From a virus, in the IMG/VR virus record IMGVR_UViG_3300042465_003545, positions 1-63,748 of that record: a stretch of DNA of 63,748 bases; one strand, written 5' to 3'. Made by a program: the position numbers and the translations under genes. This document shows, piece by piece, positions 1-63,748 of the stretch (positions within the stretch are counted from its first letter, which is position 1; every line of letters begins with the position of its first letter). The notes below the pieces were generated by a model. It made no database searches and was not told where the DNA came from. It was given only the letters and a program-made list of their open reading frames with translations.

Positions 1-272
1 GCGTTAGCCCCGCCTGTAAGGATCTGCTCAGATCCGTTACCGTCAACAGTGCACGCACCGCTGCCCGTATTTAACACGGATACCTGACGCAGGTTACCTG
101 CAACAAGAGGGAGCGTAACAGTAGACGAAGTTCCCGTAACAACTGATACACGTGTCGAAATAGTTGCACCTGTGGCAATAGTTGCTACGTCAGTGGATTG
201 TAGACCAAGGATACCGTAAATAGGGAGTCCTCCGACTTTAGACGACCCGTTAGAATCGATGTCGTAGACTGG
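1..272. repeat. Terminal direct repeat closing the genome circle (second copy 63477-63748)
   Basis: Bases 1-272 match 63477-63748 except at two positions: 128 is A where 63604 is T, and 165 is T where 63641 is C. The repeat lies wholly inside one coding sequence. On the coding strand the first difference exchanges Ser and Thr and the second is silent. The simplest reading is an assembly overlap of a circular or circularly permuted genome (about 63,476 bp unit) drawn from a mixed population. A true terminal repeat with diverged ends is less likely, because replication would homogenise the two copies. Confidence 0.9.
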
Positions 273-338
273 GAGAATATCCCCACCGTTTACCGTGGTG
301 ACTGTGCGAAGAATTTTTAGATCGTCAAGAGTTGGCAT
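1..338 (-). CDS. Small beta-rich virion protein, N-terminal part (gene crosses the window ends)
   Basis: The ATG is at 338-336 and the frame is open to base 1. On the closed circle it continues into 63476-63392, giving a 140-residue protein. The N-terminus reads MPTLDDLKILRTV, followed by a Gly/Thr/Ser/Val-rich beta-type sequence and a C-terminal WYHISNDT motif. That ending is typical of small head-decoration or fibre-like phage proteins in which a short beta domain closes with a W-Y-x-I strand. The gene lies just downstream of the major capsid gene, separated by a terminator, so a head-decoration role is possible but inferred only from position. No Shine-Dalgarno sequence precedes the ATG; the bases before it are AAAATT, as for the capsid gene. 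Confidence 0.7.
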   Translation of the reverse strand, partial: MPTLDDLKILRTVTTVNGGDILPVYDIDSNGSSKVGGLPIYGILGLQSTDVATIATGATISTRVSVVTGTSSTVTLPLVAGNLRQVSVLNTGSGACTVDGNGSEQILTGGAN

Positions 339-360
339 AATTTTAGAGAGATAGTTTGTT

Positions 361-397
361 AAAGAGAAAAGGGGTGCCCCTGTTTATGAGGCACCCC
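361..397 (-). terminator. Rho-independent terminator after the major capsid gene
   Basis: Read on the minus strand, GGGGTGCC (397-390) pairs with GGCACCCC (378-371) and is followed by TTTTCTCTTT (370-361). It begins seven bases past the capsid stop codon and precedes the next gene at 338, so it probably tunes down expression of the genes beyond the capsid. Confidence 0.8.
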
Positions 398-403
398 GTT
401 TAG

Positions 404-1759
404 TTACGCAGCAGGGGTTTGAACGCCCGAGCGCTTGTAGAGGATAACGAACCCGAACTCCGTCTTGATTGGCTTACTTGCGCTTGCCAATACTCCACGG
501 AAGAATCCGATAGTGCCATCAGGGTTGAGGTCGACAGATGGAATGTTTTTCCATGAGAACTTACCGCGATAGTTGACGGGGTCAAACTTGAGACCGTTAC
601 CACCAGAGATAGGCTCAGGGATCTGAGACTCCATCACGTCTTGGTGGAGGACGTAGGCTGCTTCGTAGTCAGCAGTCTCATAGGCTGCGTTGGTGCTGAT
701 CACTCCGCTAGTAGCGGTATACGGGTGCACACGGTTAAGAGAACCGTCCGCGGTATCCGCACCAACACCATCGGTGTCAGTGTCGAGATTGTAACGAGGA
801 GCGAGGTCATCAACCAAGTGGTAGAACCCACGGAACGACTTCTCAACACCGAGAGGGGCGATAAGCTCGCTGACTTTCGAGTTGTTGTAGCGGACGTCAT
901 CGCGGAAACCAGACTCGGTTTGCAAGAAGTAACTTGCTTCCGAGGAGCACACGAGAGTAAACACTGGGCGACCGTTCTCACGACCATAAGCGTTTGTACC
1001 TGCACCACCACGAACGAGTCGGAAGTAGGTCATGTCCAAAACCTTATTGCTGATCATTGCAGTCGGGGTGTAGTTAACAACAGAGCCACTTGTGACAAGG
1101 TCGTTGTTGAGATTAACGTCAACAGTTGCTACTCCTTCAAATCTAGTGCCCGCAGAAACGTCACTAAATGTTACGACTGGCGTGCCCGTGGTCAAGCAAG
1201 GAACAAGGTTGGCGCAAATGCGGTCATACTCATCACGATAACGCTCTTCCCAAGAGTATTTAGTGCTCTCGGTCATCGCGTCCATAACAGCGCGAAGCTG
1301 CTCGGTGCGGTATGCAGCGAAACGAAGGTCTTCCACGTTGATGCGCGGCGACTCAACAATAGCACGTTTCAACGAGTATTGTTTAAGTTGACGAGCAAAT
1401 TGAATGAAGGACTTACCTGATTGGGGTCCAAGGTTGGTATCACGCGCACCGACCAGAATCTGGTCAAGGGTGTTAGCAGTATCTTGGGACGAAACGACGT
1501 TTTGTCCAACTTCAGTCCAAGATAAACCTAGGTCCGAGCCGTTGGCTGCGGTAGTAGGTAGCGCACGATCGTAGATCAGAGTGCCAAGGGTGTAGCCCAT
1601 ACCATCAGGAAAAGAAGTTTGTTTGATGAGGTCCATCCACGGAGAAGTGTGAACGGTGCGGCGATGAATATCCTGACCAATGCGGTTAGCTTCTTGAGTA
1701 AGGATAGTATCGATTTCAGTTGTACCCGTGCTTTGGGTAAATAATTGTCCAGCGGCCAT
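404..1759 (-). CDS. Major capsid protein
   Basis: A 451-residue protein encoded after portal and scaffold genes in the canonical order portal, scaffold, capsid. It is bracketed by its own promoter (1884-1912) and a strong terminator (361-397), as expected for the most abundant virion protein. The start MAAGQLFTQSTGTTEIDTIL and the Thr/Val/Asp-rich HK97-like composition fit podovirus capsid proteins. The assignment rests on size, position and this overall resemblance rather than on a diagnostic motif. There is no Shine-Dalgarno; the start is preceded by ACAAAATT. A long antisense open frame at 641-1420 is a shadow of this gene. Confidence 0.78.
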   Translation of the reverse strand: MAAGQLFTQSTGTTEIDTILTQEANRIGQDIHRRTVHTSPWMDLIKQTSFPDGMGYTLGTLIYDRALPTTAANGSDLGLSWTEVGQNVVSSQDTANTLDQILVGARDTNLGPQSGKSFIQFARQLKQYSLKRAIVESPRINVEDLRFAAYRTEQLRAVMDAMTESTKYSWEERYRDEYDRICANLVPCLTTGTPVVTFSDVSAGTRFEGVATVDVNLNNDLVTSGSVVNYTPTAMISNKVLDMTYFRLVRGGAGTNAYGRENGRPVFTLVCSSEASYFLQTESGFRDDVRYNNSKVSELIAPLGVEKSFRGFYHLVDDLAPRYNLDTDTDGVGADTADGSLNRVHPYTATSGVISTNAAYETADYEAAYVLHQDVMESQIPEPISGGNGLKFDPVNYRGKFSWKNIPSVDLNPDGTIGFFRGVLASASKPIKTEFGFVILYKRSGVQTPAA

Positions 1760-1883
1760 AATTTTGTAAAGTTAGTAGTTGTTATTGTTAGGTTGAAATA
1801 GTAAGGCGGTTCGACGCTGGAGCTCGGCATCTGTTGTTGTTCTGACTTAGCAAAGTAAATCAAAAGTTGCTCCTAACGACGCG

Positions 1884-1912
1884 AAGATACTAACTCTATT
1901 TGATTTGGTCAA
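1884..1912 (-). promoter_or_regulatory. Sigma70-like promoter for the capsid gene
   Basis: On the minus strand, TTGACC (1912-1907), a 17-base spacer, then TATCTT (1889-1884). It lies between the scaffold terminator and the capsid start, leaving a 5' leader of roughly 120 bases. The capsid gene can therefore be transcribed independently of the upstream head genes. Confidence 0.6.
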
Positions 1913-1925
1913 CAATTCATTATGA

Positions 1926-1955
1926 AAGAAAAAAGCCACCCGTTTAGGTGACTTT
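1926..1955 (-). terminator. Terminator after the scaffold gene
   Basis: On the minus strand, AAAGTCACC (1955-1947) pairs with GGTGGCTTT (1940-1932), with one T-G wobble, followed by a run of T broken by one C. It lies 27 bases past the scaffold stop and just before the capsid promoter. Confidence 0.75.
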
Positions 1956-1981
1956 CTTCGTTGTCATAACTAGGGATTTTA

Positions 1982-3091
1982 TTATTCCCCGAAAGCGCTA
2001 CGAACCGCATCAACAAAGGATACTGCGTCTCCTGCTTGTGACACACCCCCTCCGTTGCGGTTACCCACACGAGGAGCAGAGTTAGCATAAGCGGCGAGCT
2101 TTGATACTAGCGATTCGTTTTCGCGCATCATCTTCACATACTCTCGTGCCACCTTGGGAAACAAAGTTGCTGCCATCTGATTGTAAGCAGAGTTTACAGG
2201 AGACATCGTAGTAAGATCGGTGCCTGATACTTCACGAACAATCGATTCCATATCAACGCCTTCAATGTTAGGAAGAAATGTTAGCTTCTCAGTGAGTCGG
2301 GCAGCCACTTGTTTAGCCGCTGTTTTACGCACCTCCGAACGAACACGAACTTGCTCCTGTTGATGGAGTGCATCAAGTTCTTGTGCCTCGCGTAAAGCCT
2401 CTCCAGAGTTCTCACGGAGGGCTTCTTGCTGTGCCTGAATTGGCTTGAGCGCTTCAATCAACTGGTAAGCCTTAAACCGATCGCGTTCGGACGCAGAAGC
2501 GAGAAGTTCAGAGATTTTTTCTTCTTGCTCAACTTCATCTGTCAGGGCAAGCGCGTCAAACAACTCGTTGACGTCAACCCCATACTTGGTGGCGATAGCA
2601 TCTGATGCAGCAAGAACTGAACGAAGAGGATCTTCAACAAGTTGCTTGTATGCCTGTGTATCTTCGAGCTTGGTCACAAGAAGTTTTGACTCATACTCGT
2701 CAATCTTCTGGCGCATGGTGTCGAGTTCTGTATCCGAGGACAATGCTTCAAGTTCCGTGATACGGGACTCGCGCTGTTCCAAAGTTTCACGTAGTGCTTG
2801 TGACGCCGCACGTTCAGACTTCAAATCATTTCTAACTTCCTTAAACGCACGGGCTGCTTCTGGAGTCCAGTCAGCTACGTCAGTATCGTTGGTGATGTCA
2901 TCTAGTGGATCTGCTTCGTCTACTACGTTAGTAGTATTTTGTTTGGGTTCAATATCTGGAACAACAATATCTGCTGCTCCGTCGTCGATGGCATCGAGAC
3001 CCGCAAAAGCGTCTTCGATTGACGTCATAAATCCTTCGGCTCCAGCATCGATTGCTGGGTCCATCACTGGTGTGTCTGTAGTTGGTGTCAT
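1982..3091 (-). CDS. Scaffolding protein
   Basis: A 369-residue, strongly acidic and helical protein encoded directly between the portal and capsid genes, the usual place for a capsid scaffold. The N-terminal 90 residues are rich in Asp/Glu. The middle (about 90-270) is predicted coiled coil with many charged heptads such as LRETLEQRESRITELEAL. The C-terminus is basic and Gly-rich before a final SFVDAVRSAFGE, the sort of short capsid-binding tail seen in podovirus scaffolds. The start ATG overlaps the stop of the upstream gene as ATGA, implying translational coupling. Confidence 0.8.
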   Translation of the reverse strand: MTPTTDTPVMDPAIDAGAEGFMTSIEDAFAGLDAIDDGAADIVVPDIEPKQNTTNVVDEADPLDDITNDTDVADWTPEAARAFKEVRNDLKSERAASQALRETLEQRESRITELEALSSDTELDTMRQKIDEYESKLLVTKLEDTQAYKQLVEDPLRSVLAASDAIATKYGVDVNELFDALALTDEVEQEEKISELLASASERDRFKAYQLIEALKPIQAQQEALRENSGEALREAQELDALHQQEQVRVRSEVRKTAAKQVAARLTEKLTFLPNIEGVDMESIVREVSGTDLTTMSPVNSAYNQMAATLFPKVAREYVKMMRENESLVSKLAAYANSAPRVGNRNGGGVSQAGDAVSFVDAVRSAFGE

Positions 3092-3402
3092 AGTGTTACT
3101 GGTTTAATATGCCCCCACGGGACAAGTTCTTCGTGCTCTGGGCGAGACTTAGTCAACTGGACAAGGTCTCTAGCAAAATCGTTATACCCCGCAAGCCATG
3201 CCATACGCTCTGCGGGACTTCCTAATGTGTTGGAGATAGGCAGTCCCGTAGGAACATTAGCCTGACATAGAGTAGCTACGGCTACCTTAAATATCTCGCT
3301 TGAAATAAGTCCGCGTAATACATCTGCGTTAGCAGGATTCTTGTGCCATGTTTCCAGCGGGAGCGGTAATGGCGTTGGTTGTGGTGCTTTTGGTCGAGGC
3401 AT
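3088..3402 (-). CDS. Small conserved head-region protein
   Basis: A 104-residue protein between portal and scaffold. The N-terminus is Pro-rich (PRPKAPQPTPLPLPLETW). It contains a ...SNTLGSPAERMAWLAGYNDFA... segment and ends WGHIKPVTL. Short proteins of this type between portal and scaffold are common in podoviruses and their function is not known to me. A sigma70-like promoter with its -10 box six bases before the ATG lies immediately upstream. Confidence 0.75.
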   Translation of the reverse strand: MPRPKAPQPTPLPLPLETWHKNPANADVLRGLISSEIFKVAVATLCQANVPTGLPISNTLGSPAERMAWLAGYNDFARDLVQLTKSRPEHEELVPWGHIKPVTL

Positions 3403-3408
3403 GTGTGG

Positions 3409-3436
3409 ACTCTACGTAGTTTTCTTTCAACGTCAA
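3409..3436 (-). promoter_or_regulatory. Promoter with -10 box six bases from the ATG at 3402
   Basis: On the minus strand, TTGACG (3436-3431), 16 bases, TAGAGT (3414-3409), six bases, then ATG (3402). With a normal sigma70 initiation distance the transcript would begin at or next to the A of the start codon, giving a leaderless mRNA. Confidence 0.6.
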
Positions 3437-3447
3437 TAGTAAATTTC

Positions 3448-5688
3448 TTATCGAATAGTTCTATCGGTGTAGCCACTAAGTTTCAGGGCGCGTTCAGCAT
3501 CCTTGAAGCTAAGATCCTGATCCGCCTTAGACTGACGAATTCTGGCATCTAAGTCGGCTCTATCTTTGGTAATCTGCATCCGTAATCGGTGTTCCGACAT
3601 CTTCATCTCAATAGGATTGATGCCTTGAGGATCTCCAGCTTGTGCCGTTCCATCTTGTTCAGCGGCTTCGCGCTGCATACGTTGCAAGCGACGACCAAAG
3701 TTTGTGATGACTTCATCGCCAATCTGAAGAAGCTTGCGAATTTCAGCAACCTCTGCTTGAGCATTAGGGTCCATAGCAAGATTCTCCGCGTGGTCTGTCA
3801 CGTGACCGAATACTACGGTCGCTGTGGGTAGAACCTGTGCAAGATCTTGAGTTCCCTCTTGGATCACCGCGAGTAATTCCTGAAGCATTGGAACGTGGGC
3901 GTTAAGGTGCTCTAGGTGCGGTTCGTTGGACATGACGGGGACTTCCTCCCCTGCTTTCATAGCGGAGTTCTCTAGCCACGCAATCTTACCTTGCGCTGTC
4001 TGACGAGGTTCTTGCTGGCGTGGGATATATCGGTCTGCAATATCGTGACCGACACGAGACGCAACGATGTCGCGCACAAGTTGTTTGCGTCCGACCTCAT
4101 CGAAGGCGCCCGCGTATTGATTGATCTCACGGAGCGCGAGTAATCGGTTGGTCATACTACCAGAACCGATCGCTCGGACAGCCGTAGTGCGTACGAAATC
4201 AAGGTTGGCTATGTCCTGCTTAGTTACCCCACGCTCAGCGCAGCGCTCGAAGAATCTCTTTGTCCACACATCTTGCGACCCTGTGCAGATACGTTCAACG
4301 ACCTCACGTAGAAGTCGACTCCACGAAGCATAAAACAGGTTAAGCGTAGACCCTGATAGGCGACTAGCAACCGTAATATCATGTTCGGTTTGGAGTTCAT
4401 TTCGATAAGGAGAATTTATGCTAGGACCATACGTAGACATCAAGTCCACGTTCAGCGACAACTGATTGCTCATGTCGTCTAGTGCTGGTTTCATTGTCCG
4501 AGACAAATCGTTCGGCTGCTTCTCGACAAGATCGAGGTTAGGAGACAGCACGGAGTAGGGACCGTAAACTGTAAATGATAGCTTCTCAAGATCGCGCTCT
4601 GAGTTCGGTTGTAGCATTACGCTTCCTGCTAAAATAGCGGAGTCTACCATCTGGCAACGAAGTCTATTGGACACCTGCACGTGGTTGAAAATACGGAAGC
4701 CCAGTCCTCTGACAGAATGATAAGTGCCGTTGGTTCCGACACCGTAAGAGAACAAGAGGTATGCCTTCTCAGGACTCTTGAATCGGGATACTTCGCGGAA
4801 CATAAACTCTTTAGGCCCGTTCTCAGCGAACATGTAGAAGCTTACCGATCCATCAAACTCACGAACCCACATGTGAACCACGGACACCGTGGTATTACGG
4901 TGACCCGTATACAGGTCGTTATTCTTCATCTCGCGCTGAATATCTTCCCAACTCTCGAATTTGTGCTCGGTGCCTGAGGTAGTTGCGTTTTTTACAATAA
5001 CTCGTTTGGTTTCTTCGCAGTCCCACCCGAGTTGCTCTGCGGTCTCCTCGTTACGGATGAACCCAAAAAGCTCGTGGAGCAGGTAGTCTCTGCGGGCTAC
5101 GGCTACTTCGATGCCCTCCTCAGAGGCTACAGACTGTCGAGGAATCTGAAATTCTCCAAGACCGCACACGCGAAAACGCCAGTCCTTCGCGCTATCAAAA
5201 TAGGCGACAGAGACACCATGCTTGGTAAACTCAGCGCACAGGCGTAAATAATTCGTGTGGAACTCAGGAAGACTCCGCATCGTAGCGGTAAGCTCTTCCG
5301 AGATAACATCTTCAATCTCAACACGATTTTCGAGAGACGCTTTGCTACCTAAGCGGACAGCAACGAGTCGCTCAAGTGAGCTATACAAATCAACGTAGCT
5401 TGACATCGCGACATCGAGGTAGCGTTGCGCTTCTCCAAAATTCAAATTGGTTCGGCTGCCTTGCCCTGTAGAGCGGAGCACAGAAGGATCGTAGGGTGGC
5501 GCTCCATCAAACAAAGCATCTGTTCGCGATCGATTGATCGAACTCGTCTCGTCAGCTTTATGGAGACCAGAGTAGATACTGCTCGCTGCCGCAACACTCG
5601 TCAGTCTTTCTTCAGGTGCTTCACCTGTGTCCTGATTCAAGTTGAGGAGCTCAATCTCTGCGAGTCCTGTTGGTCTGTCAAATTCCAT
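3448..5688 (-). CDS. Portal (head-tail connector) protein
   Basis: A 746-residue protein, the usual size for podovirus portals, located two genes upstream of the scaffold. The C-terminal 120 residues are a helical, Gln/Arg-rich stretch (LQRMQREAAEQDGTAQAG, then KMSEHRLRMQITKDRADLDARI), as in many portals. The protein would form the dodecameric ring at the DNA-packaging vertex and hold the terminase and tail. The assignment rests on length, composition and gene order. A TTGACA promoter sits immediately upstream. Confidence 0.82.
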   Translation of the reverse strand: MEFDRPTGLAEIELLNLNQDTGEAPEERLTSVAAASSIYSGLHKADETSSINRSRTDALFDGAPPYDPSVLRSTGQGSRTNLNFGEAQRYLDVAMSSYVDLYSSLERLVAVRLGSKASLENRVEIEDVISEELTATMRSLPEFHTNYLRLCAEFTKHGVSVAYFDSAKDWRFRVCGLGEFQIPRQSVASEEGIEVAVARRDYLLHELFGFIRNEETAEQLGWDCEETKRVIVKNATTSGTEHKFESWEDIQREMKNNDLYTGHRNTTVSVVHMWVREFDGSVSFYMFAENGPKEFMFREVSRFKSPEKAYLLFSYGVGTNGTYHSVRGLGFRIFNHVQVSNRLRCQMVDSAILAGSVMLQPNSERDLEKLSFTVYGPYSVLSPNLDLVEKQPNDLSRTMKPALDDMSNQLSLNVDLMSTYGPSINSPYRNELQTEHDITVASRLSGSTLNLFYASWSRLLREVVERICTGSQDVWTKRFFERCAERGVTKQDIANLDFVRTTAVRAIGSGSMTNRLLALREINQYAGAFDEVGRKQLVRDIVASRVGHDIADRYIPRQQEPRQTAQGKIAWLENSAMKAGEEVPVMSNEPHLEHLNAHVPMLQELLAVIQEGTQDLAQVLPTATVVFGHVTDHAENLAMDPNAQAEVAEIRKLLQIGDEVITNFGRRLQRMQREAAEQDGTAQAGDPQGINPIEMKMSEHRLRMQITKDRADLDARIRQSKADQDLSFKDAERALKLSGYTDRTIR

Positions 5689-5696
5689 ACGCAGGA

Positions 5697-5725
5697 ATAT
5701 TGTGGCTTATTCAGATTGATGTCAA
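5697..5725 (-). promoter_or_regulatory. Portal promoter, close to the ATG
   Basis: On the minus strand, TTGACA (5725-5720), 17 bases, CAATAT (5702-5697), eight bases, ATG (5688). It belongs to the same short-leader class as the promoters at 3409 and 6944. Confidence 0.55.
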
Positions 5726-5764
5726 GCTCAAATATCATTCATTTTCTGAATTCGCGCCCGTGGT

Positions 5765-6421
5765 TTATTTTCGGTGTGTCGATGTCTTCTTGGCTACCGC
5801 TTTTGGTTGTTTAACAAACTGTTTGCCCTGCGCGTTGCCCTTTGCTTTGGCGCTGTTCGTCGCGGCCTTCTCACTAGGGGTCAAAGACTTCCATGCCGCC
5901 TCGGGCAGATACCGCTTCTTGCCATTAGACGGGGTTCCGTCCGATGTTTTCCAATTCTGCTCAGTCCATTTCTTTAGATCTTGTTGTGGTTTCTTCATTT
6001 TATATCCTCCTTTAGTATCTTTTAAGTATTTGATAGCCGCCTCCAATGTAGTAACTGAATCTTTAGCATGACCGAGAGTAGTATTACACAAGCTACAAAG
6101 AACGCCCCTAACCCTACCAGTTTTGTGGCAGTGGTCAACAGCTAATTTTCTACCCGTTTTTTCCTCTGATACGCCGCATATCATGCAAGAAAAGTTTTCC
6201 TTCTCCCTCATCTGGCCCCACTGTTCAAAGGTGATACCATACCTTAAAAAAAGCTTATACGACTTATTGTTCCTAGGGGTATTTGGATTATCTACTCTGT
6301 GCTGTAAATGGCAGGGCTTACAGCGTGCGCTAGTGTATTTCTTATCTACCCATTTATTGTAGAACTGATAAAAACTAGAAAGATCTTTCTCTTGTCCGCA
6401 GCGCTTGCAGATTTTAACCAC
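5765..6421 (-). CDS. Endonuclease VII domain fused in frame to a small basic phage protein
   Basis: A 218-residue product with a GTG start overlapping the end of the upstream gene. Residues 1-45 hold a zinc ribbon (C5, C8, C34, C37). Residues 79-135 are a recombination endonuclease VII fold with C79/C82, the DHCHKTG motif (D96, H97, H99) and C109/C112. Enzymes of this family cut branched DNA or act as homing-type nucleases. From residue 142 a second, Lys-rich protein begins (MKKPQQDLKKWTEQ...), a compact basic phage protein that also has its own Shine-Dalgarno and ATG at 5998. The fusion point lies exactly where the nuclease family normally ends (AIKYLKDTK). This looks like a nuclease gene inserted upstream of a structural gene with loss of the stop codon. 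Confidence 0.85.
   Translation of the reverse strand: MVKICKRCGQEKDLSSFYQFYNKWVDKKYTSARCKPCHLQHRVDNPNTPRNNKSYKLFLRYGITFEQWGQMREKENFSCMICGVSEEKTGRKLAVDHCHKTGRVRGVLCSLCNTTLGHAKDSVTTLEAAIKYLKDTKGGYKMKKPQQDLKKWTEQNWKTSDGTPSNGKKRYLPEAAWKSLTPSEKAATNSAKAKGNAQGKQFVKQPKAVAKKTSTHRK
5996..6013 (-). promoter_or_regulatory. Internal Shine-Dalgarno and start inside the endonuclease VII fusion
   Basis: On the minus strand, AAAGGAGG (6013-6006) lies seven bases before ATG (5998-5996). Initiation here would release a 77-residue basic protein identical to the C-terminal part of the fusion (5765-5998). The site is a near-perfect ribosome binding site in a genome whose other genes almost never have one. Confidence 0.7.
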
Positions 6422-6596
6422 GATACCCCCCTCCTTTTTTCTTGTATTCAGAGGCTAACAGCTGTGCTTTTCTAGCGCTCCACTCATTAGGATCGCCACC
6501 TTTCGTTCCAGCTTTAATCTTGTTAAACAACTGTTTACGCATAGCGGGTTGAGTGTAGTTTCCTGCGGAGTTAACTGTACTTTTAGCTTTTTTCAT
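6414..6596 (-). CDS. Small basic phage protein (DUF5872-like)
   Basis: A 60-residue basic protein with the pattern VNSAGNYTQPAMRKQLFNKI, then AGTKGGDPNEWSARKAQLLA and EYKKKGGGYRG. This short family occurs widely in marine and freshwater podovirus and cyanophage genomes near the head genes; I associate it with DUF5872, from memory. Its last codons (KKKGGGYRG) contain AAAAAAGGAGG, which serves as the Shine-Dalgarno of the endonuclease gene whose GTG overlaps this stop codon. The role is unknown; it is probably a DNA-binding or virion-associated protein. Confidence 0.75.
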   Translation of the reverse strand: MKKAKSTVNSAGNYTQPAMRKQLFNKIKAGTKGGDPNEWSARKAQLLASEYKKKGGGYRG

Positions 6597-6623
6597 AAAG
6601 TTGTGTTTTCTTCGGCGGCAACA

Positions 6624-6652
6624 GAGTTAAACAAAAACACCAACCTTGTCAA
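6624..6652 (-). promoter_or_regulatory. Possible promoter before the small basic gene at 6596
   Basis: On the minus strand, TTGACA (6652-6647), 17 bases, TAACTC (6629-6624), then 27 bases to ATG 6596. The -35 box is perfect and the -10 box is weak. Confidence 0.4.
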
Positions 6653-6937
6653 CTACCATTTTACTCTGTCCGCCCAATAGGCCGCACTCATCTTGCCTTT
6701 GACAATGTTCCGCGCATGACGAGCCTTGAACGACTTTCGCTTCGCCTTCATGCGCTCGGACTCACCTTCCTTAGGCGCCCCCGCCGTCTCGGCACCCTGT
6801 TCCCCGAATCGGATAAGCTTAGTGGTGCTGCCTTCTTTGGCGAGCACTACATGGGATTTTTTGGGGTGTGACGGAGTTCTCTTCGGGCTATTGAAACCCG
6901 AGAGACCCAGTTTGCGCATGAGAGACCTTCTGTCCAT
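6653..6937 (-). CDS. Small basic conserved phage protein
   Basis: A 94-residue, very basic protein with a recognisable pattern: LGLSGFNSPKRTPSHPKKSH, then VVLAKEG, IRFGEQGAETAGAPKEGES, and a Lys/Arg-rich KSFKARHARN end closing with MSAAYWADRVKW. Closely similar proteins are encoded next to head genes in many cyanophages and pelagic podoviruses and remain uncharacterised. The charge and context suggest a nucleic-acid-binding or head-associated role, which is an inference. A strong promoter with the -10 box six bases from the ATG precedes it. Confidence 0.8.
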   Translation of the reverse strand: MDRRSLMRKLGLSGFNSPKRTPSHPKKSHVVLAKEGSTTKLIRFGEQGAETAGAPKEGESERMKAKRKSFKARHARNIVKGKMSAAYWADRVKW

Positions 6938-6943
6938 GAGCGA

Positions 6944-6971
6944 ACTATACCCAAATCACACCCCGCGTCAA
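6944..6971 (-). promoter_or_regulatory. Promoter with -10 box six bases from the ATG at 6937
   Basis: On the minus strand, TTGACG (6971-6966), 16 bases, TATAGT (6949-6944), six bases (TCGCTC), ATG 6937. This is the best match of the leaderless-type promoters, and it starts directly downstream of the preceding stop codon (6977). Confidence 0.68.
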
Positions 6972-6976
6972 CCAAA

Positions 6977-7423
6977 TTATCTGACGTCAGGTCTCGCCGC
7001 CATGATTTCACTCACCCACTTGGGGGTCATGGGGTTGGTGTCGTGCCGCGTAGTAGCCCACCCATAGTCTGAGAGCGATTCCTTTGAGTCCTGAAAGACA
7101 AGACTATACCACTCCGCAGAGGTGGCGTTGAAAACTACGATAGCATAAACAGGGGAGGTATACCCAAGCTCGTTCGAAATAAAAGGACGCGCATCTTTTT
7201 GTTCCAAGATAATCAAATCAGATTTCTCGCCAAAAGCCCACAGGCGTGGAGCCGTTATGATATGCTCAACCCCCGCAGCAGTCAACACACGCGGGAGCGA
7301 CGATGTTGGATTGACCCAAAAATAACTAGGGCACGACCAAGCAAGCCCACTGCCGCACTCTTTCATCTTTGAGTGGACTAGGCGTAGATGAAAGTCATCC
7401 CCGCGAATAAGGTCGTTACTCAC
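6977..7423 (-). CDS. Hypothetical protein of late unit head
   Basis: A 148-residue protein if the GTG at 7423 is used, which overlaps the upstream stop as GTGAGTAA; a TTG at 7456 would add 11 residues. It is rich in Trp and Ser with no motif I recognise. Segments such as GSGLAWSCPSYFWVNPTSSL and SDYGWATTRHDTNPMTPKW look like a folded globular protein. It is the second gene after the duplicated leader repeat. Function unknown. Confidence 0.6.
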   Translation of the reverse strand: MSNDLIRGDDFHLRLVHSKMKECGSGLAWSCPSYFWVNPTSSLPRVLTAAGVEHIITAPRLWAFGEKSDLIILEQKDARPFISNELGYTSPVYAIVVFNATSAEWYSLVFQDSKESLSDYGWATTRHDTNPMTPKWVSEIMAARPDVR

Positions 7424-7904
7424 ACCCCACCCCCACTGCTGCGTGTTTCTTGGCAAGCTCGACCACGGCGGAAAGGGTAACCTGTTTCCTTGTTCCAGAA
7501 TCCGATCGCATCTTGATGCAAAGCTGGGTAGCGCGGACGGGCAAGAACCACTTGAGGCGCACTACACCGTAGTCGATTCCTAGCTTATCGTTATTTCGCA
7601 CCACAACGCCCTCAGACGGGCTGTAGCTGTATCGGGAGAATCCGACAAGAGGCACGGCGTCGGAGGGCACAGCGGCCCCACAGGGACCTAAGGCGAGGAA
7701 CGCTAGTCGTGAGACCGAAACGCAACGGGTCTTGTCCGACGCGTCGCGCACGTTGACGTATGCTGCGTGTGTGCACCTGTGTCCGTAGAATGGACGCAGT
7801 ATGTGTGGAGCAACATGTGGCTTGTAGGGACGGGAGCACCGTATGGTGAATCTGTCGTCTCCTATTTCGTATCGGGGGTAACCCGTGATCTGTGTGTAGT
7901 TCAT
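7416..7904 (-). CDS. Hypothetical protein with NUMOD-like features
   Basis: A 162-residue protein starting at ATG 7904 (a TTG at 7913 is the alternative). The start MNYTQITGYPRYEIGDDRFTI resembles the NUMOD4 signature (W-x-x-I-x-G-Y-x-x-Y-E-I-S), and VSVSRLAFLALGP resembles its H/SRLVAxAF part. NUMOD4 is a DNA-binding module of HNH and GIY-YIG homing endonucleases. No catalytic HNH motif is visible, so this may be a decayed nuclease or a stand-alone DNA-binding protein. It is the first gene after the leader repeat at 7990-8275. Confidence 0.6.
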   Translation of the reverse strand: MNYTQITGYPRYEIGDDRFTIRCSRPYKPHVAPHILRPFYGHRCTHAAYVNVRDASDKTRCVSVSRLAFLALGPCGAAVPSDAVPLVGFSRYSYSPSEGVVVRNNDKLGIDYGVVRLKWFLPVRATQLCIKMRSDSGTRKQVTLSAVVELAKKHAAVGVGCE

Positions 7905-7989
7905 GACGGGCAAACCTTGACTCTTGTATAGTCAGGTGTCAACACTTTTTATTTCTTTTTCAGGCGTAAAGTTTACGGCGAGTGGAAAC

Positions 7990-8275
7990 TACTGTTCAAA
8001 CGCTCCGTGCGGGCGCGGGCGCGTGCGCGCACACGGCTACACGATAAAGTATTCTATTCTTTTGTATTCCCATTTGGGTAGTTATGTTAGATTTTAGGAA
8101 CTACCCAAATGGTCATACACCGTTTTAGAAAAACTTTTCATACTTTTCAACTTTCTGTTAGACCGCTAGCCTTATAATAGCGTTTTCTTTCATCGATTTC
8201 TTTTCTTTCACAGTGTATAGACAGGCTTCGTCTACTCTTCAAAATCTAACAGAACAGACGCAGCCTGTCCATACA
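7990..8275 (-). repeat. Structured late leader repeat, copy A
   Basis: About 280 bases closely matching 36896-37171 in the same orientation; the segment 8033-8178 is almost identical. Read on the minus strand it contains an imperfect long stem (TGTATGGACAGGC... with ...GACGCAGCC arms, two mismatches), an A-rich stretch with TTGAAAAGTATGAAAAG, a 14-bp stem CCATTTGGGTAGTT / AACTACCCAAATGG, and a GC-rich CCGTG...CACGG hairpin. It ends about 85 bases before the first gene of the late unit. Both copies stand upstream of minus-strand structural units, so a shared late promoter or leader is the natural inference. Confidence 0.85.
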
Positions 8276-8780
8276 GCTAAAATTCAAATGAACAGTAACT
8301 ACCCGCTTACGTTATTTACGTAAATATAGCTCATCAAAAAGGGGAAAATATGGGGGATTCAGGATTCGGGGTTCCTATTCGGGGCGCGGTCGGGGGAGAT
8401 CTGCGAAGCGAAAACTTTACGTTGTCCCCCAGAATACTCAATCGTAAACACTTCATGGTATCTCCACCCATAATTGCCCCCTCGGACACCTGAACGTAAA
8501 CATAATTGTAAATCAGCGTAAATAAATGCCCTATTTTAGGTGTTCTCACCCTTAATAGTGGGGCAATGCACCGAGTTTGTGAATTTTCACATATTTTTTC
8601 ACAAAGGGTTATATGTATATATGTGGCCCACCGAAAAATGAACCATGCCCCCCGCCCCGTGTATCCTGATTCCAGAATCGGGATTCCTGAGTTAGTCTAG
8701 GCTAACCCTATTGAGGCTTGGGGGGTGAATTACACCTTGTATATGTAGAGCGATGATGCTCTCATTAAACATAATACAAT
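8276..8780. other. Divergent intergenic region between late (minus) and early (plus) units
   Basis: No gene is convincing here. The region holds an operator-like inverted repeat TTTGTGAA (8576-8583) / TTCACAAA (8598-8605), an AT-rich TTATATGTATATATG tract (8608-8622), an imperfect GTTAG...CTAAC hairpin (8692-8707) related to the downstream hairpin family, and short hairpins GGTGaattaCACC and GAGCgatgatGCTC just before the first plus-strand gene. Position and composition fit an early promoter/operator region or a replication origin, but nothing here proves either. Confidence 0.5.
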
Positions 8781-9266
8781 ATGACCAAAGAAAAAACAGT
8801 TAAAGAAGTAGTAGTAGTAGAAGTATCAACGAAATTCGTTGCAACATTCAAAGCCGCCTACGTGGTGGCTTTGAATTCAACGATCACACTTGCTCAAACG
8901 CTATGCGATGCATGGCATAACGGCGAGTTAGTGCAAGCAAACCTATTCGCAAGCGGTGAAGCTATTGGCAAAGGCATGAAGGGAACGGACTTGTCTTTCC
9001 CCATAATTGCTGAAGCTTGCGCCATGGCAGCGCTTAACATGGATGATGCGAGATCATTCTTGAAAGGCGTTTCTGAAGGCTGCGGATATGGCAAGCCCTC
9101 TAGCATCTGCAATGCGCTGAAAGGCGCGGATTATGTCGGCAAGCGTGCAGGTGCAGGCGGAAAAGATGCCAAGTCCACTTTGGACAAAGCGATTGAATAT
9201 GTCGGCAAATTAGAACTCACGAAAAAAGAACTCGCTGCCTTCAAGGCACTTGTGGCTGCAATGTGA
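8781..9266 (+). CDS. Hypothetical early protein
   Basis: A 161-residue protein, the first gene of the plus-strand block. The N-terminus is charged and valine-rich (KEVVVVEVSTKF) and the body helical, with Ala/Gly-rich segments such as GASEAIGKGMKG-type turns and a Lys-rich end (KLELTKKELAAFKALVAAM). There is no recognisable domain. It starts at an ATG preceded by ATAATACAAT, without Shine-Dalgarno, the usual start context of this block. Its leading position suggests early expression. Function unknown. Confidence 0.7.
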   Translation: MTKEKTVKEVVVVEVSTKFVATFKAAYVVALNSTITLAQTLCDAWHNGELVQANLFASGEAIGKGMKGTDLSFPIIAEACAMAALNMDDARSFLKGVSEGCGYGKPSSICNALKGADYVGKRAGAGGKDAKSTLDKAIEYVGKLELTKKELAAFKALVAAM

Positions 9267-9342
9267 TTCCTGTTTCCCGATTCCCGATTCCTGTTTCAAG
9301 TCTCCTGAGTTAGCCCCCACTAACTCAGGATTCTTGTATTAG

Positions 9343-9431
9343 CATTCGAGTTAGCCCACGCTAACTCGGGTGTCCTTACAGTGCACACTTGCAAGAGTGC
9401 ATTGCAAGGACACAAGTCCATACACAATATG
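9343..9431 (+). repeat. Duplicated hairpin-plus-leader cassette (second copy 9681-9769)
   Basis: The segments 9343-9431 and 9681-9769 are nearly identical, from a GAGTTAGC hairpin through a second stem (GTGTCCTT / AAGGACAC, with an inner GTGCAC / GTGCA pairing) to the start codon of the following small gene. Only a few positions differ. A separate 60-bp leader (hairpin, then AACCACTATTCAACTACAA) is shared by the genes at 10037 and 10337. The early block thus appears to have grown by duplicating promoter/leader cassettes with small genes. Confidence 0.8.
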
Positions 9432-9671
9432 AAAGTAAACACTGCTGCCACTAAGGCAAAAGAAAACGGTCGCCTCATCATTCAAGGCGAGACAAAGATC
9501 AAAGTCAATGATTGCGTGGCAACACGCGATTTCCATGCGTTCTTCCGCGTGGTGTGTCTTTGTTATGTGGGGGGACTCAAGTTCTTCTCACTTGAGAAGA
9601 TTGCCGTGCCGCCGCGCATTGTCGGGCGCATTGCCCCGTTCAGCGGCGATGAGTTGTACGTCCTGATCTAA
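9429..9671 (+). CDS. Small hypothetical early protein
   Basis: An 80-residue protein starting at ATG 9429, right after the duplicated leader; an in-frame ATG at 9381 lies inside the leader hairpin and is rejected. It is basic at the N-terminus (NTAATKAKENGRLIIQGET) with a hydrophobic centre (FFRVVCLCYVGGLKFFSLEK) and a Pro/Gly-rich end. No family recognised. It lies between two hairpins, so it is probably its own transcription or processing unit. Confidence 0.6.
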   Translation: MKVNTAATKAKENGRLIIQGETKIKVNDCVATRDFHAFFRVVCLCYVGGLKFFSLEKIAVPPRIVGRIAPFSGDELYVLI

Positions 9672-9766
9672 CCTCCACGACATTCGAGTTAGCCCACGCT
9701 AACTCGGGTGTCCTTACAGTGCACACTCACAAGAGTGCATTGCAAGGACACAAGTCCATATACATT

Positions 9767-9991
9767 ATGAATACCATAGAAATACTAGTCGTGATCGCAT
9801 CGCTATGCGGTCTTATCGTTTTGGCTTTAGCCTTTGCTCTTGCCCGCTCGGCAAGCAAGCCAATGCCCACGCCGCGAATTAAAATCAAGGCGTACGAGCC
9901 TTTCGAGAACAAGTCTATCCATCATAGACTTGCGCTCGGTCTACTTGCTCAGCCCTCCAACTCCAACAAGCGGAGGGAACACAATCGCTGA
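9767..9991 (+). CDS. Small single-pass membrane protein
   Basis: A 74-residue protein starting at ATG 9767, preceded by TATACATT. Residues 4-28 (IEILVVIASLCGLIVLALAF) form one clear transmembrane helix, followed by a basic, Ser/Pro-rich tail (ARSASKPMPTPRIKIKAYEP). The stop codon lies in a GAGTTAGC hairpin. Small early membrane proteins in lytic phages often modify the host envelope or block superinfection; that role is only a suggestion here. Confidence 0.6.
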   Translation: MNTIEILVVIASLCGLIVLALAFALARSASKPMPTPRIKIKAYEPFENKSIHHRLALGLLAQPSNSNKRREHNR

Positions 9992-10036
9992 GTTAGCCTA
10001 CGCTAACTCGTAACCACTATTCAACTACAATACATT

Positions 10037-10285
10037 ATGAATACTATATTTACAATCAATCACTCATATCCTGAAGAGTTCAATCCCTACACCGAAGTTG
10101 TAGGCGTTGCCTCTACGCACGATTACGCAATAGCTATGGCTACTGCGTATGCCCTTACCAAAAGGTATAGCACACCTGAGGTGTTCCACGCCCCTGATTG
10201 GGAAGCGTTTAAGACAGAGCGGAGCAACTTCGTTTACATTGAAGAGGTAACACTCAACTGCTTCATTAACGAGCACAATCGCTGA
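10037..10285 (+). CDS. Small hypothetical early protein
   Basis: An 82-residue protein beginning MNTIFTINHSYPEEFNPYTE, rich in aromatic residues, Tyr and Ala, with a helical centre (HDYAIAMATAYALTKRYS). Its last codons (NEHNR*) and the following 60 bases are almost identical to the end of the preceding gene, so the two gene ends share a duplicated boundary. No domain recognised; no Shine-Dalgarno (ACAATACATT before ATG). Confidence 0.6.
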   Translation: MNTIFTINHSYPEEFNPYTEVVGVASTHDYAIAMATAYALTKRYSTPEVFHAPDWEAFKTERSNFVYIEEVTLNCFINEHNR

Positions 10286-10336
10286 GTTAGCCTACGCTAA
10301 CTCGTAACCACTATTCAACTACAACACAAATACATT

Positions 10337-10984
10337 ATGAAACAAAAGATAGATGAGTTGCTGACGCTATGCCGTCAGCTTATGAACAGCAAATGGAGCA
10401 CACCTTTGTGGTTATCCCTACGTGTTTCCCGTTACTTGGACGCGACAGCCCTGACAAAGCAGGTAATGGGTATCTTCTACACCGATGAAGAAGATGACAG
10501 GCGTGGCTTTTACTATAGTGAGATGAAACCTTTGTATGCCCGATTAGCTGAACTCAAAGGGTGTGTCCTCGACGCAATCGGCGTGGACTTACCCCTCGAA
10601 CAGGTCGAGACGGTGGTCAACTCATTCATTGAAGAGGTGAGGGGTAAGCAACTAAGCAGACAGGAGATAAAGAGTAGCCAGTATTCTACAAGACAACTAG
10701 TAGTGAGCAATAGGCTAACCTACTACTCGTTGTCGTTCTTTGTATCCGCTAAGCTGGCTGAGAGGCTAAGGCAGACAGATGAATACATCCTCATGCTGCA
10801 CACCTACCAAATGAGTGAAGACTGTGAGCTCAACGGTATCGTCGGGCGTGTAGTCAGCGACTACTTCTACACATACCGCAACTTGCGCTGTGCAACCCGT
10901 AACGGGGGCTGGAGACCGAAAGAGGTATCCTTAGTCCGAGTTCATTGTCCCCTAACCCCGCGACGCAAAACTCTCCTCCCGTAA
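10337..10984 (+). CDS. Hypothetical early protein
   Basis: A 215-residue protein, mostly helical (KIDELLTLCRQLMNSKWSTP, VETVVNSFIEEVRG) with a cysteine- and arginine-rich C-terminus. I recognise no family. It follows the duplicated AACCACTATTCAACTACAA leader and is closed by the hairpin at 10990-11009. Codon usage and start context match its neighbours. Function unknown. Confidence 0.6.
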   Translation: MKQKIDELLTLCRQLMNSKWSTPLWLSLRVSRYLDATALTKQVMGIFYTDEEDDRRGFYYSEMKPLYARLAELKGCVLDAIGVDLPLEQVETVVNSFIEEVRGKQLSRQEIKSSQYSTRQLVVSNRLTYYSLSFFVSAKLAERLRQTDEYILMLHTYQMSEDCELNGIVGRVVSDYFYTYRNLRCATRNGGWRPKEVSLVRVHCPLTPRRKTLLP

Positions 10985-11110
10985 GTATTGAGTTAGCCTA
11001 CGCTAACTCGTCCTTAGTATGACGTTAAAGTGCTACGCCTGACCAACGCCCTAGGTTATCCATGCAGTGATCGTATCTGCATCTTGCCCAAGCAATGGCA
11101 CATATACAAA

Positions 11111-12286
11111 ATGAATAAGTCGACAGACACAAGTAAGCTGTGCCCCCTATTGGTGGGCATCCTCAACATCCAAAACCCTAGCCAGTGTGACGCCACCAAG
11201 GCGATCACGATTGAGTATATCCTTAGCATCGTGCCCAAGGAATACTTCGTTGAAGAAGACAAGGAGGGCAACCTCCTGTTCGATAACCGTAAGCCCAAGC
11301 AACGCAAGGGGTTTGTCCCCACCATCGTTGCTCACCTCGACCAAGTCCACGACTACGCTCGTGGGTTTCATCTCGCGCTGCTAGGCGACGACAAGATCGT
11401 AGCCTACGACAGGGACGGGAGACGCGTCGGAACAGGGGGCGACGACAAGTGTGGCATCTATGTCGCACTCAAGATGCTGATGCACAGCAAGGTGTCTTGT
11501 CGGGTAATCCTTACCCAAGATGAGGAAGTCGGGTGCATCGGTGCTCGTGCTGTTCCCGCCAAGTGGGGTGATATGTCTAGCATATTACTTCAGGCAGATC
11601 GACGGGGTAACAACGACCTGATTAGTTCAACCAACGGCAACACCATTGCCAGCGATGAGTTAGTCGAACGCGTGCTCGAACTCCCTGAGTGCAAAGGTAT
11701 GAAGAAAGAGTATGGTTCAGTCACTGACGTTGGCGACCTATGCGAAGACTTCGGTCTCGCAGGGTTCAACATCAGCGCGGGGTATCATCATGCTCACATG
11801 AGCAGAGAACACATCATGTTAAGTGAGCTTAACCAATGCTACGAACGGGTGTTAGCCATAGCTAACTTGATTGGTGGCGAGCGACAAGAGTTCCCTGAGC
11901 AGACCTACTCGTATAAGAGCTACGACTACGGTGGTAACTCGAAATACGGTGGCACGTTAGCCAAAGCATACACACCAGAGGAACGCCAGCGTTGGTGGAC
12001 TGAGGGTGGATGGAAAGACGATGACTTCGACGACGACGACGACCTACCGCCTAAGAAGCCAGCGTATATCTCTACGGAAGTGTATCCCCCCGCCCCTCAG
12101 ATTACGACGGGAAAGAAGTATGTGACCGTTAGTGGTGACACTGTCGGCCCACTGCGTTTCGACCATGACCTCGGCGCCTTCGTCGAGATCATACCAAGCA
12201 AGGACGGTCTACCTCCAGACGAGTGGGATTGTTGGACACCCGACGGTCTCAGCTACACAACCCCGAACAACAACCTTAGACTTTGA
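11111..12286 (+). CDS. M20/M28-like zinc metallopeptidase with C-terminal phage module
   Basis: A 391-residue protein starting at ATG 11111 (preceded by CATATACAAA). Co-catalytic zinc aminopeptidase motifs appear in order: AHLDQVHD (H75, D77), GTGGDDKCG (D111/D112), TQDEEVG (E138/E139), LLQADR (D163) and GYHHAH (H226/H227). These are the ligands and general base of PepT/DapE-type peptidases, which act on small peptides in the cytoplasm. After residue 270 comes an Asp-rich linker and, from about 335, a module (GKKYVTVSGDTVGPLRFD... TPDGLSYT) like the repeated modules of the next gene. The catalytic set looks complete, so an active di/tripeptidase or a peptidase-derived hydrolase is likely. The substrate is unknown. 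Confidence 0.8.
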   Translation: MNKSTDTSKLCPLLVGILNIQNPSQCDATKAITIEYILSIVPKEYFVEEDKEGNLLFDNRKPKQRKGFVPTIVAHLDQVHDYARGFHLALLGDDKIVAYDRDGRRVGTGGDDKCGIYVALKMLMHSKVSCRVILTQDEEVGCIGARAVPAKWGDMSSILLQADRRGNNDLISSTNGNTIASDELVERVLELPECKGMKKEYGSVTDVGDLCEDFGLAGFNISAGYHHAHMSREHIMLSELNQCYERVLAIANLIGGERQEFPEQTYSYKSYDYGGNSKYGGTLAKAYTPEERQRWWTEGGWKDDDFDDDDDLPPKKPAYISTEVYPPAPQITTGKKYVTVSGDTVGPLRFDHDLGAFVEIIPSKDGLPPDEWDCWTPDGLSYTTPNNNLRL

Positions 12287-12315
12287 GTTAGCGTAGGCTA
12301 ACTCGTTACAATAAT

Positions 12316-14319
12316 ATGCAACTAGTAAATACAAACGATATGCAAATCACCACAACACCACCCCTAGTCCTCCGCATTGGAGGCGTATACAGAATGAGAG
12401 ACGACCGCACTACTGGTGCGCTCGTTGAGAATGACAATGAAGTGTTCCCCTTCAGGAACCCTGATAGCAGCGCAAGCTACATGACCGACGGTAGCTTCTA
12501 CTCAGGGTCTGTCCCCTGTGGCTTAGACATCGTCGCAGAGGTAGAGCTCGACGTAGTAGAGACACCCCCCGAACCATTTGCCCTGCGCGAAGGTGGCTAC
12601 TACCGTAACCGCAGTGGTGACGTAGTCGGTCCGATTATACGGAGGACACTGATGGGCACGTCTTACCCATGGATACACAATGGGCTGACGTATACGGACG
12701 GCGGTAAGTTCGACAATAGTTCTAACGGTAGCTTTGAAGACCTTGTGTCTGAGATCGATGCCCCCATCATTATGCCCCCTATCCCTGAGCCTGCGGCAAC
12801 CCCACAGGTAGGGGAGTTCTGGAGGCTACGCAACGGACAAGCCGCGCTAGTGCGGTGCAACCGTCACTCGAGCGGCTACCCGCTCATGTGCACGGTGTTC
12901 CGAAACGGAAGTGTATTCGTCGAGACGTACACTCGACGGGGCACGGTATCAACTAACGGCAGCGTTAGTGAACTAGACATGACCGAGTTACTACCTGATG
13001 GTGTTGACTACTGCGCCATGCCCGAACTACCAGCGGGTTACTCTGAGTGGTATTCTATGGGTAGTTCGGCACTCGTTGCTCACTTACCTACACAGGTCGA
13101 GCCTTGGTGCACGAGCCTTGGGGTTGACCAACCCTACGCCCTAGTTACGCAGGGCTTCTGCAACCATAAACTCTACCATGAGTTGTTCATCGCGCTGCCT
13201 ATGAGGGCAGACGAGAACGATGTAACGTCACTCAAGCGTGCCGCTAGCATCAAGGCATGTGGTAAGTATTCACAACACCTAGCTCTGGATACCCACCCAC
13301 TTGTAACGGATATGATAGAAGAGCTACGCCTTGGTGACGAGATACTCAGCGCGTGCTACAAGAATGACCAAGAGGCATACGTGCTTCGGTTCAAGGACGG
13401 TATCCACACCATGATGACCATGCGCTATGCCAAGGTATTCAAACTGCTGCGCCCCGACGCTACTGACGACGAGGTGCGTAAGTTTACACGGCGCATGGAC
13501 AGTGCGATCAAGGGTAACCCCGACGTCGTCATCGAGTGGAGCACGGTATCCGATACCTATTGCACACCGATGGAGGGCTGGTGCAGTAGCAGACCCAGCA
13601 ACGCGGTCACTGGTTCTTGCATGGAGAAATTCTGTGAGGACGCCCACGAGGTGTTCGAGCTATATGATATTCTCGAACGTGGGGGGCACCTACAAATGCT
13701 AAAGATAACTATCGATGATGACTACGTCGGTCGCGTCATCTGTTGGAAGCGCTACCAGTCTACAGATGAGTGGGTGATGGATAGAGTCTATTGCCGTGAG
13801 AGTCGTGGCGAGATACCGCCAGCAGTATTCACAGCGCTGCTTAAGTTTGCGCAAGCTAACAGGATCACGAAGCGCACACATGCCTGTAGAACTCCTGATA
13901 TGGAACACATATCGATGAGGAACATACACGTCAGCGGTCTCGACGAGCTCAGCCACTACCCCTACATGGACACCTTCGAGGGTGTATCACCTAGTGGTTT
14001 GATGGTAGACCATTGTGACTGCACGATCACGTGCAAGAATACTGACGGCACGGGAGAAGAGTGCGAGGAAGATAACACAGTCGAGGTTCGCGGTGGTGGT
14101 TACTACGAGCAGGACGAGTGCACTTGGTCTGATTTCTACGACGAGTGGGTTCGCGACGAGGACGTGCAAGAAGACTACCTCGGTCGGGTTCTGCATCGAG
14201 ATGATGTAGTAGCCTTAGGTGAAGATGAAGACATGTATGCCCACGAAGACGATGTCATCAGCGTCAAGTTACCAAACGGACGCGGCGGGTTCACTTCATT
14301 CTACGCTCTTGAAGACTAA
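12316..14319 (+). CDS. Large acidic early protein with three N-terminal repeat modules; paralogue of next gene
   Basis: A 667-residue protein. The first 220 residues contain three related modules of 55-60 residues with the pattern GGxYRxRxGxxVGP...YP...NGxTYTxDG (near 17-75, 90-150 and 160-215), resembling small beta-barrel units. Residues about 225-590 align by eye with the following gene, sharing VITGSCMEKFC-like, DDDYVGRVICWKR, DRVYCR and GLDELSHYPYMDTFEGVS segments. The end is very acidic, with Cys pairs (HCDCTITC). The SCM...GRxxxW...DRxY core recurs in phages as a protein of unknown function. No enzyme motif seen. Confidence 0.75.
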   Translation: MQLVNTNDMQITTTPPLVLRIGGVYRMRDDRTTGALVENDNEVFPFRNPDSSASYMTDGSFYSGSVPCGLDIVAEVELDVVETPPEPFALREGGYYRNRSGDVVGPIIRRTLMGTSYPWIHNGLTYTDGGKFDNSSNGSFEDLVSEIDAPIIMPPIPEPAATPQVGEFWRLRNGQAALVRCNRHSSGYPLMCTVFRNGSVFVETYTRRGTVSTNGSVSELDMTELLPDGVDYCAMPELPAGYSEWYSMGSSALVAHLPTQVEPWCTSLGVDQPYALVTQGFCNHKLYHELFIALPMRADENDVTSLKRAASIKACGKYSQHLALDTHPLVTDMIEELRLGDEILSACYKNDQEAYVLRFKDGIHTMMTMRYAKVFKLLRPDATDDEVRKFTRRMDSAIKGNPDVVIEWSTVSDTYCTPMEGWCSSRPSNAVTGSCMEKFCEDAHEVFELYDILERGGHLQMLKITIDDDYVGRVICWKRYQSTDEWVMDRVYCRESRGEIPPAVFTALLKFAQANRITKRTHACRTPDMEHISMRNIHVSGLDELSHYPYMDTFEGVSPSGLMVDHCDCTITCKNTDGTGEECEEDNTVEVRGGGYYEQDECTWSDFYDEWVRDEDVQEDYLGRVLHRDDVVALGEDEDMYAHEDDVISVKLPNGRGGFTSFYALED

Positions 14320-14363
14320 TTTACATGGAGACAAACACGATAACAACATATACAACAAACATT

Positions 14364-16019
14364 ATGCCAACGAATACAATAGACATAGACACAGCAGGAT
14401 TCCCACAACTACCCGATGGTTACACATCGTGGCTATACTTAGGGAAGGCAGTTCATAAGAAATACAAAGCGCCGTGGGTTTACCGCGCCACCTTAAGCAC
14501 AACTTGGGGTGTAATCAAATCGAATAATCAGGCACTCAGTGGGTGTGACGGCGAATACCTCGAAGCCATTCCTGCACCCTGTATTGGAGACCCGCTTACG
14601 GTAGACGATATGAAGCTCAACGCATCTGAACGGGATTATGCTAGGTGGTGGACTCATCGCAGTGCCTCGGCTAGGCAGCACCAAGCAGTGCAGAGGTTCC
14701 TAGATAATACGATTGGCACTACGGCATCGATTCGTGCCACGTATTACTCGGATACTGAAGCCTTAGTCCTGACTAAGGATACCTACTACAGGTGTCAGAC
14801 AATGCGATACGCAAGAGCTTTCTCCTTAGCGAACAGCACCACTGTTGACGCTGAGCTACGCGACTTCACACGCCAACTTGATACTGTAATCAGTGGCGCG
14901 CCCAACGTGGGAGTATCGTGGTCAACCGTTAACAATACCTACTGCACACCAATGGCAGGGTATGATATGGACGAAAGTGATGAACCTGAATCAATCACTG
15001 GTTCTTGCATGGAGAAATTCTGCGACGAAAACTACGACGACATAGGGCACGGTGTGTTCGACGTTTACTTCAAACTCGAACGACTTGGTCACCTCAAGAT
15101 GATACGTATCAAGATCGACGATGAGTATGTGGGACGCGCCATATGTTGGAAGCCTGACCTTAGTCAGAACACGTGGATTATGGATAGGATTTACTGTCGT
15201 ATGGATCGCGGCTGTATGCCTGACGAGGTGATCACATCGGTCGAGGAGTTTGCAGCGGCTAACAGTATCACTAGAAGATTCCACAAGTGCCGCGCCCACG
15301 CACTGCGTAGCATAACACCATCTCGGTTCAATGTAGCAGGGCTAGCAGAGTTCGATTTCTACCCGTTCTTTGACTCCTATGCTGGTGTGTCTAGTCGTGG
15401 GGTTGAAGATGACGCGGGCTACTGCTCCATTGTGTGTGACTCACCAAGCGGGGGCTACTCAAGCGGTAACGACGATGACCATGCTGACGAGAATAGTGAT
15501 GACGATGATGAGAACTACATCCCGCCAGTTTGGTCACCCCCTGCTGAGGTTAGAGTTAATGTGTTTGCGCGGGGTGACACTTACCCTGTATCCCACACGA
15601 CATACTCAGAATACCATTCAACGTATGTGCACAACGACGATGCTGTTGAATTATACGATGGGCGTGTAGTGCACAGACGTGTCGCTGTGGATGTGGGGAC
15701 GAACTGCTTACGGTATGCGCTAGTTTCTGACGCTGTAGAGATACGACGATTCAACCCTAATGGCACAACTGAGATAGTCGTAGCACTACGCAACGACGCC
15801 TACGTTAGTCCTGAGGTTGACCCTTACTTGGAACCCGAACCGTGGTCAGACCCCACTGCTCCCACGATTAGCTCAATACTGAGCGCGAACGAGGCAATAC
15901 TTACTGAGTTGTGGCGTCCTATTTTCACATCCATACCACCCATCGATGATTACATTGACCGTGTCCCTCCATTCCCACCGACTCCTAGACCCAACCACCA
16001 CTGGGATACCGAGGTGTAG
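14364..16019 (+). CDS. Large acidic early protein, paralogue of the preceding gene
   Basis: A 551-residue protein if translation starts at ATG 14364 (preceded by CAACAAACATT, the usual start context); ATG 14325 would add 13 residues. It lacks the three N-terminal modules of its neighbour but shares its core: WSTVNNTYCTPMAGY, ITGSCMEKFCDENY, IDDEYVGRAICWKP, MDRIYCRMDRG and FDFYPFFDSYAGVSSRG. It is followed by an Asp-rich linker and a beta-rich end. A tandem duplication followed by divergence explains the pair. Function unknown. Confidence 0.75.
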   Translation: MPTNTIDIDTAGFPQLPDGYTSWLYLGKAVHKKYKAPWVYRATLSTTWGVIKSNNQALSGCDGEYLEAIPAPCIGDPLTVDDMKLNASERDYARWWTHRSASARQHQAVQRFLDNTIGTTASIRATYYSDTEALVLTKDTYYRCQTMRYARAFSLANSTTVDAELRDFTRQLDTVISGAPNVGVSWSTVNNTYCTPMAGYDMDESDEPESITGSCMEKFCDENYDDIGHGVFDVYFKLERLGHLKMIRIKIDDEYVGRAICWKPDLSQNTWIMDRIYCRMDRGCMPDEVITSVEEFAAANSITRRFHKCRAHALRSITPSRFNVAGLAEFDFYPFFDSYAGVSSRGVEDDAGYCSIVCDSPSGGYSSGNDDDHADENSDDDDENYIPPVWSPPAEVRVNVFARGDTYPVSHTTYSEYHSTYVHNDDAVELYDGRVVHRRVAVDVGTNCLRYALVSDAVEIRRFNPNGTTEIVVALRNDAYVSPEVDPYLEPEPWSDPTAPTISSILSANEAILTELWRPIFTSIPPIDDYIDRVPPFPPTPRPNHHWDTEV

Positions 16020-16230
16020 GAGCGGACATCGCTGGATTGTTCGCGTGTATCCCTATTAGTGACATTGGTTCAACACGCGCTTTCTGGGTCGTGGGCACCC
16101 GTAGTCTTAGAGTAGATAGTATGGCTTACTTGGAACTCGTATCCGATACCCATGCCTGAATAAACAATCTGAATCCTGTATCCCCCAACAGGATTCCTTA
16201 ATGCAAATGAATACAAACTGAATATACAAT
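16020..16230 (+). other. Intergenic gap before the MoxR gene
   Basis: No gene seen. It contains a hairpin GAATCCTGT (16171-16179) / ACAGGATTC (16188-16196) that could end the paralogue transcript, and an AT-rich stretch before the next ATG (TGAATATACAAT). I could not identify a convincing promoter. Confidence 0.5.
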
Positions 16231-17295
16231 ATGAACATAAGTACAAAAGAAGTGCTCCCTATCGCGGAGCTTACGTTCCACACCAATCGTTGCCTCTTCA
16301 TCAAGGGACAAGGCGGGGGTGGTAAGACATCGATTGCTTGCAACATCATCGGACCAGCATTGGGACGAGAGGTATGGCTAGTCAACCTCAGTGGTCAGGG
16401 ACCACAAGAGGTAATCGGATACGGGTTGCCCCAGCCTAACGGGGACATGCTCTTCAGCGCGCCATGTATTTGGCCGACAGAAGCGCGTGTTGGTAATCGT
16501 CCTGTGCTACTCATCCTCGATGAGTTTCCAGACTACGACTCCGATGTCCGCGCACTACTGCGTGGTGTGTTCCCTGCATCGGGAGCCCGATACGTTGGAC
16601 CACACAAGCTAGGTTCAGACGTAGCTATCATCCTCACGGGCAACCGTAAGGTTGACGGGGCGAAGGGCGCGGTAGAGGAAGCACCATTCACTGAGCGCTG
16701 CGTCAACGTGGTGCTTACTCCTACAGTGGATGACTGGCTCGCCTACTACGGCACGCAACCAGCGCTGGTGAACTCACAGTCGTTCGTCCCCTCGTTCCTC
16801 ACTTACGGTGCGGCTCAGGGTAACAAGGGTGTGGATCACTTCAACCCACCGATTGTCAGTCCCTACCTTGGCGAGGCGCACCCGTGCCCTCGCACATGGG
16901 AGGCTGTGGTTCTTGCTGAGCACGCTCGCAAGAGTCAGCCAGCAATCTACCGTGCGCTGGTCACGGGTTCGGTCGGACGGTTCGCGGCTAACGCTTACTT
17001 CGGGTTCCTCGAACACGTCGATCGATTGCCCGACATCCAAGCTATCAAGCGCGGGGACCACTACGTAATACCCACTGATCCTGCTGGTCAGTTTGCGCTA
17101 GCTAACGCCTGTGTGAACTTCATTAAGGTAGGAGCCGACGCGGCTATTGACCTAGCTGCTGGACACTTCGATTGGTTCGTTGACCTACTGCTCCAACTGC
17201 GCGGAGACATCCGCATGTTTGCTGCCGTGGCTCTGACAAACCGTGGCGTCCCCCTTGACAACCATCCTAAATCCCACGACCTCATCACCCTGTAA
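16231..17295 (+). CDS. MoxR-type AAA+ ATPase
   Basis: A 354-residue AAA+ protein with Walker A GQGGGGKTS (26-34), Walker B LLILDEF (93-99), sensor-1 LTGNR (135-139) and an EAPFTERC segment suitable for the arginine finger. MoxR proteins act as chaperone-like ATPases that work with a VWA-domain partner on metal-dependent or multisubunit targets. Such a partner is encoded three genes downstream (18731-19882), making this a MoxR-VWA module. Start ATG 16231 is preceded by GAATATACAAT, without Shine-Dalgarno. The target in the infected cell is unknown. Confidence 0.88.
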   Translation: MNISTKEVLPIAELTFHTNRCLFIKGQGGGGKTSIACNIIGPALGREVWLVNLSGQGPQEVIGYGLPQPNGDMLFSAPCIWPTEARVGNRPVLLILDEFPDYDSDVRALLRGVFPASGARYVGPHKLGSDVAIILTGNRKVDGAKGAVEEAPFTERCVNVVLTPTVDDWLAYYGTQPALVNSQSFVPSFLTYGAAQGNKGVDHFNPPIVSPYLGEAHPCPRTWEAVVLAEHARKSQPAIYRALVTGSVGRFAANAYFGFLEHVDRLPDIQAIKRGDHYVIPTDPAGQFALANACVNFIKVGADAAIDLAAGHFDWFVDLLLQLRGDIRMFAAVALTNRGVPLDNHPKSHDLITL

Positions 17296-17307
17296 CCACA
17301 AACACAT

Positions 17308-17508
17308 ATGCCAAAGAAAACAAGCACCACACCAAAACTGACAGTCCCCGTAGCCAACTTATCTTCGCTGAAGATGGTGTCGGGAGGAGAGAAGAAGCAT
17401 CCTGTTGTCATCCATAACGGCTACGTAAAAACGTGGGTCGGATTTGGGTGGGTGACAGGACGCAAGGCCACAAAGAAAGACACTGAAACAATACCCACTG
17501 CGGTCTAA
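17308..17508 (+). CDS. Small basic hypothetical protein
   Basis: A 66-residue basic protein with a Lys/Thr-rich N-terminus (PKKTSTTPKLTVPVANL) and a Trp/Gly core (VIHNGYVKTWVGFGWVTGRK). It sits between the MoxR gene and the helical partner gene. The 19 bases around its start (AACCACAAACACATATGC) are repeated exactly at the start of the next gene, so the two probably share a duplicated translation leader. Function unknown. Confidence 0.6.
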   Translation: MPKKTSTTPKLTVPVANLSSLKMVSGGEKKHPVVIHNGYVKTWVGFGWVTGRKATKKDTETIPTAV

Positions 17509-17520
17509 CCACAAACACAT

Positions 17521-18384
17521 ATGCAAAATAAAACAGAACAGGCTAACAGCCTCATCATGGTATACTACAACACCACAGCACCCCGCACTACGGTCTTGAA
17601 TCGCAGTGCCACAGGGCGTATCCTCACTCGTGCCGCTGCTGCCAAGCACTCGGCTCGGGTCTACAACACAATCCTCAACACTCGCGGCACTGCCGTGGGT
17701 CGTGCGGTCAGCTTGCAGAACTCACTCGGTGAGTCTATCCGCAAGCATTGTCTGCCCTGCCCAGTCGGAGGTTACTACGCTAGGCTGCGCGACATTACCC
17801 TCGTTCAGAACTTGTTCGACGACGCGAGCATACTCCTCGAAGACATCAAGGATGACATCCTTCGTGAGTATCCTAACATCATCGGGCGTGTTCGCTCTGA
17901 CCTTGGTATGTTTGCCGACGAGGTAGACATCCCCAGTGCTACGGAAGTTGCGAGTAAGTTTACTATCTCGTTGCGCTACATCAATGCCCCCGTCCCCATC
18001 ACGGGTGTCCTGAAAGGACTCTCCTCTGAGGTGTCCAACCGTGTCAAGGCTGAGTCTCGCTCGGCAGTTGACGAGATGCTACGTGCAGCGCACGCGGGTC
18101 CTCTCGCTGACTTACGGCGTGTGCTTACTGAGGTTGCTGACAAACTGCGTAACGCGGAAAGGCTACACCTTAGTCAGTTCAACAACCTCGCTTTCGAGAT
18201 CGAGCGCGTCAGCAAACTCAACGTCCTTGATATACCCGAGGTCAACGATGTAGTCACCGCGGCTAACGACATCATCAAGATGAAACAGGAGAACATGACT
18301 CAAGCCGAAAGGGTAGAGGTAGCCATCAATGCTGAGTCTGTTGTCACCATCGCTAACCAAACCATTGCAGCACTAGGATTATGA
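17521..18384 (+). CDS. Helical protein of the MoxR-VWA module (DUF3150-like by context)
   Basis: A 287-residue, largely alpha-helical protein lying between the MoxR ATPase and the VWA metallopeptidase. Helical features include SILLEDIKDDILREYPNIIG and LRRVLTEVADKLRNAERLHL. Phages carrying a MoxR/VWA pair often have a helical protein of this size between them, annotated DUF3150. The overall pattern fits but I cannot verify membership. It may bridge ATPase and VWA partner. Its stop overlaps the next start as ATGA (18381-18384). Confidence 0.6.
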   Translation: MQNKTEQANSLIMVYYNTTAPRTTVLNRSATGRILTRAAAAKHSARVYNTILNTRGTAVGRAVSLQNSLGESIRKHCLPCPVGGYYARLRDITLVQNLFDDASILLEDIKDDILREYPNIIGRVRSDLGMFADEVDIPSATEVASKFTISLRYINAPVPITGVLKGLSSEVSNRVKAESRSAVDEMLRAAHAGPLADLRRVLTEVADKLRNAERLHLSQFNNLAFEIERVSKLNVLDIPEVNDVVTAANDIIKMKQENMTQAERVEVAINAESVVTIANQTIAALGL

Positions 18385-18734
18385 ACAAAGTATTACAACG
18401 AATAGCAATAGCAGAATCACAAGGATGGAAGCATGACATATGTAATGTCGGCAAGCACGGCACGAAGATGAGTGGGTGGTGGATGCCCTGTGGTTCGTTC
18501 ACTACGGACATAAACATGATGCCCGATTATGGCAATGACCTCAACGCGTGCGATAACTTAATCAACCACATGCAGACCCTCGGGTTTGACTGTGTGCTAA
18601 TAGCAGAGGGACCCGCACGCTGCTGCACCTTCATTAGCCAAGAGAGGGATGTTGAGTTCAAAGTAATCAGTGGCCGCTTCACACATTCAATCTGTGAGTC
18701 GTTCCTGAAAACCCTTAACCTATGGATACCATGA
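18381..18734 (+). CDS. Phage ABA-sandwich domain protein
   Basis: A 117-residue protein with the hallmarks of the Phage_ABA_S (BC1872-like) family: QRIAIAESQGW at the start, PDYGNDLNACDNL in the middle and ICESFLKTLNLWIP at the end. These small alpha/beta/alpha proteins are common in phages and unassigned. A paralogue with better conserved motifs is at 42320-42664, and the DNA encoding the C-termini (TTCCTGAAAACCCTT) is identical in both. Start and stop overlap the neighbours as ATGA. Confidence 0.7.
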   Translation: MNKVLQRIAIAESQGWKHDICNVGKHGTKMSGWWMPCGSFTTDINMMPDYGNDLNACDNLINHMQTLGFDCVLIAEGPARCCTFISQERDVEFKVISGRFTHSICESFLKTLNLWIP

Positions 18735-19882
18735 AAGTAATTGACCCCTACTCATACTACCCCACAGGGCACCTTGTCAAAGTTGCCCTGCGTAAAATAA
18801 GCAGCCAGTGGTATCTGTGCTACAGTAAGCTACTCGCTTTGGAGTGGCACGTCACTGACGACCCGAGCATCCCTTATGGTGCGACTGATGGGCGTCGCCT
18901 GATTCTCAACAACAAAGGAGTTGAAGAGATGGCAGACGGTGACCTCGGAGTGGACGCCCTAGTGTTCCTCCTGTGTCACGAGGCGCTCCACGCGTTGCTC
19001 GGTCACTCGTGGCGGGCTACTAAGCTCAGCAACAAGAAGCTAGCAAACATTGCTGCTGACTACATTGTCAACGCAATGATCGAAGACCAGAAGCTCAAGA
19101 CAATACCAGACATCTACCTCGACCACGGTGTATCTGGAGACTGGAGTCTTGAGCAGCTATACCGTAGACTGCTCAACGACGAGCCCCCGTCTGAGAAGAA
19201 CTCAACAGGGGACGACCTCGTTGAGATGGAGCTTGACAAGACAGAAGACCTAGAGGAGATCATCGATAAACTTAGCGCGGCTAACGAAGCCATGCTGGTT
19301 GCCGATGCCGCCCACGCAAAGTCCTCTGGTGAAGAAGCGACTCGTTGCTACGACCGAGGTAGCCCCACCCCCATACGCTGGCAAGATCTCCTTCGTGAGT
19401 TCTTCTGCGAGAAGATGCACAGTAGGTGGATCTCCCCTGTCAACCGTCCGATCTACGGCACAACCAAACTGGTGTGCCTCGGTCGTGCAAAGCAGCGGAG
19501 TGGGACGCTCGTGGTAGCCATCGACACCTCAGGGTCGGTAAACGCAAAGATGCTCAGTGACTTCCTATCAGAGGTCGAGACGATCATCGAGCAGACTAAC
19601 CCGATTGTCACCCACGTAATCAGCGCCTCTCATAGAGTGTGCGACCACGTGGTAGTGGAGCGGGGAGACCCGATTCCTGTATCCTTAAAAGGTGGAGGGG
19701 GAACTATGTTCCAACCAACCTTTGACTACATCACGGCACAGGGCATTGACCCCGCCGTGGTGGTGTATCTCACAGACGGATACGCCTGTGACGCAACTAA
19801 ACTAAACGACCCCGCCTACCCCATACTATGGGTGACGACAGGAGCCACTAATATGAACCACGGTGACATCATATCGGTATGA
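18731..19882 (+). CDS. VWA-like metallopeptidase-domain protein (DUF2201 type), MoxR partner
   Basis: A 383-residue protein starting at ATG 18731, which overlaps the previous stop as ATGA; ATG 18722 is the alternative. Residues 75-95 carry an HEALH zincin motif (83-87) in LLCHEALHALLGHSWR. The C-terminal half is a VWA domain with a MIDAS set: DTSGS (265-269), a GGGGTMF threonine and a YLTDG aspartate. This two-domain architecture matches DUF2201 proteins, which pair with MoxR ATPases. The HExxH zinc ligands look intact. Probably it works with the 16231 ATPase on a host or phage complex. Confidence 0.85.
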   Translation: MKVIDPYSYYPTGHLVKVALRKISSQWYLCYSKLLALEWHVTDDPSIPYGATDGRRLILNNKGVEEMADGDLGVDALVFLLCHEALHALLGHSWRATKLSNKKLANIAADYIVNAMIEDQKLKTIPDIYLDHGVSGDWSLEQLYRRLLNDEPPSEKNSTGDDLVEMELDKTEDLEEIIDKLSAANEAMLVADAAHAKSSGEEATRCYDRGSPTPIRWQDLLREFFCEKMHSRWISPVNRPIYGTTKLVCLGRAKQRSGTLVVAIDTSGSVNAKMLSDFLSEVETIIEQTNPIVTHVISASHRVCDHVVVERGDPIPVSLKGGGGTMFQPTFDYITAQGIDPAVVVYLTDGYACDATKLNDPAYPILWVTTGATNMNHGDIISV

Positions 19883-19911
19883 TTGACATCTCGCTACAAA
19901 CAGGGTATATC
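19883..19911 (+). promoter_or_regulatory. Strong sigma70-like promoter
   Basis: TTGACA (19883-19888), 17-base spacer, TATATC (19906-19911), starting right at the end of the VWA gene and 29 bases before the ATG at 19941. It should drive the short downstream operon including RNase HI. Confidence 0.75.
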
Positions 19912-19940
19912 TTGCCCGACACATTAACTGACTATACATT

Positions 19941-20198
19941 ATGAAAACTAGACACTACATCCACTACGGTCCGCATATCCTAACAGTAATCGCGGAGCGT
20001 ATGGAGAACGTAAGAAGCGTCCTCTTCACAGCCTACGTGAATAACTGTTCCGTGAGATCACACCACCTTCAGAACGAAGAAGTTCGCAACTCGTGGGTGG
20101 CTGGGGTTTGGGCACTACTTGGAGGGGGAGACGACGACACTAGAGCAGAGCTCAGTGGCATTATCGATATTGAACTCAAAGCATTTAAGGGTGTGTGA
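19941..20198 (+). CDS. Small hypothetical protein upstream of RNase HI
   Basis: An 85-residue protein (MKTRHYIHYGPHILTVIAER...), first gene behind the TTGACA/TATATC promoter, preceded by TATACATT. It has a compact alpha/beta pattern with a WVAGVWALLGG segment. Its TGA overlaps the GTG start of RNase HI (GTGA, 20195-20198), so the two are translationally coupled. No family recognised. Confidence 0.65.
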   Translation: MKTRHYIHYGPHILTVIAERMENVRSVLFTAYVNNCSVRSHHLQNEEVRNSWVAGVWALLGGGDDDTRAELSGIIDIELKAFKGV

Positions 20199-20698
20199 CA
20201 ACGCTAGTAACTGTGTTCTCGGATGCCAGCATGTCCCCCGACAAGTGCGGGTGCGGCTGGTGGTTCAAGAGTGAAAGGGTAAGGGGTTCTGGTAGCCGTC
20301 AAATGGAAACTGGAACCCTGCACATTCACGAGGTAGAGTTGTGGGGAATCCGTAATGCGATACTCGAAGCCTGTCTCAGGCATCCAGTTGCCGATCTCAC
20401 TTTAGTTGTACAGTGCGACAACATCGGTGCATTACAAACTCTGCTAGCCCTGCGTAGTAAGAAGAAACTAAGAGTCCAATGGGCTAAGTCGTCTCCTCTT
20501 AAACAGCACGGCTATCGTAAGAACTTGAGCGACCCCGAGAGGGAGTGGCTCAAAGATATCAAGGAGAGTGGGGTGACCACCATCTACTTGAAACATGTTA
20601 AGGGTCACACGGGGAGTCGGGACGCCCGCTCTGTCGTCAACAAACTGACTGACGAGTTAGCAAGTAAAGCAAGACTAAAAGATAATACCAATGCCTAA
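20195..20698 (+). CDS. rnhA: Ribonuclease HI
   Basis: A 167-residue RNase H-fold protein starting with GTG. The catalytic carboxylates are in place: D10 in FSDAS, E46/E48 in HEVELWGI, D75 in VQCDN and D153 in VNKLTDELAS, with the KHVKGHTG histidine (H138). The size is that of bacterial RNase HI. It would remove RNA from RNA-DNA hybrids, including replication primers. It is coupled to its neighbours by short overlaps in a small plus-strand operon. Confidence 0.9.
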   Translation: MTTLVTVFSDASMSPDKCGCGWWFKSERVRGSGSRQMETGTLHIHEVELWGIRNAILEACLRHPVADLTLVVQCDNIGALQTLLALRSKKKLRVQWAKSSPLKQHGYRKNLSDPEREWLKDIKESGVTTIYLKHVKGHTGSRDARSVVNKLTDELASKARLKDNTNA

Positions 20699-20897
20699 AA
20701 AGAAAAATAGAAAAGAAGGTCACATGTATACGGTGACGAAGCGGGGTAAGACCCATGTTGAATCCAACTCATGTTGGTGTGAGCCAGCCATCCTAGATAT
20801 GGGGGGCTCGACCATCGCGGTGCACACTGGATCAAAGAAAGGAGAGTTAGTCTCTGTCGTCATAGACACCGTGACAGGAGAGAGGTTAATAGTATGA
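20691..20897 (+). CDS. Small hypothetical protein
   Basis: A 68-residue protein with a Lys-rich start (PKKKNRKEGHMY), a short beta-rich body and two Cys (SNSCWCEP). It overlaps the end of the RNase HI gene by eight bases and the next small gene as ATGA. Function unknown; membership of the RNase HI operon is clear. Confidence 0.6.
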   Translation: MPKKKNRKEGHMYTVTKRGKTHVESNSCWCEPAILDMGGSTIAVHTGSKKGELVSVVIDTVTGERLIV

Positions 20898-20986
20898 ACC
20901 ACGAAGACGCGACACTAGTCGCGGTAGTAATCGGTTGGCTGCTCCCAGCCGCGATCGCTGCCATCGCAGCCCTGATTAACCTGTAA
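20894..20986 (+). CDS. Thirty-residue single-pass membrane protein
   Basis: ATG 20894 overlaps the upstream stop (ATGA), and the frame ends with TAA at 20984-20986. The product starts MNHEDATLVAVVIGWLL and continues with a run of Ala/Ile. Nearly the whole chain is one transmembrane helix. The overlap with the previous gene, the lack of spare sequence and the terminator directly after it argue that it is real. The role is unknown. Confidence 0.55.
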   Translation: MNHEDATLVAVVIGWLLPAAIAAIAALINL

Positions 20987-20994
20987 TAAAACTC

Positions 20995-21033
20995 AGCCCA
21001 CCCTAAGCGTAATGCTCGGGGTGGGCTTTTTTT
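20995..21033 (+). terminator. Terminator between convergent early and virion units
   Basis: AGCCCACCC (20995-21003) pairs with GGGTGGGCT (21019-21027), followed by seven T (21027-21033). It closes the plus-strand block and overlaps the end of the giant minus-strand gene, whose stop codon lies at 21032-21034. Confidence 0.88.
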
Positions 21034-24000
21034 ATTTGATATTTCGGACACTGGTTTCACGGGGCATCGAGTCGTAGGCTCTGTCTATCATAGCGGATCG
21101 CTCTCGGGCATCGGCCTCCCCAGTTTGAGTTACGTTATCAATCATACCCTTCTCCCAATCTGCGTTGCCTCTCCATGTCGTATTGCGCCCCTCGATAGCC
21201 TCAGCCACCCGTTTCTTGCTCATACCTGTAGCTACCGCACGCTGCACGATCACTCGCTCGCTAGTCCCAACACTGCGCATAGCGTTCATAAACTGGTGGA
21301 GCCTTGCCTGTGTTCTATCGTCGGCTTCCTGTGTGGTTACCATGATGTCTCGGACATCTTCCTCACTGATCGCACGACCAGAGCTAAGCGCGGACCGTTG
21401 GCGTTTGATACTATCAGACTCAGACTTCAGCGAGTAGAATCCTGCGCGGGCTACTTGGTCCAGCGTGTAGACTTTAGGTCTTGCACCGAGGAACTCACCC
21501 GCCCAGATGTAGTCTGGGTTGGCTTCTCCTTTGCGTGTTGAAGCCTGTATCTTGGCTACAATTCCTGGCTTATACGCCTGAGCTCCTACGTAGGTAATCA
21601 TCTTACGAACTTGCACTAGGCTGTCATCAGTCTCTTCGTAGATCTTTTGCCCAAAATCATTCTGGTTATTCACGATGTCAAGAACTGCTCCCGATGCGAT
21701 CTGTGACCCTACGAATTGAGAAGCAAAGTAGCTCGCCAGTTTCTTAGTGTCGACCCCCTTGCCCGTTGCGAGTCCCTCACGAATGATCGTGGCGGAGTCA
21801 ATGAGCGTAGCGTAAGGATGGATAGCTGTCATGTCGATAACAGATAGCTCGCGACCGTTAGTAGTCACGCGCAGTGAGTGACCCTTCTGGTATTCTGGGT
21901 ATGCCACACGTAGTGCAGAGAGCACGGCTGGATCATCTACTACCACTGCGTTCTTGTCCTTGTCTTTGTCCTCTTCGTCGTCTTGACCAGTGAAGAGACG
22001 GAACGCGGCAGCCAGCACACTGTTTAGTGCAGTCATTCCCATAGTAGTTACTGTAGCGGACCCTGCTAGGCGACGAAGTCCCCTGACAAACATGCGGCTA
22101 TTGCCGCTGGTTATTTCACGATAGGCTAACTTTTGCGTGTTAACATATGTGCGGAGCACCTCAGTTTTCCAGCGTGCAAATGGGAACACAAACAACGAGA
22201 GCGGGTTCCTATTGAACGAGCGAACAATGTCAAGTTGCTCACTATGACTAGGCATTGTGAGTTTAACTTTGGTCGCAGCTTGCTCGCTGTGCCACTCAGC
22301 GGTGTTGCTCGGGTAAGCTTTGGCAAGTTCATTCTTCTCGAAGAAATAAACTTGAGCCTTACATGCGTCGTCAACCCATGAGTTGACTGCCGCAAGGAAC
22401 TCAATAGTACCCTTAGCCCCACCAGCCACGCGACTCGCCATGTTTTGCAGTGCGTTAAGATCTCCCTTTGACGCAACCTTAATGATGTCGTCCATTGCTG
22501 TTTCAAATGTAACCCCAGCGCGATCGGCGTAGCCCCTCATCAGGTCATCAAACTGACCACGAGATGAGCTATCTCGAAGAACACCAAGACGGATAAGCTC
22601 TTGAATCTCAGCGAGTTCTGCTTCCGTTGCGTCCTTTCCGCGAGATTCAAAGTTGGCAATACCCGACAACCTGTAAGACTTGTATAAGTCAAGACCTGAA
22701 GATGCGAGTGGTATGATACCCTGAGCCGCGATCAGAACTACTTGGTTGGACAGAATGTTCCGCGTGTAGAACCCGATAGTCATCAAGGTCTTCGTGGTCA
22801 TCGCTGCTCCTGACATCTTAGCCAGCCCGCCAGTCACCTTATTAAGAACACCCTCAGTGTGCTTCATAAGCTTACGCGCGTTAGATCCAAACTCTGCCTC
22901 TAGTTCTTTTGCAATATCTGCGCGGACATAAAGTCCTCCGAGTGGCTCCCTCGACTTAGTTACACCTGTGCCAAATATCTGAACGTATCCCGCTTTCTCT
23001 GTATCAGACCCAAGACCCGATAGTAGCAGCGAGTCTTTGATCGCTGTGAGAGCTTTTTTGTTCGCGGCGAGAACACCAACGTAGTGCAGTGTGCGCAGCG
23101 CGTTCTCCATTGGGTTCTTGGTTTCACCAAGTAGTTCGCGAACGGCTGAGTCCACATTGTTCTTCGGCATGAATCGACGAAGATCTTGTGATAGTGACTC
23201 CCCTTTGTCGACAGTCGCGTTTTCACTCAACCATTTTAGTAGGTTATCAAGTTTGTCCTGAACTCCTCTAGTGAGAAGTGATGGGGTAAGTGTCGTGCCC
23301 GCTTCGGCATATTCGGCTATGACGTCAGCCTCGTAAGACTGGGCGGCTTTAGCCCGAAGATCTCCGAAGTTAATCTCTTCTCCGTTGAGTCGATACGTTG
23401 CCCCATCAGCGTCACGTGCTGCGCTCGCCCACCCCTCCGTGTTAAAGAACTTGTAGGTTCGGGTGAGGTAGATACCTGCGGAGTGGCTGTAGCCGATGGC
23501 GTCTTGGCGCTTGTCGATCTCCTTACGGAACAGCTGTAGGAACTTAGAGAACTCAGGAGCGATAGCGTCCATACGGGCTGTCGCTGCTTTTTGGTTATTA
23601 AGGAACGCGGTATCCTGAATCTTTTTCTCTGCGGCAAGAGCCCGAGTCTTCTCTGCGCTGACGAGTTTATCTACTTCATCAACGGGAGTCCCCGAAGCTA
23701 TGGTCTTGCGAAACGCTTCCACTACTACGTCAACCCGAGCAACCGCAGCGTCGTCCATTGTGGGCGCCGTAGTCCCGAGAATCATACCAACGTCGTTAAT
23801 GTCGGCACCTGCTTTGAGTGCGGGTTCTAGGAAGCGTTTGTAGTGAGGAGCGAAACGCTCCATCAGAAACTGAGCCGCCCGAATATCACCCTCACGATCT
23901 CGCACAAGCTTGTTAATATCAGCGGGTAAGTTGCGTATCAGCTTTGATATACGTCCCCACACAGTCTCTACTGTAGTATTCTTTTTGTCAGCGAAAGCAA

Positions 24001-27000
24001 TAGGCTGCACAAAGAAAGCTTGGTTGCCTTGACCCGTGCGAATAGCCTCGATTAGCTCAGCCGTATGACCTACTCCTTCTTGTGGTTCAGGTTCCGCTTT
24101 CGGGATACCGTTGTTCAGAAGATCTTCGTAGATACGAGAAGCCTTAGAGATGTCAGCAGCAACACCGAGCGAGAACGAATCTTTTTGACCGCCTCGTAGA
24201 ATTGCTAGGAACTCTTGGAAGTATTTCAAGAACGTGCCGATCAATGTTTTGTTGCCTTTCAACTCACGAATCACTTCTTCCGTTGACTTACCATTCACGG
24301 CTTTCTCAACCTTGGAACGGAACCACTCGGCGGCTAGCACACGATCGGTCAACTGTCCGCTGCTGCGATCTTCTTCGATCACGCGCTTGCGTTCTGCTAC
24401 GTCGGGGTAAGCCGCACGGTAGTAATCACTGGCGACTTTATCCATGATGTCAGAGCCGAGTCCCTCAGCCACAGCATCGTAGTCTTCGGGCTTCATTACT
24501 GCGTTGGCAGCAACGTGGGCAACCTCATGTTTAATCAGGGTAGAAAGAATCTGATCTTGCAACTCAGGATCAGCGTCCTCGACAGAACGGGCGGCGACTT
24601 CAGGGTTGAACATTATTGTGCTACCTTTGACACCAAATGGTTGAGTGATAAAAGTATCCTCCACAAGGTTAAATCCTGCGGGTAAGATATTACGGATTCG
24701 GGATTCGATTGAGCTAGGCGGTTTGGTGCCCTCAGCAACTACAGAAAGTGTATTTTGGGGAGGAACGAATATCTGATTCTGCATATAGCTCAAGTAAAAT
24801 AGCGCGTCATACGGCATCCCTGCAACTTCTTGGGAGACACGCTCCGCAACTACGTCGCGTTCTGCGCCATTAGTGAACCGCCCCGAGGTCCTACCCTCCT
24901 CAAATTGAGGAGTAAAGACTTTACTAATCCTATTGCCTGCCTCCTCCTGCAACGTCTGTATCCTGTCTGAGTTGAACCCTCGGATGACGAGTGCGTCATG
25001 TGAGCCCGCCCTCATGCGCTCTAGCATAGCAGTTTCTAGCACAATTCGTGCGTACCCGCGTTCCTTACTTTGCTTTTCCGCCTCTGTAAACAGTTCTAAA
25101 TAAGAAGCTGGGGTGATGACAAGTGGGTTCCGCGCATTGATGGTAACCTCATTTCTAAACGCTCCCCGCGTCCACCTACCCATGTTCGACCACATAGCTT
25201 CGTCCTGCTCTTCCATCGCATAGAACCCATTACCGAACACGTTGTCCCTTTCCTCTTGGCTCACTTCATTTTTGAGCGACATGGGCTCACGAGAAAAATG
25301 GATTGCACGAATCGAGAGACTGGGTTCCTCGCTCGGAGAGAACCTGATGTCGTTGCTCATCGGACTGAAACGCTCCTGAAGCGGGACTCCAGTGAAAGGT
25401 TCGGCTGATTTAATTTGAGCTGGTGACTTTGTAATATACTCAGCAACTTCTACGCCACCGAGTCCTTGTTCAGTCCCAGTAATCGAATCGTAACCGTCAG
25501 TGTCAGCCTCAGTGATGTAACTATTTGGAGTCCCCACACCTGCTACCGTCTCATACGACGGTTTGATTAGGGTGTTCCCAAGATTCAAAAAGAATTTACC
25601 AGCAAGCCTAGAGTTCGACTTACCAGATCTGTTCACGTTCTTAGGAGAGAAGTAGAACCACCCACCAAAGTCACCAGCCATACTACTATCGAACTCAGTA
25701 AATTGTTCTGGAGAGCTTGTATAGTGCCATGCCTCAGTGTCGAACCCAACACCCCGAGCCGCTTTATCAACAAGGGCTTGTGCCTCCGCCAACTCATCAG
25801 GAGTCAGGGAGCCTTTGCGGGACTCAAGATCAGCGTGTCGGGCGTAATCTGCGCCAGTTAGCGCGTTGCCCGCAAAACGAAGATTCATATCCCCACCAGC
25901 CATCGACTCGATGAGGTCCATTGTTTTGTTGTTCAGTCGGATACGCGCCCTGTCGTAAGCAGCGTCAGCCGCGTCAACAGCCGAGCGTTGTTTAATGGAA
26001 GCGGAACGCGACCCATAAGTCATAGCTGACATGTCTACAAAGCGGATAAGCTCATCGAGTGCCGTGTCTACTTGCTTGCTGCGATTTCCAAAGATGCTGG
26101 TTATCGCATCCCATATACGCTGCAACCAACTACGACCGCCAGCGACTTCGACATTACGTAGAATATCTTGAACGTGTTTGTCAGTGAATACCGCAGAGAG
26201 GAACTCTTCGTTGTCCGAGAACGCGTGGCGGTAGAACGCATCGTCTACTGGGAACCCTGCTTCCGTAAACTTACGCTTAGCAAGAATACGTAGGGACTCA
26301 ATACGTTTGGCGATCTTAGGATCTTTCAGCGCATTGACAGTAAGCGCGTGGGTTAACTCATGAATGAGGACGTCACCAAGACCACGACCATTGTGCCCTG
26401 CCATGTTGAGGATCACGAGGGTGTCATTGATATAAAGCCCAGCAACCTGAGGATCGATGTTGGTCATCGATACTCGAATCTGCGACACGATGTCGAGATT
26501 GCTCAGTAGTAGGTTAGCCATGATCCTAAGGTGAGGTGCTCCGTTCTTGGCGATGTGGCGCAAAGCTTTCTCGGTGCTTTCGTTTAGCCCCATCTCTTGA
26601 GCCTCCTGAGTATTGATTCGGATGCGCTCGTCGATAAGTCTGACTGCGGTATCACTCAGCGAAGCGCGTATGTTTCTACCAGTAGTGCGCGTGCTGAGCT
26701 CGACGCGCATCATGTTCAGTTTAGTTTGTAGCGCGTTCAAATTACTGCGGGCTTCCACCGCCCTTGTTTCGATCGGTGTGAGTTGGTCCTGTATAGCTTG
26801 ATAATCTGCCTGAGCTTTCTCAAGACGTGCGGTAGCTTCGACTGACGCGGCTGCCGTGTCTACTTCTTGCAAGCTAACAGTCGTCGCCATCGCAACAGAA
26901 TCACGGGTATACTGCGCCTCGCTCTCCGCCAACGCCGCTTCGTCTGCTAGCGGAACTCTACTACCTTCAGCTTCGGTGATTTGCTCCCGCAACTTAATAG

Positions 27001-30000
27001 TCTTAGCCGACACTACATCAGGCACGTCCAACTTGCGCCTTTCGATCTCAAGATCCACTGCCTTTTGGCGGAGACCTTCGAGCGATTTAGACACTGTTTG
27101 TATCTCTAACTCTTTAGCCGCTATAAGGGCATCGTTCTCATACTCAGCATCTGAAAGCTGCTTTATTTCTTTTTTGATCTCACTTTTGCGTTTGGCAGCG
27201 GGCTTTTTCCTAGGGTTGTTTAGCTCAACAATAAGTATAGCTCTGTCTTCTCTAAAGGCGTCAGTAGTATCCCTAATACCCCGAATGTCATCGCGGATAG
27301 AGCGAATGTTAGCCATTGCACTGTCCCTATTCTGGATAGCCTTATTGGACGCGACTACGGTTGGATGCTTATCAAGAGCGGTACCCGACGCAACTTCATC
27401 TAGGCTCATACTCCTTGCGAGTTGAGATTTAAGATCAGCAACTTTGTTATCAAATGATAACAGAGCTTCTGCCGCTTTCTGAGTTCGTGCCTCTGCTTTT
27501 TTAAGCGCGTTCACTTCTTTAGTCGCGGCTTTCTTAGTCGGGGCTGCTGCCTGTTTCGACTCGTTGAACGCTACCTGAGCCTCACCAAGAACTTCAGACG
27601 CCTTCTGGAGTTTCGCGCCAAGTTTGGAGCCCTTATTACTCATGTCTTGGACAGCCTTCTTTTGCTCATTAACCAACTTAGGAAGCTCAGCCTCAAGGGT
27701 CGCGATAGTTTGTCTAAGGTCGGCTACTGTAGCCTCACCGAAACGAATAGTCCTAGTATTGTAACCGCGCACAGGCTGCGGTTTCGGAGCCCCGAGTTCG
27801 GGTTCAGGTATCGGGGTTACGGTAGCCCCTTGGTAGAACTCAGTTAGGTGTTTACGGACACTGTAAAATTTAACGCCCTTTTGTAGCGATTCGACAACTC
27901 GCTTAAAGTGGTTTACTTTTCGAGTGAGCGGATGCACACCACTTATGATGTCTATCTGCCCTTCTTTATGTTTGCGCATCTCAAGTAATTCGTCCAACTC
28001 TATGTTTAACGCACTGACTCTGACTTGGGCTTCAATGACAGTCATATTTGCGTATTCCTTATTCCTATTACGGAACTCTTGGTTATCCGCATTGGCTATG
28101 AATGAATTAAGGGAGCGGATAGAGTTACTAAGGCCACCTTTCCGATCTTCTATGTGTGAAATTTGTTCTTGTAGCCCCTTGATTAAATTCCGTGCGTCTT
28201 CAGTGATAATTATTCTAACACTACCTCTTTGTTTTACAGCAAGTTTTAGAAAATTCTCTGCGGTGGTCAGCGCCTTACGATGGTCTGCTTCTCGTTGAAT
28301 CAGTCTACGAATACCCGCACCTTCTTCTGACGTAGTGATCTTGACCACGCTATCGTAGTAGTCGTTAATAAAGTCTAGCTCGTTGGGGCCTTTTTTGGTT
28401 TCCTGTTTCGTTGGCGGACGTAGCGTTCCACGAGTAATCGGAAGCGTCTCTAATCGAGCTTGCACATCTTTGACAGACGGGGCTTGATCCATACCCTCAA
28501 ACTGAGCCCGATCAGGGAGCCAACCGAGATAATACATATACGCCGCAAGTTTGCGACCTTCTGTCGACGTGCTGAGATTTTTCACAGCATCACCCATAAC
28601 CAATAGCTTAGCGCCGAAACCGTAGGAGGTGTTGCCCGATACTTTTCCAGCTATGTTTACGTTGTAGAGCAACGCACTGATGACCGAGGATACACTAGAC
28701 TCATCATTGATAACCGTAGTAGGGTCTAGTTTGTTAACTAAGTCCACGAGTAGCGCCCTGATCATTGGGTCGCCCTCTGCGGCTGCGGTAAGAGAATCTT
28801 CCGTATTAGCATAAGAGTATTCTACGTCCTCGCTACTTGCAGCCCCAAGAATGTCAGACATCCTATCCAGTTTGCTTGAGAACGTGTCAAAGTCTTCTCG
28901 GAGGTTTGCCTCTAGGGTGAAACTACCTTCTTCCGACGCGGTCAAAAGAGCGTCGAACGAGGTAGATGGCACTTGGGACGCAACATTTGATTTCTTTGTG
29001 CGGTGACGTCCGTGAACTTCTGTTAGTATTTTACCTAGGTCTGGTGGGCTTGTGAAGTCGCTATACCTAGACGTAAAGTCAGCGTCGGGGACAAACAATT
29101 TTAGTCCAAGAGATTTCTGGAGCATGAACATTCCAAAGTTGGATAGGATAGCCCGATGGCGCACCTCTCCCGTAAAATTCATACCCTTAGAAAGATGCGG
29201 GAACGTCTTCTCTATTGTGGCCGCCGCCAATTCAAGCTTCACGCCCGCTGCTATGAAATTGCTCATAGCCTGTGCATCAAGGATTCCTCGAAGCTGCGCT
29301 TCAGACATTTCAGATACCGCTTCTTTTAGCGCCTTACGATTAGTTATGAAGTTAGCTTGTTGCTCGGGATCTACAGAAAGGAATAAAGTGCCATCTTTAT
29401 CTTGTGATGCTACCGCGTAATTCCAATTACCTACTTTGCCCTTGAACTGAATAGAGCGTGCGACTAGATCTGATACTCTGCTAGCCAGCACGAACATTCT
29501 CAACGCCGCAGTATATCCTATTACAGTATCGCCAATTATGTTAATCCGTTGTTGCTCGTCCCCTACTCTAAGGGTCTTGCTAGAAGCTAAAAAATCTCTA
29601 GTATTTACCCAAAGACTATTGAACAAATCTTCCGCGTTACTAGACGTAGGATTTATTACTTTAACGTAAGCCTGTGGTATCTCTTGGAAAGCAGATGAAA
29701 TATCCAGCGCATCCATGATGTTGTTAAGATTGGACGAAGCGCTAGTAGCGTTCTGCCCTTGGTTCTGTTCGTAAGGTGGCTCTACGTGAGTTACGAAACC
29801 ATTTACTACATTGATTGATGGGTTCAGCTTACCAAGATACTTATCGTCAACAAATATACCTGCGGTGCCCCCAGCCTCAAGCTGCGCCATAGTAATCGCG
29901 GGGTCATTAGTGAACACCATCGATTGGGTTTTTTTACCGTCTCTATCGGTTATAGTCTCGGACACAATAGGAGCCTTAACGGACGCCCCCTCCGCGTTAG

Positions 30001-33000
30001 TCCACTTGATATAGTCACTCTGGTTAAACGCTTTGTATTCCTCTGTCGTTGTAGGCACGTTGAACGTCGGATATTTTTCTTGGATAAGTTCTCTGAGATA
30101 CAGGCGCTTGCCCAACATGTAGGAGTTAGGGTTAGCCTCATCAATTCCTTTTGGGTTGAATATTCTACGGAAATCAGTAACGGGATACCCGTGGGCGACA
30201 AGCAAATCAAAAGCTTGTCTCTCTTCTTCCGTTCTAAACTTGTCCCACTTGTCCCGAGTGCTGTAGTCCACAATAGACGGTACTTTTTTATTCCGCTCTT
30301 TTTCTGCCGCTCTCTCAAGGGCTTCAGCCATAGCAGTGTCTGCCTTTGCTACGTAGTCATCCAACTGACTTAACGCAAAACTAGTAGCGACATCGAAGCT
30401 GTCTACTCCCTGCTCAGCGTTTTCTAGTGCGGCCATCTCGTTACTATAGCGGGTCTCAGTGCTCTTCAGTAGCTGCTCATACTTATCCTTGTTTTGGGCA
30501 TAAGCTTTACGGCTCCGAGGATTGTCCATGTCGGAGGTCCATCGATCCATTTTTTGTTTAAGTTCAAGTAGCGGTTTGATTATACGCTGTAACGTCTTTG
30601 TAATATCCGATACTGTGCGCGTGTCTACCTCGTCTTCAGTAGCGCCCGCCTCATCTTCAGTAGTGCCCTCCGCGTTGATAGGAGTGATACTCACGTCAGC
30701 AGGGGCTAGCTCAATATCCGCAAACCACTGGGAGCCCATGATTCTTACGGGGGCCATGTCCGCAATAGCAGCACCTTCTTTGGCTGCCATCTCGCGCATG
30801 TTCTCTAAGATATACTGGCGTTTACTACCGTCCTTTATGATGTTCTTTGAAAAAAGCTTACTGAATTGTGGGCTCAGTAAGTGTTCTTGGATCGCGGGGT
30901 CACCCGATACCCAAGCAGCTTCACTAGGAGTAAGCGCCTCGGTCCCAGTTCCTAGCGTAACGCCAGCAAACTTGAGACTCTGCGGCGACGGAGCTTCTTT
31001 TTCGATCTCGGGTTCCTCGTTCACTATACTTATGAAGGGAGTGAAATCTATTTGTGACACATTAACGGTAGCAGATATACCATCGAAACCTATAGTGACC
31101 TTCGTCCTCGCTACTTTCTCAACGACACCCTCGCGGACAGTTCCTTTGTATTGGAACTTGACAGTAGTGACCGCCCCGCTGCGTAGGGCTTTCATTACAC
31201 TACTGCGCTGCTCTTCGGGTATCTCAACAAAGTCGCTAGTGCCCTCGTCTTCTTCATCGACGTAGATCATGTTGTAGACTCTGGTTGCTTCTTCGAGTTC
31301 TTCGGCTAAGTCTACACTCTCTGGGTTCGTCTCCACAGCGAGTTCAAGGTTGCTGATGACTTGCTCTAACTCCTCTTGACCTAGGTTGGCGTAATCAAAA
31401 TCAATCTCTGGGTCGAGTATCGTAGATTGGCTAGGCACTAATACTCCCTTATCGACATTAAGTGGCTCGCCGCCTTTGACAATAAGATGGGCGATTGCTC
31501 TGTTCTTTTGTAATCTGTCCGTATTAACTTTGGCATTAAACGCCTTAGCGGCTTCCGCTTGCTCTGCGGGAGTCCTGCCATACGTGTCAACTTCCAGATA
31601 GTCATCCGCGTTCTCAGAATACTCTGCGGCGTCTCCTTTGACACTACCTCCCATAGCCCTAAACGCATCGGACACTTTATCACGAAACTCTTCCGTGGGC
31701 ATATTACCAGCAGGGTCAACTTTCTTAGCGATATAATCCCCAACCACACTAGCGGTCGAGGGCTCTATTCCCGCACTAGTAAGTATCTTCTCCGCAATTT
31801 TGCTACGTCCTTTATTGGTTACTGTTTCTACTTCAGCTAGCTCGCCATCAGGTTCTGCGACAACATCGATCTCAGCTTCAGCGGCGGGCGCGTCTTCCGT
31901 AGCAGCCGCTTTCTTCCCCCTCTTTTTAGTCGTGGTAGTTTTATTTACTTCGGCTGCGGCAGTAGCATCCTGTTTCCGTTGCTCTTTAATCTGCGCCTTT
32001 TGTTTATCTTTCCGTTCTTTATTCAGCTTGGAACTACCTTCGATAGGCGGTGTGTTCTTCTCCGCCTCAACCTGTTCTGTGGTCCGTGGCTCCAGTGATA
32101 TTCCGTAGTATCTAGCCGTCTCAACAAGAGCATCTTCTTGTGTGATGTGGATATCCATAGTGCTGTCGCCTCCTATGCTCTTGGCACGGAAAACAGTTAG
32201 CCCTACAGCCTTGCCTTTTTTGTTGTAGCTTACTTTTGTAGCTGGTCGGTAACTCGCATGAGGAAGCGCGTAGTTGATCGTCCCTCTCTTCACGACAGGC
32301 GAGCCCGCTTTGATCTGACCCTCTTCATTCTTAGTAACCTTAATGCGTGACTTGCGCTCGATTCTACCCGACGCTTTATCCGCAGGGTCTCCTAAAACTA
32401 CAGAAGTTTCTCCCGTCTTCAAAGGTTTGAAGAACTCAAGAATCATGTTTCCTGCACCGTCTCGCATTACCTTACCGCCATTGCCATCAAAGTAAGCAGT
32501 GCTAAACTCGTAGTCAGCAAGAAGCCCCGTAGTCGGATCGGATACAGGGTCCCAGTCTACGGTCTCTAGCTCAGCGATTGTTTCAGGAGTAACCGCTGTA
32601 TCGACTGGCGTCTCCTTAGGGAGATTAGACTCTGCGATGACCGCGGCGAGTGCTTCTGCCGTTTTCGGGGCTCCAGCATCTGTAAGCTTGCCAGAGATCT
32701 CCCCGAACAACTGGAGACGCGCAGACATAATCTTGCGGTCTTCGTTCAGCTTTCCTTTCTGTGTGAGTGTAGGGGCTAACTGTGGGGCTACGTTGAACCC
32801 TACGCCCATGAGACCACCGAGACCAGCGGCATACCAGATATTCTTACCTATCTCTGCGATGGGCGTGTCGCGGTTCAGCGCGGCGTCTTCCACCATCATT
32901 TGAAACGCTTGATCGACGCCCTCCTCGAAAGCTTCTCCGCCCCCCTCTCTAGCCCCAGAAACAAGAAACTGTTTAACGGCGCCAGAAGTAGCTTTGCGAA

Positions 33001-35203
33001 TCTCCTCTTTAATCGTCTTGTCAGCTATCTTAGAAGACATAGCTCGTGTCGTAGAATATAACTTGCGAACTTGGTTAAACGTGAGTTCATCTAGGTTCCG
33101 CGTAGCAAGACTCTCTGGACCACCCGCCCCGAGAGTTGTCATACCTGCAACAAATAAACAGGAAAAAGACCCCGCAGCAATCGCGGAACCAAAAGCTTTT
33201 TGGTGCTTTTCCTCGTGGCTCATCGACTCGGGTAGCTGACTATAAATTGAAGCGTAGGTTCCTCCTGCTGCGCGTAGGAACGTAGTCGGTCCTGTTGCCG
33301 CGAGATTATTCAAGTAGCCGCCTTTACTAGACGCAAAAGTAGAGATATTATCCGCTATTGATCGGAGTGCGCTGCCTGTAAATTCCGACTTTGTTGCAGC
33401 AAGCGCAACTGACTCAGCAGCTTCCTTGCTCATACCCACCATCATGTTTTTTGCGGTGCGTGTAGCAAGGCTAGAGACCTCGCGCTTGACGACACTTGCA
33501 GCGGCCCCCCGCGCTGCAGCGCCGAGACCTGCTTTTGCTAGCGCGTAGGTTCCACCAGACACTGTGGATAAGGCGACGTCTATTACTATCTGGGGTAGCA
33601 TGTTAGCGATGTCTTGACCAACCCCAAATTTGTCTCCGAACATCTCAGCATAACGAGAGTAGCCCTCTGCTCCTTTACCCATTTCAGTAATAGTTGTTGC
33701 CGCGTCTTTGTTACCAAACAAAGCTGGAACAGCAACTGCTAGCGCCCCGATGCTCGTAAGGGTAGAATAAGCCATAGAACCTAGTCTATTTCTGAAGTTG
33801 TCGTAGTTGTCGTCATTGCTGACCCATTCGCTAATAAAGTCTGTGTCGGACTGACCTTTCTCTTTTGCTTTAGCATACGCCGTAACTGCATCCATATCAC
33901 GAGATGTGACAAGTCTGATCATCTCGGGAGCTTGAGCTTCGAGAGTCTTTGTCGCCGCGACGCGAGCCACGTTCTCCTGCGCAGCGTTGAGACCCGTAGC
34001 CGCGATCGCTTTATCCAACTCTTGTTTACGAGCTATAATTGCGGGGGACAAAATAGGAACTCCCGTGGACATCAATCGGATGCCTGTTTCTGGTTTGTCG
34101 GGGTTGTAGTTGGGTTGACTTCTAAGAGTTACGAAGTCATTACTAAAACGCTCAATTTCTTCCGCAGAGTATTTGCTGCCTATAGGCGAGCTAGCGATAA
34201 TTGCTGCAATGTCTGTGCGTTGTTTGAGAGCATTAGCGTTCTCGGCTTCGCCTCGTCTTTCAATACCTTCTTTGACAGCACCCAGTGACCCTAGAGGGGC
34301 AACTAGGCTTCCTTTTTTAGCTTCGCCCACAGTATAAACTACTGAGTCTTTTGCAGCGGAAACAAGATTACCAGTAGCCTCGGCTGCCGTATCCCAGAGC
34401 TTCCCAAAAAAACCTTTGTCCGCTTCCTCTTCGTCTTCCTTGCGCTTCTCGTTAATAGCGTCAACGGCTCCTGAGAAGTTTTCATCGCTGCCAGCAAGTA
34501 AGTCAACGTCACCAAAGAACTCGTTACTGCGTTCGACGTCTGCGTTGCTGCTAGTTCCAAACGCACTCGTCTGTAGCAAGTAGTTAACACCGCGTAAATC
34601 GTCTGAGCCAATAGCCCCCCGCGATACTAAGTCGTCGACAGATTTTCTAACGGTGTCTTCACTCCAGTTAGGTCCAGCCTTCAAAGACCTGTTACCGTCT
34701 TTGTCTACAATGGCAACAACAGGAACTTCGCCACGGTTAAGGGCACCAAGTTTTGACTTAGTGGTGATGTAAGGGTCTTTGATAATATCAGCAACACGAT
34801 CTTTGTAGCTGTCCGCTTGTTCGTTAAGTCCTAATCTGCGGGATGAAACATAGCGTCGAATAACATCTGCTTGGTCTTGATCAAGTAGGTCTTCCTCTTT
34901 GGCGTAGCCCGTAATTTGATTGTATACAAACTGTGCATCGGCATCAAACGTATCATCGGGTGCCCCCAGTGTTTGCTCGACTGCCTGTTTTTCTTCTTCA
35001 GTGGAATCCTCTCTAAGGATGTTTCTACTGTATAAAGATTTGCCCACCCCTTGTCGGATGCCCTCTTCTACTTCGTCGTTGTATGTTCCGTTCTTGAAGT
35101 GTTCTGCTCGGACGTATCCAGCAAAAGACTTTAATTGTTTAACGGGATCGGTTTCGGTCGAAGATTTCGACCACGTATCAAATGATTGGTTTAGTTCCGA
35201 CAT
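21032..35203 (-). CDS. Giant polyvalent virion (ejection) protein, 4,723 residues
   Basis: The gene fills 22 percent of the genome. Visible parts, N to C: charged helical start; hydrophobic stretches near residues 480-495, 680-700 and 790-810 that could be membrane-active; an Ala/Lys/Glu linker near 1040-1120; a very long coiled-coil zone about 2150-2870; a zincin with HELTH (2948-2952) and a downstream NEEFLSAVF glutamate; an ADP-ribosyltransferase-like domain starting AWHYTSS (W3159) with GGWFYFSPKN; a second domain with a similar HFSREP...GNGFYAMEEQDE pattern (about 3300-3420); a second zincin motif HEVAH (3559-3563); and a helical, partly hydrophobic C-terminus (about 4100-4700). This matches phage polyvalent proteins injected with the DNA to disarm host defences. 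Position beside internal virion proteins supports that. No RNA polymerase motif seen. Confidence 0.85.
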   Translation of the reverse strand: MSELNQSFDTWSKSSTETDPVKQLKSFAGYVRAEHFKNGTYNDEVEEGIRQGVGKSLYSRNILREDSTEEEKQAVEQTLGAPDDTFDADAQFVYNQITGYAKEEDLLDQDQADVIRRYVSSRRLGLNEQADSYKDRVADIIKDPYITTKSKLGALNRGEVPVVAIVDKDGNRSLKAGPNWSEDTVRKSVDDLVSRGAIGSDDLRGVNYLLQTSAFGTSSNADVERSNEFFGDVDLLAGSDENFSGAVDAINEKRKEDEEEADKGFFGKLWDTAAEATGNLVSAAKDSVVYTVGEAKKGSLVAPLGSLGAVKEGIERRGEAENANALKQRTDIAAIIASSPIGSKYSAEEIERFSNDFVTLRSQPNYNPDKPETGIRLMSTGVPILSPAIIARKQELDKAIAATGLNAAQENVARVAATKTLEAQAPEMIRLVTSRDMDAVTAYAKAKEKGQSDTDFISEWVSNDDNYDNFRNRLGSMAYSTLTSIGALAVAVPALFGNKDAATTITEMGKGAEGYSRYAEMFGDKFGVGQDIANMLPQIVIDVALSTVSGGTYALAKAGLGAAARGAAASVVKREVSSLATRTAKNMMVGMSKEAAESVALAATKSEFTGSALRSIADNISTFASSKGGYLNNLAATGPTTFLRAAGGTYASIYSQLPESMSHEEKHQKAFGSAIAAGSFSCLFVAGMTTLGAGGPESLATRNLDELTFNQVRKLYSTTRAMSSKIADKTIKEEIRKATSGAVKQFLVSGAREGGGEAFEEGVDQAFQMMVEDAALNRDTPIAEIGKNIWYAAGLGGLMGVGFNVAPQLAPTLTQKGKLNEDRKIMSARLQLFGEISGKLTDAGAPKTAEALAAVIAESNLPKETPVDTAVTPETIAELETVDWDPVSDPTTGLLADYEFSTAYFDGNGGKVMRDGAGNMILEFFKPLKTGETSVVLGDPADKASGRIERKSRIKVTKNEEGQIKAGSPVVKRGTINYALPHASYRPATKVSYNKKGKAVGLTVFRAKSIGGDSTMDIHITQEDALVETARYYGISLEPRTTEQVEAEKNTPPIEGSSKLNKERKDKQKAQIKEQRKQDATAAAEVNKTTTTKKRGKKAAATEDAPAAEAEIDVVAEPDGELAEVETVTNKGRSKIAEKILTSAGIEPSTASVVGDYIAKKVDPAGNMPTEEFRDKVSDAFRAMGGSVKGDAAEYSENADDYLEVDTYGRTPAEQAEAAKAFNAKVNTDRLQKNRAIAHLIVKGGEPLNVDKGVLVPSQSTILDPEIDFDYANLGQEELEQVISNLELAVETNPESVDLAEELEEATRVYNMIYVDEEDEGTSDFVEIPEEQRSSVMKALRSGAVTTVKFQYKGTVREGVVEKVARTKVTIGFDGISATVNVSQIDFTPFISIVNEEPEIEKEAPSPQSLKFAGVTLGTGTEALTPSEAAWVSGDPAIQEHLLSPQFSKLFSKNIIKDGSKRQYILENMREMAAKEGAAIADMAPVRIMGSQWFADIELAPADVSITPINAEGTTEDEAGATEDEVDTRTVSDITKTLQRIIKPLLELKQKMDRWTSDMDNPRSRKAYAQNKDKYEQLLKSTETRYSNEMAALENAEQGVDSFDVATSFALSQLDDYVAKADTAMAEALERAAEKERNKKVPSIVDYSTRDKWDKFRTEEERQAFDLLVAHGYPVTDFRRIFNPKGIDEANPNSYMLGKRLYLRELIQEKYPTFNVPTTTEEYKAFNQSDYIKWTNAEGASVKAPIVSETITDRDGKKTQSMVFTNDPAITMAQLEAGGTAGIFVDDKYLGKLNPSINVVNGFVTHVEPPYEQNQGQNATSASSNLNNIMDALDISSAFQEIPQAYVKVINPTSSNAEDLFNSLWVNTRDFLASSKTLRVGDEQQRINIIGDTVIGYTAALRMFVLASRVSDLVARSIQFKGKVGNWNYAVASQDKDGTLFLSVDPEQQANFITNRKALKEAVSEMSEAQLRGILDAQAMSNFIAAGVKLELAAATIEKTFPHLSKGMNFTGEVRHRAILSNFGMFMLQKSLGLKLFVPDADFTSRYSDFTSPPDLGKILTEVHGRHRTKKSNVASQVPSTSFDALLTASEEGSFTLEANLREDFDTFSSKLDRMSDILGAASSEDVEYSYANTEDSLTAAAEGDPMIRALLVDLVNKLDPTTVINDESSVSSVISALLYNVNIAGKVSGNTSYGFGAKLLVMGDAVKNLSTSTEGRKLAAYMYYLGWLPDRAQFEGMDQAPSVKDVQARLETLPITRGTLRPPTKQETKKGPNELDFINDYYDSVVKITTSEEGAGIRRLIQREADHRKALTTAENFLKLAVKQRGSVRIIITEDARNLIKGLQEQISHIEDRKGGLSNSIRSLNSFIANADNQEFRNRNKEYANMTVIEAQVRVSALNIELDELLEMRKHKEGQIDIISGVHPLTRKVNHFKRVVESLQKGVKFYSVRKHLTEFYQGATVTPIPEPELGAPKPQPVRGYNTRTIRFGEATVADLRQTIATLEAELPKLVNEQKKAVQDMSNKGSKLGAKLQKASEVLGEAQVAFNESKQAAAPTKKAATKEVNALKKAEARTQKAAEALLSFDNKVADLKSQLARSMSLDEVASGTALDKHPTVVASNKAIQNRDSAMANIRSIRDDIRGIRDTTDAFREDRAILIVELNNPRKKPAAKRKSEIKKEIKQLSDAEYENDALIAAKELEIQTVSKSLEGLRQKAVDLEIERRKLDVPDVVSAKTIKLREQITEAEGSRVPLADEAALAESEAQYTRDSVAMATTVSLQEVDTAAASVEATARLEKAQADYQAIQDQLTPIETRAVEARSNLNALQTKLNMMRVELSTRTTGRNIRASLSDTAVRLIDERIRINTQEAQEMGLNESTEKALRHIAKNGAPHLRIMANLLLSNLDIVSQIRVSMTNIDPQVAGLYINDTLVILNMAGHNGRGLGDVLIHELTHALTVNALKDPKIAKRIESLRILAKRKFTEAGFPVDDAFYRHAFSDNEEFLSAVFTDKHVQDILRNVEVAGGRSWLQRIWDAITSIFGNRSKQVDTALDELIRFVDMSAMTYGSRSASIKQRSAVDAADAAYDRARIRLNNKTMDLIESMAGGDMNLRFAGNALTGADYARHADLESRKGSLTPDELAEAQALVDKAARGVGFDTEAWHYTSSPEQFTEFDSSMAGDFGGWFYFSPKNVNRSGKSNSRLAGKFFLNLGNTLIKPSYETVAGVGTPNSYITEADTDGYDSITGTEQGLGGVEVAEYITKSPAQIKSAEPFTGVPLQERFSPMSNDIRFSPSEEPSLSIRAIHFSREPMSLKNEVSQEERDNVFGNGFYAMEEQDEAMWSNMGRWTRGAFRNEVTINARNPLVITPASYLELFTEAEKQSKERGYARIVLETAMLERMRAGSHDALVIRGFNSDRIQTLQEEAGNRISKVFTPQFEEGRTSGRFTNGAERDVVAERVSQEVAGMPYDALFYLSYMQNQIFVPPQNTLSVVAEGTKPPSSIESRIRNILPAGFNLVEDTFITQPFGVKGSTIMFNPEVAARSVEDADPELQDQILSTLIKHEVAHVAANAVMKPEDYDAVAEGLGSDIMDKVASDYYRAAYPDVAERKRVIEEDRSSGQLTDRVLAAEWFRSKVEKAVNGKSTEEVIRELKGNKTLIGTFLKYFQEFLAILRGGQKDSFSLGVAADISKASRIYEDLLNNGIPKAEPEPQEGVGHTAELIEAIRTGQGNQAFFVQPIAFADKKNTTVETVWGRISKLIRNLPADINKLVRDREGDIRAAQFLMERFAPHYKRFLEPALKAGADINDVGMILGTTAPTMDDAAVARVDVVVEAFRKTIASGTPVDEVDKLVSAEKTRALAAEKKIQDTAFLNNQKAATARMDAIAPEFSKFLQLFRKEIDKRQDAIGYSHSAGIYLTRTYKFFNTEGWASAARDADGATYRLNGEEINFGDLRAKAAQSYEADVIAEYAEAGTTLTPSLLTRGVQDKLDNLLKWLSENATVDKGESLSQDLRRFMPKNNVDSAVRELLGETKNPMENALRTLHYVGVLAANKKALTAIKDSLLLSGLGSDTEKAGYVQIFGTGVTKSREPLGGLYVRADIAKELEAEFGSNARKLMKHTEGVLNKVTGGLAKMSGAAMTTKTLMTIGFYTRNILSNQVVLIAAQGIIPLASSGLDLYKSYRLSGIANFESRGKDATEAELAEIQELIRLGVLRDSSSRGQFDDLMRGYADRAGVTFETAMDDIIKVASKGDLNALQNMASRVAGGAKGTIEFLAAVNSWVDDACKAQVYFFEKNELAKAYPSNTAEWHSEQAATKVKLTMPSHSEQLDIVRSFNRNPLSLFVFPFARWKTEVLRTYVNTQKLAYREITSGNSRMFVRGLRRLAGSATVTTMGMTALNSVLAAAFRLFTGQDDEEDKDKDKNAVVVDDPAVLSALRVAYPEYQKGHSLRVTTNGRELSVIDMTAIHPYATLIDSATIIREGLATGKGVDTKKLASYFASQFVGSQIASGAVLDIVNNQNDFGQKIYEETDDSLVQVRKMITYVGAQAYKPGIVAKIQASTRKGEANPDYIWAGEFLGARPKVYTLDQVARAGFYSLKSESDSIKRQRSALSSGRAISEEDVRDIMVTTQEADDRTQARLHQFMNAMRSVGTSERVIVQRAVATGMSKKRVAEAIEGRNTTWRGNADWEKGMIDNVTQTGEADARERSAMIDRAYDSMPRETSVRNIK

Positions 35204-35229
35204 AGCGGTAGTTATTTATACTTTTTTGG

Positions 35230-36171
35230 TTAGAATCGATTTATGGTAGCTTGAGTAGTAGCAGAGGTTGTGGGGGTAGTTGAACTAGGATTAGTCTTGA
35301 GTAGAATTTCTTTAACTCTAGTGCGGAGTCCGTCGCTGTATTGTCGGCGTTTTGTATCGTCTTTCTCGTTGCGGATATTAGTGGCGAGGGCGGCTATAGC
35401 AGCAGTGTCTTCAGGAGTTCCGAACATCTTTGCTGCTCGGCTTCCAGTAAATTCTACACTAGAGTCATCAGACAGGTTATTCCACGCGCTTACCTCCTTG
35501 GAGAGGTCGTCGTAGTTCCTTAGACGTGTTGCTGTTTCTTTTTCAGCAACGTCCATTTTTTGTTTGTCCGCAGCGTATTGCTTTCTTTGCTCAAACGCGT
35601 AACGCATAGCCTTAGCCGCGACAGTGGCTGGCGCAGGAGCGTTAAGGTCAGTATCGTCTCTAATTCCTACGAGATCAAGCGGGGCTCCTTCTTTAATCAA
35701 ATCACCGTATGTAATACTTGGACGCATAGACGAACCTTTGTTAGCCCCATAAGTAGCGGAGCGGAAAGCTTGTTCGACAACAGGATTACGAGCAATGCTA
35801 TTCGCGTTGCGCACTCCAAAGACAGAGAGACGACGAAGTTTGCTGTCCTCATCGGGATCGGCAACAATGCTTTCGAGCTCCTGTTCGAGCACGGGCATTT
35901 GATTGAATATGTTACGCTCCTGATCCATATCGTCACGCGTCTTCTGCAACCGCAAGCTAGCGTCTTGAAATCTCAGATCACGGTCACGAAGATCTTGGGC
36001 GTTGCCCTGCATCTTCATTGACGCATCGACATACTTTAACTCGTCCTCAAGGGACTGACCAATCATCCGCTGTTTCTGCGCAGCGGATAGGTTACGGGAA
36101 CCCAAAATGGAACCAAAGAATTTACGCTGCATCGGGGCAACGTCTTGGGAGTATGAGAATGGGTCAGCCAT
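35230..36171 (-). CDS. Internal virion protein
   Basis: A 313-residue helical protein (MADPFSYSQDVAPMQRKFFG...) with a long charged coiled-coil region (about 35-95: LRDRDLRFQDASLRLQKTRD) and a Thr/Ser-rich tail. It lies 26 bases upstream of the giant polyvalent gene and downstream of another helical protein, the arrangement of internal core or ejection proteins in podoviruses. Role inferred from context and composition. Confidence 0.65.
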   Translation of the reverse strand: MADPFSYSQDVAPMQRKFFGSILGSRNLSAAQKQRMIGQSLEDELKYVDASMKMQGNAQDLRDRDLRFQDASLRLQKTRDDMDQERNIFNQMPVLEQELESIVADPDEDSKLRRLSVFGVRNANSIARNPVVEQAFRSATYGANKGSSMRPSITYGDLIKEGAPLDLVGIRDDTDLNAPAPATVAAKAMRYAFEQRKQYAADKQKMDVAEKETATRLRNYDDLSKEVSAWNNLSDDSSVEFTGSRAAKMFGTPEDTAAIAALATNIRNEKDDTKRRQYSDGLRTRVKEILLKTNPSSTTPTTSATTQATINRF

Positions 36172-36179
36172 AAATTTAA

Positions 36180-36839
36180 TTAGTAAGGAGCCGTGCCATA
36201 CTTGGCGGGGTCCAAAGCAAACTGTGCTCGCAGCTTACGTTGAATACGCTCATCGCGAAGCTTGTTGTCTTTTTCTATTCGAGAATCTGCGTAGTCACGA
36301 GCAGCCGCACTTGGTTTACCGACGTCTTGGGTTTCCCGAAGTCTTTGACGTTGCTCATAATCCCACTGACCGAAGGGCTTACCATCGATCTTACCCTGCA
36401 TAGCTACTCGATCGGTAGCCGTGGGGGGCGCGGGAGTAAGTAAAGGAGTCCCGCTATTAGGAGTCTGGTTACTGACTGGCGTGGCGCTAGCGACAGCCAC
36501 AGGAGCTATGGGAGTCGCGGCGGGCGTAGCAGTAACGCCGCCCGTAGTAGGCGCTTGGTTCGCAAGGTTAGCCATCCGCATATTGTTCTGCGCCATACGC
36601 GATGTAGCGGCGGCAGACTCTTCTTGTTTAGTCTCGTAAGACTTCCAACGCGGTCCTTCTTGGGGGATGTCCTCAATCTTTGCTTGCTCTGCCGCAGCAG
36701 CAGCTTGCCCAGCCTCGCGGGTATACCCTTGCCTACGCAAACTACGAGCGGCACGATTAAGTGCCCCCGATTTAGTTCCCATCTGGCGAGTGGCGTCGGG
36801 TCCTGATAACGCTGCTGTGGAGTTGCCGTAAGAATACAT
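36180..36839 (-). CDS. Internal virion or tail-associated protein
   Basis: A 219-residue protein with an Ala/Gln/Arg-rich helical N-terminus (ALNRAARSLRRQGYTREAGQ), a low-complexity Ala/Pro/Thr/Val linker (about 100-145) and a charged helical C-terminus. It is the first gene of the virion unit headed by leader repeat copy B. The composition fits a flexible virion linker or ejection protein. No specific family recognised. Confidence 0.6.
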   Translation of the reverse strand: MYSYGNSTAALSGPDATRQMGTKSGALNRAARSLRRQGYTREAGQAAAAAEQAKIEDIPQEGPRWKSYETKQEESAAATSRMAQNNMRMANLANQAPTTGGVTATPAATPIAPVAVASATPVSNQTPNSGTPLLTPAPPTATDRVAMQGKIDGKPFGQWDYEQRQRLRETQDVGKPSAAARDYADSRIEKDNKLRDERIQRKLRAQFALDPAKYGTAPY

Positions 36840-36895
36840 GCACGTGTAATAACAGAAACACCAAAAAATGCAACTGCTAAATTAAAAAAGTTACC

Positions 36896-37171
36896 ACTGT
36901 TCAAACGCTCCGTGCGTGTGCGCGCACGGCTACACGATAAAGTCTTCTATTCTTTTGTATTCCCATTTGGGTAGTTATGTTAGATTTTAGGAACTACCCA
37001 AATGGTCATACACCGTTTTAGAAAAACTTTTCATACTTTTCAACTTTCTGTTAGACCGCTAGCCTTATAAAATCATTCTTTTGGGGCTAATTCTTTTCTC
37101 CCTTAGTGTATGGACAGGCTGCGTCTATTCTTCAAAATCTAACAGAACAGACGCAGCCTGTCCATACAACA
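36896..37171 (-). repeat. Structured late leader repeat, copy B
   Basis: Matches 7990-8275 over its whole length, most tightly at 36929-37070. Read on the minus strand it starts eight bases past the large terminase stop with a perfect 19-bp stem (GTATGGACAGGCTGCGTCT and its complement, loop about 22), then TTGAAA-17 bases-TAAAAC as a weak promoter candidate, the 14-bp CCATTTGGGTAGTT stem, and a CCGTGCG / CGCACGG hairpin. It ends about 57 bases before the first virion gene (36839). The first stem may also terminate the terminase transcript. Confidence 0.85.
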
Positions 37172-37179
37172 CACCGACG

Positions 37180-38988
37180 TTATTCGAGACGAGAATGAGA
37201 CGATCTACTTGTGACGTCGAGGTCTTTCATAGTGGCAGGACCACGCCGTTGAAACAGGTGAAGCCCAGAACTATTGTCATCTTTTTTCCGTGGTTCGGTG
37301 GCTGTCAAACCGAAACGAGTTCTCGCTAGGTCGACGGCTATGAACGCCGCGTCTGCTAAGTCTGGGGAGTGCCCTAGTCTGCCCTTTAGTTCGCCCTTCG
37401 ACTCAGCCCTTACTCGCGTCCCGTTTCCTTTGACGACATCATATCTGCGAGACGTTAACTCCCGCGCCATGTCTGTCGTGACCCCAAAGACTTGAAAGTT
37501 GCGCATAAGTTCTTTCGCAATAAACCACAACTCGGTTACCCGATTCACATACACGTCTGACCCTACCAGCTTAGAATTCTGGCTAACGCGCTTCTCTGAT
37601 GCAACGCCGCCGAACGATACCCTTAGAATACCCGAGTCCCACTCACCCGCTACGACGTCACAGAACGGAGCTCCTGCTCCCGTTGCATCGATCGCTACGT
37701 TACTCGCGGGAACTTTTCTCTTTGCACATTCTCGCTTAATGATCTCGACAATTTGGTATGTGCGAGGAACCGCTTTGTTCGTAACGTCATCATTGATTGT
37801 TATTGCCTCGTCGAAGCGAATAGCAAGCTGACCTGCTGTGTTCACACCTACGGTTGCAAAGACCATCATAGTCGCGTCGCCCCCGTTAGTGAACGCAGGG
37901 TCAATCCCGCATATCTTATCCGTCTTACCTACAAAGTCAGTAAGCTGCGTCGCCTTGTTGCGTATCAAATCTGCTTCACTATAGATTGAATCATCCTCGT
38001 CGGAGTCAAAGAATACAGCGCGGATCATTCGATAGTAGAGTCGACTTGTCTCGCCCATCAATCTCTTGTCTTCTACGATCTGATCTTCGCTGGGAAGGAA
38101 CACATACTTTGTGTAGCCCGCTTTTATGTTGGGGCTTCTCTCCCCGTCTAGGCGAATATACTTCCCTCCCCACCGCGTCTTCCAAGTAAAGTCAAGCATG
38201 ACGTCCACAGTGTCCCACCCGTCCATAGGCGCTGACCAAATACCAAACGCGTCAAATCGGGAGGACGGGTTACTAAGCCCCACACATTGAAAGAATGGGT
38301 TTTTCGATAAGTTGGCGATAGCCGCACTGATAATCGACTCAGACAACTCACCGAGCTCGTCAGCAATTAAGATAAGCCTCTTCTGTTTAATACCAATCAG
38401 CTTACCAATCGCTTCTTTTGTTCGCGACCTCTCGGCAGCAATAAGCGAAAGACCCGCGGTATCAAAGGTCGTGCCATTCTCATCGACGTAGTTCGCGCTA
38501 CCAATGGAATCCCGAATATTTATCGGGGCTCCTTCAATCACACTCAGTAATCGGATTACGGAACCCCATACCCGTTTACGGGCTTCACGCAACGATGTAG
38601 ACGTGATCAAGACCATAGTGTCTCTTGGGCGCGACAACCACTGGATAATGCCGTAGCCCGCCAGTGTGTGGCTTTTACCACTACTTGCGGCTCCGCCTAC
38701 TGACAGATATTTATTGTTCAGGCACTCCCATATGATCTCCTCAGCCCACTCATGTCTAATGAACAAGGGTTCAGGTAGCTCGGGGTTGCACCACAGTAAC
38801 TCTGCTACGCGCCAGAAGTAATACTCTTTAGCTTTTAGATTAGGGTGATTCGCGAATCCCCACAGTAAAGCGGTAAGGGTTCCTGTTTCGGGAATAACGT
38901 AACTGTCAACCTCTGTTCTTCCACACGGGCTGCGCTTCGGTTCCAGTGTCGGGTGGAGCGGCGTGTGCGTCGTCGTTGTCGTTAACAT
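37180..38988 (-). CDS. terL: Terminase large subunit
   Basis: A 602-residue DNA-packaging motor. The N-terminal ATPase has Walker A GGAASSGKS (98-106) and Walker B LILIADELGE with D210/E211. The C-terminal RNase H-like nuclease starts at CGIDPAFTNGGDAT (D363), with VAIDATGAG (D434) and a later HSPDLADAAF aspartate. Length and order match podovirus-type large terminases. It docks on the portal to translocate and cut DNA. Unusually it is transcribed away from the small subunit gene, with 66 bases between the two starts. No Shine-Dalgarno; a TATATG box lies eight bases before the ATG. Confidence 0.93.
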   Translation of the reverse strand: MLTTTTTHTPLHPTLEPKRSPCGRTEVDSYVIPETGTLTALLWGFANHPNLKAKEYYFWRVAELLWCNPELPEPLFIRHEWAEEIIWECLNNKYLSVGGAASSGKSHTLAGYGIIQWLSRPRDTMVLITSTSLREARKRVWGSVIRLLSVIEGAPINIRDSIGSANYVDENGTTFDTAGLSLIAAERSRTKEAIGKLIGIKQKRLILIADELGELSESIISAAIANLSKNPFFQCVGLSNPSSRFDAFGIWSAPMDGWDTVDVMLDFTWKTRWGGKYIRLDGERSPNIKAGYTKYVFLPSEDQIVEDKRLMGETSRLYYRMIRAVFFDSDEDDSIYSEADLIRNKATQLTDFVGKTDKICGIDPAFTNGGDATMMVFATVGVNTAGQLAIRFDEAITINDDVTNKAVPRTYQIVEIIKRECAKRKVPASNVAIDATGAGAPFCDVVAGEWDSGILRVSFGGVASEKRVSQNSKLVGSDVYVNRVTELWFIAKELMRNFQVFGVTTDMARELTSRRYDVVKGNGTRVRAESKGELKGRLGHSPDLADAAFIAVDLARTRFGLTATEPRKKDDNSSGLHLFQRRGPATMKDLDVTSRSSHSRLE

Positions 38989-39016
38989 AAAATAGTCATA
39001 TACGCTAATTACTTTG

Positions 39017-39045
39017 TTGACAAACTAAAAATTTAAGAGTATCCC
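39017..39045 (+). promoter_or_regulatory. Promoter for the replication block
   Basis: TTGACA (39017-39022), 17-base spacer, TATCCC (39040-39045), nine bases to ATG 39055. It lies in the 66-base gap between the divergent terminase genes. The -35 box is perfect, the -10 weak, and the leader would be very short. Confidence 0.5.
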
Positions 39046-39054
39046 AGTGGCGGT

Positions 39055-39675
39055 ATGGATGAAAGAAAAGAAGATGAGCCTCCTATGGTATCCGCTGACC
39101 CGAGAGAACTACTCAAACAAAAAGCAGTAGAACTCTTTACGGTAAAGGGGTTAAGTAAGATTGACATCTCCGTGGAGCTCGGCATCTCGCGCCCTACACT
39201 AAACAAATGGCTGAAGGAACTTGGAGTAACAACGAGCACCCCCCACGTCATGGTTCCCGTAAAAGATAAAGTCATTGGGGAGAAGCTCGATGAGTTCCTC
39301 GACGCCGCACTCCAAGGTCAGCTACCTAACATCAAATACCAGCCAGAAGATCGTGCGTCACCCGAAGAAGTAAGTGACGCTCGTATCCAAGAACGTGCTG
39401 ATCTTGCGACATCAGCAGAAAGTAACATGACTCCTGCCGATAGATACGCGGCGTATACTGCTGCCCAAGGGATACGCATTATGCGAGATGCGTTTCCCTC
39501 AATCAGGACACCGACTACCGTAAAGGAGTTGGAGATTTTGGACAGCATAATTCGGCGCAATCTAGGTCTCGACAAACGAGGGGGTCAGGGGTCCCTCAAG
39601 ATTGACCTCAACATTCTAAACAACAGCAAGGCGTCTCCAAAGGGAGCCGTAATCGACATAAAGCAAGAAGACTAA
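39055..39675 (+). CDS. Terminase small subunit (HTH DNA-binding protein)
   Basis: A 206-residue protein with an N-terminal helix-turn-helix (about 28-60: LFTVKGLSKIDISVELGISR, PTLNKWLKELG), a helical middle and an Asp/Lys-rich C-terminus. The HTH plus helical oligomerisation region next to the large subunit gene fits a small terminase that recognises packaging DNA. It is the first gene of the plus-strand replication block, so it could alternatively be a transcription factor. I favour small terminase because of the C-terminal SLKIDLNI/IDIKQED tail typical of such proteins. Confidence 0.72.
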   Translation: MDERKEDEPPMVSADPRELLKQKAVELFTVKGLSKIDISVELGISRPTLNKWLKELGVTTSTPHVMVPVKDKVIGEKLDEFLDAALQGQLPNIKYQPEDRASPEEVSDARIQERADLATSAESNMTPADRYAAYTAAQGIRIMRDAFPSIRTPTTVKELEILDSIIRRNLGLDKRGGQGSLKIDLNILNNSKASPKGAVIDIKQED

Positions 39676-39679
39676 TAGT

Positions 39680-40177
39680 ATGATCATAGGAATTGATAAC
39701 GGGTTAAAGGGAGCACTGGTTGCGCTAAGCGGAGATGGGTCGTTCTTGTTTTCGTGCAGGATGCCCACGGAGTTAAACACCCAGTGTGGGAAGAACGAAG
39801 TCAAACTTGAGGAAGTTCTATCAATCGTCCGTAGGTGGGAAGCTGTAAAAGACCGCACTACTGCAACGACAATAGTAATCGAGGAGCCCCTACACGCAGC
39901 GGGTTCGTCCCAGTCACTACGGTCTATGGCGATGAGTTTCGGAGGGATTCGAGGAATACTTATCGGAAATGGTTACAAAGTAATTAGGATGCAAGTGGGC
40001 GAGTGGCAGGATAAGATGATCGGACGTGGACCTAAGGGCACGTCAAAGATTAGGGCACTTGCCGCAGCCAAAAAGATATGGCCACTAGAATCTTTTATTC
40101 CCGCAGGGGGGAAGGCGGCGAACGACGGTATCGTCGACGCTGCGTTGATAGCAGAATACTACAGAACTAAAAAGTAA
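39680..40177 (+). CDS. RuvC-like Holliday junction resolvase
   Basis: A 165-residue RNase H-fold nuclease. Catalytic acidic residues: D6 in MIIGIDNGLKG, E68 in TIVIEEPL, and D149/D153 in ANDGIVDAALIAEY. These are the RuvC/YqgF-type motifs. It would resolve branched DNA made during phage recombination and packaging. It starts four bases after the small terminase stop and its stop overlaps the next start (TAATG). Confidence 0.9.
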   Translation: MIIGIDNGLKGALVALSGDGSFLFSCRMPTELNTQCGKNEVKLEEVLSIVRRWEAVKDRTTATTIVIEEPLHAAGSSQSLRSMAMSFGGIRGILIGNGYKVIRMQVGEWQDKMIGRGPKGTSKIRALAAAKKIWPLESFIPAGGKAANDGIVDAALIAEYYRTKK

Positions 40178-40359
40178 TGAACAAACAAACTAAAAAATGC
40201 CGCCAGTGTAGCGGGGTCTTTGAGGATCATCTTTTCTACGCTAACCGCAGGGTATGTCAGGCTTGTTTTAGGGCTAGGCAGACAGCCTATTACGCTACTA
40301 ACAGGAAAGTTATATCGAAGAAAAACCTTGATAGGTATTACGATCAGAAGGAAAAGTAA
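40177..40359 (+). CDS. Small zinc-ribbon protein
   Basis: A 60-residue basic protein with C8/C11 (KKCRQCSG) and C27/C30 (VCQACFRAR), then a Tyr/Lys-rich helix. The pattern matches the N-terminal zinc ribbon of the endonuclease VII-type proteins, including the one at 5765-6421. It may be an independent small DNA-binding protein or the remnant of a nuclease that lost its catalytic domain. Confidence 0.7.
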   Translation: MNKQTKKCRQCSGVFEDHLFYANRRVCQACFRARQTAYYATNRKVISKKNLDRYYDQKEK

Positions 40360-40377
40360 TTTTCTTTCACTTTTCTG

Positions 40378-40406
40378 TTGACTCTTTTCTTTCTACGGAA
40401 TACCTT
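40378..40406 (+). promoter_or_regulatory. Sigma70-like promoter
   Basis: TTGACT (40378-40383), 17-base spacer, TACCTT (40401-40406), 23 bases before ATG 40430. It starts a second transcription entry into the replication block. Confidence 0.6.
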
Positions 40407-40429
40407 GGTGCCTCAACCAATAAACAAAT

Positions 40430-40735
40430 ATGGAAAAAGTAAGATGGAAAAAAAGTAGTATCGTGGGGCTTAACACCCGCGCTGTCATTATCGGTAACCT
40501 CAAGAGGGTGATGGTAAGGTATAAAGGGAGAATACTGATTTGTAACCCTATTGAGAACACAGCAGACGTAAAGTTCAAACTCGTGGTATTCAACCCTAGC
40601 AATTATGGAGAGGATATGGACTATCGTATTGACCTCCTCGTAGAAAAACTCGTCATAGTCCCACTCGACAGAAGTGACTTCCTAAACCCAGCGTGCCGCT
40701 TTGGCGGGAAACAACTAGTCAGCTTTGTGCGTTAA
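40430..40735 (+). CDS. Hypothetical protein
   Basis: A 101-residue basic, beta-rich protein (MEKVRWKKSSIVGLNTRAVI...) with an IDLLVEKLVIVPLDRSDFLN centre. There is no known domain. It is the first gene after the promoter at 40378-40406. The start is preceded by AATAAACAAAT without Shine-Dalgarno. Confidence 0.6.
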   Translation: MEKVRWKKSSIVGLNTRAVIIGNLKRVMVRYKGRILICNPIENTADVKFKLVVFNPSNYGEDMDYRIDLLVEKLVIVPLDRSDFLNPACRFGGKQLVSFVR

Positions 40736-40739
40736 GATT

Positions 40740-41369
40740 GTGAGAAACGTAAACTGCCCAAAGACAAAAATCTACGTTCGCTGCGATGCGTTTGGGGGGT
40801 CTCCTGAAGAGTTTGAACCAGCGTGGTTGGTGTCCGTAAGAGCGATGCGTAACCGACCACTATGCTTCCAAGCATGGATTGAAAAGTATGCAGCGTGCTA
40901 CGATAAGATTCCACCTCAGTGTATCTACTGGTATGAGCCAGACGGTGACCAGCTCGATCTGCCACTGCACAAAGTTCAGATGTGGGAGTGTCTCTCTGGC
41001 TCGATTGAGTTGTGGCAGAAGTCCCAGCTTGCTGATGTCCCGATGCTTGTGAATTTAGGCGAAGGCAAATCCATCACGGGCCACTATTGGTTTACGCTGG
41101 ACTTCCTTCCAGAAGGTAATTCTTTAGGCGTTATGGATATCGGAGACGTAGAGCTTCTTGAGGAACATAAAGAAGGCAACGTGATTAAACTTGCCAACGG
41201 CCAAATTGCAATCTATCCCAACAACCGTCTGAAGTGGATGCCGATCAGCTTAACACCTAAAGAAGCTGGCGCACGTATTCCAGACTGGAACGTCGCTACC
41301 AACGAACAGTGGGACGACTGGTGGCAGGACTCAACTGAATTTTTAGGCGATGCTAAATGGGCTTACTAA
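40740..41369 (+). CDS. Hypothetical protein
   Basis: About 209 residues if started at GTG 40740; a TTG at 40725 would overlap the previous gene and add five residues. It is rich in Trp, Cys and acidic residues. The C-terminal part (NGQIAIYPNNRLKWMPISLT, DWNVATNEQWDDWWQDSTEF) looks well folded. I do not recognise a family. Base composition in this stretch (40.7-43.1 kb) seems different from flanking replication genes, with more ordinary small accessory genes. Confidence 0.65.
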   Translation: MRNVNCPKTKIYVRCDAFGGSPEEFEPAWLVSVRAMRNRPLCFQAWIEKYAACYDKIPPQCIYWYEPDGDQLDLPLHKVQMWECLSGSIELWQKSQLADVPMLVNLGEGKSITGHYWFTLDFLPEGNSLGVMDIGDVELLEEHKEGNVIKLANGQIAIYPNNRLKWMPISLTPKEAGARIPDWNVATNEQWDDWWQDSTEFLGDAKWAY

Positions 41370-41392
41370 TAAACAACTATGAACACACTACA

Positions 41393-41656
41393 ATGAGCGA
41401 TAGGCCAAGAGGCTTCGTTGGCGGAACGTGCGATTATTGCGAAGGAACTGTGCAACCTGAAGAAACAAGCCATCACATAACTTTTAAATTAAGGCATAGG
41501 CTAGCTTCCGAAAACCCACGAATAGTTGAATATTGTTTCAGTGATCGTCCCGATGAAATCTTTACTGATCGTGATCTTTTAATCAAACATCGTGGGCTTA
41601 CTCACGAAGAACTTCAGCAAACCGTAACCGTAATCCCCACCCACACCTCTCTATGA
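41393..41656 (+). CDS. Small hypothetical Cys-containing protein
   Basis: An 87-residue protein starting at ATG 41393 (an upstream ATG at 41357 would overlap the previous gene). Near the N-terminus it has a CDYC pair, and further along DRPDEIFTDRDLLIKHRGLT. One CxxC pair alone does not make a zinc finger, though His residues (TSHHIT) could complete it. The stop overlaps the next start as ATGA. Confidence 0.55.
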   Translation: MSDRPRGFVGGTCDYCEGTVQPEETSHHITFKLRHRLASENPRIVEYCFSDRPDEIFTDRDLLIKHRGLTHEELQQTVTVIPTHTSL

Positions 41657-41973
41657 ATACACCAAAAGACTCAACGGAAGACTGTTGTCATCCCACGCCT
41701 TGTTCGGCTGCTTGCCCCAAGTGCGGCAGCATGGACATCCACCGCCATCATCGCGCCCCGAAAGAAGAGTGGTCGCGCAATATCGGGGAGAACCGCAAGA
41801 ACTACGAAACGCCGTGGGTCAGCTATGTCGGATACTCCGCAAAAGCTCTCAAGGAGTGCATTACCCACCACTGCCGCTGCTGCCAGTGGAAATGGGAATC
41901 CGATTGTCTGCCGAACACCGATGTGGATGCATCGGCGGTCGCCGCCACTCCGAATCAAAATCAAACTCCCTAA
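41653..41973 (+). CDS. Small putative zinc-binding protein
   Basis: A 106-residue protein with three Cys clusters: CCHPTPCSAACPKCG, a His-rich DIHRHHRAP stretch, and HHCRCCQWKWESDC. The spacing CPKC...CRCC is compatible with one zinc ribbon. It is coupled to the preceding gene by ATGA. A small DNA/RNA-binding or protein-binding role is possible. No family recognised. Confidence 0.6.
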   Translation: MNTPKDSTEDCCHPTPCSAACPKCGSMDIHRHHRAPKEEWSRNIGENRKNYETPWVSYVGYSAKALKECITHHCRCCQWKWESDCLPNTDVDASAVAATPNQNQTP

Positions 41974-41977
41974 TCAC

Positions 41978-42241
41978 ATGGAAAATCAAATACAGAGCGC
42001 CCCGCCGATTGCATCTCACGCCTTGTTCGCATCTTTGATCCACGATCTAAAATCAAAGACCATCACCCTAAAAGATGCAGCTAATCGGCTGCGAACTGAA
42101 GGGAAAATGCGGTGCAACTGTGATCTCGATAACTGGGAGCCGCTGAAGTCAACGGGTCACTCCCATGTGTGTCTGATACACATCACTGCCACGGGACTGA
42201 AAAACAGCCCGTATGATTATGTTGCGAACAGCCACGTATGA
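41978..42241 (+). CDS. Small hypothetical protein, possibly chimeric
   Basis: An 87-residue protein starting at ATG 41978, four bases after the previous stop. The first half (SLIHDLKSKTITLKDAANRL) looks like a small helical domain, followed by a Cys/His segment. Its last 20 residues are read in a frame that overlaps, out of phase, the remnant of an ABA-sandwich gene (42219-42323). The present C-terminus may therefore result from a recombination junction. Confidence 0.5.
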   Translation: MENQIQSAPPIASHALFASLIHDLKSKTITLKDAANRLRTEGKMRCNCDLDNWEPLKSTGHSHVCLIHITATGLKNSPYDYVANSHV

Positions 42242-42323
42242 GTGCCACGCAACCGCTGCCCAACGAGCCGAGGCTTTCCTCCGCACGATTGGAAAGTGGA
42301 CAACCAACCAGAACGTAATATGA
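42219..42323 (+). pseudogene. Truncated C-terminal remnant of an ABA-sandwich gene
   Basis: A 34-codon open frame from ATG 42219 encodes TYECHATAAQRAEAFLRTIG, KWTT..., which is the C-terminal signature of the Phage_ABA_S family (compare ATQRAEAFLKTLGLW in the next gene). The N-terminal two thirds of the family are missing upstream. Its TGA overlaps the ATG of the intact paralogue at 42320. It looks like debris of a tandem array of these genes. Confidence 0.6.
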
Positions 42324-42664
42324 ACAAAGAACAACAAAGAATCGCCATCGCGGAGGCTTGTGGGTGGACGGTGGAGAGGGACAGCGAAGGATATTGGAGA
42401 GCCAGAGACGGGATCGGAAACTACACATTTGAGCTTTGGATAAGCGAAAGCAATGTGTGGAGTGTTGGCCTTCCAGACTACCTCAACGACCTCAACGCGA
42501 TGCACGAAGCTGAAAAGTTATTAGATGGCATGGATCAAATTACATATCTCGCAAAACTGCACGAGGGCAATCATTATTGCTCGTGGGCTGGGACATGCGC
42601 CCCCGCCACACAACGAGCAGAAGCGTTCCTGAAAACCCTTGGACTATGGAAGAAAGAACAATGA
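42320..42664 (+). CDS. Phage ABA-sandwich domain protein, second paralogue
   Basis: A 114-residue member of the Phage_ABA_S (BC1872-like) family: QRIAIAEACGW (6-16), PDYLNDLNAMHEAEKLL in the middle and TQRAEAFLKTLGLWKKEQ at the end. It is a paralogue of the protein at 18381-18734; the final coding stretch TTCCTGAAAACCCTT is identical between them. The start at ATG 42320 is preceded by AACGTAAT. The function of the family is unknown. Confidence 0.78.
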   Translation: MNKEQQRIAIAEACGWTVERDSEGYWRARDGIGNYTFELWISESNVWSVGLPDYLNDLNAMHEAEKLLDGMDQITYLAKLHEGNHYCSWAGTCAPATQRAEAFLKTLGLWKKEQ

Positions 42665-43023
42665 ACGAGACAGAGACACCGAGGACGGACGAAATGCGTG
42701 AAGCTTACGTGAGTTTCCAACACGGCAAATATACCGTCGATGTGGGGGATGTTTTTGACTTTGCCAGAAAACTTGAACGCGAGCTTGCCGCCATGACCAA
42801 GCAGAGGGACGAGGCGCGGGAGTTGCACAGAAAAGCTTTGCGCGAACGAGAGGCAACAGAAAAGGAAGTTGATGCAATGCTGGAACGAGCGCACAAAGCA
42901 GAGCGCGAGCGGGATGAAGCACGTCGCCTTGCCGAGAAATACCGCTACTTGTCATGCGACAGCCTAGAAAAAGCTGATGAAACGCTGCTGCCTTGGGAAA
43001 TAACAACCCCGAATGAACCATGA
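42661..43023 (+). CDS. Coiled-coil accessory protein
   Basis: A 120-residue protein starting MNETETPRTDEMREAYVSF at ATG 42661 (ATGA overlap). Residues 35-105 are an almost uninterrupted Glu/Arg/Lys coiled coil (AAMTKQRDEARELHRKALRE and following heptads). Proteins with this start and an Arg/Glu coiled coil are frequent small accessory genes in phages. Just after it, 43020-43184 begins with a near copy of its first 30 bases, a truncated duplicate that overlaps the helicase start. Confidence 0.65.
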   Translation: MNETETPRTDEMREAYVSFQHGKYTVDVGDVFDFARKLERELAAMTKQRDEARELHRKALREREATEKEVDAMLERAHKAERERDEARRLAEKYRYLSCDSLEKADETLLPWEITTPNEP

Positions 43024-43080
43024 ACGACACACCGACACCAAGGACGGATGCTCATTTCAAACAACCACAAACCATTGACA

Positions 43081-44388
43081 ATGAAAACACTATACCCAGC
43101 ACAAGACGCTGCCGCAAAATCACACGTGCTACGCCTAGCAAGAGGAGGAGCCTCTCTCGACACATCAGACACAGGGACGGGTAAGACTGTCGTTGCCGCG
43201 ATGGTAGCGCGTAACTTTAACCACGTATGTATCGTGTGCCCTAAAATTGTAATACCATCTTGGGAGCGGGAACTCAGAGACATGGGCGTCGAACCGTTGT
43301 TCATCATGAACTACGAAAAGCTACGCACAGGCAATACTACGTTTGTAACCAAAGCAGCTAAGACATTCACGTGGCACGTGCCTAACGATACGCTCATCAT
43401 TTGGGACGAGGTGCATAAATGCAAATCGCCCATATCCCAAAACGCAGCGATGCTCATAGCTTCAGTGAGCGCGGGACTACGCAACCTCATGCTGTCTGCT
43501 ACCGCTGCTAAAGACCCCACAGAGATGAGGGCTATCGGATACGCACTCGGACTCCACAACCTTAACAAGGATACCCCTAAGCTAAAAGGATGGGTGCGCT
43601 GGATGCGTGAATACGGCTGTCGCATGGACCCGTTTCGGAAGTGGGTAGCGGGAGCCCTCAAGCATCTTGTTAGACTCAATGCTGACATCTATCCTGCACA
43701 CGCTTCCCGAGTCCGTGTTAGTGATCTCCCTAGCGCTTTCATGGACAACCGTGTGATAACTGAACCACTCTTATTTTCGACGTCAACAGACATTAAAGAC
43801 CTTTACTCAGATACTATATCAGAGATGCTTCTCGGACTCGCGTCAGGTGAGCACAAGATGGAGCCCCACGCACTGACGCAGATACTCCGTGTTCGACAAC
43901 TCGTCGAAGCCCACAAAGTATCGGATACATGCCAACTCATTAACGACGCAGTGGATCAGGGGTTCAGCGTAGCCGTGTTCGTAAACTTTACAGACACCGT
44001 CAACATGTTCCTGAGAAACTTTCCTGACGCCGCAGTCATCGTTGGGGGACAGAGCGCGGAAGAAAGAGAGCGACAAGTCCAGCTATTCCAAAACGATGAA
44101 CGCCGCGTAATCATCTGCAACACATCGGCTGGTGGTGTCGGGGTATCCCTCCACGACACCCACGGTAATTTCCCGCGTATGTCGCTGATCAACCCCACGT
44201 ATAACGCAGTCGACTACACCCAAACACTGGGTAGAATTTACCGTAATGGGGCGAAGTCGAACGCTATCCAACGCGTCCTGATCGCTTCAGATACAATAGA
44301 AGAAGAAATAATTTCAATAATTGAAAGAAAAAGATTGCAATACTCCACACTCCACGATATAACAACCCCAGCACAAACTAAATCTTAA
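43081..44388 (+). CDS. SNF2-type DEAD/H-box DNA helicase
   Basis: A 435-residue superfamily 2 ATPase starting at ATG 43081. Motif I SDTGTGKT (29-36), motif Ia IVCPKIVIPSW, motif II DEVH (109-112), motif III LSATA, motif V ICNTSAGGVG and motif VI TQTLGRIYRNG near the C-terminus are all visible. Phage enzymes of this kind act in recombination-dependent replication or branch migration (as UvsW does in T4). It lies directly upstream of the PD-(D/E)XK nuclease gene, separated by three bases. Confidence 0.9.
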   Translation: MKTLYPAQDAAAKSHVLRLARGGASLDTSDTGTGKTVVAAMVARNFNHVCIVCPKIVIPSWERELRDMGVEPLFIMNYEKLRTGNTTFVTKAAKTFTWHVPNDTLIIWDEVHKCKSPISQNAAMLIASVSAGLRNLMLSATAAKDPTEMRAIGYALGLHNLNKDTPKLKGWVRWMREYGCRMDPFRKWVAGALKHLVRLNADIYPAHASRVRVSDLPSAFMDNRVITEPLLFSTSTDIKDLYSDTISEMLLGLASGEHKMEPHALTQILRVRQLVEAHKVSDTCQLINDAVDQGFSVAVFVNFTDTVNMFLRNFPDAAVIVGGQSAEERERQVQLFQNDERRVIICNTSAGGVGVSLHDTHGNFPRMSLINPTYNAVDYTQTLGRIYRNGAKSNAIQRVLIASDTIEEEIISIIERKRLQYSTLHDITTPAQTKS

Positions 44389-44391
44389 ATC

Positions 44392-45537
44392 ATGAACCAA
44401 GATAACACACCAAATCACCAAGACCGCGACCACGCTAAGTTTAGTCCGAGTCAACTTAAATGCCTACACGAGTGCGCGGGTTACCACGGACGAGACGGCA
44501 ACAGCGAAGCAAGTTTAATGGGGACGAGAATCCATGAGGCTCTTGAAATCAGAGACCCATCTACGCTAAAGTCCGAGAAGGAGCACGAGATCTATGAGAT
44601 CGCCCTAAGAGAAGAAGAGGAACTTTACATGTCCTGCTTTGGGGACCTAGCAGATGTTACCGTCATCAAAGAAATGAAAATGACTATTTCTATTGACGCG
44701 GAGACCCCGATGTTCGGGACGGCTGACATCGTAGCTTTCAAAGATGACGTAGCACTGTGCGCCGACTATAAAACAGGCATCAGCATGATCGACGAGCCCC
44801 GCGATAACTGGCAAGCTATGGCTTACGTCTTAGGTATCTTTCAAAAGTACCCACAAATTAACACGGTACACTTTGCGTTCATTATCCCTCAGCGTAACGA
44901 GGTGCCCGTAGGATCGTTCCTTAGAGATGAAGAGCAGTCCCTACGTAAAAACATTTCTGAAGTCGTTCGTCGCGCAGAGGTTACTCGACCTAAGTGGGAC
45001 AGCAAGTCAATGGATATGGATGACCTTAATCCTAACATGAACTGCCGTTTCTGCCGCTACGAAGACACTTGTCCTGCGCTCGTCGGAGTGTGTTTAGAGA
45101 TAGCCAATCGCTACGCCCCACAGTTGCTTCCTGAAGGAACTCTACACGTGTCCGATACGGATAACCCAGACCATATAGCGAAGCTATTTATCGTAGCCCG
45201 TATCGTCGAAGACTGGGCTAGTCACGTAAAACTTAAAGCTATCACTATGGCTAAAGAGGGTATCGAACTCAAGGGTCTCAAGATGCGCTCGTTAGGCGCT
45301 AGGACTATAGTTAAAGACCCGACAGCCATCTTAGAGGATGCTATCTCCAGAGGGCTCCAACTATACGACGTGTTGGAGTGCAGTAGCATCAGTGTTAGTA
45401 ATCTCTGTGACCGTGTGACAGCCCATGCTGCACGTGGGACAAAGACAAAAGCCGAGCGCGAATACTACGACGACCTTGAGTCTTGTGGTGCAATCACCAA
45501 GTCTGAGGTTAACTACACGCTGACCCCTATTAAATAA
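44392..45537 (+). CDS. PD-(D/E)XK nuclease with Fe-S cysteine cluster (DUF2800-like)
   Basis: A 381-residue Cas4/RecB-type exonuclease: GTRIHEALE (H48), GTADIVAF (D112) and CADYKTG (D125, K127) make up the PD-(D/E)XK core. Cys residues C24/C28 and CRFCRYEDTC (C218, C221, C227) are arranged like the four-cysteine iron-sulfur cluster of AddB/Cas4 nucleases. The architecture matches phage DUF2800 proteins. It probably resects double-stranded ends for recombination together with the neighbouring helicase and the next gene product. Confidence 0.87.
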   Translation: MNQDNTPNHQDRDHAKFSPSQLKCLHECAGYHGRDGNSEASLMGTRIHEALEIRDPSTLKSEKEHEIYEIALREEEELYMSCFGDLADVTVIKEMKMTISIDAETPMFGTADIVAFKDDVALCADYKTGISMIDEPRDNWQAMAYVLGIFQKYPQINTVHFAFIIPQRNEVPVGSFLRDEEQSLRKNISEVVRRAEVTRPKWDSKSMDMDDLNPNMNCRFCRYEDTCPALVGVCLEIANRYAPQLLPEGTLHVSDTDNPDHIAKLFIVARIVEDWASHVKLKAITMAKEGIELKGLKMRSLGARTIVKDPTAILEDAISRGLQLYDVLECSSISVSNLCDRVTAHAARGTKTKAEREYYDDLESCGAITKSEVNYTLTPIK

Positions 45538-45610
45538 TTTCACTACTATAGAAGTAGTAAACGCATGACACCGCGATAGGGTCGCAAATCGTAAACATAA
45601 ATCATATATC

Positions 45611-46312
45611 ATGAGTGCTAAACAAAATGATGGAGCAGCTAAGGCTGCTGAAGTGGCAACGGAAGTTGTCGTTATTAACACCCCACAAACCACAGCAATC
45701 GCAACTCCTTCGAGCTCGTTCTCCTGCCACGTAAACAGTGACATTGAGATTCCTCGTCTGAACGTCATCCAAAAGATGTCGGAAGTTGAGGGTGACTTAG
45801 GTAGTGTTGTTCTTGATAAGCAAGAGCAAATCGTCAATGCCAAAGAGAGCATCAGCGTTGTTATCGTAGGTGCCCACAAACGGTTTAAGGAAGACATTCC
45901 TTTTGACGAAGAGAAGGTTCCACAGGTTGTCGACTCCCAAGAGGACGCTGATATTCTTGCCCGAACCAGCGACTACCCAGTTATTGAGTATGCGGACATC
46001 ACGATGCTTATCCCGCAGCCCGCAGGAGTTAGTGACGAGTTGTTTCCTTACACTATTGACGGTGTGAACTACCAACTCGGCAAGATCACCGTGCAGAAAG
46101 ATGCGTATCGCATGACGTTCAAGCGTCTCTTCACGTTCTTCGTGATGAACCGCACTACGCCACTGTCGACCCGCTTCTGGAAGTTTGGGACGGACGTTAT
46201 CTCCAAGGGTAAATACACTTGGTATGTGCCGACTCTCGCAGCAACGAAGGAAGAAGTTCCATTTGAGGTGCAGGAGTTTATCAAAGGTCTAACGGAAGGT
46301 GGTGCTGCGTGA
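45611..46312 (+). CDS. Putative single-stranded-DNA-binding or recombination accessory protein
   Basis: A 233-residue protein with a disordered Ala/Thr/Ser N-terminus and a beta-rich core beginning IPRLNVIQKMSEVEGDLGSV and ending KGKYTWYVPTLAATKEEVPF. It is encoded directly after the DUF2800-like nuclease, where phages usually carry a DNA-binding partner (SSB or DUF2815-like). Assignment rests on this synteny and the beta-rich pattern. The 73-base gap before it holds an ACTACT..AGTAGT hairpin. Confidence 0.5.
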   Translation: MSAKQNDGAAKAAEVATEVVVINTPQTTAIATPSSSFSCHVNSDIEIPRLNVIQKMSEVEGDLGSVVLDKQEQIVNAKESISVVIVGAHKRFKEDIPFDEEKVPQVVDSQEDADILARTSDYPVIEYADITMLIPQPAGVSDELFPYTIDGVNYQLGKITVQKDAYRMTFKRLFTFFVMNRTTPLSTRFWKFGTDVISKGKYTWYVPTLAATKEEVPFEVQEFIKGLTEGGAA

Positions 46313-46671
46313 GTCAAGTGTCCCCGCGAATCTTACAGGTCTTCAAAGAACTTCACGCAGACGCAGTGAACGCCATTGGTAGCCTACAAGCTAAAGAGCA
46401 TGAGATAGATACTATGGAGCTAGCACAGCGAATAACTGTCGCAGCCTACCAGTGCTATCAGAAATCTGTAAGTGCAGAAGACGCCCCCACACTGACTACA
46501 CTTTTAGAAAAGACTGCCGACATGGATGCTAAGATCAAAGGCTGGCGCGAGGAGTTTAACTTCGAGCTCAAGTCTTTGAAAGAAGGTCTTGCTAACCTTG
46601 AGTCCGATATCCGAGACATCGATCCAGACTTTGGGACCGATAAAGGTCCCGAGCTCGCCCTGTTTCAATAA
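46309..46671 (+). CDS. Small helical protein
   Basis: A 120-residue protein starting with GTG (GTGA overlap with the preceding stop). Mostly helical and acidic: VFKELHADAVNAIGSLQAKE and FNFELKSLKEGLANLESDIRDID. It is coupled to the putative DNA-binding protein and followed by a GC-rich hairpin. Function unknown; presumably part of the recombination module. Confidence 0.6.
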   Translation: MSQVSPRILQVFKELHADAVNAIGSLQAKEHEIDTMELAQRITVAAYQCYQKSVSAEDAPTLTTLLEKTADMDAKIKGWREEFNFELKSLKEGLANLESDIRDIDPDFGTDKGPELALFQ

Positions 46672-46682
46672 CACCTAACCTA

Positions 46683-46708
46683 GCGGGGCTCCTATTCAGG
46701 AGTCCCGC
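46683..46708 (+). terminator. GC-rich hairpin, probable terminator or attenuator
   Basis: GCGGGGCTCCT (46683-46693) and AGGAGTCCCGC (46698-46708) form an 11-bp stem with one mismatch and a short ATTC loop. No T-run follows, so read-through to the polymerase genes is likely. Confidence 0.5.
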
Positions 46709-46736
46709 AACCCTTATCTAAAGATAAAATACATAT

Positions 46737-47759
46737 ATGACAACCACTCTACTTACTATTACCGATCCCGAAATTCCTACTGAAATTACGCAAGACGTGA
46801 TTGGTAGCTTTACTGAACTAGCCTCACGACTTTCATCCGTTGGACAGACGGCTACTGACATTTTACGAAAGAACCCAGATAGCGATGACGTCGCTACTGA
46901 GGCTCGCGATTGCCGTCTACAGATGGTTCGTGTACGCACGGATACTGAACGAACTCGTAAAGAGCTACTTAAACCCATTGATCTTCGCCGCAAGGCAATC
47001 AACGGCGCTGCTGCTATCTTTGAGGACAAGGCGTCGCAGATCGAAGCACAACTACGCCCGATCGAGGACGCCGCCGAGACTCGCAAAGAAGAGCGTCGTC
47101 GCCAGCTACACGATGATCGACTTACTGAGATTTCTGTCTTCCTACAAGGAGATTTGCTGACCCCATACTCTCTTATGGATCTTGGTTCCAAATCAAATAA
47201 AGATTTCTTGGACATCGTTAATTCCGCTAAGTCAACTGCGGAGAGTCTCGCGGCTAAGAAAGCTGAGGAGGAACTAGCCCGCATGGAAGAAGAGCGCGTA
47301 GCCGCAGAACTCGAAGCTCAACGCCAAGTTGAATTAGCTGAAGCCCAGCGCGTAGCCGCAGAACTCGAAGCTCAACGCCAAGTTGAATTAGCTGAAGCCC
47401 AGCGCGTATCCGCAGAACTTGCAGAACTTCGTGCGCAGGTCGAAATAGCCAAACGAAAAGAGAGCGCCGAGCGTGAAGCCCGCGAGATTGCAGCAGCAAA
47501 ACAACGAGAAGCTGAAGCAGCAGAGCACAGACGTAAAGTCGAAGCAGATATAGCAGAAGCCCTTGCTGTGAAGCAACTAGCTCTCGCCCCCGACCGTGAG
47601 AAACTTACTCTGTTCTTGTATTCTGTATCTGTGGAGATTGACAAACTTGTGCCTAGTAGTTTAACTACACCAACGGGTAAGACTACTATGAGCATAGTGA
47701 GTTCTATATTGCAAAAGTCTGTGCGCGAAGCGGAGTCTGTAGTTAACTCAATGAAATAA
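46737..47759 (+). CDS. Coiled-coil recombination-associated protein (DUF1351-like)
   Basis: A 340-residue protein. Residues 1-130 are a helical domain in which ARDCRLQMVRVRTDTERTRK and KPIDLRRKAINGAAAIFEDK resemble the DUF1351-type proteins found beside phage recombination genes. Residues 170-270 are a long Glu/Ala/Arg coiled coil that contains an 18-residue unit duplicated exactly at DNA level (47293-47400). The last 65 residues form a small globular end (LTLFLYSVSVEIDKLVPSSL). Gene order places it between the recombination and polymerase genes. Confidence 0.65.
   Translation: MTTTLLTITDPEIPTEITQDVIGSFTELASRLSSVGQTATDILRKNPDSDDVATEARDCRLQMVRVRTDTERTRKELLKPIDLRRKAINGAAAIFEDKASQIEAQLRPIEDAAETRKEERRRQLHDDRLTEISVFLQGDLLTPYSLMDLGSKSNKDFLDIVNSAKSTAESLAAKKAEEELARMEEERVAAELEAQRQVELAEAQRVAAELEAQRQVELAEAQRVSAELAELRAQVEIAKRKESAEREAREIAAAKQREAEAAEHRRKVEADIAEALAVKQLALAPDREKLTLFLYSVSVEIDKLVPSSLTTPTGKTTMSIVSSILQKSVREAESVVNSMK
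47293..47408 (+). repeat. In-frame 54-bp tandem repeat in coiled-coil gene
   Basis: The 54-bp unit beginning AGCGCGTAGCCGCAGAACTC is present twice without mismatch, followed by a diverged partial third copy starting at 47401. It encodes RVAAELEAQRQVELAEAQ, which extends the coiled coil by 18 residues per unit. Copy number may vary between strains. Confidence 0.9.
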
Positions 47760-47763
47760 TATT

Positions 47764-50388
47764 ATGACGCCACAACGCACTATGAATACCTATGCCCTCG
47801 ACTTTGAGACCTACTACGATAAAGAATGTTCGATTAAAATTCTAGGAACACAGGGTTACTTTAACCACCCCAATTTTGACGCCTACATGGTCACTGTGTG
47901 GGGTTCTGATGGGACACGCTACGTGGGGGACCCTCGAAACTTTGACTGGTCTATTCTGAACGGTAACAGGGTTCTGTCCCACAACGCTTCCTTTGATGAG
48001 GGTGTCTACTTTCACGGGGTCTCTAAAGGGTGGTGGCCGCCAGCGCTTCTTGCTGAGTGGTTATGCACCTCTGACATGGTTGCGTTCCTCGGACTGCCAC
48101 GAAGTCTGAAGGGCGCAGTTAATACTGTGTTTGGCATTGAAATCAGTAAGGACACTCGGGACAACATGAAGGGTAAAGCTTGGGAATCTATGACTCCTGA
48201 CTTTCAAAAAGAAGTATCCGATTACGCGTTGCGCGATGCGGAATACTGCTTTAACTTATGGGAGAAACTTGGCGACAGATGGCCCCTAAGAGAACGCAAG
48301 ATTAGCGCGATCAATCGGCGTATCGCGCAGCGCGGAATCCCTATTGATTGGGACGCGCTCCAGAAAAATCTAGGTATAATCAATACCGCTCTGTTTAACG
48401 CTGAGTCATTGATTCCTTGGATTGAGGACTATACCCCACTCTCTCGAAAAGCGTTCAATGCACAGTGCCGTAAGCAAAATATTGAGCCACCGAAGTCTCT
48501 TGCACAAGCAAGTCCTGAGGCGGCTAAGTGGTTCGAGGTGAATGGCGCTGAGTGTGTATGGGCAAAAGCTGTGTCCGACTACCGCAGAATCAATAGCTTC
48601 AAAAAGAAACTAGAGTCCTTCCAAGGGGGCACACTAGGTGACGGGCGTTACTATGGTGGGTTCCTATATTTTGGAGCTTCGACAGGACGCTTCTCTGGGT
48701 CAGGCGGCAACCTGAATCTACAAAACCTACCTCGTGGGGAGATGTTCGGAGTTGATTTTCGCAAGATGATTAAAACTCCAGAGGGTCGTGCTCTTGTTGT
48801 TGTCGACCTATCTCAGATCGAGGTGCGCACCTTGTGCCACCTAGCGGGGGACACGAAAGCTCTACAACTGATCAAGGAGTCAGAAGACATTTATCATGCC
48901 TTCGGAGTCCTGCTCGGGTTACACGATCCTGCAAACGGACAGCTTAAAAAGTATGACCCAGTTCTCAGACACAAAGTTAAATCGATCGTTCTTGGGTGTT
49001 TTGGCGCGGAGACCATAGTCCTAACCAACAATGGGTGGAAAAGAATTGTAGATGTCAGCTTGACAGATATGGTATGGGACGGTATTGAATGGTCTCACCA
49101 CGAAGGAGTTATATGCCAAGGAATAAAAACAACGATAAACCAACACGGAGTAGCTGCAACAGCGGACCACGAAATCCTAACGGAACATGGGTGGAAGGAG
49201 TGGTCCGAGGTCCTTACAGAGAGTTCCCTTTTCCAGTCGGCTATAAAGTCGGGGAACTTACCATCGTTTGTTGGAATAGAAAAGACAGAGCCTATCACCC
49301 TATCGTTAAATGCTCGTGCGGGTGGCAAGGATTTGTTGATAGATACAACCTCAAATTTGGGAGGACTACCCGATGCAGAGAGTGCGCTGCTAGTAAATCA
49401 GGGGCTACCCTTTCTGAAAATTATGGGTGCGCCTCTATTTTACCAGACCCGCGAGAACGAAAAAGACTACTCGGAAGAATGTCAGCCACAGTCTCACGGT
49501 GTCATACTCCAGATAACAGAAACTACGGGCACTACGGAGCAAGAGGGATACACGTCCACCAACCTTGGAGAGACAACCGCGCAGAGTATCTGGCATATCT
49601 CCTCACGCTCGTCGGCTGGGACAATCCGAAACTTGAACTCGACCGTATCGACAACAATAGAGGATACGAGCCCGATAATCTCAGATTCACTACTAGGAGC
49701 CAAAATAGACTTAATTCCAGACGCAGTATTGCTAAACGACTTCGCGAGAGTAGAACTGACTTATGACTTAAAAAATGTGGGGCAGCGAAACAGATTCACT
49801 GTCCTCACAAGTGAAGGACCCATCCTTGTTCATAATTGTGGCTACGGAATGGGTGTCGATCGCTTTGCAGAGTTCAGTGGGCTAGATGAGAACGAGGCAG
49901 CAACTGCCGTAAACCTATACCGTAAGCGTATGAAGTCCGTAGTAAACCTATGGGGGCACTATGACGAGGGAATCAATTTCTCTATCGCGGCGGGGGAAGA
50001 GTTCAGTGTAGAGATCGCTTCAAGCCGTGTCCTTGGTTACGGGCGCATCAAGAAGATGAAGGACTCTAAGACAGGTAAGTTTACCAACGTGGGTAAGATT
50101 ATGCGCCAAGGTCGCCTGATGGACTTTAGACTTTGGGGTGGCGTTATAACCGAGAACGCAAGTCAAGGACTCGCACGCGACATCTTTTCCGACATGATGG
50201 TTCGGGTAGAAGAAGCAGGATACGACTGTATCATGCACGTCCACGACGAACTTATCGTTGAAGTGGACGAAGATAAAGCAGAGCTAGCATTAAAAGAAAT
50301 TCTAGCTATTATGTCCACTCCTCCTGAGTGGATACCAGACATCCCACTCTCTGCCGAGGGTCAAATCATGACAGAATACACCAAATGA
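47764..50388 (+). CDS. polA: Family A DNA polymerase interrupted by an intein
   Basis: An 874-residue precursor; the mature enzyme would be 594 residues after removal of residues 412-691. The N-terminal 3'-5' exonuclease has DFETYYD (D13, E15). Polymerase motif A is VVDLSQIEVRTL (D348). Motif B begins RHKVKSIVLG (R402, K406), is broken by the intein, and resumes CGYGMG (Y694). Motif C is MHVHDELIVEVD (H827, D828, E829). The insertion is thus in the O-helix at the nucleotide-binding site, so splicing is required for activity. ATG 47764 is used here; ATG 47782 is an alternative closer to the exonuclease domain. The stop overlaps the primase-helicase start as ATGA. This is the replicative polymerase. 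Confidence 0.93.
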   Translation: MTPQRTMNTYALDFETYYDKECSIKILGTQGYFNHPNFDAYMVTVWGSDGTRYVGDPRNFDWSILNGNRVLSHNASFDEGVYFHGVSKGWWPPALLAEWLCTSDMVAFLGLPRSLKGAVNTVFGIEISKDTRDNMKGKAWESMTPDFQKEVSDYALRDAEYCFNLWEKLGDRWPLRERKISAINRRIAQRGIPIDWDALQKNLGIINTALFNAESLIPWIEDYTPLSRKAFNAQCRKQNIEPPKSLAQASPEAAKWFEVNGAECVWAKAVSDYRRINSFKKKLESFQGGTLGDGRYYGGFLYFGASTGRFSGSGGNLNLQNLPRGEMFGVDFRKMIKTPEGRALVVVDLSQIEVRTLCHLAGDTKALQLIKESEDIYHAFGVLLGLHDPANGQLKKYDPVLRHKVKSIVLGCFGAETIVLTNNGWKRIVDVSLTDMVWDGIEWSHHEGVICQGIKTTINQHGVAATADHEILTEHGWKEWSEVLTESSLFQSAIKSGNLPSFVGIEKTEPITLSLNARAGGKDLLIDTTSNLGGLPDAESALLVNQGLPFLKIMGAPLFYQTRENEKDYSEECQPQSHGVILQITETTGTTEQEGYTSTNLGETTAQSIWHISSRSSAGTIRNLNSTVSTTIEDTSPIISDSLLGAKIDLIPDAVLLNDFARVELTYDLKNVGQRNRFTVLTSEGPILVHNCGYGMGVDRFAEFSGLDENEAATAVNLYRKRMKSVVNLWGHYDEGINFSIAAGEEFSVEIASSRVLGYGRIKKMKDSKTGKFTNVGKIMRQGRLMDFRLWGGVITENASQGLARDIFSDMMVRVEEAGYDCIMHVHDELIVEVDEDKAELALKEILAIMSTPPEWIPDIPLSAEGQIMTEYTK
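49103..49115 (+). promoter_or_regulatory. Ribosome binding site of the nested HNH gene
   Basis: AAGGAG (49103-49108), four bases, ATG (49113-49115). In the intein frame the same bases encode HHEGVIC. A clear Shine-Dalgarno is exceptional in this genome, where most starts have only AT-rich upstream bases. It supports separate translation of the nested gene. Confidence 0.75.
49113..49766 (+). CDS. HNH homing endonuclease encoded out of frame inside the intein
   Basis: A 217-residue protein from ATG 49113, with AAGGAG at 49103-49108 four bases upstream (an earlier in-frame ATG at 49089 is less likely). It has a CxC...CxxC zinc-binding region (C67, C69, C88, C91) and a complete phage HNH domain: SRCHTPDNRNYGHYGARGI (R129-I146), LELDRIDNNRGYEPDNLRF (D177, D180, N181, N189) and a basic helical end. 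The polymerase/intein frame begins at 47764 and this frame at 49113 (offset 1,349, not a multiple of three), so both proteins are read from the same 654 bases in different phases. It overlaps intein block B at its N-terminus and stops 12 bases before the block F core. Probably spreads the intein by cutting intein-less polymerase alleles. Confidence 0.92.
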   Translation: MPRNKNNDKPTRSSCNSGPRNPNGTWVEGVVRGPYREFPFPVGYKVGELTIVCWNRKDRAYHPIVKCSCGWQGFVDRYNLKFGRTTRCRECAASKSGATLSENYGCASILPDPRERKRLLGRMSATVSRCHTPDNRNYGHYGARGIHVHQPWRDNRAEYLAYLLTLVGWDNPKLELDRIDNNRGYEPDNLRFTTRSQNRLNSRRSIAKRLRESRTDL

Positions 50389-52565
50389 AATACCGATATA
50401 TCCGAAACCATAGAGCAACCGCCACATCATCTTTCGACGATCCTACAACTGTACCCCATAATGTTCCGACCTTTGCCAACAAGGGTCAGTTCCGTGAGTG
50501 GTGCGCTGACCCTAACACTGACCACTGTTTCTACACTCTTAATGAGGGTGACAACAAATTCGAGAGGGTCGGGGAAGAGAATCCTGTCAATCGGATTTAC
50601 GGGTTCACTGCGGACTACGACGCGCCCCTCGACTGGACGAACGTGGAAAACATTATCAAGATCCGCTGTGAGGCAGACAAAATTCCTACGTGGTACTCAA
50701 AAACGAACTCAGGATACATACGTTTAGTGTGGGAGTTCAGCGAACCCATTCCTGTAGCACCAGAGATGGCAGACGCGTTCTTACGTAGGCTTGCCATAGA
50801 GTTGAGGGCATCGATGTTGTTCGGGGGCTACGATAAGTCCTCGGAGAAAGTTGCGCAGACATTTGAATTAGGCACTAATTGGAAAAAGATTGGTCACGTT
50901 CTTGACGCCCTTGTTGCTAAGACTGTTTTACTGAAGGCGGCAAACGACGCCCCCATCAAGACAGTAGACACAAACATACCGATCGAGGACGTAGCAGTAG
51001 AAGTTGATCGGAAGTTTCCTAATCGATGGAAGAAGGACTTTGTAGTAGGCTCACGAGGTCCTCTATTCTGGATCGATGACGGTATCGAGCGAGACGGGTG
51101 CCAAGTTCGCGAGGACGGAGTTATATGTTACTCTGACAGGGCGGAGAGGGGGTTCATGTCGTGGCGTGATCTCCTTGGAAAGAAGTTCATGGATTCTTAC
51201 GAGACGGCTAAAGTAGGCGGGCTCGTTGACCAATTTTGGTTCAACGGGAAAAGCTACTACAAGCTTCTCAATAACAACCCTGTGGCAATACCAAAAGAGC
51301 AGCTACTACTGGAGCTACGAAAGATGGGCTTCTCCCACAAGACGAAGAAAGGACAGTCACTTTCTGAGGTAGAGAGCGCGCTTCTTACGATCTCCAATGA
51401 AAGTCGTGTCGACGAGGTTGCCCCTGTAGTCTTCTCTAAGGGTCGTGTAATTTCTTTCAATGGGCGCAGAATACTGAACTCTAGCAAGGCGAGCCCCGTT
51501 CGCCCTGCTTCGACAGGAGACCCCGAGATGTGGCCGTGGATTCATGCGTTCATTACTCCGTTCTTTGTAGACGACGATGAAGGTCGGAGCACACTCCCAT
51601 ACTTCTTCGCGTGGTTCAAGCGCCTCTACTCTGCGGTGCTGGAGCATCGGCTTGATCAAGGTCAGCTTCTCATTCTACTCGGACCAACAGGTAGGGGAAA
51701 GACGCTACTCACTAACCAGATTCTAGGTCGCTCGGTCGGGGGTTTCTCTGATGCTAGTGATTATCTTTCTGGTAACACGTCGTTCAACCGTGACCTGTGC
51801 GGAGCAGCGATGTGGGTGGTCGATGACCAAGTAGCCGCGTCTACCTACGCGGATCAACGTAAGTTTGTGGAACTGACAAAAAGGTGCGTAGCTAACCCAC
51901 GACTAGAGTACCATGCCAAGTATGCAGATGCCGTTACGCTGCCGTGGTCGGGTCGTGTTGCTATGTCCCTCAACCTTGACGCAAACTCACTCGCGGCACT
52001 GCCATCTCTTGACTCGTCGAATAGAGACAAGGTATTGGCGCTGCGGCTGAACTCGACTCATAAAGTAACTTTCCTGTCCAACGTAGAAACAGAAGCAACC
52101 ATCGCTGAAGAACTGCCATTCTTTCTAAGATGGTTACTAGACTACGAACCACCAGAGCATGTGCTAGCAACTAATAGATTTGGTGTCAAAACGTATATCG
52201 ATCCATTCATCGAAGCAGCGGCTTATGATAATAGTAGTCGTTCTGAGATTGCTGAGTTGGTGGAGTTCTTTGCTCGCAAGTATCGTGAGGGTGCTGCTGC
52301 GTGTGGGACGAAAGTAACCAGTGTGTGGCGAGGAACGCTAACTGATTTCCAAGTTACGCTTCACGAGCTCAACGGGGGAAGGAATGTAGGGTCGTCTAAC
52401 AACTTAGGATTCGTTCGTCGGGGTATGACCGTGCTCGAAGAAGTAGGACTCATCAATACGAAGATTCGCCCAGTGCGTAGTCGAGGTGAAGGTGGCGGTA
52501 AGTTGTGGGAGATCAACGTCAGTGACGACTACGATATTGACAAGGGTATGTCCGACGAAACCTGA
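50385..52565 (+). CDS. Primase-helicase
   Basis: A 726-residue protein starting at ATG 50385, overlapping the polymerase stop. The N-terminal half (about 1-330) resembles archaeo-eukaryotic-type primase proteins (FTADYDAPLDW, YSKTNSGYIRLVWEFSEPIP). The C-terminal half is a superfamily 3-like helicase with Walker A GPTGRGKT (433-440), followed by WVVDDQ as Walker B and a RVAMSLNLD sensor segment. It ends with a winged-helix-like tail. It would prime and unwind DNA for the adjacent polymerase. The gene ends convergently with 52529-52996, overlapping it by 37 bases. Confidence 0.85.
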   Translation: MKYRYIRNHRATATSSFDDPTTVPHNVPTFANKGQFREWCADPNTDHCFYTLNEGDNKFERVGEENPVNRIYGFTADYDAPLDWTNVENIIKIRCEADKIPTWYSKTNSGYIRLVWEFSEPIPVAPEMADAFLRRLAIELRASMLFGGYDKSSEKVAQTFELGTNWKKIGHVLDALVAKTVLLKAANDAPIKTVDTNIPIEDVAVEVDRKFPNRWKKDFVVGSRGPLFWIDDGIERDGCQVREDGVICYSDRAERGFMSWRDLLGKKFMDSYETAKVGGLVDQFWFNGKSYYKLLNNNPVAIPKEQLLLELRKMGFSHKTKKGQSLSEVESALLTISNESRVDEVAPVVFSKGRVISFNGRRILNSSKASPVRPASTGDPEMWPWIHAFITPFFVDDDEGRSTLPYFFAWFKRLYSAVLEHRLDQGQLLILLGPTGRGKTLLTNQILGRSVGGFSDASDYLSGNTSFNRDLCGAAMWVVDDQVAASTYADQRKFVELTKRCVANPRLEYHAKYADAVTLPWSGRVAMSLNLDANSLAALPSLDSSNRDKVLALRLNSTHKVTFLSNVETEATIAEELPFFLRWLLDYEPPEHVLATNRFGVKTYIDPFIEAAAYDNSSRSEIAELVEFFARKYREGAAACGTKVTSVWRGTLTDFQVTLHELNGGRNVGSSNNLGFVRRGMTVLEEVGLINTKIRPVRSRGEGGGKLWEINVSDDYDIDKGMSDET

Positions 52566-52996
52566 TCGGGAATAAACATCCAGCGGTCTGCGCGAGCGGG
52601 TCGCTGGAAACCTTCATGAAGCCACCCTTGTTGAACATAGGTGGCTTTCTCTTTTAGTTTGACGGGATCGATCACTGTGAGTTCGAGATCCTCGCTAGCC
52701 ACAACGTAGTTAAGATGGAGCACTACATCATACCTTTCAATATTTTCGTAATCTTGGGGGGTTACGAAACAACCCTGCGGGCTTTTGTAATATGATAGAA
52801 CTCTAATTAGTTTGTTTTCAAATTCTATAGTCCACATGGGAGCGTTAGGGACAAGGCAGTTATCGCTACAACCTAGGAGACGACACGCGTGAAACAGCGC
52901 ATAAAAATTCTGAAGCTGAATTTTGACCCCCATCTGGTCTGCTCGTTTTTTCATCACACGAGCTTTTGCAATGTCAATCTGTTTTGTAGTCGGCAT
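52529..52996 (-). CDS. Hypothetical protein at the end of the late unit
   Basis: A 155-residue protein coupled to the upstream tail connector gene (TAATG overlap at 52996). Helical start (KQIDIAKARVMKKRADQMGV), then alternating aromatic and charged residues with Cys (GCSDNC). No family recognised. Its C-terminal end overlaps the convergent primase-helicase gene by 37 bases, leaving no room for a separate terminator between the two units. Confidence 0.65.
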   Translation of the reverse strand: MPTTKQIDIAKARVMKKRADQMGVKIQLQNFYALFHACRLLGCSDNCLVPNAPMWTIEFENKLIRVLSYYKSPQGCFVTPQDYENIERYDVVLHLNYVVASEDLELTVIDPVKLKEKATYVQQGWLHEGFQRPARADRWMFIPDQVSSDIPLSIS

Positions 52997-53928
52997 TACA
53001 TCATCGTACGTAACCCAGATAGTTGACCCACACCCGACATGTCAAACTGAATACTGGGTATCGCGCTGCCTCTAGCTGATTCCATTTCAAGCTCCATGTT
53101 CTTTTGTGACTCATTCCAGTGGTAGGACGCACGCTCAAGATCGGCGTTATCCTCAGCGATGAGCGCGAGTAGGCCGTGTTTGATGGCAGCCAAGTTGGAA
53201 ATGTAAATCATATCATCGTCGCTGACCAGAGGTTCAAACGCTCGCTTAACAAGGACGTGAGCCGTTGTAGTATCCGTCGCTGAAGGTATGCGGTAGCGGC
53301 GGTATCTCGTGGTAGTAGCTGCTGGTCCGACAGTAGCCAACGTCGTAGTCGAGTCGTTTGCAACAGTTCGTATATCTAGGATAGGTCTCTCTTCTGACGC
53401 CTGAGAATACTTAATCGATACGATAGAGGATACAGGAGTGCTGAACGTGATTGTGCTACCCGATACAGTTCCTAAGTAGTATGAAGTACCGTCAGTTCCT
53501 ACTACACTTAAAATAGCTCCCCCTAAATCTACGGCGTCCTTGACTAGATCGTAGTCCGACGGGGTGATATACAGTGAGGATATAGCTGCGGTAACCGAGC
53601 GCATAGTTGGGTGATACCCCGCGTCAATCAGACCCCACAATGCTGGATCGACACTGCTGTTCATACCCGAAGCCTTGAAATCGTGCCACATCGATCGAAC
53701 GGAAGAAGGAGCCCCCTTTAACTGGCACATCAAAACGGATTCGGCATTACTAGGCAGAGTGATGCACCCATCGTAGATTGGTAGCTGGTACTGAATAGTC
53801 AGATCGCGGTAAATGCCACTAGAGTATAGTCGTGGTATTACCTGATTAAGGGCAGCACGTAAATTAGACGCTGGTTCCTTGTAGGTTCCTAGTGATTCTT
53901 CAACTTGAGAGTATGTTAGTGCGGGCAT
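52996..53928 (-). CDS. Tail connector/adaptor protein (gp11-like neck protein)
   Basis: A 310-residue protein whose pattern ALTYSQVEESLG...LRAALNQVIPRLYSSG, then ITLPSNAESVLMCQLKGAPS, SVRSMWHDFKASG and SLYITPSDYDLV is that of the podovirus head-to-tail adaptor family often annotated as tail tubular A-like. The Ala/Glu-rich C-terminal helix (AAIKHGLLALIAEDNADLER) is also typical. It would sit between portal and tail nozzle. A TATACT box lies six bases before its ATG. Confidence 0.7.
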   Translation of the reverse strand: MPALTYSQVEESLGTYKEPASNLRAALNQVIPRLYSSGIYRDLTIQYQLPIYDGCITLPSNAESVLMCQLKGAPSSVRSMWHDFKASGMNSSVDPALWGLIDAGYHPTMRSVTAAISSLYITPSDYDLVKDAVDLGGAILSVVGTDGTSYYLGTVSGSTITFSTPVSSIVSIKYSQASEERPILDIRTVANDSTTTLATVGPAATTTRYRRYRIPSATDTTTAHVLVKRAFEPLVSDDDMIYISNLAAIKHGLLALIAEDNADLERASYHWNESQKNMELEMESARGSAIPSIQFDMSGVGQLSGLRTMM

Positions 53929-53934
53929 AGTGTT

Positions 53935-53940
53935 AGTATA
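53935..53940 (-). promoter_or_regulatory. TATACT box six bases from the connector ATG
   Basis: On the minus strand TATACT, six bases (AACACT), ATG 53928. No TTGAC-type -35 box is present at the right distance, so this is only a partial match to the leaderless-type promoters seen elsewhere. Confidence 0.35.
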
Positions 53941-53975
53941 GTTAGATTGAGTGCTATGGTTTTTGTTGTTAGATT

Positions 53976-54890
53976 TTATATTCCTATTGTCACGAAACTA
54001 ACATTTCTAGTTGTTAGCGTTACGCCCCCACCGCTCGCTGCGGGCACTGATACTGATCCGAATGAAAAAGAACCGACGTAAATTCCCAATCGCCAGCAAT
54101 CAACTGTTGTTTGAGCCGATTCATAAAAAGTCAAATACCCATCGGCTTCATACATGACAAACTCCCACGTCACCAAGTCCAAGTCTTGGCCACTCGCCGC
54201 ATTGTGAGCGATTGATATGCTGTTAGCGTTTTCTGTGACTGTGACCCCAGTTCCTGCCACAATCCTGCGGAGCATCCACTTTCCTGTAGTCGGTTCAAAC
54301 TTCTGGAGAACCCCAGCGCCTCCACCGCTGCTGGCAGTATTGTCAAGTAACGAAGGCTGGAACTGATCGATGTGTCCTGTATGGAGTATGTTTAGTTCTA
54401 CGTTGTCCCCGTCAGCGACAACCTCACACAGTTGCACGATACGTTTCCCTACCGCACCAACTGGCTCACTACCTCCAATAAGCTGGGGAGCGACAGATGG
54501 GGGCCAACTTACATCAACATCGATTAACGCTGAGGTCGCGACACCACTAGCATCCTCTGTTATTTCACAATAGACTTTGTCTCCAACTCCTACAGGGATA
54601 GCGCTACCTCGTGTAGTTGGCAGCCCAGTAATAACAATATGAGCTACAGCGTCGCCTACCATCTTACGGGCTACGACGTGACCATATCGCATTAGCAATA
54701 CCCTGTTATTGGAGTCATCGAACTCTAAACGCGGGAACAGCGCGGAACTTTCTTTATCCTCGTATGGGTCACTACCGCTAACGTCAGGACGGGGAGAGTC
54801 CACACCAAAAGCACCGTAGCTAGACTCGGTGTAAGGTTCCGCGTTGCGTATAGGCGCTGGAGACTGTATTTGGTTTGGTTCCGTGTTCAT
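53976..54890 (-). CDS. Tail fibre or tail-associated protein
   Basis: A 304-residue beta-rich protein. It begins with Pro/Ser-rich linker sequence, has a Val/Asp/Ala-rich region (VGVGDKVYCEITEDASGVAT), and a fibre-type segment WMLRRIVAGTGVTVTENANS and ISIAHN, found in many phage tail fibres before a receptor-binding tip. It ends in a Ser/Gly/Val beta domain. The start overlaps the upstream stop (TAATG). Probably part of the adhesin or tail appendage. Confidence 0.6.
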   Translation of the reverse strand: MNTEPNQIQSPAPIRNAEPYTESSYGAFGVDSPRPDVSGSDPYEDKESSALFPRLEFDDSNNRVLLMRYGHVVARKMVGDAVAHIVITGLPTTRGSAIPVGVGDKVYCEITEDASGVATSALIDVDVSWPPSVAPQLIGGSEPVGAVGKRIVQLCEVVADGDNVELNILHTGHIDQFQPSLLDNTASSGGGAGVLQKFEPTTGKWMLRRIVAGTGVTVTENANSISIAHNAASGQDLDLVTWEFVMYEADGYLTFYESAQTTVDCWRLGIYVGSFSFGSVSVPAASGGGVTLTTRNVSFVTIGI

Positions 54891-56554
54891 TAGGTTCCAG
54901 TTCCAGTTAGGGCTATGGTGTAAGGATTCCTGCTTCCAGAGACGTTACTATTGATGTGCATTGCTGCAACACGGGCTCCTGCTACAGAGGGAGTAAACCT
55001 TACTATGAACGTGGTAGTCCCTGCGGGGGCGACAGGTGGTGTAGGCGCCGTAGTGACAGTATAGTTCGCCGCTGCAACTCCTGTGATTGTGATACCAAGA
55101 CCTACTAGATTTGTGGTTCCAGAGTTTCTGATTGTGAACGTCAACGAGAAGTTCGTGCCTACTGTTCGGGAACCGAAATTAACGCTACCGCCATCAGGCA
55201 GGGCGGTAAGCGCGGGCTGCTCTATGGTGATATAAGGCTCGGGCAGTGGGGCGCTAGGTGGTGTGTTAATCTCTGTCACTGCAGGGAACGTAGGGGCGTA
55301 CGCCGTGCGGATCGAACGGACAAATCCTCCACGATAAGGCTCCTGCTGATCGAACGCGACAATAGTAGCGGGCCACGTAAGATAGTTAGTTTCTTGAAAG
55401 AATCGTTCGGTGCCCACAACGTATTTGAATACGGGGTCCGTGGTCCCTGTATCCGCTTTGAACGATACGGAACCATGAAGACAGTCAGGTATGCTGACAG
55501 AAAAGAAAGGACATGAATAAATGATGCTTGTTGGGAGCATCGGCACAACTTCAGGTATGTCAAAAGCCGTAGCTCTCCAGTAACGGACAGACCGCTGCTT
55601 ACAGGGTCCTCGGTATCCTTCAGGGTGAAACCGCAATACAGGGTGGATATTAGAACCCCCGTCCCGTCGTGACCAGTTAATCATCTCGTAGTGCTGAAGA
55701 ACTGGGGGCCACGAGTAGTTGTCGTTTGTGAAAAAGTCATCAATGACGATAGCCCCAGTTAAGGTCGTGTCGCCGCCGCTATACGCAGTTCCTGAAACGA
55801 CTGTCTCAGTTGTAACTGCGTACCATTCGCAAGAAAGTTGTTTGCCAGTGCGCTGGGTTCCATCTGACTGGAGCCCCCAATAACTATTAGTGGGGTCCAA
55901 GAAAGCATTAGCTATACTGACGGAAACGACGGGGGAGGTTCCAGTCGTGTAAGCTGTCTCCGTCTTGTAGAGAAGGTTTACTGACTCAGTCAACCTCCGC
56001 CCGTTAAGCGAGTCGACGCCGATATTACGAGTAGTGCAGCGCTTAACATAAACGTGTACATCAACGACGAACATGGATTCCAATACCTGATCCCCTATGC
56101 GGGATTGCTTTCGCTGGGCTAGCACGTAGTCCGATCCGAATAAGCTTGTGGGCGTCGTGGACGGGTAAACGGGATCTACGTAGGTGACGGGCATCGTGGC
56201 GCCCATAGCGGGTGTAAGAGGGTTGAACGCGTCACGACGAGTAACATACGTGCGTGCAACGGCGTCGAAGTTTTGACCGCCGATGTCTGCCTTTGTAAAC
56301 TCCCAGTTATACTCATCTTGATTATTACGCACTGCGGCATAATAGAACTCGTAAATCCCATCGCGTTCGTTGTTTACTGCTCGGATATAGACGAGTTCGT
56401 GGTTCGGCCACTTAGCGGTATCAGGATGCGGGGTTCCGTATTCTGGAAAGTCTTTGCGCGTGGAGTCCTCAATTTGAGAAAACAAAATATCGCCCACTAA
56501 GGGAGTAGGTAATACCCTAGTATCTTGTCTTTTTGGTGCTTGAGGAAGCGGCAT
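54890..56554 (-). CDS. Large tail protein with C-terminal choice-of-anchor-D/HYDIN-like domain
   Basis: A 554-residue protein. The first 420 residues are beta-rich with many Trp/Tyr (tail nozzle or stem-like). Residues about 440-554 form an immunoglobulin-like domain with SVNFGSRTVGTNFSLTFTIR, NSGTTNLVG, FIVRFTPSVAG and YTIALTGTGT. This is the pattern of choice-of-anchor-D/ASH repeats of bacterial surface proteins. It may serve as an external decoration or host-binding module. A promoter with -10 box six bases from ATG lies upstream. Confidence 0.65.
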   Translation of the reverse strand: MPLPQAPKRQDTRVLPTPLVGDILFSQIEDSTRKDFPEYGTPHPDTAKWPNHELVYIRAVNNERDGIYEFYYAAVRNNQDEYNWEFTKADIGGQNFDAVARTYVTRRDAFNPLTPAMGATMPVTYVDPVYPSTTPTSLFGSDYVLAQRKQSRIGDQVLESMFVVDVHVYVKRCTTRNIGVDSLNGRRLTESVNLLYKTETAYTTGTSPVVSVSIANAFLDPTNSYWGLQSDGTQRTGKQLSCEWYAVTTETVVSGTAYSGGDTTLTGAIVIDDFFTNDNYSWPPVLQHYEMINWSRRDGGSNIHPVLRFHPEGYRGPCKQRSVRYWRATAFDIPEVVPMLPTSIIYSCPFFSVSIPDCLHGSVSFKADTGTTDPVFKYVVGTERFFQETNYLTWPATIVAFDQQEPYRGGFVRSIRTAYAPTFPAVTEINTPPSAPLPEPYITIEQPALTALPDGGSVNFGSRTVGTNFSLTFTIRNSGTTNLVGLGITITGVAAANYTVTTAPTPPVAPAGTTTFIVRFTPSVAGARVAAMHINSNVSGSRNPYTIALTGTGT

Positions 56555-56560
56555 AGGAAA

Positions 56561-56588
56561 ACGCTACACTTTTTGAGTAGCAAGTCAA
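56561..56588 (-). promoter_or_regulatory. Promoter with -10 box six bases from the ATG at 56554
   Basis: On the minus strand TTGACT (56588-56583), 16 bases, TAGCGT (56566-56561), six bases (TTTCCT), ATG. Spacing is identical to the promoters at 3409 and 6944. Confidence 0.6.
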
Positions 56589-56634
56589 TAAGATTATGCG
56601 TCGGCTAGATAAAGTATAGGTGTAATCTAAAGTT

Positions 56635-57267
56635 TTAGACTGCCTTCCACCTGTTTGGCGCGATGACGTTACCCTTGCGCCTTTCAGTTTCTTCGATGAG
56701 ACAGTATTCAAAAGTTCTTACTTTTTCTTCCCAGTCATTCTTACCAAAAGGATTGGTGGCGTCCGCAAGCCATGAGACAAATAGTTCACGAAGCGGGGCA
56801 AAGATGGCGGTCTTAGCGGTCTGACATCCCTCGGAGGAAGTGCTTGCTCCCTTTGCGTCGTGGATGTTAATTGCATGAACGCCCCAATGGTCGTAGGTTC
56901 CCCCGCCAATCTTGTCACGTTTCACCAATACTTGCGCGCACTGCCTGAACGCTGGTCTTCCTTTGTGTAGTCCTGCACCATATAGCCAAACGCCCGTAGC
57001 GAGGCTTGCACGCCCTTTGTTGGAGCCTGTGCCCGAACCAGCACGGTATCCTGTTGGATCGGTGTTGGCTTGGTAAGTTACTACACCATGCTGCGGTGAG
57101 TAAAGGCACCACGCGTCGTCCCATTGATTACGATCGTTCTGTCCTTCTACTCCCATGCTATCGAGATAGTAACCACGGATTGATAGCCAACAACACTTTG
57201 TCAGGTCGCAGCCGTTAGCTTTGAGAATAGATACAACTTCGTCGTGGGTAATGCGTGGGGTGGGCAT
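56635..57267 (-). CDS. LD-transpeptidase-like lytic protein (candidate endolysin)
   Basis: A 210-residue protein. Its key segment WGVHAINIHDAKGASTSSEG followed by CQTAKT has the His...Ser-x-Gly-Cys arrangement of YkuD/LD-transpeptidase-like active sites (H in INIHD, C in SEGCQT). It is encoded in the lysis cassette after holin-like genes, so a peptidoglycan-acting enzyme is the best guess. The start MPTPRITHDEVVSILKANGC suggests no signal peptide, consistent with holin-dependent release. It could also be a structural hydrolase. Confidence 0.62.
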   Translation of the reverse strand: MPTPRITHDEVVSILKANGCDLTKCCWLSIRGYYLDSMGVEGQNDRNQWDDAWCLYSPQHGVVTYQANTDPTGYRAGSGTGSNKGRASLATGVWLYGAGLHKGRPAFRQCAQVLVKRDKIGGGTYDHWGVHAINIHDAKGASTSSEGCQTAKTAIFAPLRELFVSWLADATNPFGKNDWEEKVRTFEYCLIEETERRKGNVIAPNRWKAV

Positions 57268-57269
57268 AA

Positions 57270-57398
57270 TTATTTTGCGTCAAGGATTGCGACTACGACT
57301 TCTGGATCGGCACCATAAGTGCGCGAACCGTCTGGGTTGACCGTTAATGTGCAGCTTGAGTAAGCAAGTGCTAAAATGATTGTAATTAGTAGTTTCAT
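57270..57398 (-). CDS. Tiny lipoprotein (possible o-spanin)
   Basis: A 42-residue product of ATG 57398, overlapping the previous stop as ATGA: MKLLITIILALAYSSCTLTV, then NPDGSRTYG and a hydrophobic end. Positions 2-16 form a lipoprotein signal peptide with Cys16. Very short phage lipoproteins with the TLTVNPDGSRTYG sequence belong to lysis cassettes and may act as outer-membrane spanin subunits. The gap of two bases to the endolysin-like gene supports an operon. It implies a Gram-negative host envelope. Confidence 0.65.
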   Translation of the reverse strand: MKLLITIILALAYSSCTLTVNPDGSRTYGADPEVVVAILDAK

Positions 57399-57835
57399 TT
57401 GTATATGATTTTCACGTTTGATTTCTTACCATAAAATTTCCAGCCGAAGGCACACACGCCAGCGTAAATGATTCGTGCGTCCCAAGGTGCGCGGGGCGCA
57501 ATTAAATCGCGTATCCAACAATCAATCTCTTTACGAGTGAACGGCGTGTTGCGACAACCACCTAGTTGATAACCAAGATCGTGCACTAAGCCGCCGATCA
57601 TGTTCGCGGGAGTATCGTTGTAGCACGTTAAGCCATCCCATTCGTAGCCTTCAAAGATAGTCAGTCTGCCGTCGCGGAAGGATGCGATATGGTATAGCCC
57701 ATCATTCGTCCAAACGTCAAACGGCTCGATTACGCGACCAATCAGATAGGTTTTGTCTGACGCAAGGCGATATGCCCAGTTGTCAGAGAGTCTGCCGTCG
57801 TCGGAGTAAACTAATTTATTAGTGCTGGTAATCAT
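57395..57835 (-). CDS. DUF1353-like phage protein of the lysis cassette
   Basis: A 146-residue protein from ATG 57835, inside the end of the small membrane gene (57819); the upstream in-frame ATG 57898 would add a hydrophobic 21 residues from another gene's coding region. The core FEGYEWDGLTCYNDTPANMI and GGLVHDLGYQ is the DUF1353 signature (Gly-Tyr-x-Trp-Asp-Gly, His-Asp-Leu). Those phage proteins lie near lysis genes and are uncharacterised. The conserved His/Asp pair suggests a metal site. Confidence 0.7.
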   Translation of the reverse strand: MITSTNKLVYSDDGRLSDNWAYRLASDKTYLIGRVIEPFDVWTNDGLYHIASFRDGRLTIFEGYEWDGLTCYNDTPANMIGGLVHDLGYQLGGCRNTPFTRKEIDCWIRDLIAPRAPWDARIIYAGVCAFGWKFYGKKSNVKIIYK

Positions 57836-57929
57836 CGTCGTCAAAAAAGTTTGAGCAAACCATACAAACCATGACAACAACAAAAATTGTAGTCGCAATA
57901 ATTTTTAAATATAAGTGTTGGTCGCTCAT
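57819..57929 (-). CDS. Small membrane protein of the lysis cassette
   Basis: A 36-residue protein starting at ATG 57929 (ATGA overlap with the previous stop). It reads MSDQHLYLKII, a hydrophobic helix ATTIFVVVMVCMVCSNFF, and a DDDDYQH tail. One transmembrane segment and a polar tail make it a possible holin/antiholin or i-spanin piece. It is supported by overlaps on both sides. Confidence 0.55.
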   Translation of the reverse strand: MSDQHLYLKIIATTIFVVVMVCMVCSNFFDDDDYQH

Positions 57930-58123
57930 TGTTCAATTCTGCTTGGTGTTTGGTCAATGTAGCTTCGGGCGGTAATCAAACCTGTCATCGCGACTGAAAG
58001 CATAAATGATGCAGTCTCGCGCCAATCGGAAAAATTAACTGTTGGCAATCCTGCGCTGGCACTTGTTCCCATCGCAATGAGGATGTATAAAGATAACCTT
58101 GCCATGGATTGTTTTTGATTCAT
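57926..58123 (-). CDS. Holin-like membrane protein
   Basis: A 65-residue protein with two hydrophobic segments: ARLSLYILIAMGTSASAG near the N-terminus and ASFMLSVAMTGLITA. It overlaps both neighbours by ATGA. Size, two helices and position beside another two-helix protein and the endolysin-like gene fit a holin or pinholin. Confidence 0.6.
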   Translation of the reverse strand: MNQKQSMARLSLYILIAMGTSASAGLPTVNFSDWRETASFMLSVAMTGLITARSYIDQTPSRIEQ

Positions 58124-58305
58124 TTCTTTTTCCGTAAAAGATTGCAGAGGGTGACAATGGAAACGCAGATCAGAAGTATTGTCGAAGATGTTTTCAAAGC
58201 CCAGTCTAGTTGTTCTTGGAACTGAGTAATGACACCCAATGACGATGCGGCAATGCCAATAAGCCCATTGACGATATTATATGTCGCACTATGTTCTTCA
58301 ATCAT
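58120..58305 (-). CDS. Holin-like membrane protein
   Basis: A 61-residue protein with two predicted helices, YNIVNGLIGIAASSLGVITQ and STILLICVSIVTLCNLL, and a KKK tail at the cytoplasmic side. This is the usual form of a class II holin. It is the first of a run of membrane genes leading to the endolysin candidate, all joined by ATGA overlaps. Confidence 0.65.
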   Translation of the reverse strand: MIEEHSATYNIVNGLIGIAASSLGVITQFQEQLDWALKTSSTILLICVSIVTLCNLLRKKK

Positions 58306-58310
58306 AATAC

Positions 58311-58691
58311 TTATTCTGGAAGAGATTCAGGCTCAGGTTCAGGTTCAGGTTCAGGCTCAGGCTCAGGCTCAGGCTTAGAAACTACTGGTGCGGTGTAACC
58401 AAATTGACCATCTACGAATCCGTAGCCAGTTGGCATTGCAACAATAACTCGAGTGGCAATATCAGTCTTTGCAAGTTGCGCATTTACTGCCGCGCCAAGT
58501 TCTGAGTTCGCCACGAATCGTTCGAGCGTAAGCGCGATGTTGGCGTTCATGCTGTCAACGATTGCTTGTGGTTCGCGATTCCAAAAAAGCGCATAACATT
58601 CGTTCATTGTCGATGCTAAATGATGCACTGCTTTGATTGCTCGTTGCGTCAATTCGCGATTGTATTCCGTTGGTGTGAGTTGTTCTAACAT
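58311..58691 (-). CDS. Small protein with Glu-Pro repeat tail
   Basis: A 126-residue protein starting at ATG 58691 (MLEQLTPTEYN), five bases after the fibre stop; an ATG at 58712 would overlap the fibre gene. The body is helical (RAIKAVHHLASTMNECYALF). The end is a stretch of about nine Glu-Pro pairs encoded by a 6-bp tandem repeat (58326-58375). EP tails occur in TonB and some phage lysis or virion proteins and act as rigid spacers. Function unknown. Confidence 0.6.
   Translation of the reverse strand: MLEQLTPTEYNRELTQRAIKAVHHLASTMNECYALFWNREPQAIVDSMNANIALTLERFVANSELGAAVNAQLAKTDIATRVIVAMPTGYGFVDGQFGYTAPVVSKPEPEPEPEPEPEPEPESLPE
58326..58375 (-). repeat. Hexanucleotide tandem repeat encoding Glu-Pro
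   Basis: About eight copies of GAGCCT/GAACCT (on the minus strand) in frame at the end of the preceding gene. Such simple repeats slip during replication, changing the length of the EP spacer by two residues per unit. Confidence 0.85.
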
Positions 58692-58695
58692 AAAA

Positions 58696-61338
58696 TTATA
58701 CCCATGTAGCAATTAGTGTTCTTTTCCAAGTGTTTGTTGCGGTGCAGACGTAAATGTATGAATCATCCCAACAAATGTCCCCAGCGTTACCCGCTGCCGC
58801 TGCGCTGGCTGGTGTCTTGGCTGTGCGAATACGTAAAATGTTGGAGTTGATATCAACGGCTGCGGTTGGCGTTGTTGTACCTAACCCTAAGTTCCCTCCT
58901 CCGAGTAGAGTCATAACTGCTGATCCGCCATTACGCCACTGGGTAGCAATTTCTGTGGATGCTAAAGCTGCTCTGCCAGTTGTTCCATTGTGCTTATACG
59001 CATCTAGCACAATGACTGGCGTGGTAGGCGCAGTAACTCCAGAATGAGCGAAGATTGACACTGCTCCTGAGTTGTCCGCTACAGAAGAAAATCCTATGAG
59101 TGACAGCCCAGCACCAGAACTACTACCTTGTGAAACTCTAGCAACTACTGACGTGGTCACGTTAGGAGAGAATCCTACACCTGTGAAGTTAGCAGTAGTA
59201 GCCCCACCCATATCTAAACCAGCGTTGTTAGCTGTGTTATGAATATGCAGTCTATTGTTAGGAGCTACGATACCTACGCCTACACCAGCTATACGTGCAG
59301 ATAGCAGTGAGGCATAAGCTGTTCCATTGTAATACTGATAGTTCCAACCAGTAAACTCTGTCGGCGTTGCGAGAGTGGTATAAGTGTTGTTAGAGTACTC
59401 AAATGCAGTAAACTGAACAAGCCCAGCATTGCCGAATGAGTTATCGTTCTGTCCTACCGTCTGATAAGTTTTAAGGTAACGGTTGGTCATCCTTGTTTTA
59501 GTCACAAGACCTGCATTTTTACCTGCGCTATTATCGGTTGTGTTCCATATAACGTAAATAGGCGCGTCACTAGCAGCAGCAGTCCCGAATAAGTTAAATT
59601 TCCCTTGGCTGCTATCCCCACGGGTTGTGCCCCCCATAGTGGTATACGCCGCAGAACTTGAAAAACCTTGATAGAGTGCTTGATTGCCGTTGAGAGTTTG
59701 ACTAACAAAAGTGCCAGTGTTGTTGAGTGTCACGTTCCCAGCACTTGATACGGTTAGGCTGGTATAGTTCGCGGCATCATAGCCGATTCGCATTTGTTCC
59801 GTCAGCGCGATTGTGTGAAGAGTCGCTGATGGAGTAGCTGTTCCGATCCCGACATTGCCACCATTAGGTTGTAGATTAACATAGCTCGTTGTCCGTGTGG
59901 CGCTTCCTGTGCCTTGCAAAGTCAGGTCATCGTTAGCTGCAATGCCGCCATTGATCTGCGCGATTGTCGGAGTTGTGATAGTTGGCGATGTCGCAAAAAC
60001 CAATGAGCCGCTGCCCGTTTCATCTGTGACCGCTGCGGCAAGGTTCGTGCTGCTTGGAGTGGCTAAAAAAGTTGCAACGCCCGTGCCGAGTCCCGTCATG
60101 TCCGATGGAGCAACTCGCCCTTCTTGGTCGTCCACAATAGCAATGGTGCCATTAACTCCAGCGACAGGCTGGAGAGTTTGGAGATCAATTGACAATGTTG
60201 GTTGATCGCTGCCATAGATAACCGTCCAACCAGTCAGCAACCAAGGTCTGTCACTATCACTTGTATTTGTCGCCTCATATAAAATGGTGTCACCATCGTT
60301 AAGGATAAGCGTCCACACTCCCGCGTACCAAGAAAGCTCCTGATTGCTGGAAAACCAAACTCTCTTGCCGTTGATTAGTGAGCCGTCATCAACCAATGGC
60401 TCAGTAAATGCTGGTGTCGTGCCTGTGACCGTGATGACCGATGTTAGAGGCAGCACGTCGAGTGCCGTTCTCATCGCACTAGCCGCCCCCGTGCCAAACG
60501 TGTAGGTTGTGGCGTTAAAAGTCGCCGCCGTTCCGAATGTCGCTGAGTCAATCGTTGGCGATGTCAGCGTTTTGTTGGTGAGGATTACTGTGCCTGAATC
60601 AGTGACAAATCCCCCGCTGCCGTTTGCCGCGATTCCGAGCGCGGTAATGACGTTAGTTCCCGCCGTGGTCGTGGCTAGGCTTGTCAACCCCAAAGCCGTG
60701 CGATGCGCTGCTGCCGACCCTGTGCCGTAGGTGAATGACGTGTTGTTAAGTGTAAAGGTAGTTCCTGCTGTGATCGTTAGGTTCTTTCCCCCACTCGTTC
60801 CAAATTGTAGGCAAATATCATCGTTCGTGCTCCTCAGCGTTCCTGTCGTGCTGTTAGCCTTAAAGCTATCGCTTATTACTGCCGCCAACGCGCTGACTGT
60901 CCGAATATGACCACCCGCGCCGTTGGTCTGAATCTTGCCATTTGCACCCTGCATGGAAATTTCAGCGTCTGCGCCAGATAGGACAATTTGATTACTTAGC
61001 CCAGTCAAGCTGATTGACCCATCGCTATCATTGATAGTCAGGGTGGCGATTGTTAAATTAGCCGTCCCATTGCTGGTCGTCGCGCTTGTGACGGAGTTAG
61101 GGCCAGCCGCGCCTGTTGCGCCCGTATCACCTCTAGGGATCGTAAAGTTAAACACTGCGGCACTCGATGTCCCTACGTTAACCACAGACGCGCTGGTTCC
61201 TGCGCTGCCCGTAGTAGTTGTACCCGCGGCTACCGTAGCGGCGGCACCAGCGGGACCTCGCGCCCCGCCAATAGTTAGTGGCGCAGTTATCGTAATAGCT
61301 GCGGGAATTGTTACGGGGGCTGTGATTGATATACTCAT
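58696..61338 (-). CDS. Long tail fibre
   Basis: An 880-residue protein. It has a short N-terminal anchoring region (SISITAPVTIPAAITITAPL), collagen-like G-x-y stretches (GGARGPAGAAA, GDTGATGAAGP), a long beta-helical Gly/Thr/Ser/Ala-rich shaft (about 90-560), and a C-terminal part with LNTGTFV-type and GLGTTTPTAAVDINSNILRI motifs ending WKRTLIATWV. This is the standard arrangement of trimeric phage adhesins. The start overlaps the upstream stop (ATGA). It is the main candidate for receptor binding. Confidence 0.82.
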   Translation of the reverse strand: MSISITAPVTIPAAITITAPLTIGGARGPAGAAATVAAGTTTTGSAGTSASVVNVGTSSAAVFNFTIPRGDTGATGAAGPNSVTSATTSNGTANLTIATLTINDSDGSISLTGLSNQIVLSGADAEISMQGANGKIQTNGAGGHIRTVSALAAVISDSFKANSTTGTLRSTNDDICLQFGTSGGKNLTITAGTTFTLNNTSFTYGTGSAAAHRTALGLTSLATTTAGTNVITALGIAANGSGGFVTDSGTVILTNKTLTSPTIDSATFGTAATFNATTYTFGTGAASAMRTALDVLPLTSVITVTGTTPAFTEPLVDDGSLINGKRVWFSSNQELSWYAGVWTLILNDGDTILYEATNTSDSDRPWLLTGWTVIYGSDQPTLSIDLQTLQPVAGVNGTIAIVDDQEGRVAPSDMTGLGTGVATFLATPSSTNLAAAVTDETGSGSLVFATSPTITTPTIAQINGGIAANDDLTLQGTGSATRTTSYVNLQPNGGNVGIGTATPSATLHTIALTEQMRIGYDAANYTSLTVSSAGNVTLNNTGTFVSQTLNGNQALYQGFSSSAAYTTMGGTTRGDSSQGKFNLFGTAAASDAPIYVIWNTTDNSAGKNAGLVTKTRMTNRYLKTYQTVGQNDNSFGNAGLVQFTAFEYSNNTYTTLATPTEFTGWNYQYYNGTAYASLLSARIAGVGVGIVAPNNRLHIHNTANNAGLDMGGATTANFTGVGFSPNVTTSVVARVSQGSSSGAGLSLIGFSSVADNSGAVSIFAHSGVTAPTTPVIVLDAYKHNGTTGRAALASTEIATQWRNGGSAVMTLLGGGNLGLGTTTPTAAVDINSNILRIRTAKTPASAAAAGNAGDICWDDSYIYVCTATNTWKRTLIATWV

Positions 61339-61706
61339 CGTGAGGTGTCTGCTAAAACTGTAAGGACTCCCTTATACAGAGTCAGTGGTTTATCATTCCC
61401 TGTTTCGTAAAACTCCATATCCCATTCCCATTCCCCTGCTTTTGGGAGAAAGTTTTGAATAGGTGGGACATTCGCGCTCCACGTCGTGCTATTGCTAATG
61501 ACCGCAGCAGCATTACGCCCAGTGGCGTTACCACTATCAATGCGGAATGTGACTCCAGTTGAGTGCACGAGGTGCATACGTATCCTAGTAAGAGTATTAG
61601 GTGGCTGTACCCCGTTAATTAAAACGGGACCAATCACCCCGATACCCTCCCATCGATCACCCCTTTTGTGATCTGGTATATCGATGTTTACGGTATAGTC
61701 AGGCAT
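61335..61706 (-). CDS. Fibre-associated beta-rich protein
   Basis: A 123-residue protein beginning MPDYTVNIDIPDHKRGDRWE and ending KPLTLYKGVLTVLADTSR, with a WEWDMEFYETG centre. Small beta-sandwich proteins of this kind just upstream of a fibre gene usually connect fibre to tail (compare DUF2793/BppU-like adaptors). Assignment inferred from position and ATGA coupling to the fibre gene. Confidence 0.62.
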   Translation of the reverse strand: MPDYTVNIDIPDHKRGDRWEGIGVIGPVLINGVQPPNTLTRIRMHLVHSTGVTFRIDSGNATGRNAAAVISNSTTWSANVPPIQNFLPKAGEWEWDMEFYETGNDKPLTLYKGVLTVLADTSR

Positions 61707-61741
61707 ATCTACGTAGGGTGTAACCGAAGCTACTGTAATTT

Positions 61742-61960
61742 TTACTGAAGATTTCGCTCGACAGCAGACATGAAGTCTTCAGGAGCTTCTTCTCCCATGT
61801 CTTCCTCTTCCATGTCTTCCTCTTCCATGTCGTCCCCTACAGGGATGCCCTCGAGGGCAACGAGCATGAGTTCTCCATCCATCATTTGCACAGTAGCGGA
61901 GATGTCAACGGGTTCGCCTTCAGGAATCTCAAGGCCAGCGGGTAGTGGAATAGTCATCAT
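61742..61960 (-). CDS. Very acidic small protein
   Basis: A 72-residue protein with a Glu/Asp/Met tail (GDDMEEEDMEEEDMGEEAPE) formed by small tandem repeats. Its start is MMTIPLPAGLEIPEGEPVDI; a TATAAT box lies three bases before the first ATG and six before the second (61957). It lies between fibre and head-associated genes. It could be a minor structural or chaperone-like protein. Confidence 0.6.
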   Translation of the reverse strand: MMTIPLPAGLEIPEGEPVDISATVQMMDGELMLVALEGIPVGDDMEEEDMEEEDMGEEAPEDFMSAVERNLQ

Positions 61961-62046
61961 AATATTATAAGAATAGTAGCGCAGAGCTACTATTTAATTT
62001 AATCTCAAGTTCGTCAAGAAAAATTACTCTAGTTGAGATTTTATTT

Positions 62047-62601
62047 CTACGAGTTAGTAAACTCTTCTCTCCTACGGTCCGCCTCTTTTCTCATCTTCTC
62101 GCGTAGTTCCTTAACTTTAAGTTTCATATCAGGATTCCGTGATACTCTCTCGCTTCCTGTTTCGACGAGCCGATCGGTCCTATACCTCATCTCGTTGTTA
62201 AGATCTTCCTTGGAGTTTTTAGCTGCCTCTTCTGACTCCATCAGATCTTTGATCATCTTTACGGTTCCGTAACCGTGGTTAGTAGGATCTATAAAAGCCT
62301 CAACCATCCGCTGGGGTGCTGGTTTATACTCGGCGTTTATTTCCGCAGACTTTAGCGCAGCTTCGCGAGCCTCAGGGCTAGCAGCAAGCACCGCCCCATC
62401 GAGCACCGCAGCGGCTACCCCTAGGTTACCATGACGTATCTTTATCGCCTTAGGAAGTCCTCTGATAATTTTCGCACCCCCGCTTATTCTGGGCGTACGA
62501 CCATTAAGCGCGAGGTTTCGTAGGTCAATATAACCTAGTGTAGCGTGACCCGCTGCGGATAACTTCTGCCCCGCCGACATATTATTTTGGGCAGCGGGCA
62601 T
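62047..62601 (-). CDS. Hypothetical virion-region protein
   Basis: A 184-residue protein. Its N-terminus is Ala/Gly/Asn-rich (MPAAQNNMSAGQKLSAAGHA), the middle Ala-rich helical, and the end highly charged (MKLKVKELREKMRKEADRRREE). It lies six bases downstream of the preceding virion gene. The long basic C-terminal helix suggests a nucleic-acid or coiled-coil contact in the virion. No family recognised. Confidence 0.6.
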   Translation of the reverse strand: MPAAQNNMSAGQKLSAAGHATLGYIDLRNLALNGRTPRISGGAKIIRGLPKAIKIRHGNLGVAAAVLDGAVLAASPEAREAALKSAEINAEYKPAPQRMVEAFIDPTNHGYGTVKMIKDLMESEEAAKNSKEDLNNEMRYRTDRLVETGSERVSRNPDMKLKVKELREKMRKEADRRREEFTNS

Positions 62602-62606
62602 ATAGT

Positions 62607-63386
62607 TTATTTTCTCTTAGACGCGTACCAAGCTAGGGCTGCCTTGTTGTCACTCTTATCAGCAAGATCAGCGCGGCTATTCATCATGGACTGAATCTCA
62701 GCCATGCGAGTGCGGTCTAACTTGCTTTTAGGATCGAACGCGGTTCCTGTAGCTGTCTTAAACAGCGCGTTGAAGTCACGAGATGGTGCGTTACTCGCAG
62801 CGGGGGATGCGGCGGGCGCCATACCATCACTCTTAACAATATCGGTGGGACTAATAGAGTCCACAATACTGCCCATGCCCATAGACGGGGGCTTCGCAGT
62901 GGCAGCCGTTGCAATATCACGCACGTTCACGTTGCTAAACAGACCCTGTGACGGGCTCGACGACGCTGTGGTGCTGGACGGTGTAGGCGCAGGGGTATCC
63001 TTGCGTTGATTCTGAACACGCTCAACAGTGCGTCGACCTGATTCAGACGCTTCACGAGCGGCTGCATCATTGTTATACTCATCCATAAACCCTGTTAATG
63101 CCTTCTTGCCAATATTGGCTTGTCGTGCTGCCTCATAGTTTGGGTTCGGCTTAGCCGCTTGCTCCAACGTGACGTCGAGAACTGCATCGGGGGCTCCAAA
63201 GAATCGTCCTCCAGCCCTATCCCCAATGATGTCATTAGCAGTTCCAGTCCCCTTCTTTGAAGTAGAGAATCTGCTGGAGCCGACTTGCTCTGTCACGCGG
63301 GGCGTCGGACGTGTGAGTAGCGCACGCTCGACTCCCTCCGCGAAAGTAGGCATATATTCAGAAAGAGTTTTCTTTTTAGCGGCCAT
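62607..63386 (-). CDS. Hypothetical virion-region protein, low complexity
   Basis: A 259-residue protein (MAAKKKTLSEYMPTFAEGVE...) rich in Ala, Ser, Thr, Pro and Asp with long disordered stretches (PAPTPSSTTASSSPSQGLF, MAPAASPAASNAPSRDFNAL). Charged flanks and a SRADLADKSDNKAALAWYAS tail are compatible with a flexible tail or head linker. It lies five bases downstream of the circularly continued gene at 63392. Function unknown. Confidence 0.6.
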   Translation of the reverse strand: MAAKKKTLSEYMPTFAEGVERALLTRPTPRVTEQVGSSRFSTSKKGTGTANDIIGDRAGGRFFGAPDAVLDVTLEQAAKPNPNYEAARQANIGKKALTGFMDEYNNDAAAREASESGRRTVERVQNQRKDTPAPTPSSTTASSSPSQGLFSNVNVRDIATAATAKPPSMGMGSIVDSISPTDIVKSDGMAPAASPAASNAPSRDFNALFKTATGTAFDPKSKLDRTRMAEIQSMMNSRADLADKSDNKAALAWYASKRK

Positions 63387-63391
63387 AAGGA

Positions 63392-63748
63392 TTACGTGTC
63401 GTTAGAGATGTGGTACCAGCGAGTCCCATCTGAAAGAAGAGTAGCTGCGTGGGTAGTCGCAAGCACAAGTGTGTTCGCGTTAGCCCCGCCTGTAAGGATC
63501 TGCTCAGATCCGTTACCGTCAACAGTGCACGCACCGCTGCCCGTATTTAACACGGATACCTGACGCAGGTTACCTGCAACAAGAGGGAGCGTAACAGTAG
63601 ACGTAGTTCCCGTAACAACTGATACACGTGTCGAAATAGTCGCACCTGTGGCAATAGTTGCTACGTCAGTGGATTGTAGACCAAGGATACCGTAAATAGG
63701 GAGTCCTCCGACTTTAGACGACCCGTTAGAATCGATGTCGTAGACTGG
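63392..63748 (-). CDS. Small beta-rich virion protein, C-terminal part (continues at 338..1)
   Basis: This is the end of the gene that starts at 338 on the circle. The stop TAA is at 63394-63392, and the C-terminus reads LLSDGTRWYHISNDT. The frame runs open from 63748, the far side of the 272-bp window overlap. Compared with the left copy, the right one encodes Thr instead of Ser at one position. The full protein has 140 residues. Confidence 0.7.
   Translation of the reverse strand, partial: PVYDIDSNGSSKVGGLPIYGILGLQSTDVATIATGATISTRVSVVTGTTSTVTLPLVAGNLRQVSVLNTGSGACTVDGNGSEQILTGGANANTLVLATTHAATLLSDGTRWYHISNDT

Follow-up and report, generated by a model that had tools for sequence, protein, structure and literature searches.

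The window analyzed here, a 63,748-base record from an uncultivated virus, carries a family-A DNA polymerase gene of 874 amino acids at positions 47764-50388 on the + strand, which is stop-free throughout (DNA_pol_A, E=2.8e-25). The match to family-A DNA polymerase is found on both sides of an insert, and this insert is an intein of 280 amino acids (48997-49836) placed at polymerase motif B, the host ORF consisting of the exteins plus the intein. The initial annotation had called a complete intein in the polymerase frame at this place, and its coordinates and residues proved correct: C412, T466 and H469 of block B, H690-N691, and the +1 residue C692. The sequence features of class 1 Hint inteins, Cys1, a TxxH in block B, a C-terminal HN, and Cys, Ser, or Thr at +1, are all found. 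Three parts can be distinguished along the + strand, an N-terminal splicing half with blocks A and B (48997-49263, intein residues 1-89, with C1 and a TADH block B), a linker that is stop-free in the splicing frame (49264-49722), and a C-terminal splicing half with block F and the HN of block G (49723-49836), followed by the +1 Cys at 49837-49839; the HN and the following Cys are kept in relatives. A 35-nt direct repeat (71%) at 49006-49040 and 49162-49196 codes for blocks A and B, and is probably the internal duplication of the Hint fold.

Inside the intein, on the same strand but in register +2 relative to the polymerase, lies a second ORF predicted to encode an HNH homing endonuclease (49113-49766 on the + strand, 217 amino acids plus the stop codon at 49764-49766). 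The initial annotation had described a full HNH nuclease here and proposed searching both frames against protein databases. This search returned the PHROG polymerase (E=1.5e-68) for one frame and phrog_374 (E=2.3e-29) for the other, in agreement with an HNH nuclease. The ORF is open to its stop at 49766. The protein is homologous to the phage HNH homing endonucleases of phrog_374, with which it shares the HNH and Cys motifs, and its invariant residues are C67, C69, C88, C91, D177, R178, N189, and N198. No Pfam model matched the HNH; the hits obtained were weak and scattered, to coiled coils among others. The ORF is open from an ATG at 49089, directly preceded by an in-frame TGA, and this ATG is a candidate upstream start (49089-49112, + strand) lying at the conserved start position of relatives (+92 of the intein). 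The AAGGAG said to precede the ATG at 49113 is present at 49103-49108 (+ strand), a Shine-Dalgarno-like motif within intein codons whose spacing of 4 nt from that ATG is short.

When the HNH codons were redrawn with the protein fixed and the codon usage of the window, 5e-5 of draws left the polymerase frame without a stop, and when the codons of the intein were redrawn with its protein fixed, the longest alternative frame had a median of 62 codons and reached 225 codons in 0 of 20,000. Among 343 control HNH stretches outside detected inteins, many of which entered under both profiles, the alternative frame was open in 10, including a truncated nested copy (L011). The recoding draws and these free-standing controls rule out that the HNH frame is open by chance. 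Free-standing phrog_374 endonucleases are homologous to the nested protein and have the same HNH and zinc-binding Cys motifs, but their genes lie outside inteins with an alternative frame that is rarely open, whereas the gene described here is nested in one.

Other ORFs in the window include one directly upstream of the polymerase (46737-47759) with tandem AELEAQRQVELAEAQRV-like repeats, a probable coiled coil, an ORF of 4723 amino acids on the - strand (21032-35203) without a Pfam match, and an ORF at 18722-19882 with a domain pair, DUF2201 metallopeptidase-like plus VWA-like.

Nested HNH genes in phage inteins

Using each frame separately as a tblastn query led to the same loci in unrelated phages: EBPR siphovirus 2, Pseudomonas phage MR14, Sodalis phage SO-1, jerseyviruses, Vibrio phage 97.13, Shewanella phage SFCi1, Caulobacter phages, and APSE-1. 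In each of these phages an open polymerase frame coincides with an HNH encoded in a different frame. Viral and genome contigs in public data were then scanned and surveyed with profiles, the survey being seeded with HNH and intein similarity so that the counts describe nested-HNH inteins and not their share among all inteins. It recovered 118 complete inteins, all unique, that contain a nested HNH (97 of family HA at +2, 18 of HB at +1, and 3 HA-like at +1). The related inteins with the same nested gene that the initial annotation had suggested looking for number 118, plus a further HNH clade, C, in about 17 loci, nearly all of them prophage polymerases and always at +1. The window belongs to clade A (+2), as do Jerseyvirus and Sodalis phage SO-1, and APSE-1 belongs to clade B (+1), the register tracking the HNH clade.

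The splicing features are well conserved across this set, with Cys as the first intein residue in 118/118, HN as the last two in 116/118, and Cys or Ser at +1 in all. The polymerase frame is stop-free in 118/118, while stops in the third frame inside nested inteins average 18 (group A) and 12 (group B). Every intact member has its HNH at +2 or +1 and none has it in the splicing frame. One polymerase, L108, contains both a group A and a group B intein (1973-2830 and 3305-4222) with nested HNHs in different registers, the second interrupted by a stop. The layout extends beyond polymerases, occurring also in SNF2/DEAD-type phage helicases (L045, L199, and L324, the last at 8297-9223).

Parts of this arrangement have been annotated before without the connection being made, as P45/P46 in APSE-1 and, for the splicing domains only, as an intein in phage Ent2. 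In Salmonella phage LPSE1 (L499, 450-1193, - strand), the record lists the nested HNH ORF as a hypothetical protein and shows no polymerase gene across it, an annotation artefact caused by the gene overlap.

Start signals, selection, and predicted folds of the two frames

Signals that could start translation of the HNH gene are enriched within the intein codons. An HNH-frame ATG occurs at +75 to +130 of the intein in 90/92 group A members, compared to 50.6 expected under synonymous recoding, and an ATG accompanied by 5 nt or more of Shine-Dalgarno match in 32/92, compared to 4.5 expected, although both excesses are less significant than they appear because the sequences are related. The usual form is that the codons for D-G-E-E-W-V are read as GGAGGA...ATG, and a recognizable ribosome site is absent from some members. 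An alternative source of the nuclease would be programmed frameshifting from the polymerase frame, producing an HNH fused to the N-terminal splicing half, and in 22 members of group A the HNH frame does continue upstream into the extein without a stop. However, an in-frame stop lies within the intein upstream of the HNH in 92/114 intact cases (73/95 in group A and 16/16 in group B), after which a shift could still occur; the register is not the same in all clades (+2 or +1); ATGs in the alternative frame, and such ATGs combined with a Shine-Dalgarno match, are commoner than synonymous recoding predicts; and several clade C members have AAGGAGGT-like sites upstream of the ATG. We consider frameshifting improbable for these reasons, and separate initiation within the intein the preferred reading.

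The pattern of substitutions reveals which frame is under selection in each part of the element. In 27 independent group A pairs, the exteins and the non-overlapped intein change mainly at polymerase codon position 3 (53-61%), whereas in the linkers 56% of substitutions fall at polymerase position 2, which is the third position of the HNH frame. For group B, three pairs place 48% of linker substitutions at polymerase position 1, again the HNH third position. In the HNH frame, linker dN/dS is 0.14 for group A and 0.10 for group B, as compared to 1.3 (A) and 2.6 (B) in the intein frame, while in the N-terminal splicing half it is 0.34 in the intein frame and 0.71 in the overlapping HNH frame; these figures are rough, since the coupling of the frames is ignored, but the contrast between frames is large. 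Identity between the window and 12 relatives is 47-56% for the HNH core and 50-58% for the splicing halves, and 23-30% for the linker in the intein frame. In the linker, amino-acid selection therefore acts on the HNH frame only, and the intein frame is merely kept stop-free.

These values also bear on whether the HNH frame is a decaying relic, with only the intein mattering now. Decay of the element is visible in two cases: L374 has a mini-intein (5040-5462) at the QALARD site in which a C-terminal piece of an HNH survives in the +1 frame, and L180 has as its second intein a mini-intein of 157 residues, also with an HNH remnant. The HNH frame is also broken in 4/118 (the second intein of L108, L111, L259, and L299). 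Consistently broken HNH frames in relatives, the pattern that the initial annotation named as counting against its proposal, were not what the survey found, however, with the ORF in one piece in 114/118, and low HNH-frame dN/dS over many pairs in both groups speaks against a relic, making this a very unlikely description of the family.

An AlphaFold model of the intein built from 35 aligned inteins has pLDDT of ~97 at residues 1-80 and 251-280, and ~42 in the linker, which is without secondary structure and predicted to be disordered. Foldseek matches of this model in the PDB were intein or Hint-family structures, and the intein profile matches RecA intein structures (E=2e-7). Both intein ends are thus predicted to adopt the Hint fold. 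The HNH model has a mean pLDDT of 86 and is poor only in the first ~40 residues; its best viral match was a 247-aa protein of phage LPSE1, and no solved structure gave a convincing match to the HNH by sequence or fold. On the DNA the folded parts interleave, with the N half of the intein extending to ~49263, the HNH core spanning ~49233-49763, and the C half of the intein beginning at ~49723. Folded regions overlap by only ~30-40 nt at each end, and the rest of the block B overlap is covered by the disordered N-terminal region of the HNH.

Substitution positions, the dN/dS contrast, and this folding pattern together indicate that the HNH gene is the intein's linker, passively read in the splicing frame, and that true dual coding exists only at the edges of the HNH gene. 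The initial annotation proposed dual coding over 78% of the intein. The frames do overlap to that extent, counting the HNH ORF from the ATG at 49113, but the claim was overstated, with the linker selected in the HNH frame only. Strong dual selection across the whole overlap is not supported by the linker codon-position and dN/dS results.

HNH genes encoded in introns are common, and the element could in principle be a group I intron with an HNH gene. The record of Sodalis phage SO-1 (L003, gp38/gp39) reads this way, naming the nested HNH as a 'type I self-splicing intron' product, an entry that looks like a misannotation because the polymerase frame is open across the nested HNH and intein motifs are present. 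An open polymerase frame across the element in all 118 members, intact intein blocks, and the predicted Hint fold argue against an intron, and an Rfam search of 47764-50400 returned no match at E<=1. Absence of an Rfam match combined with the open host frame leaves a group I intron with a negligible probability, and we reject this reading. Least credible of all is that a sequencing frameshift, a possibility raised by the initial annotation, split an ordinary in-frame endonuclease intein: the records of L044 (phage SS3e) and L111 do appear frame-shifted, but identical registers in >100 independent assemblies, isolate genomes included, and the lack of any intact member with an in-frame HNH refute it. 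In L044 and L111 it is the intein frame itself that is broken, probably by frameshifts.

Probable mobility and origin of the element

Among 80 polymerase relatives of the window, most of them 55-64% identical, the intein site is empty in 77-78. The automatic count was 78 straight alignments over the junction, which includes the window itself through a local-alignment artefact as well as L374, which has an intein at another site. One relative, L350, has the same kind of element at the same site as the window. Inteins and their hosts also have discordant histories. The splicing halves of the L296 and L297 inteins are 2% diverged while their exteins are 35% diverged, and the corresponding values for the L021 and L286 intein and exteins are 6% and 24%. 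Tree correlations are highest between splicing domain and HNH (r=0.80), compared to 0.59 for splicing domain and extein and 0.70 for HNH and extein. Sporadic presence and this conflict between intein and extein histories are what is expected of homing. Group A elements are inserted in the motif B region, at several neighboring positions, and group B elements mostly in the Q-A-x-A-R-D region.

Clades A, B, and C each form one group in a tree built from 81 HNH proteins. Clade B falls within the free-standing HNHs, and A and C join each other despite their different registers. Tree and registers together suggest that nesting arose at least twice and probably three times.

These sequences are best read as encoding a splicing intein in the polymerase frame and, out of that frame, an HNH homing endonuclease that is translated separately. 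We are confident, though short of certain, that it represents a composite mobile element, a Hint mini-intein in which an out-of-frame phage HNH homing-endonuclease gene has replaced the linker. Splicing, internal initiation, cutting by the HNH, and homing are what we infer for its life cycle. Ribosomes translating the polymerase frame would pass through the HNH gene and produce a disordered linker, after which the two Hint halves would splice the linker-bearing intein out of the polymerase. Other ribosomes would initiate inside the intein, at a start signal within the splicing-domain codons, to yield the free HNH enzyme. This enzyme could cut intein-less polymerase genes at motif B, and repair of the cut would copy the whole element in.

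Precedents and significance

The nearest published precedents are the ShiLan domain and the Pacc40 gp60 insertion; the ShiLan domain is an out-of-frame HNH in phage methylases in which no intein or intron was found (Arsenault, Gosselin and Gogarten 2025, PMC11855218). The authors found no splicing domain and argued that the insertion stays in the methylase, and they proposed leaderless initiation, having found no ribosome site (PMC11855218). Both cases have an out-of-frame HNH inside a phage gene, an open host frame, a sporadic distribution, and apparent homing. They differ in that the HNH described here sits within a complete Hint intein and that intein codons show an excess of signals for its start.

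Canonical endonuclease inteins, with LAGLIDADG or in-frame HNH domains, share the Hint domain, DNA-metabolism hosts, and a homing nuclease sequence at the linker position. Their nuclease domain is in the splicing frame of a single polypeptide, as in the dCTP deaminase intein of cyanophage CL131 with HintN and HNH_3 in one ORF (PMC6293099), whereas the nuclease described here has its own ORF in a different frame. Group I introns with HNH ORFs similarly carry a homing gene within a splicing element of a polymerase gene, but in the present case there is no intron RNA match and the host frame is read straight through. Split inteins with an endonuclease gene between the halves, termed 'fractured genes', were reportedly described by Dassa et al. 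in 2009. These too tie a separately translated endonuclease (predicted here) to an intein, although in our case the intein is uninterrupted within an uninterrupted host gene, with the nuclease overlapping both.

The only precedents found in the open literature were the ShiLan work and an announcement repeating it. That search found no described intein with an overprinted homing gene, and a 2025 preprint by Gosselin et al. on actinobacteriophage inteins of 'non-canonical architecture', which lay outside it, may describe part of this system. The initial annotation was aware of no established family with this layout. This holds insofar as no paper was found, but the layout itself recurs in three HNH clades and in both polymerase and helicase genes. 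We lean toward regarding these elements as a previously unrecognized class of intein that was put together on at least two and probably three occasions. In this class a separately initiated homing endonuclease gene would be overprinted on the linker, two proteins would be made from interleaved frames, and splicing-domain codons would double as the ribosome-binding site of the nuclease.

Many mini-inteins with long, seemingly meaningless linkers may conceal a homing gene. Salmonella jerseyviruses, which have been sequenced widely, are an example, with a locus that has been annotated variously as polymerase, intron, endonuclease, and hypothetical protein. Because the selected frame switches sharply along one element, these inteins also offer large natural sets for the study of gene overlap. 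The layout would separate expression of the nuclease from splicing of the polymerase, and it may represent a route to intein mobility that does not involve fitting a nuclease domain into the fold, as an insert need only keep the host frame open.
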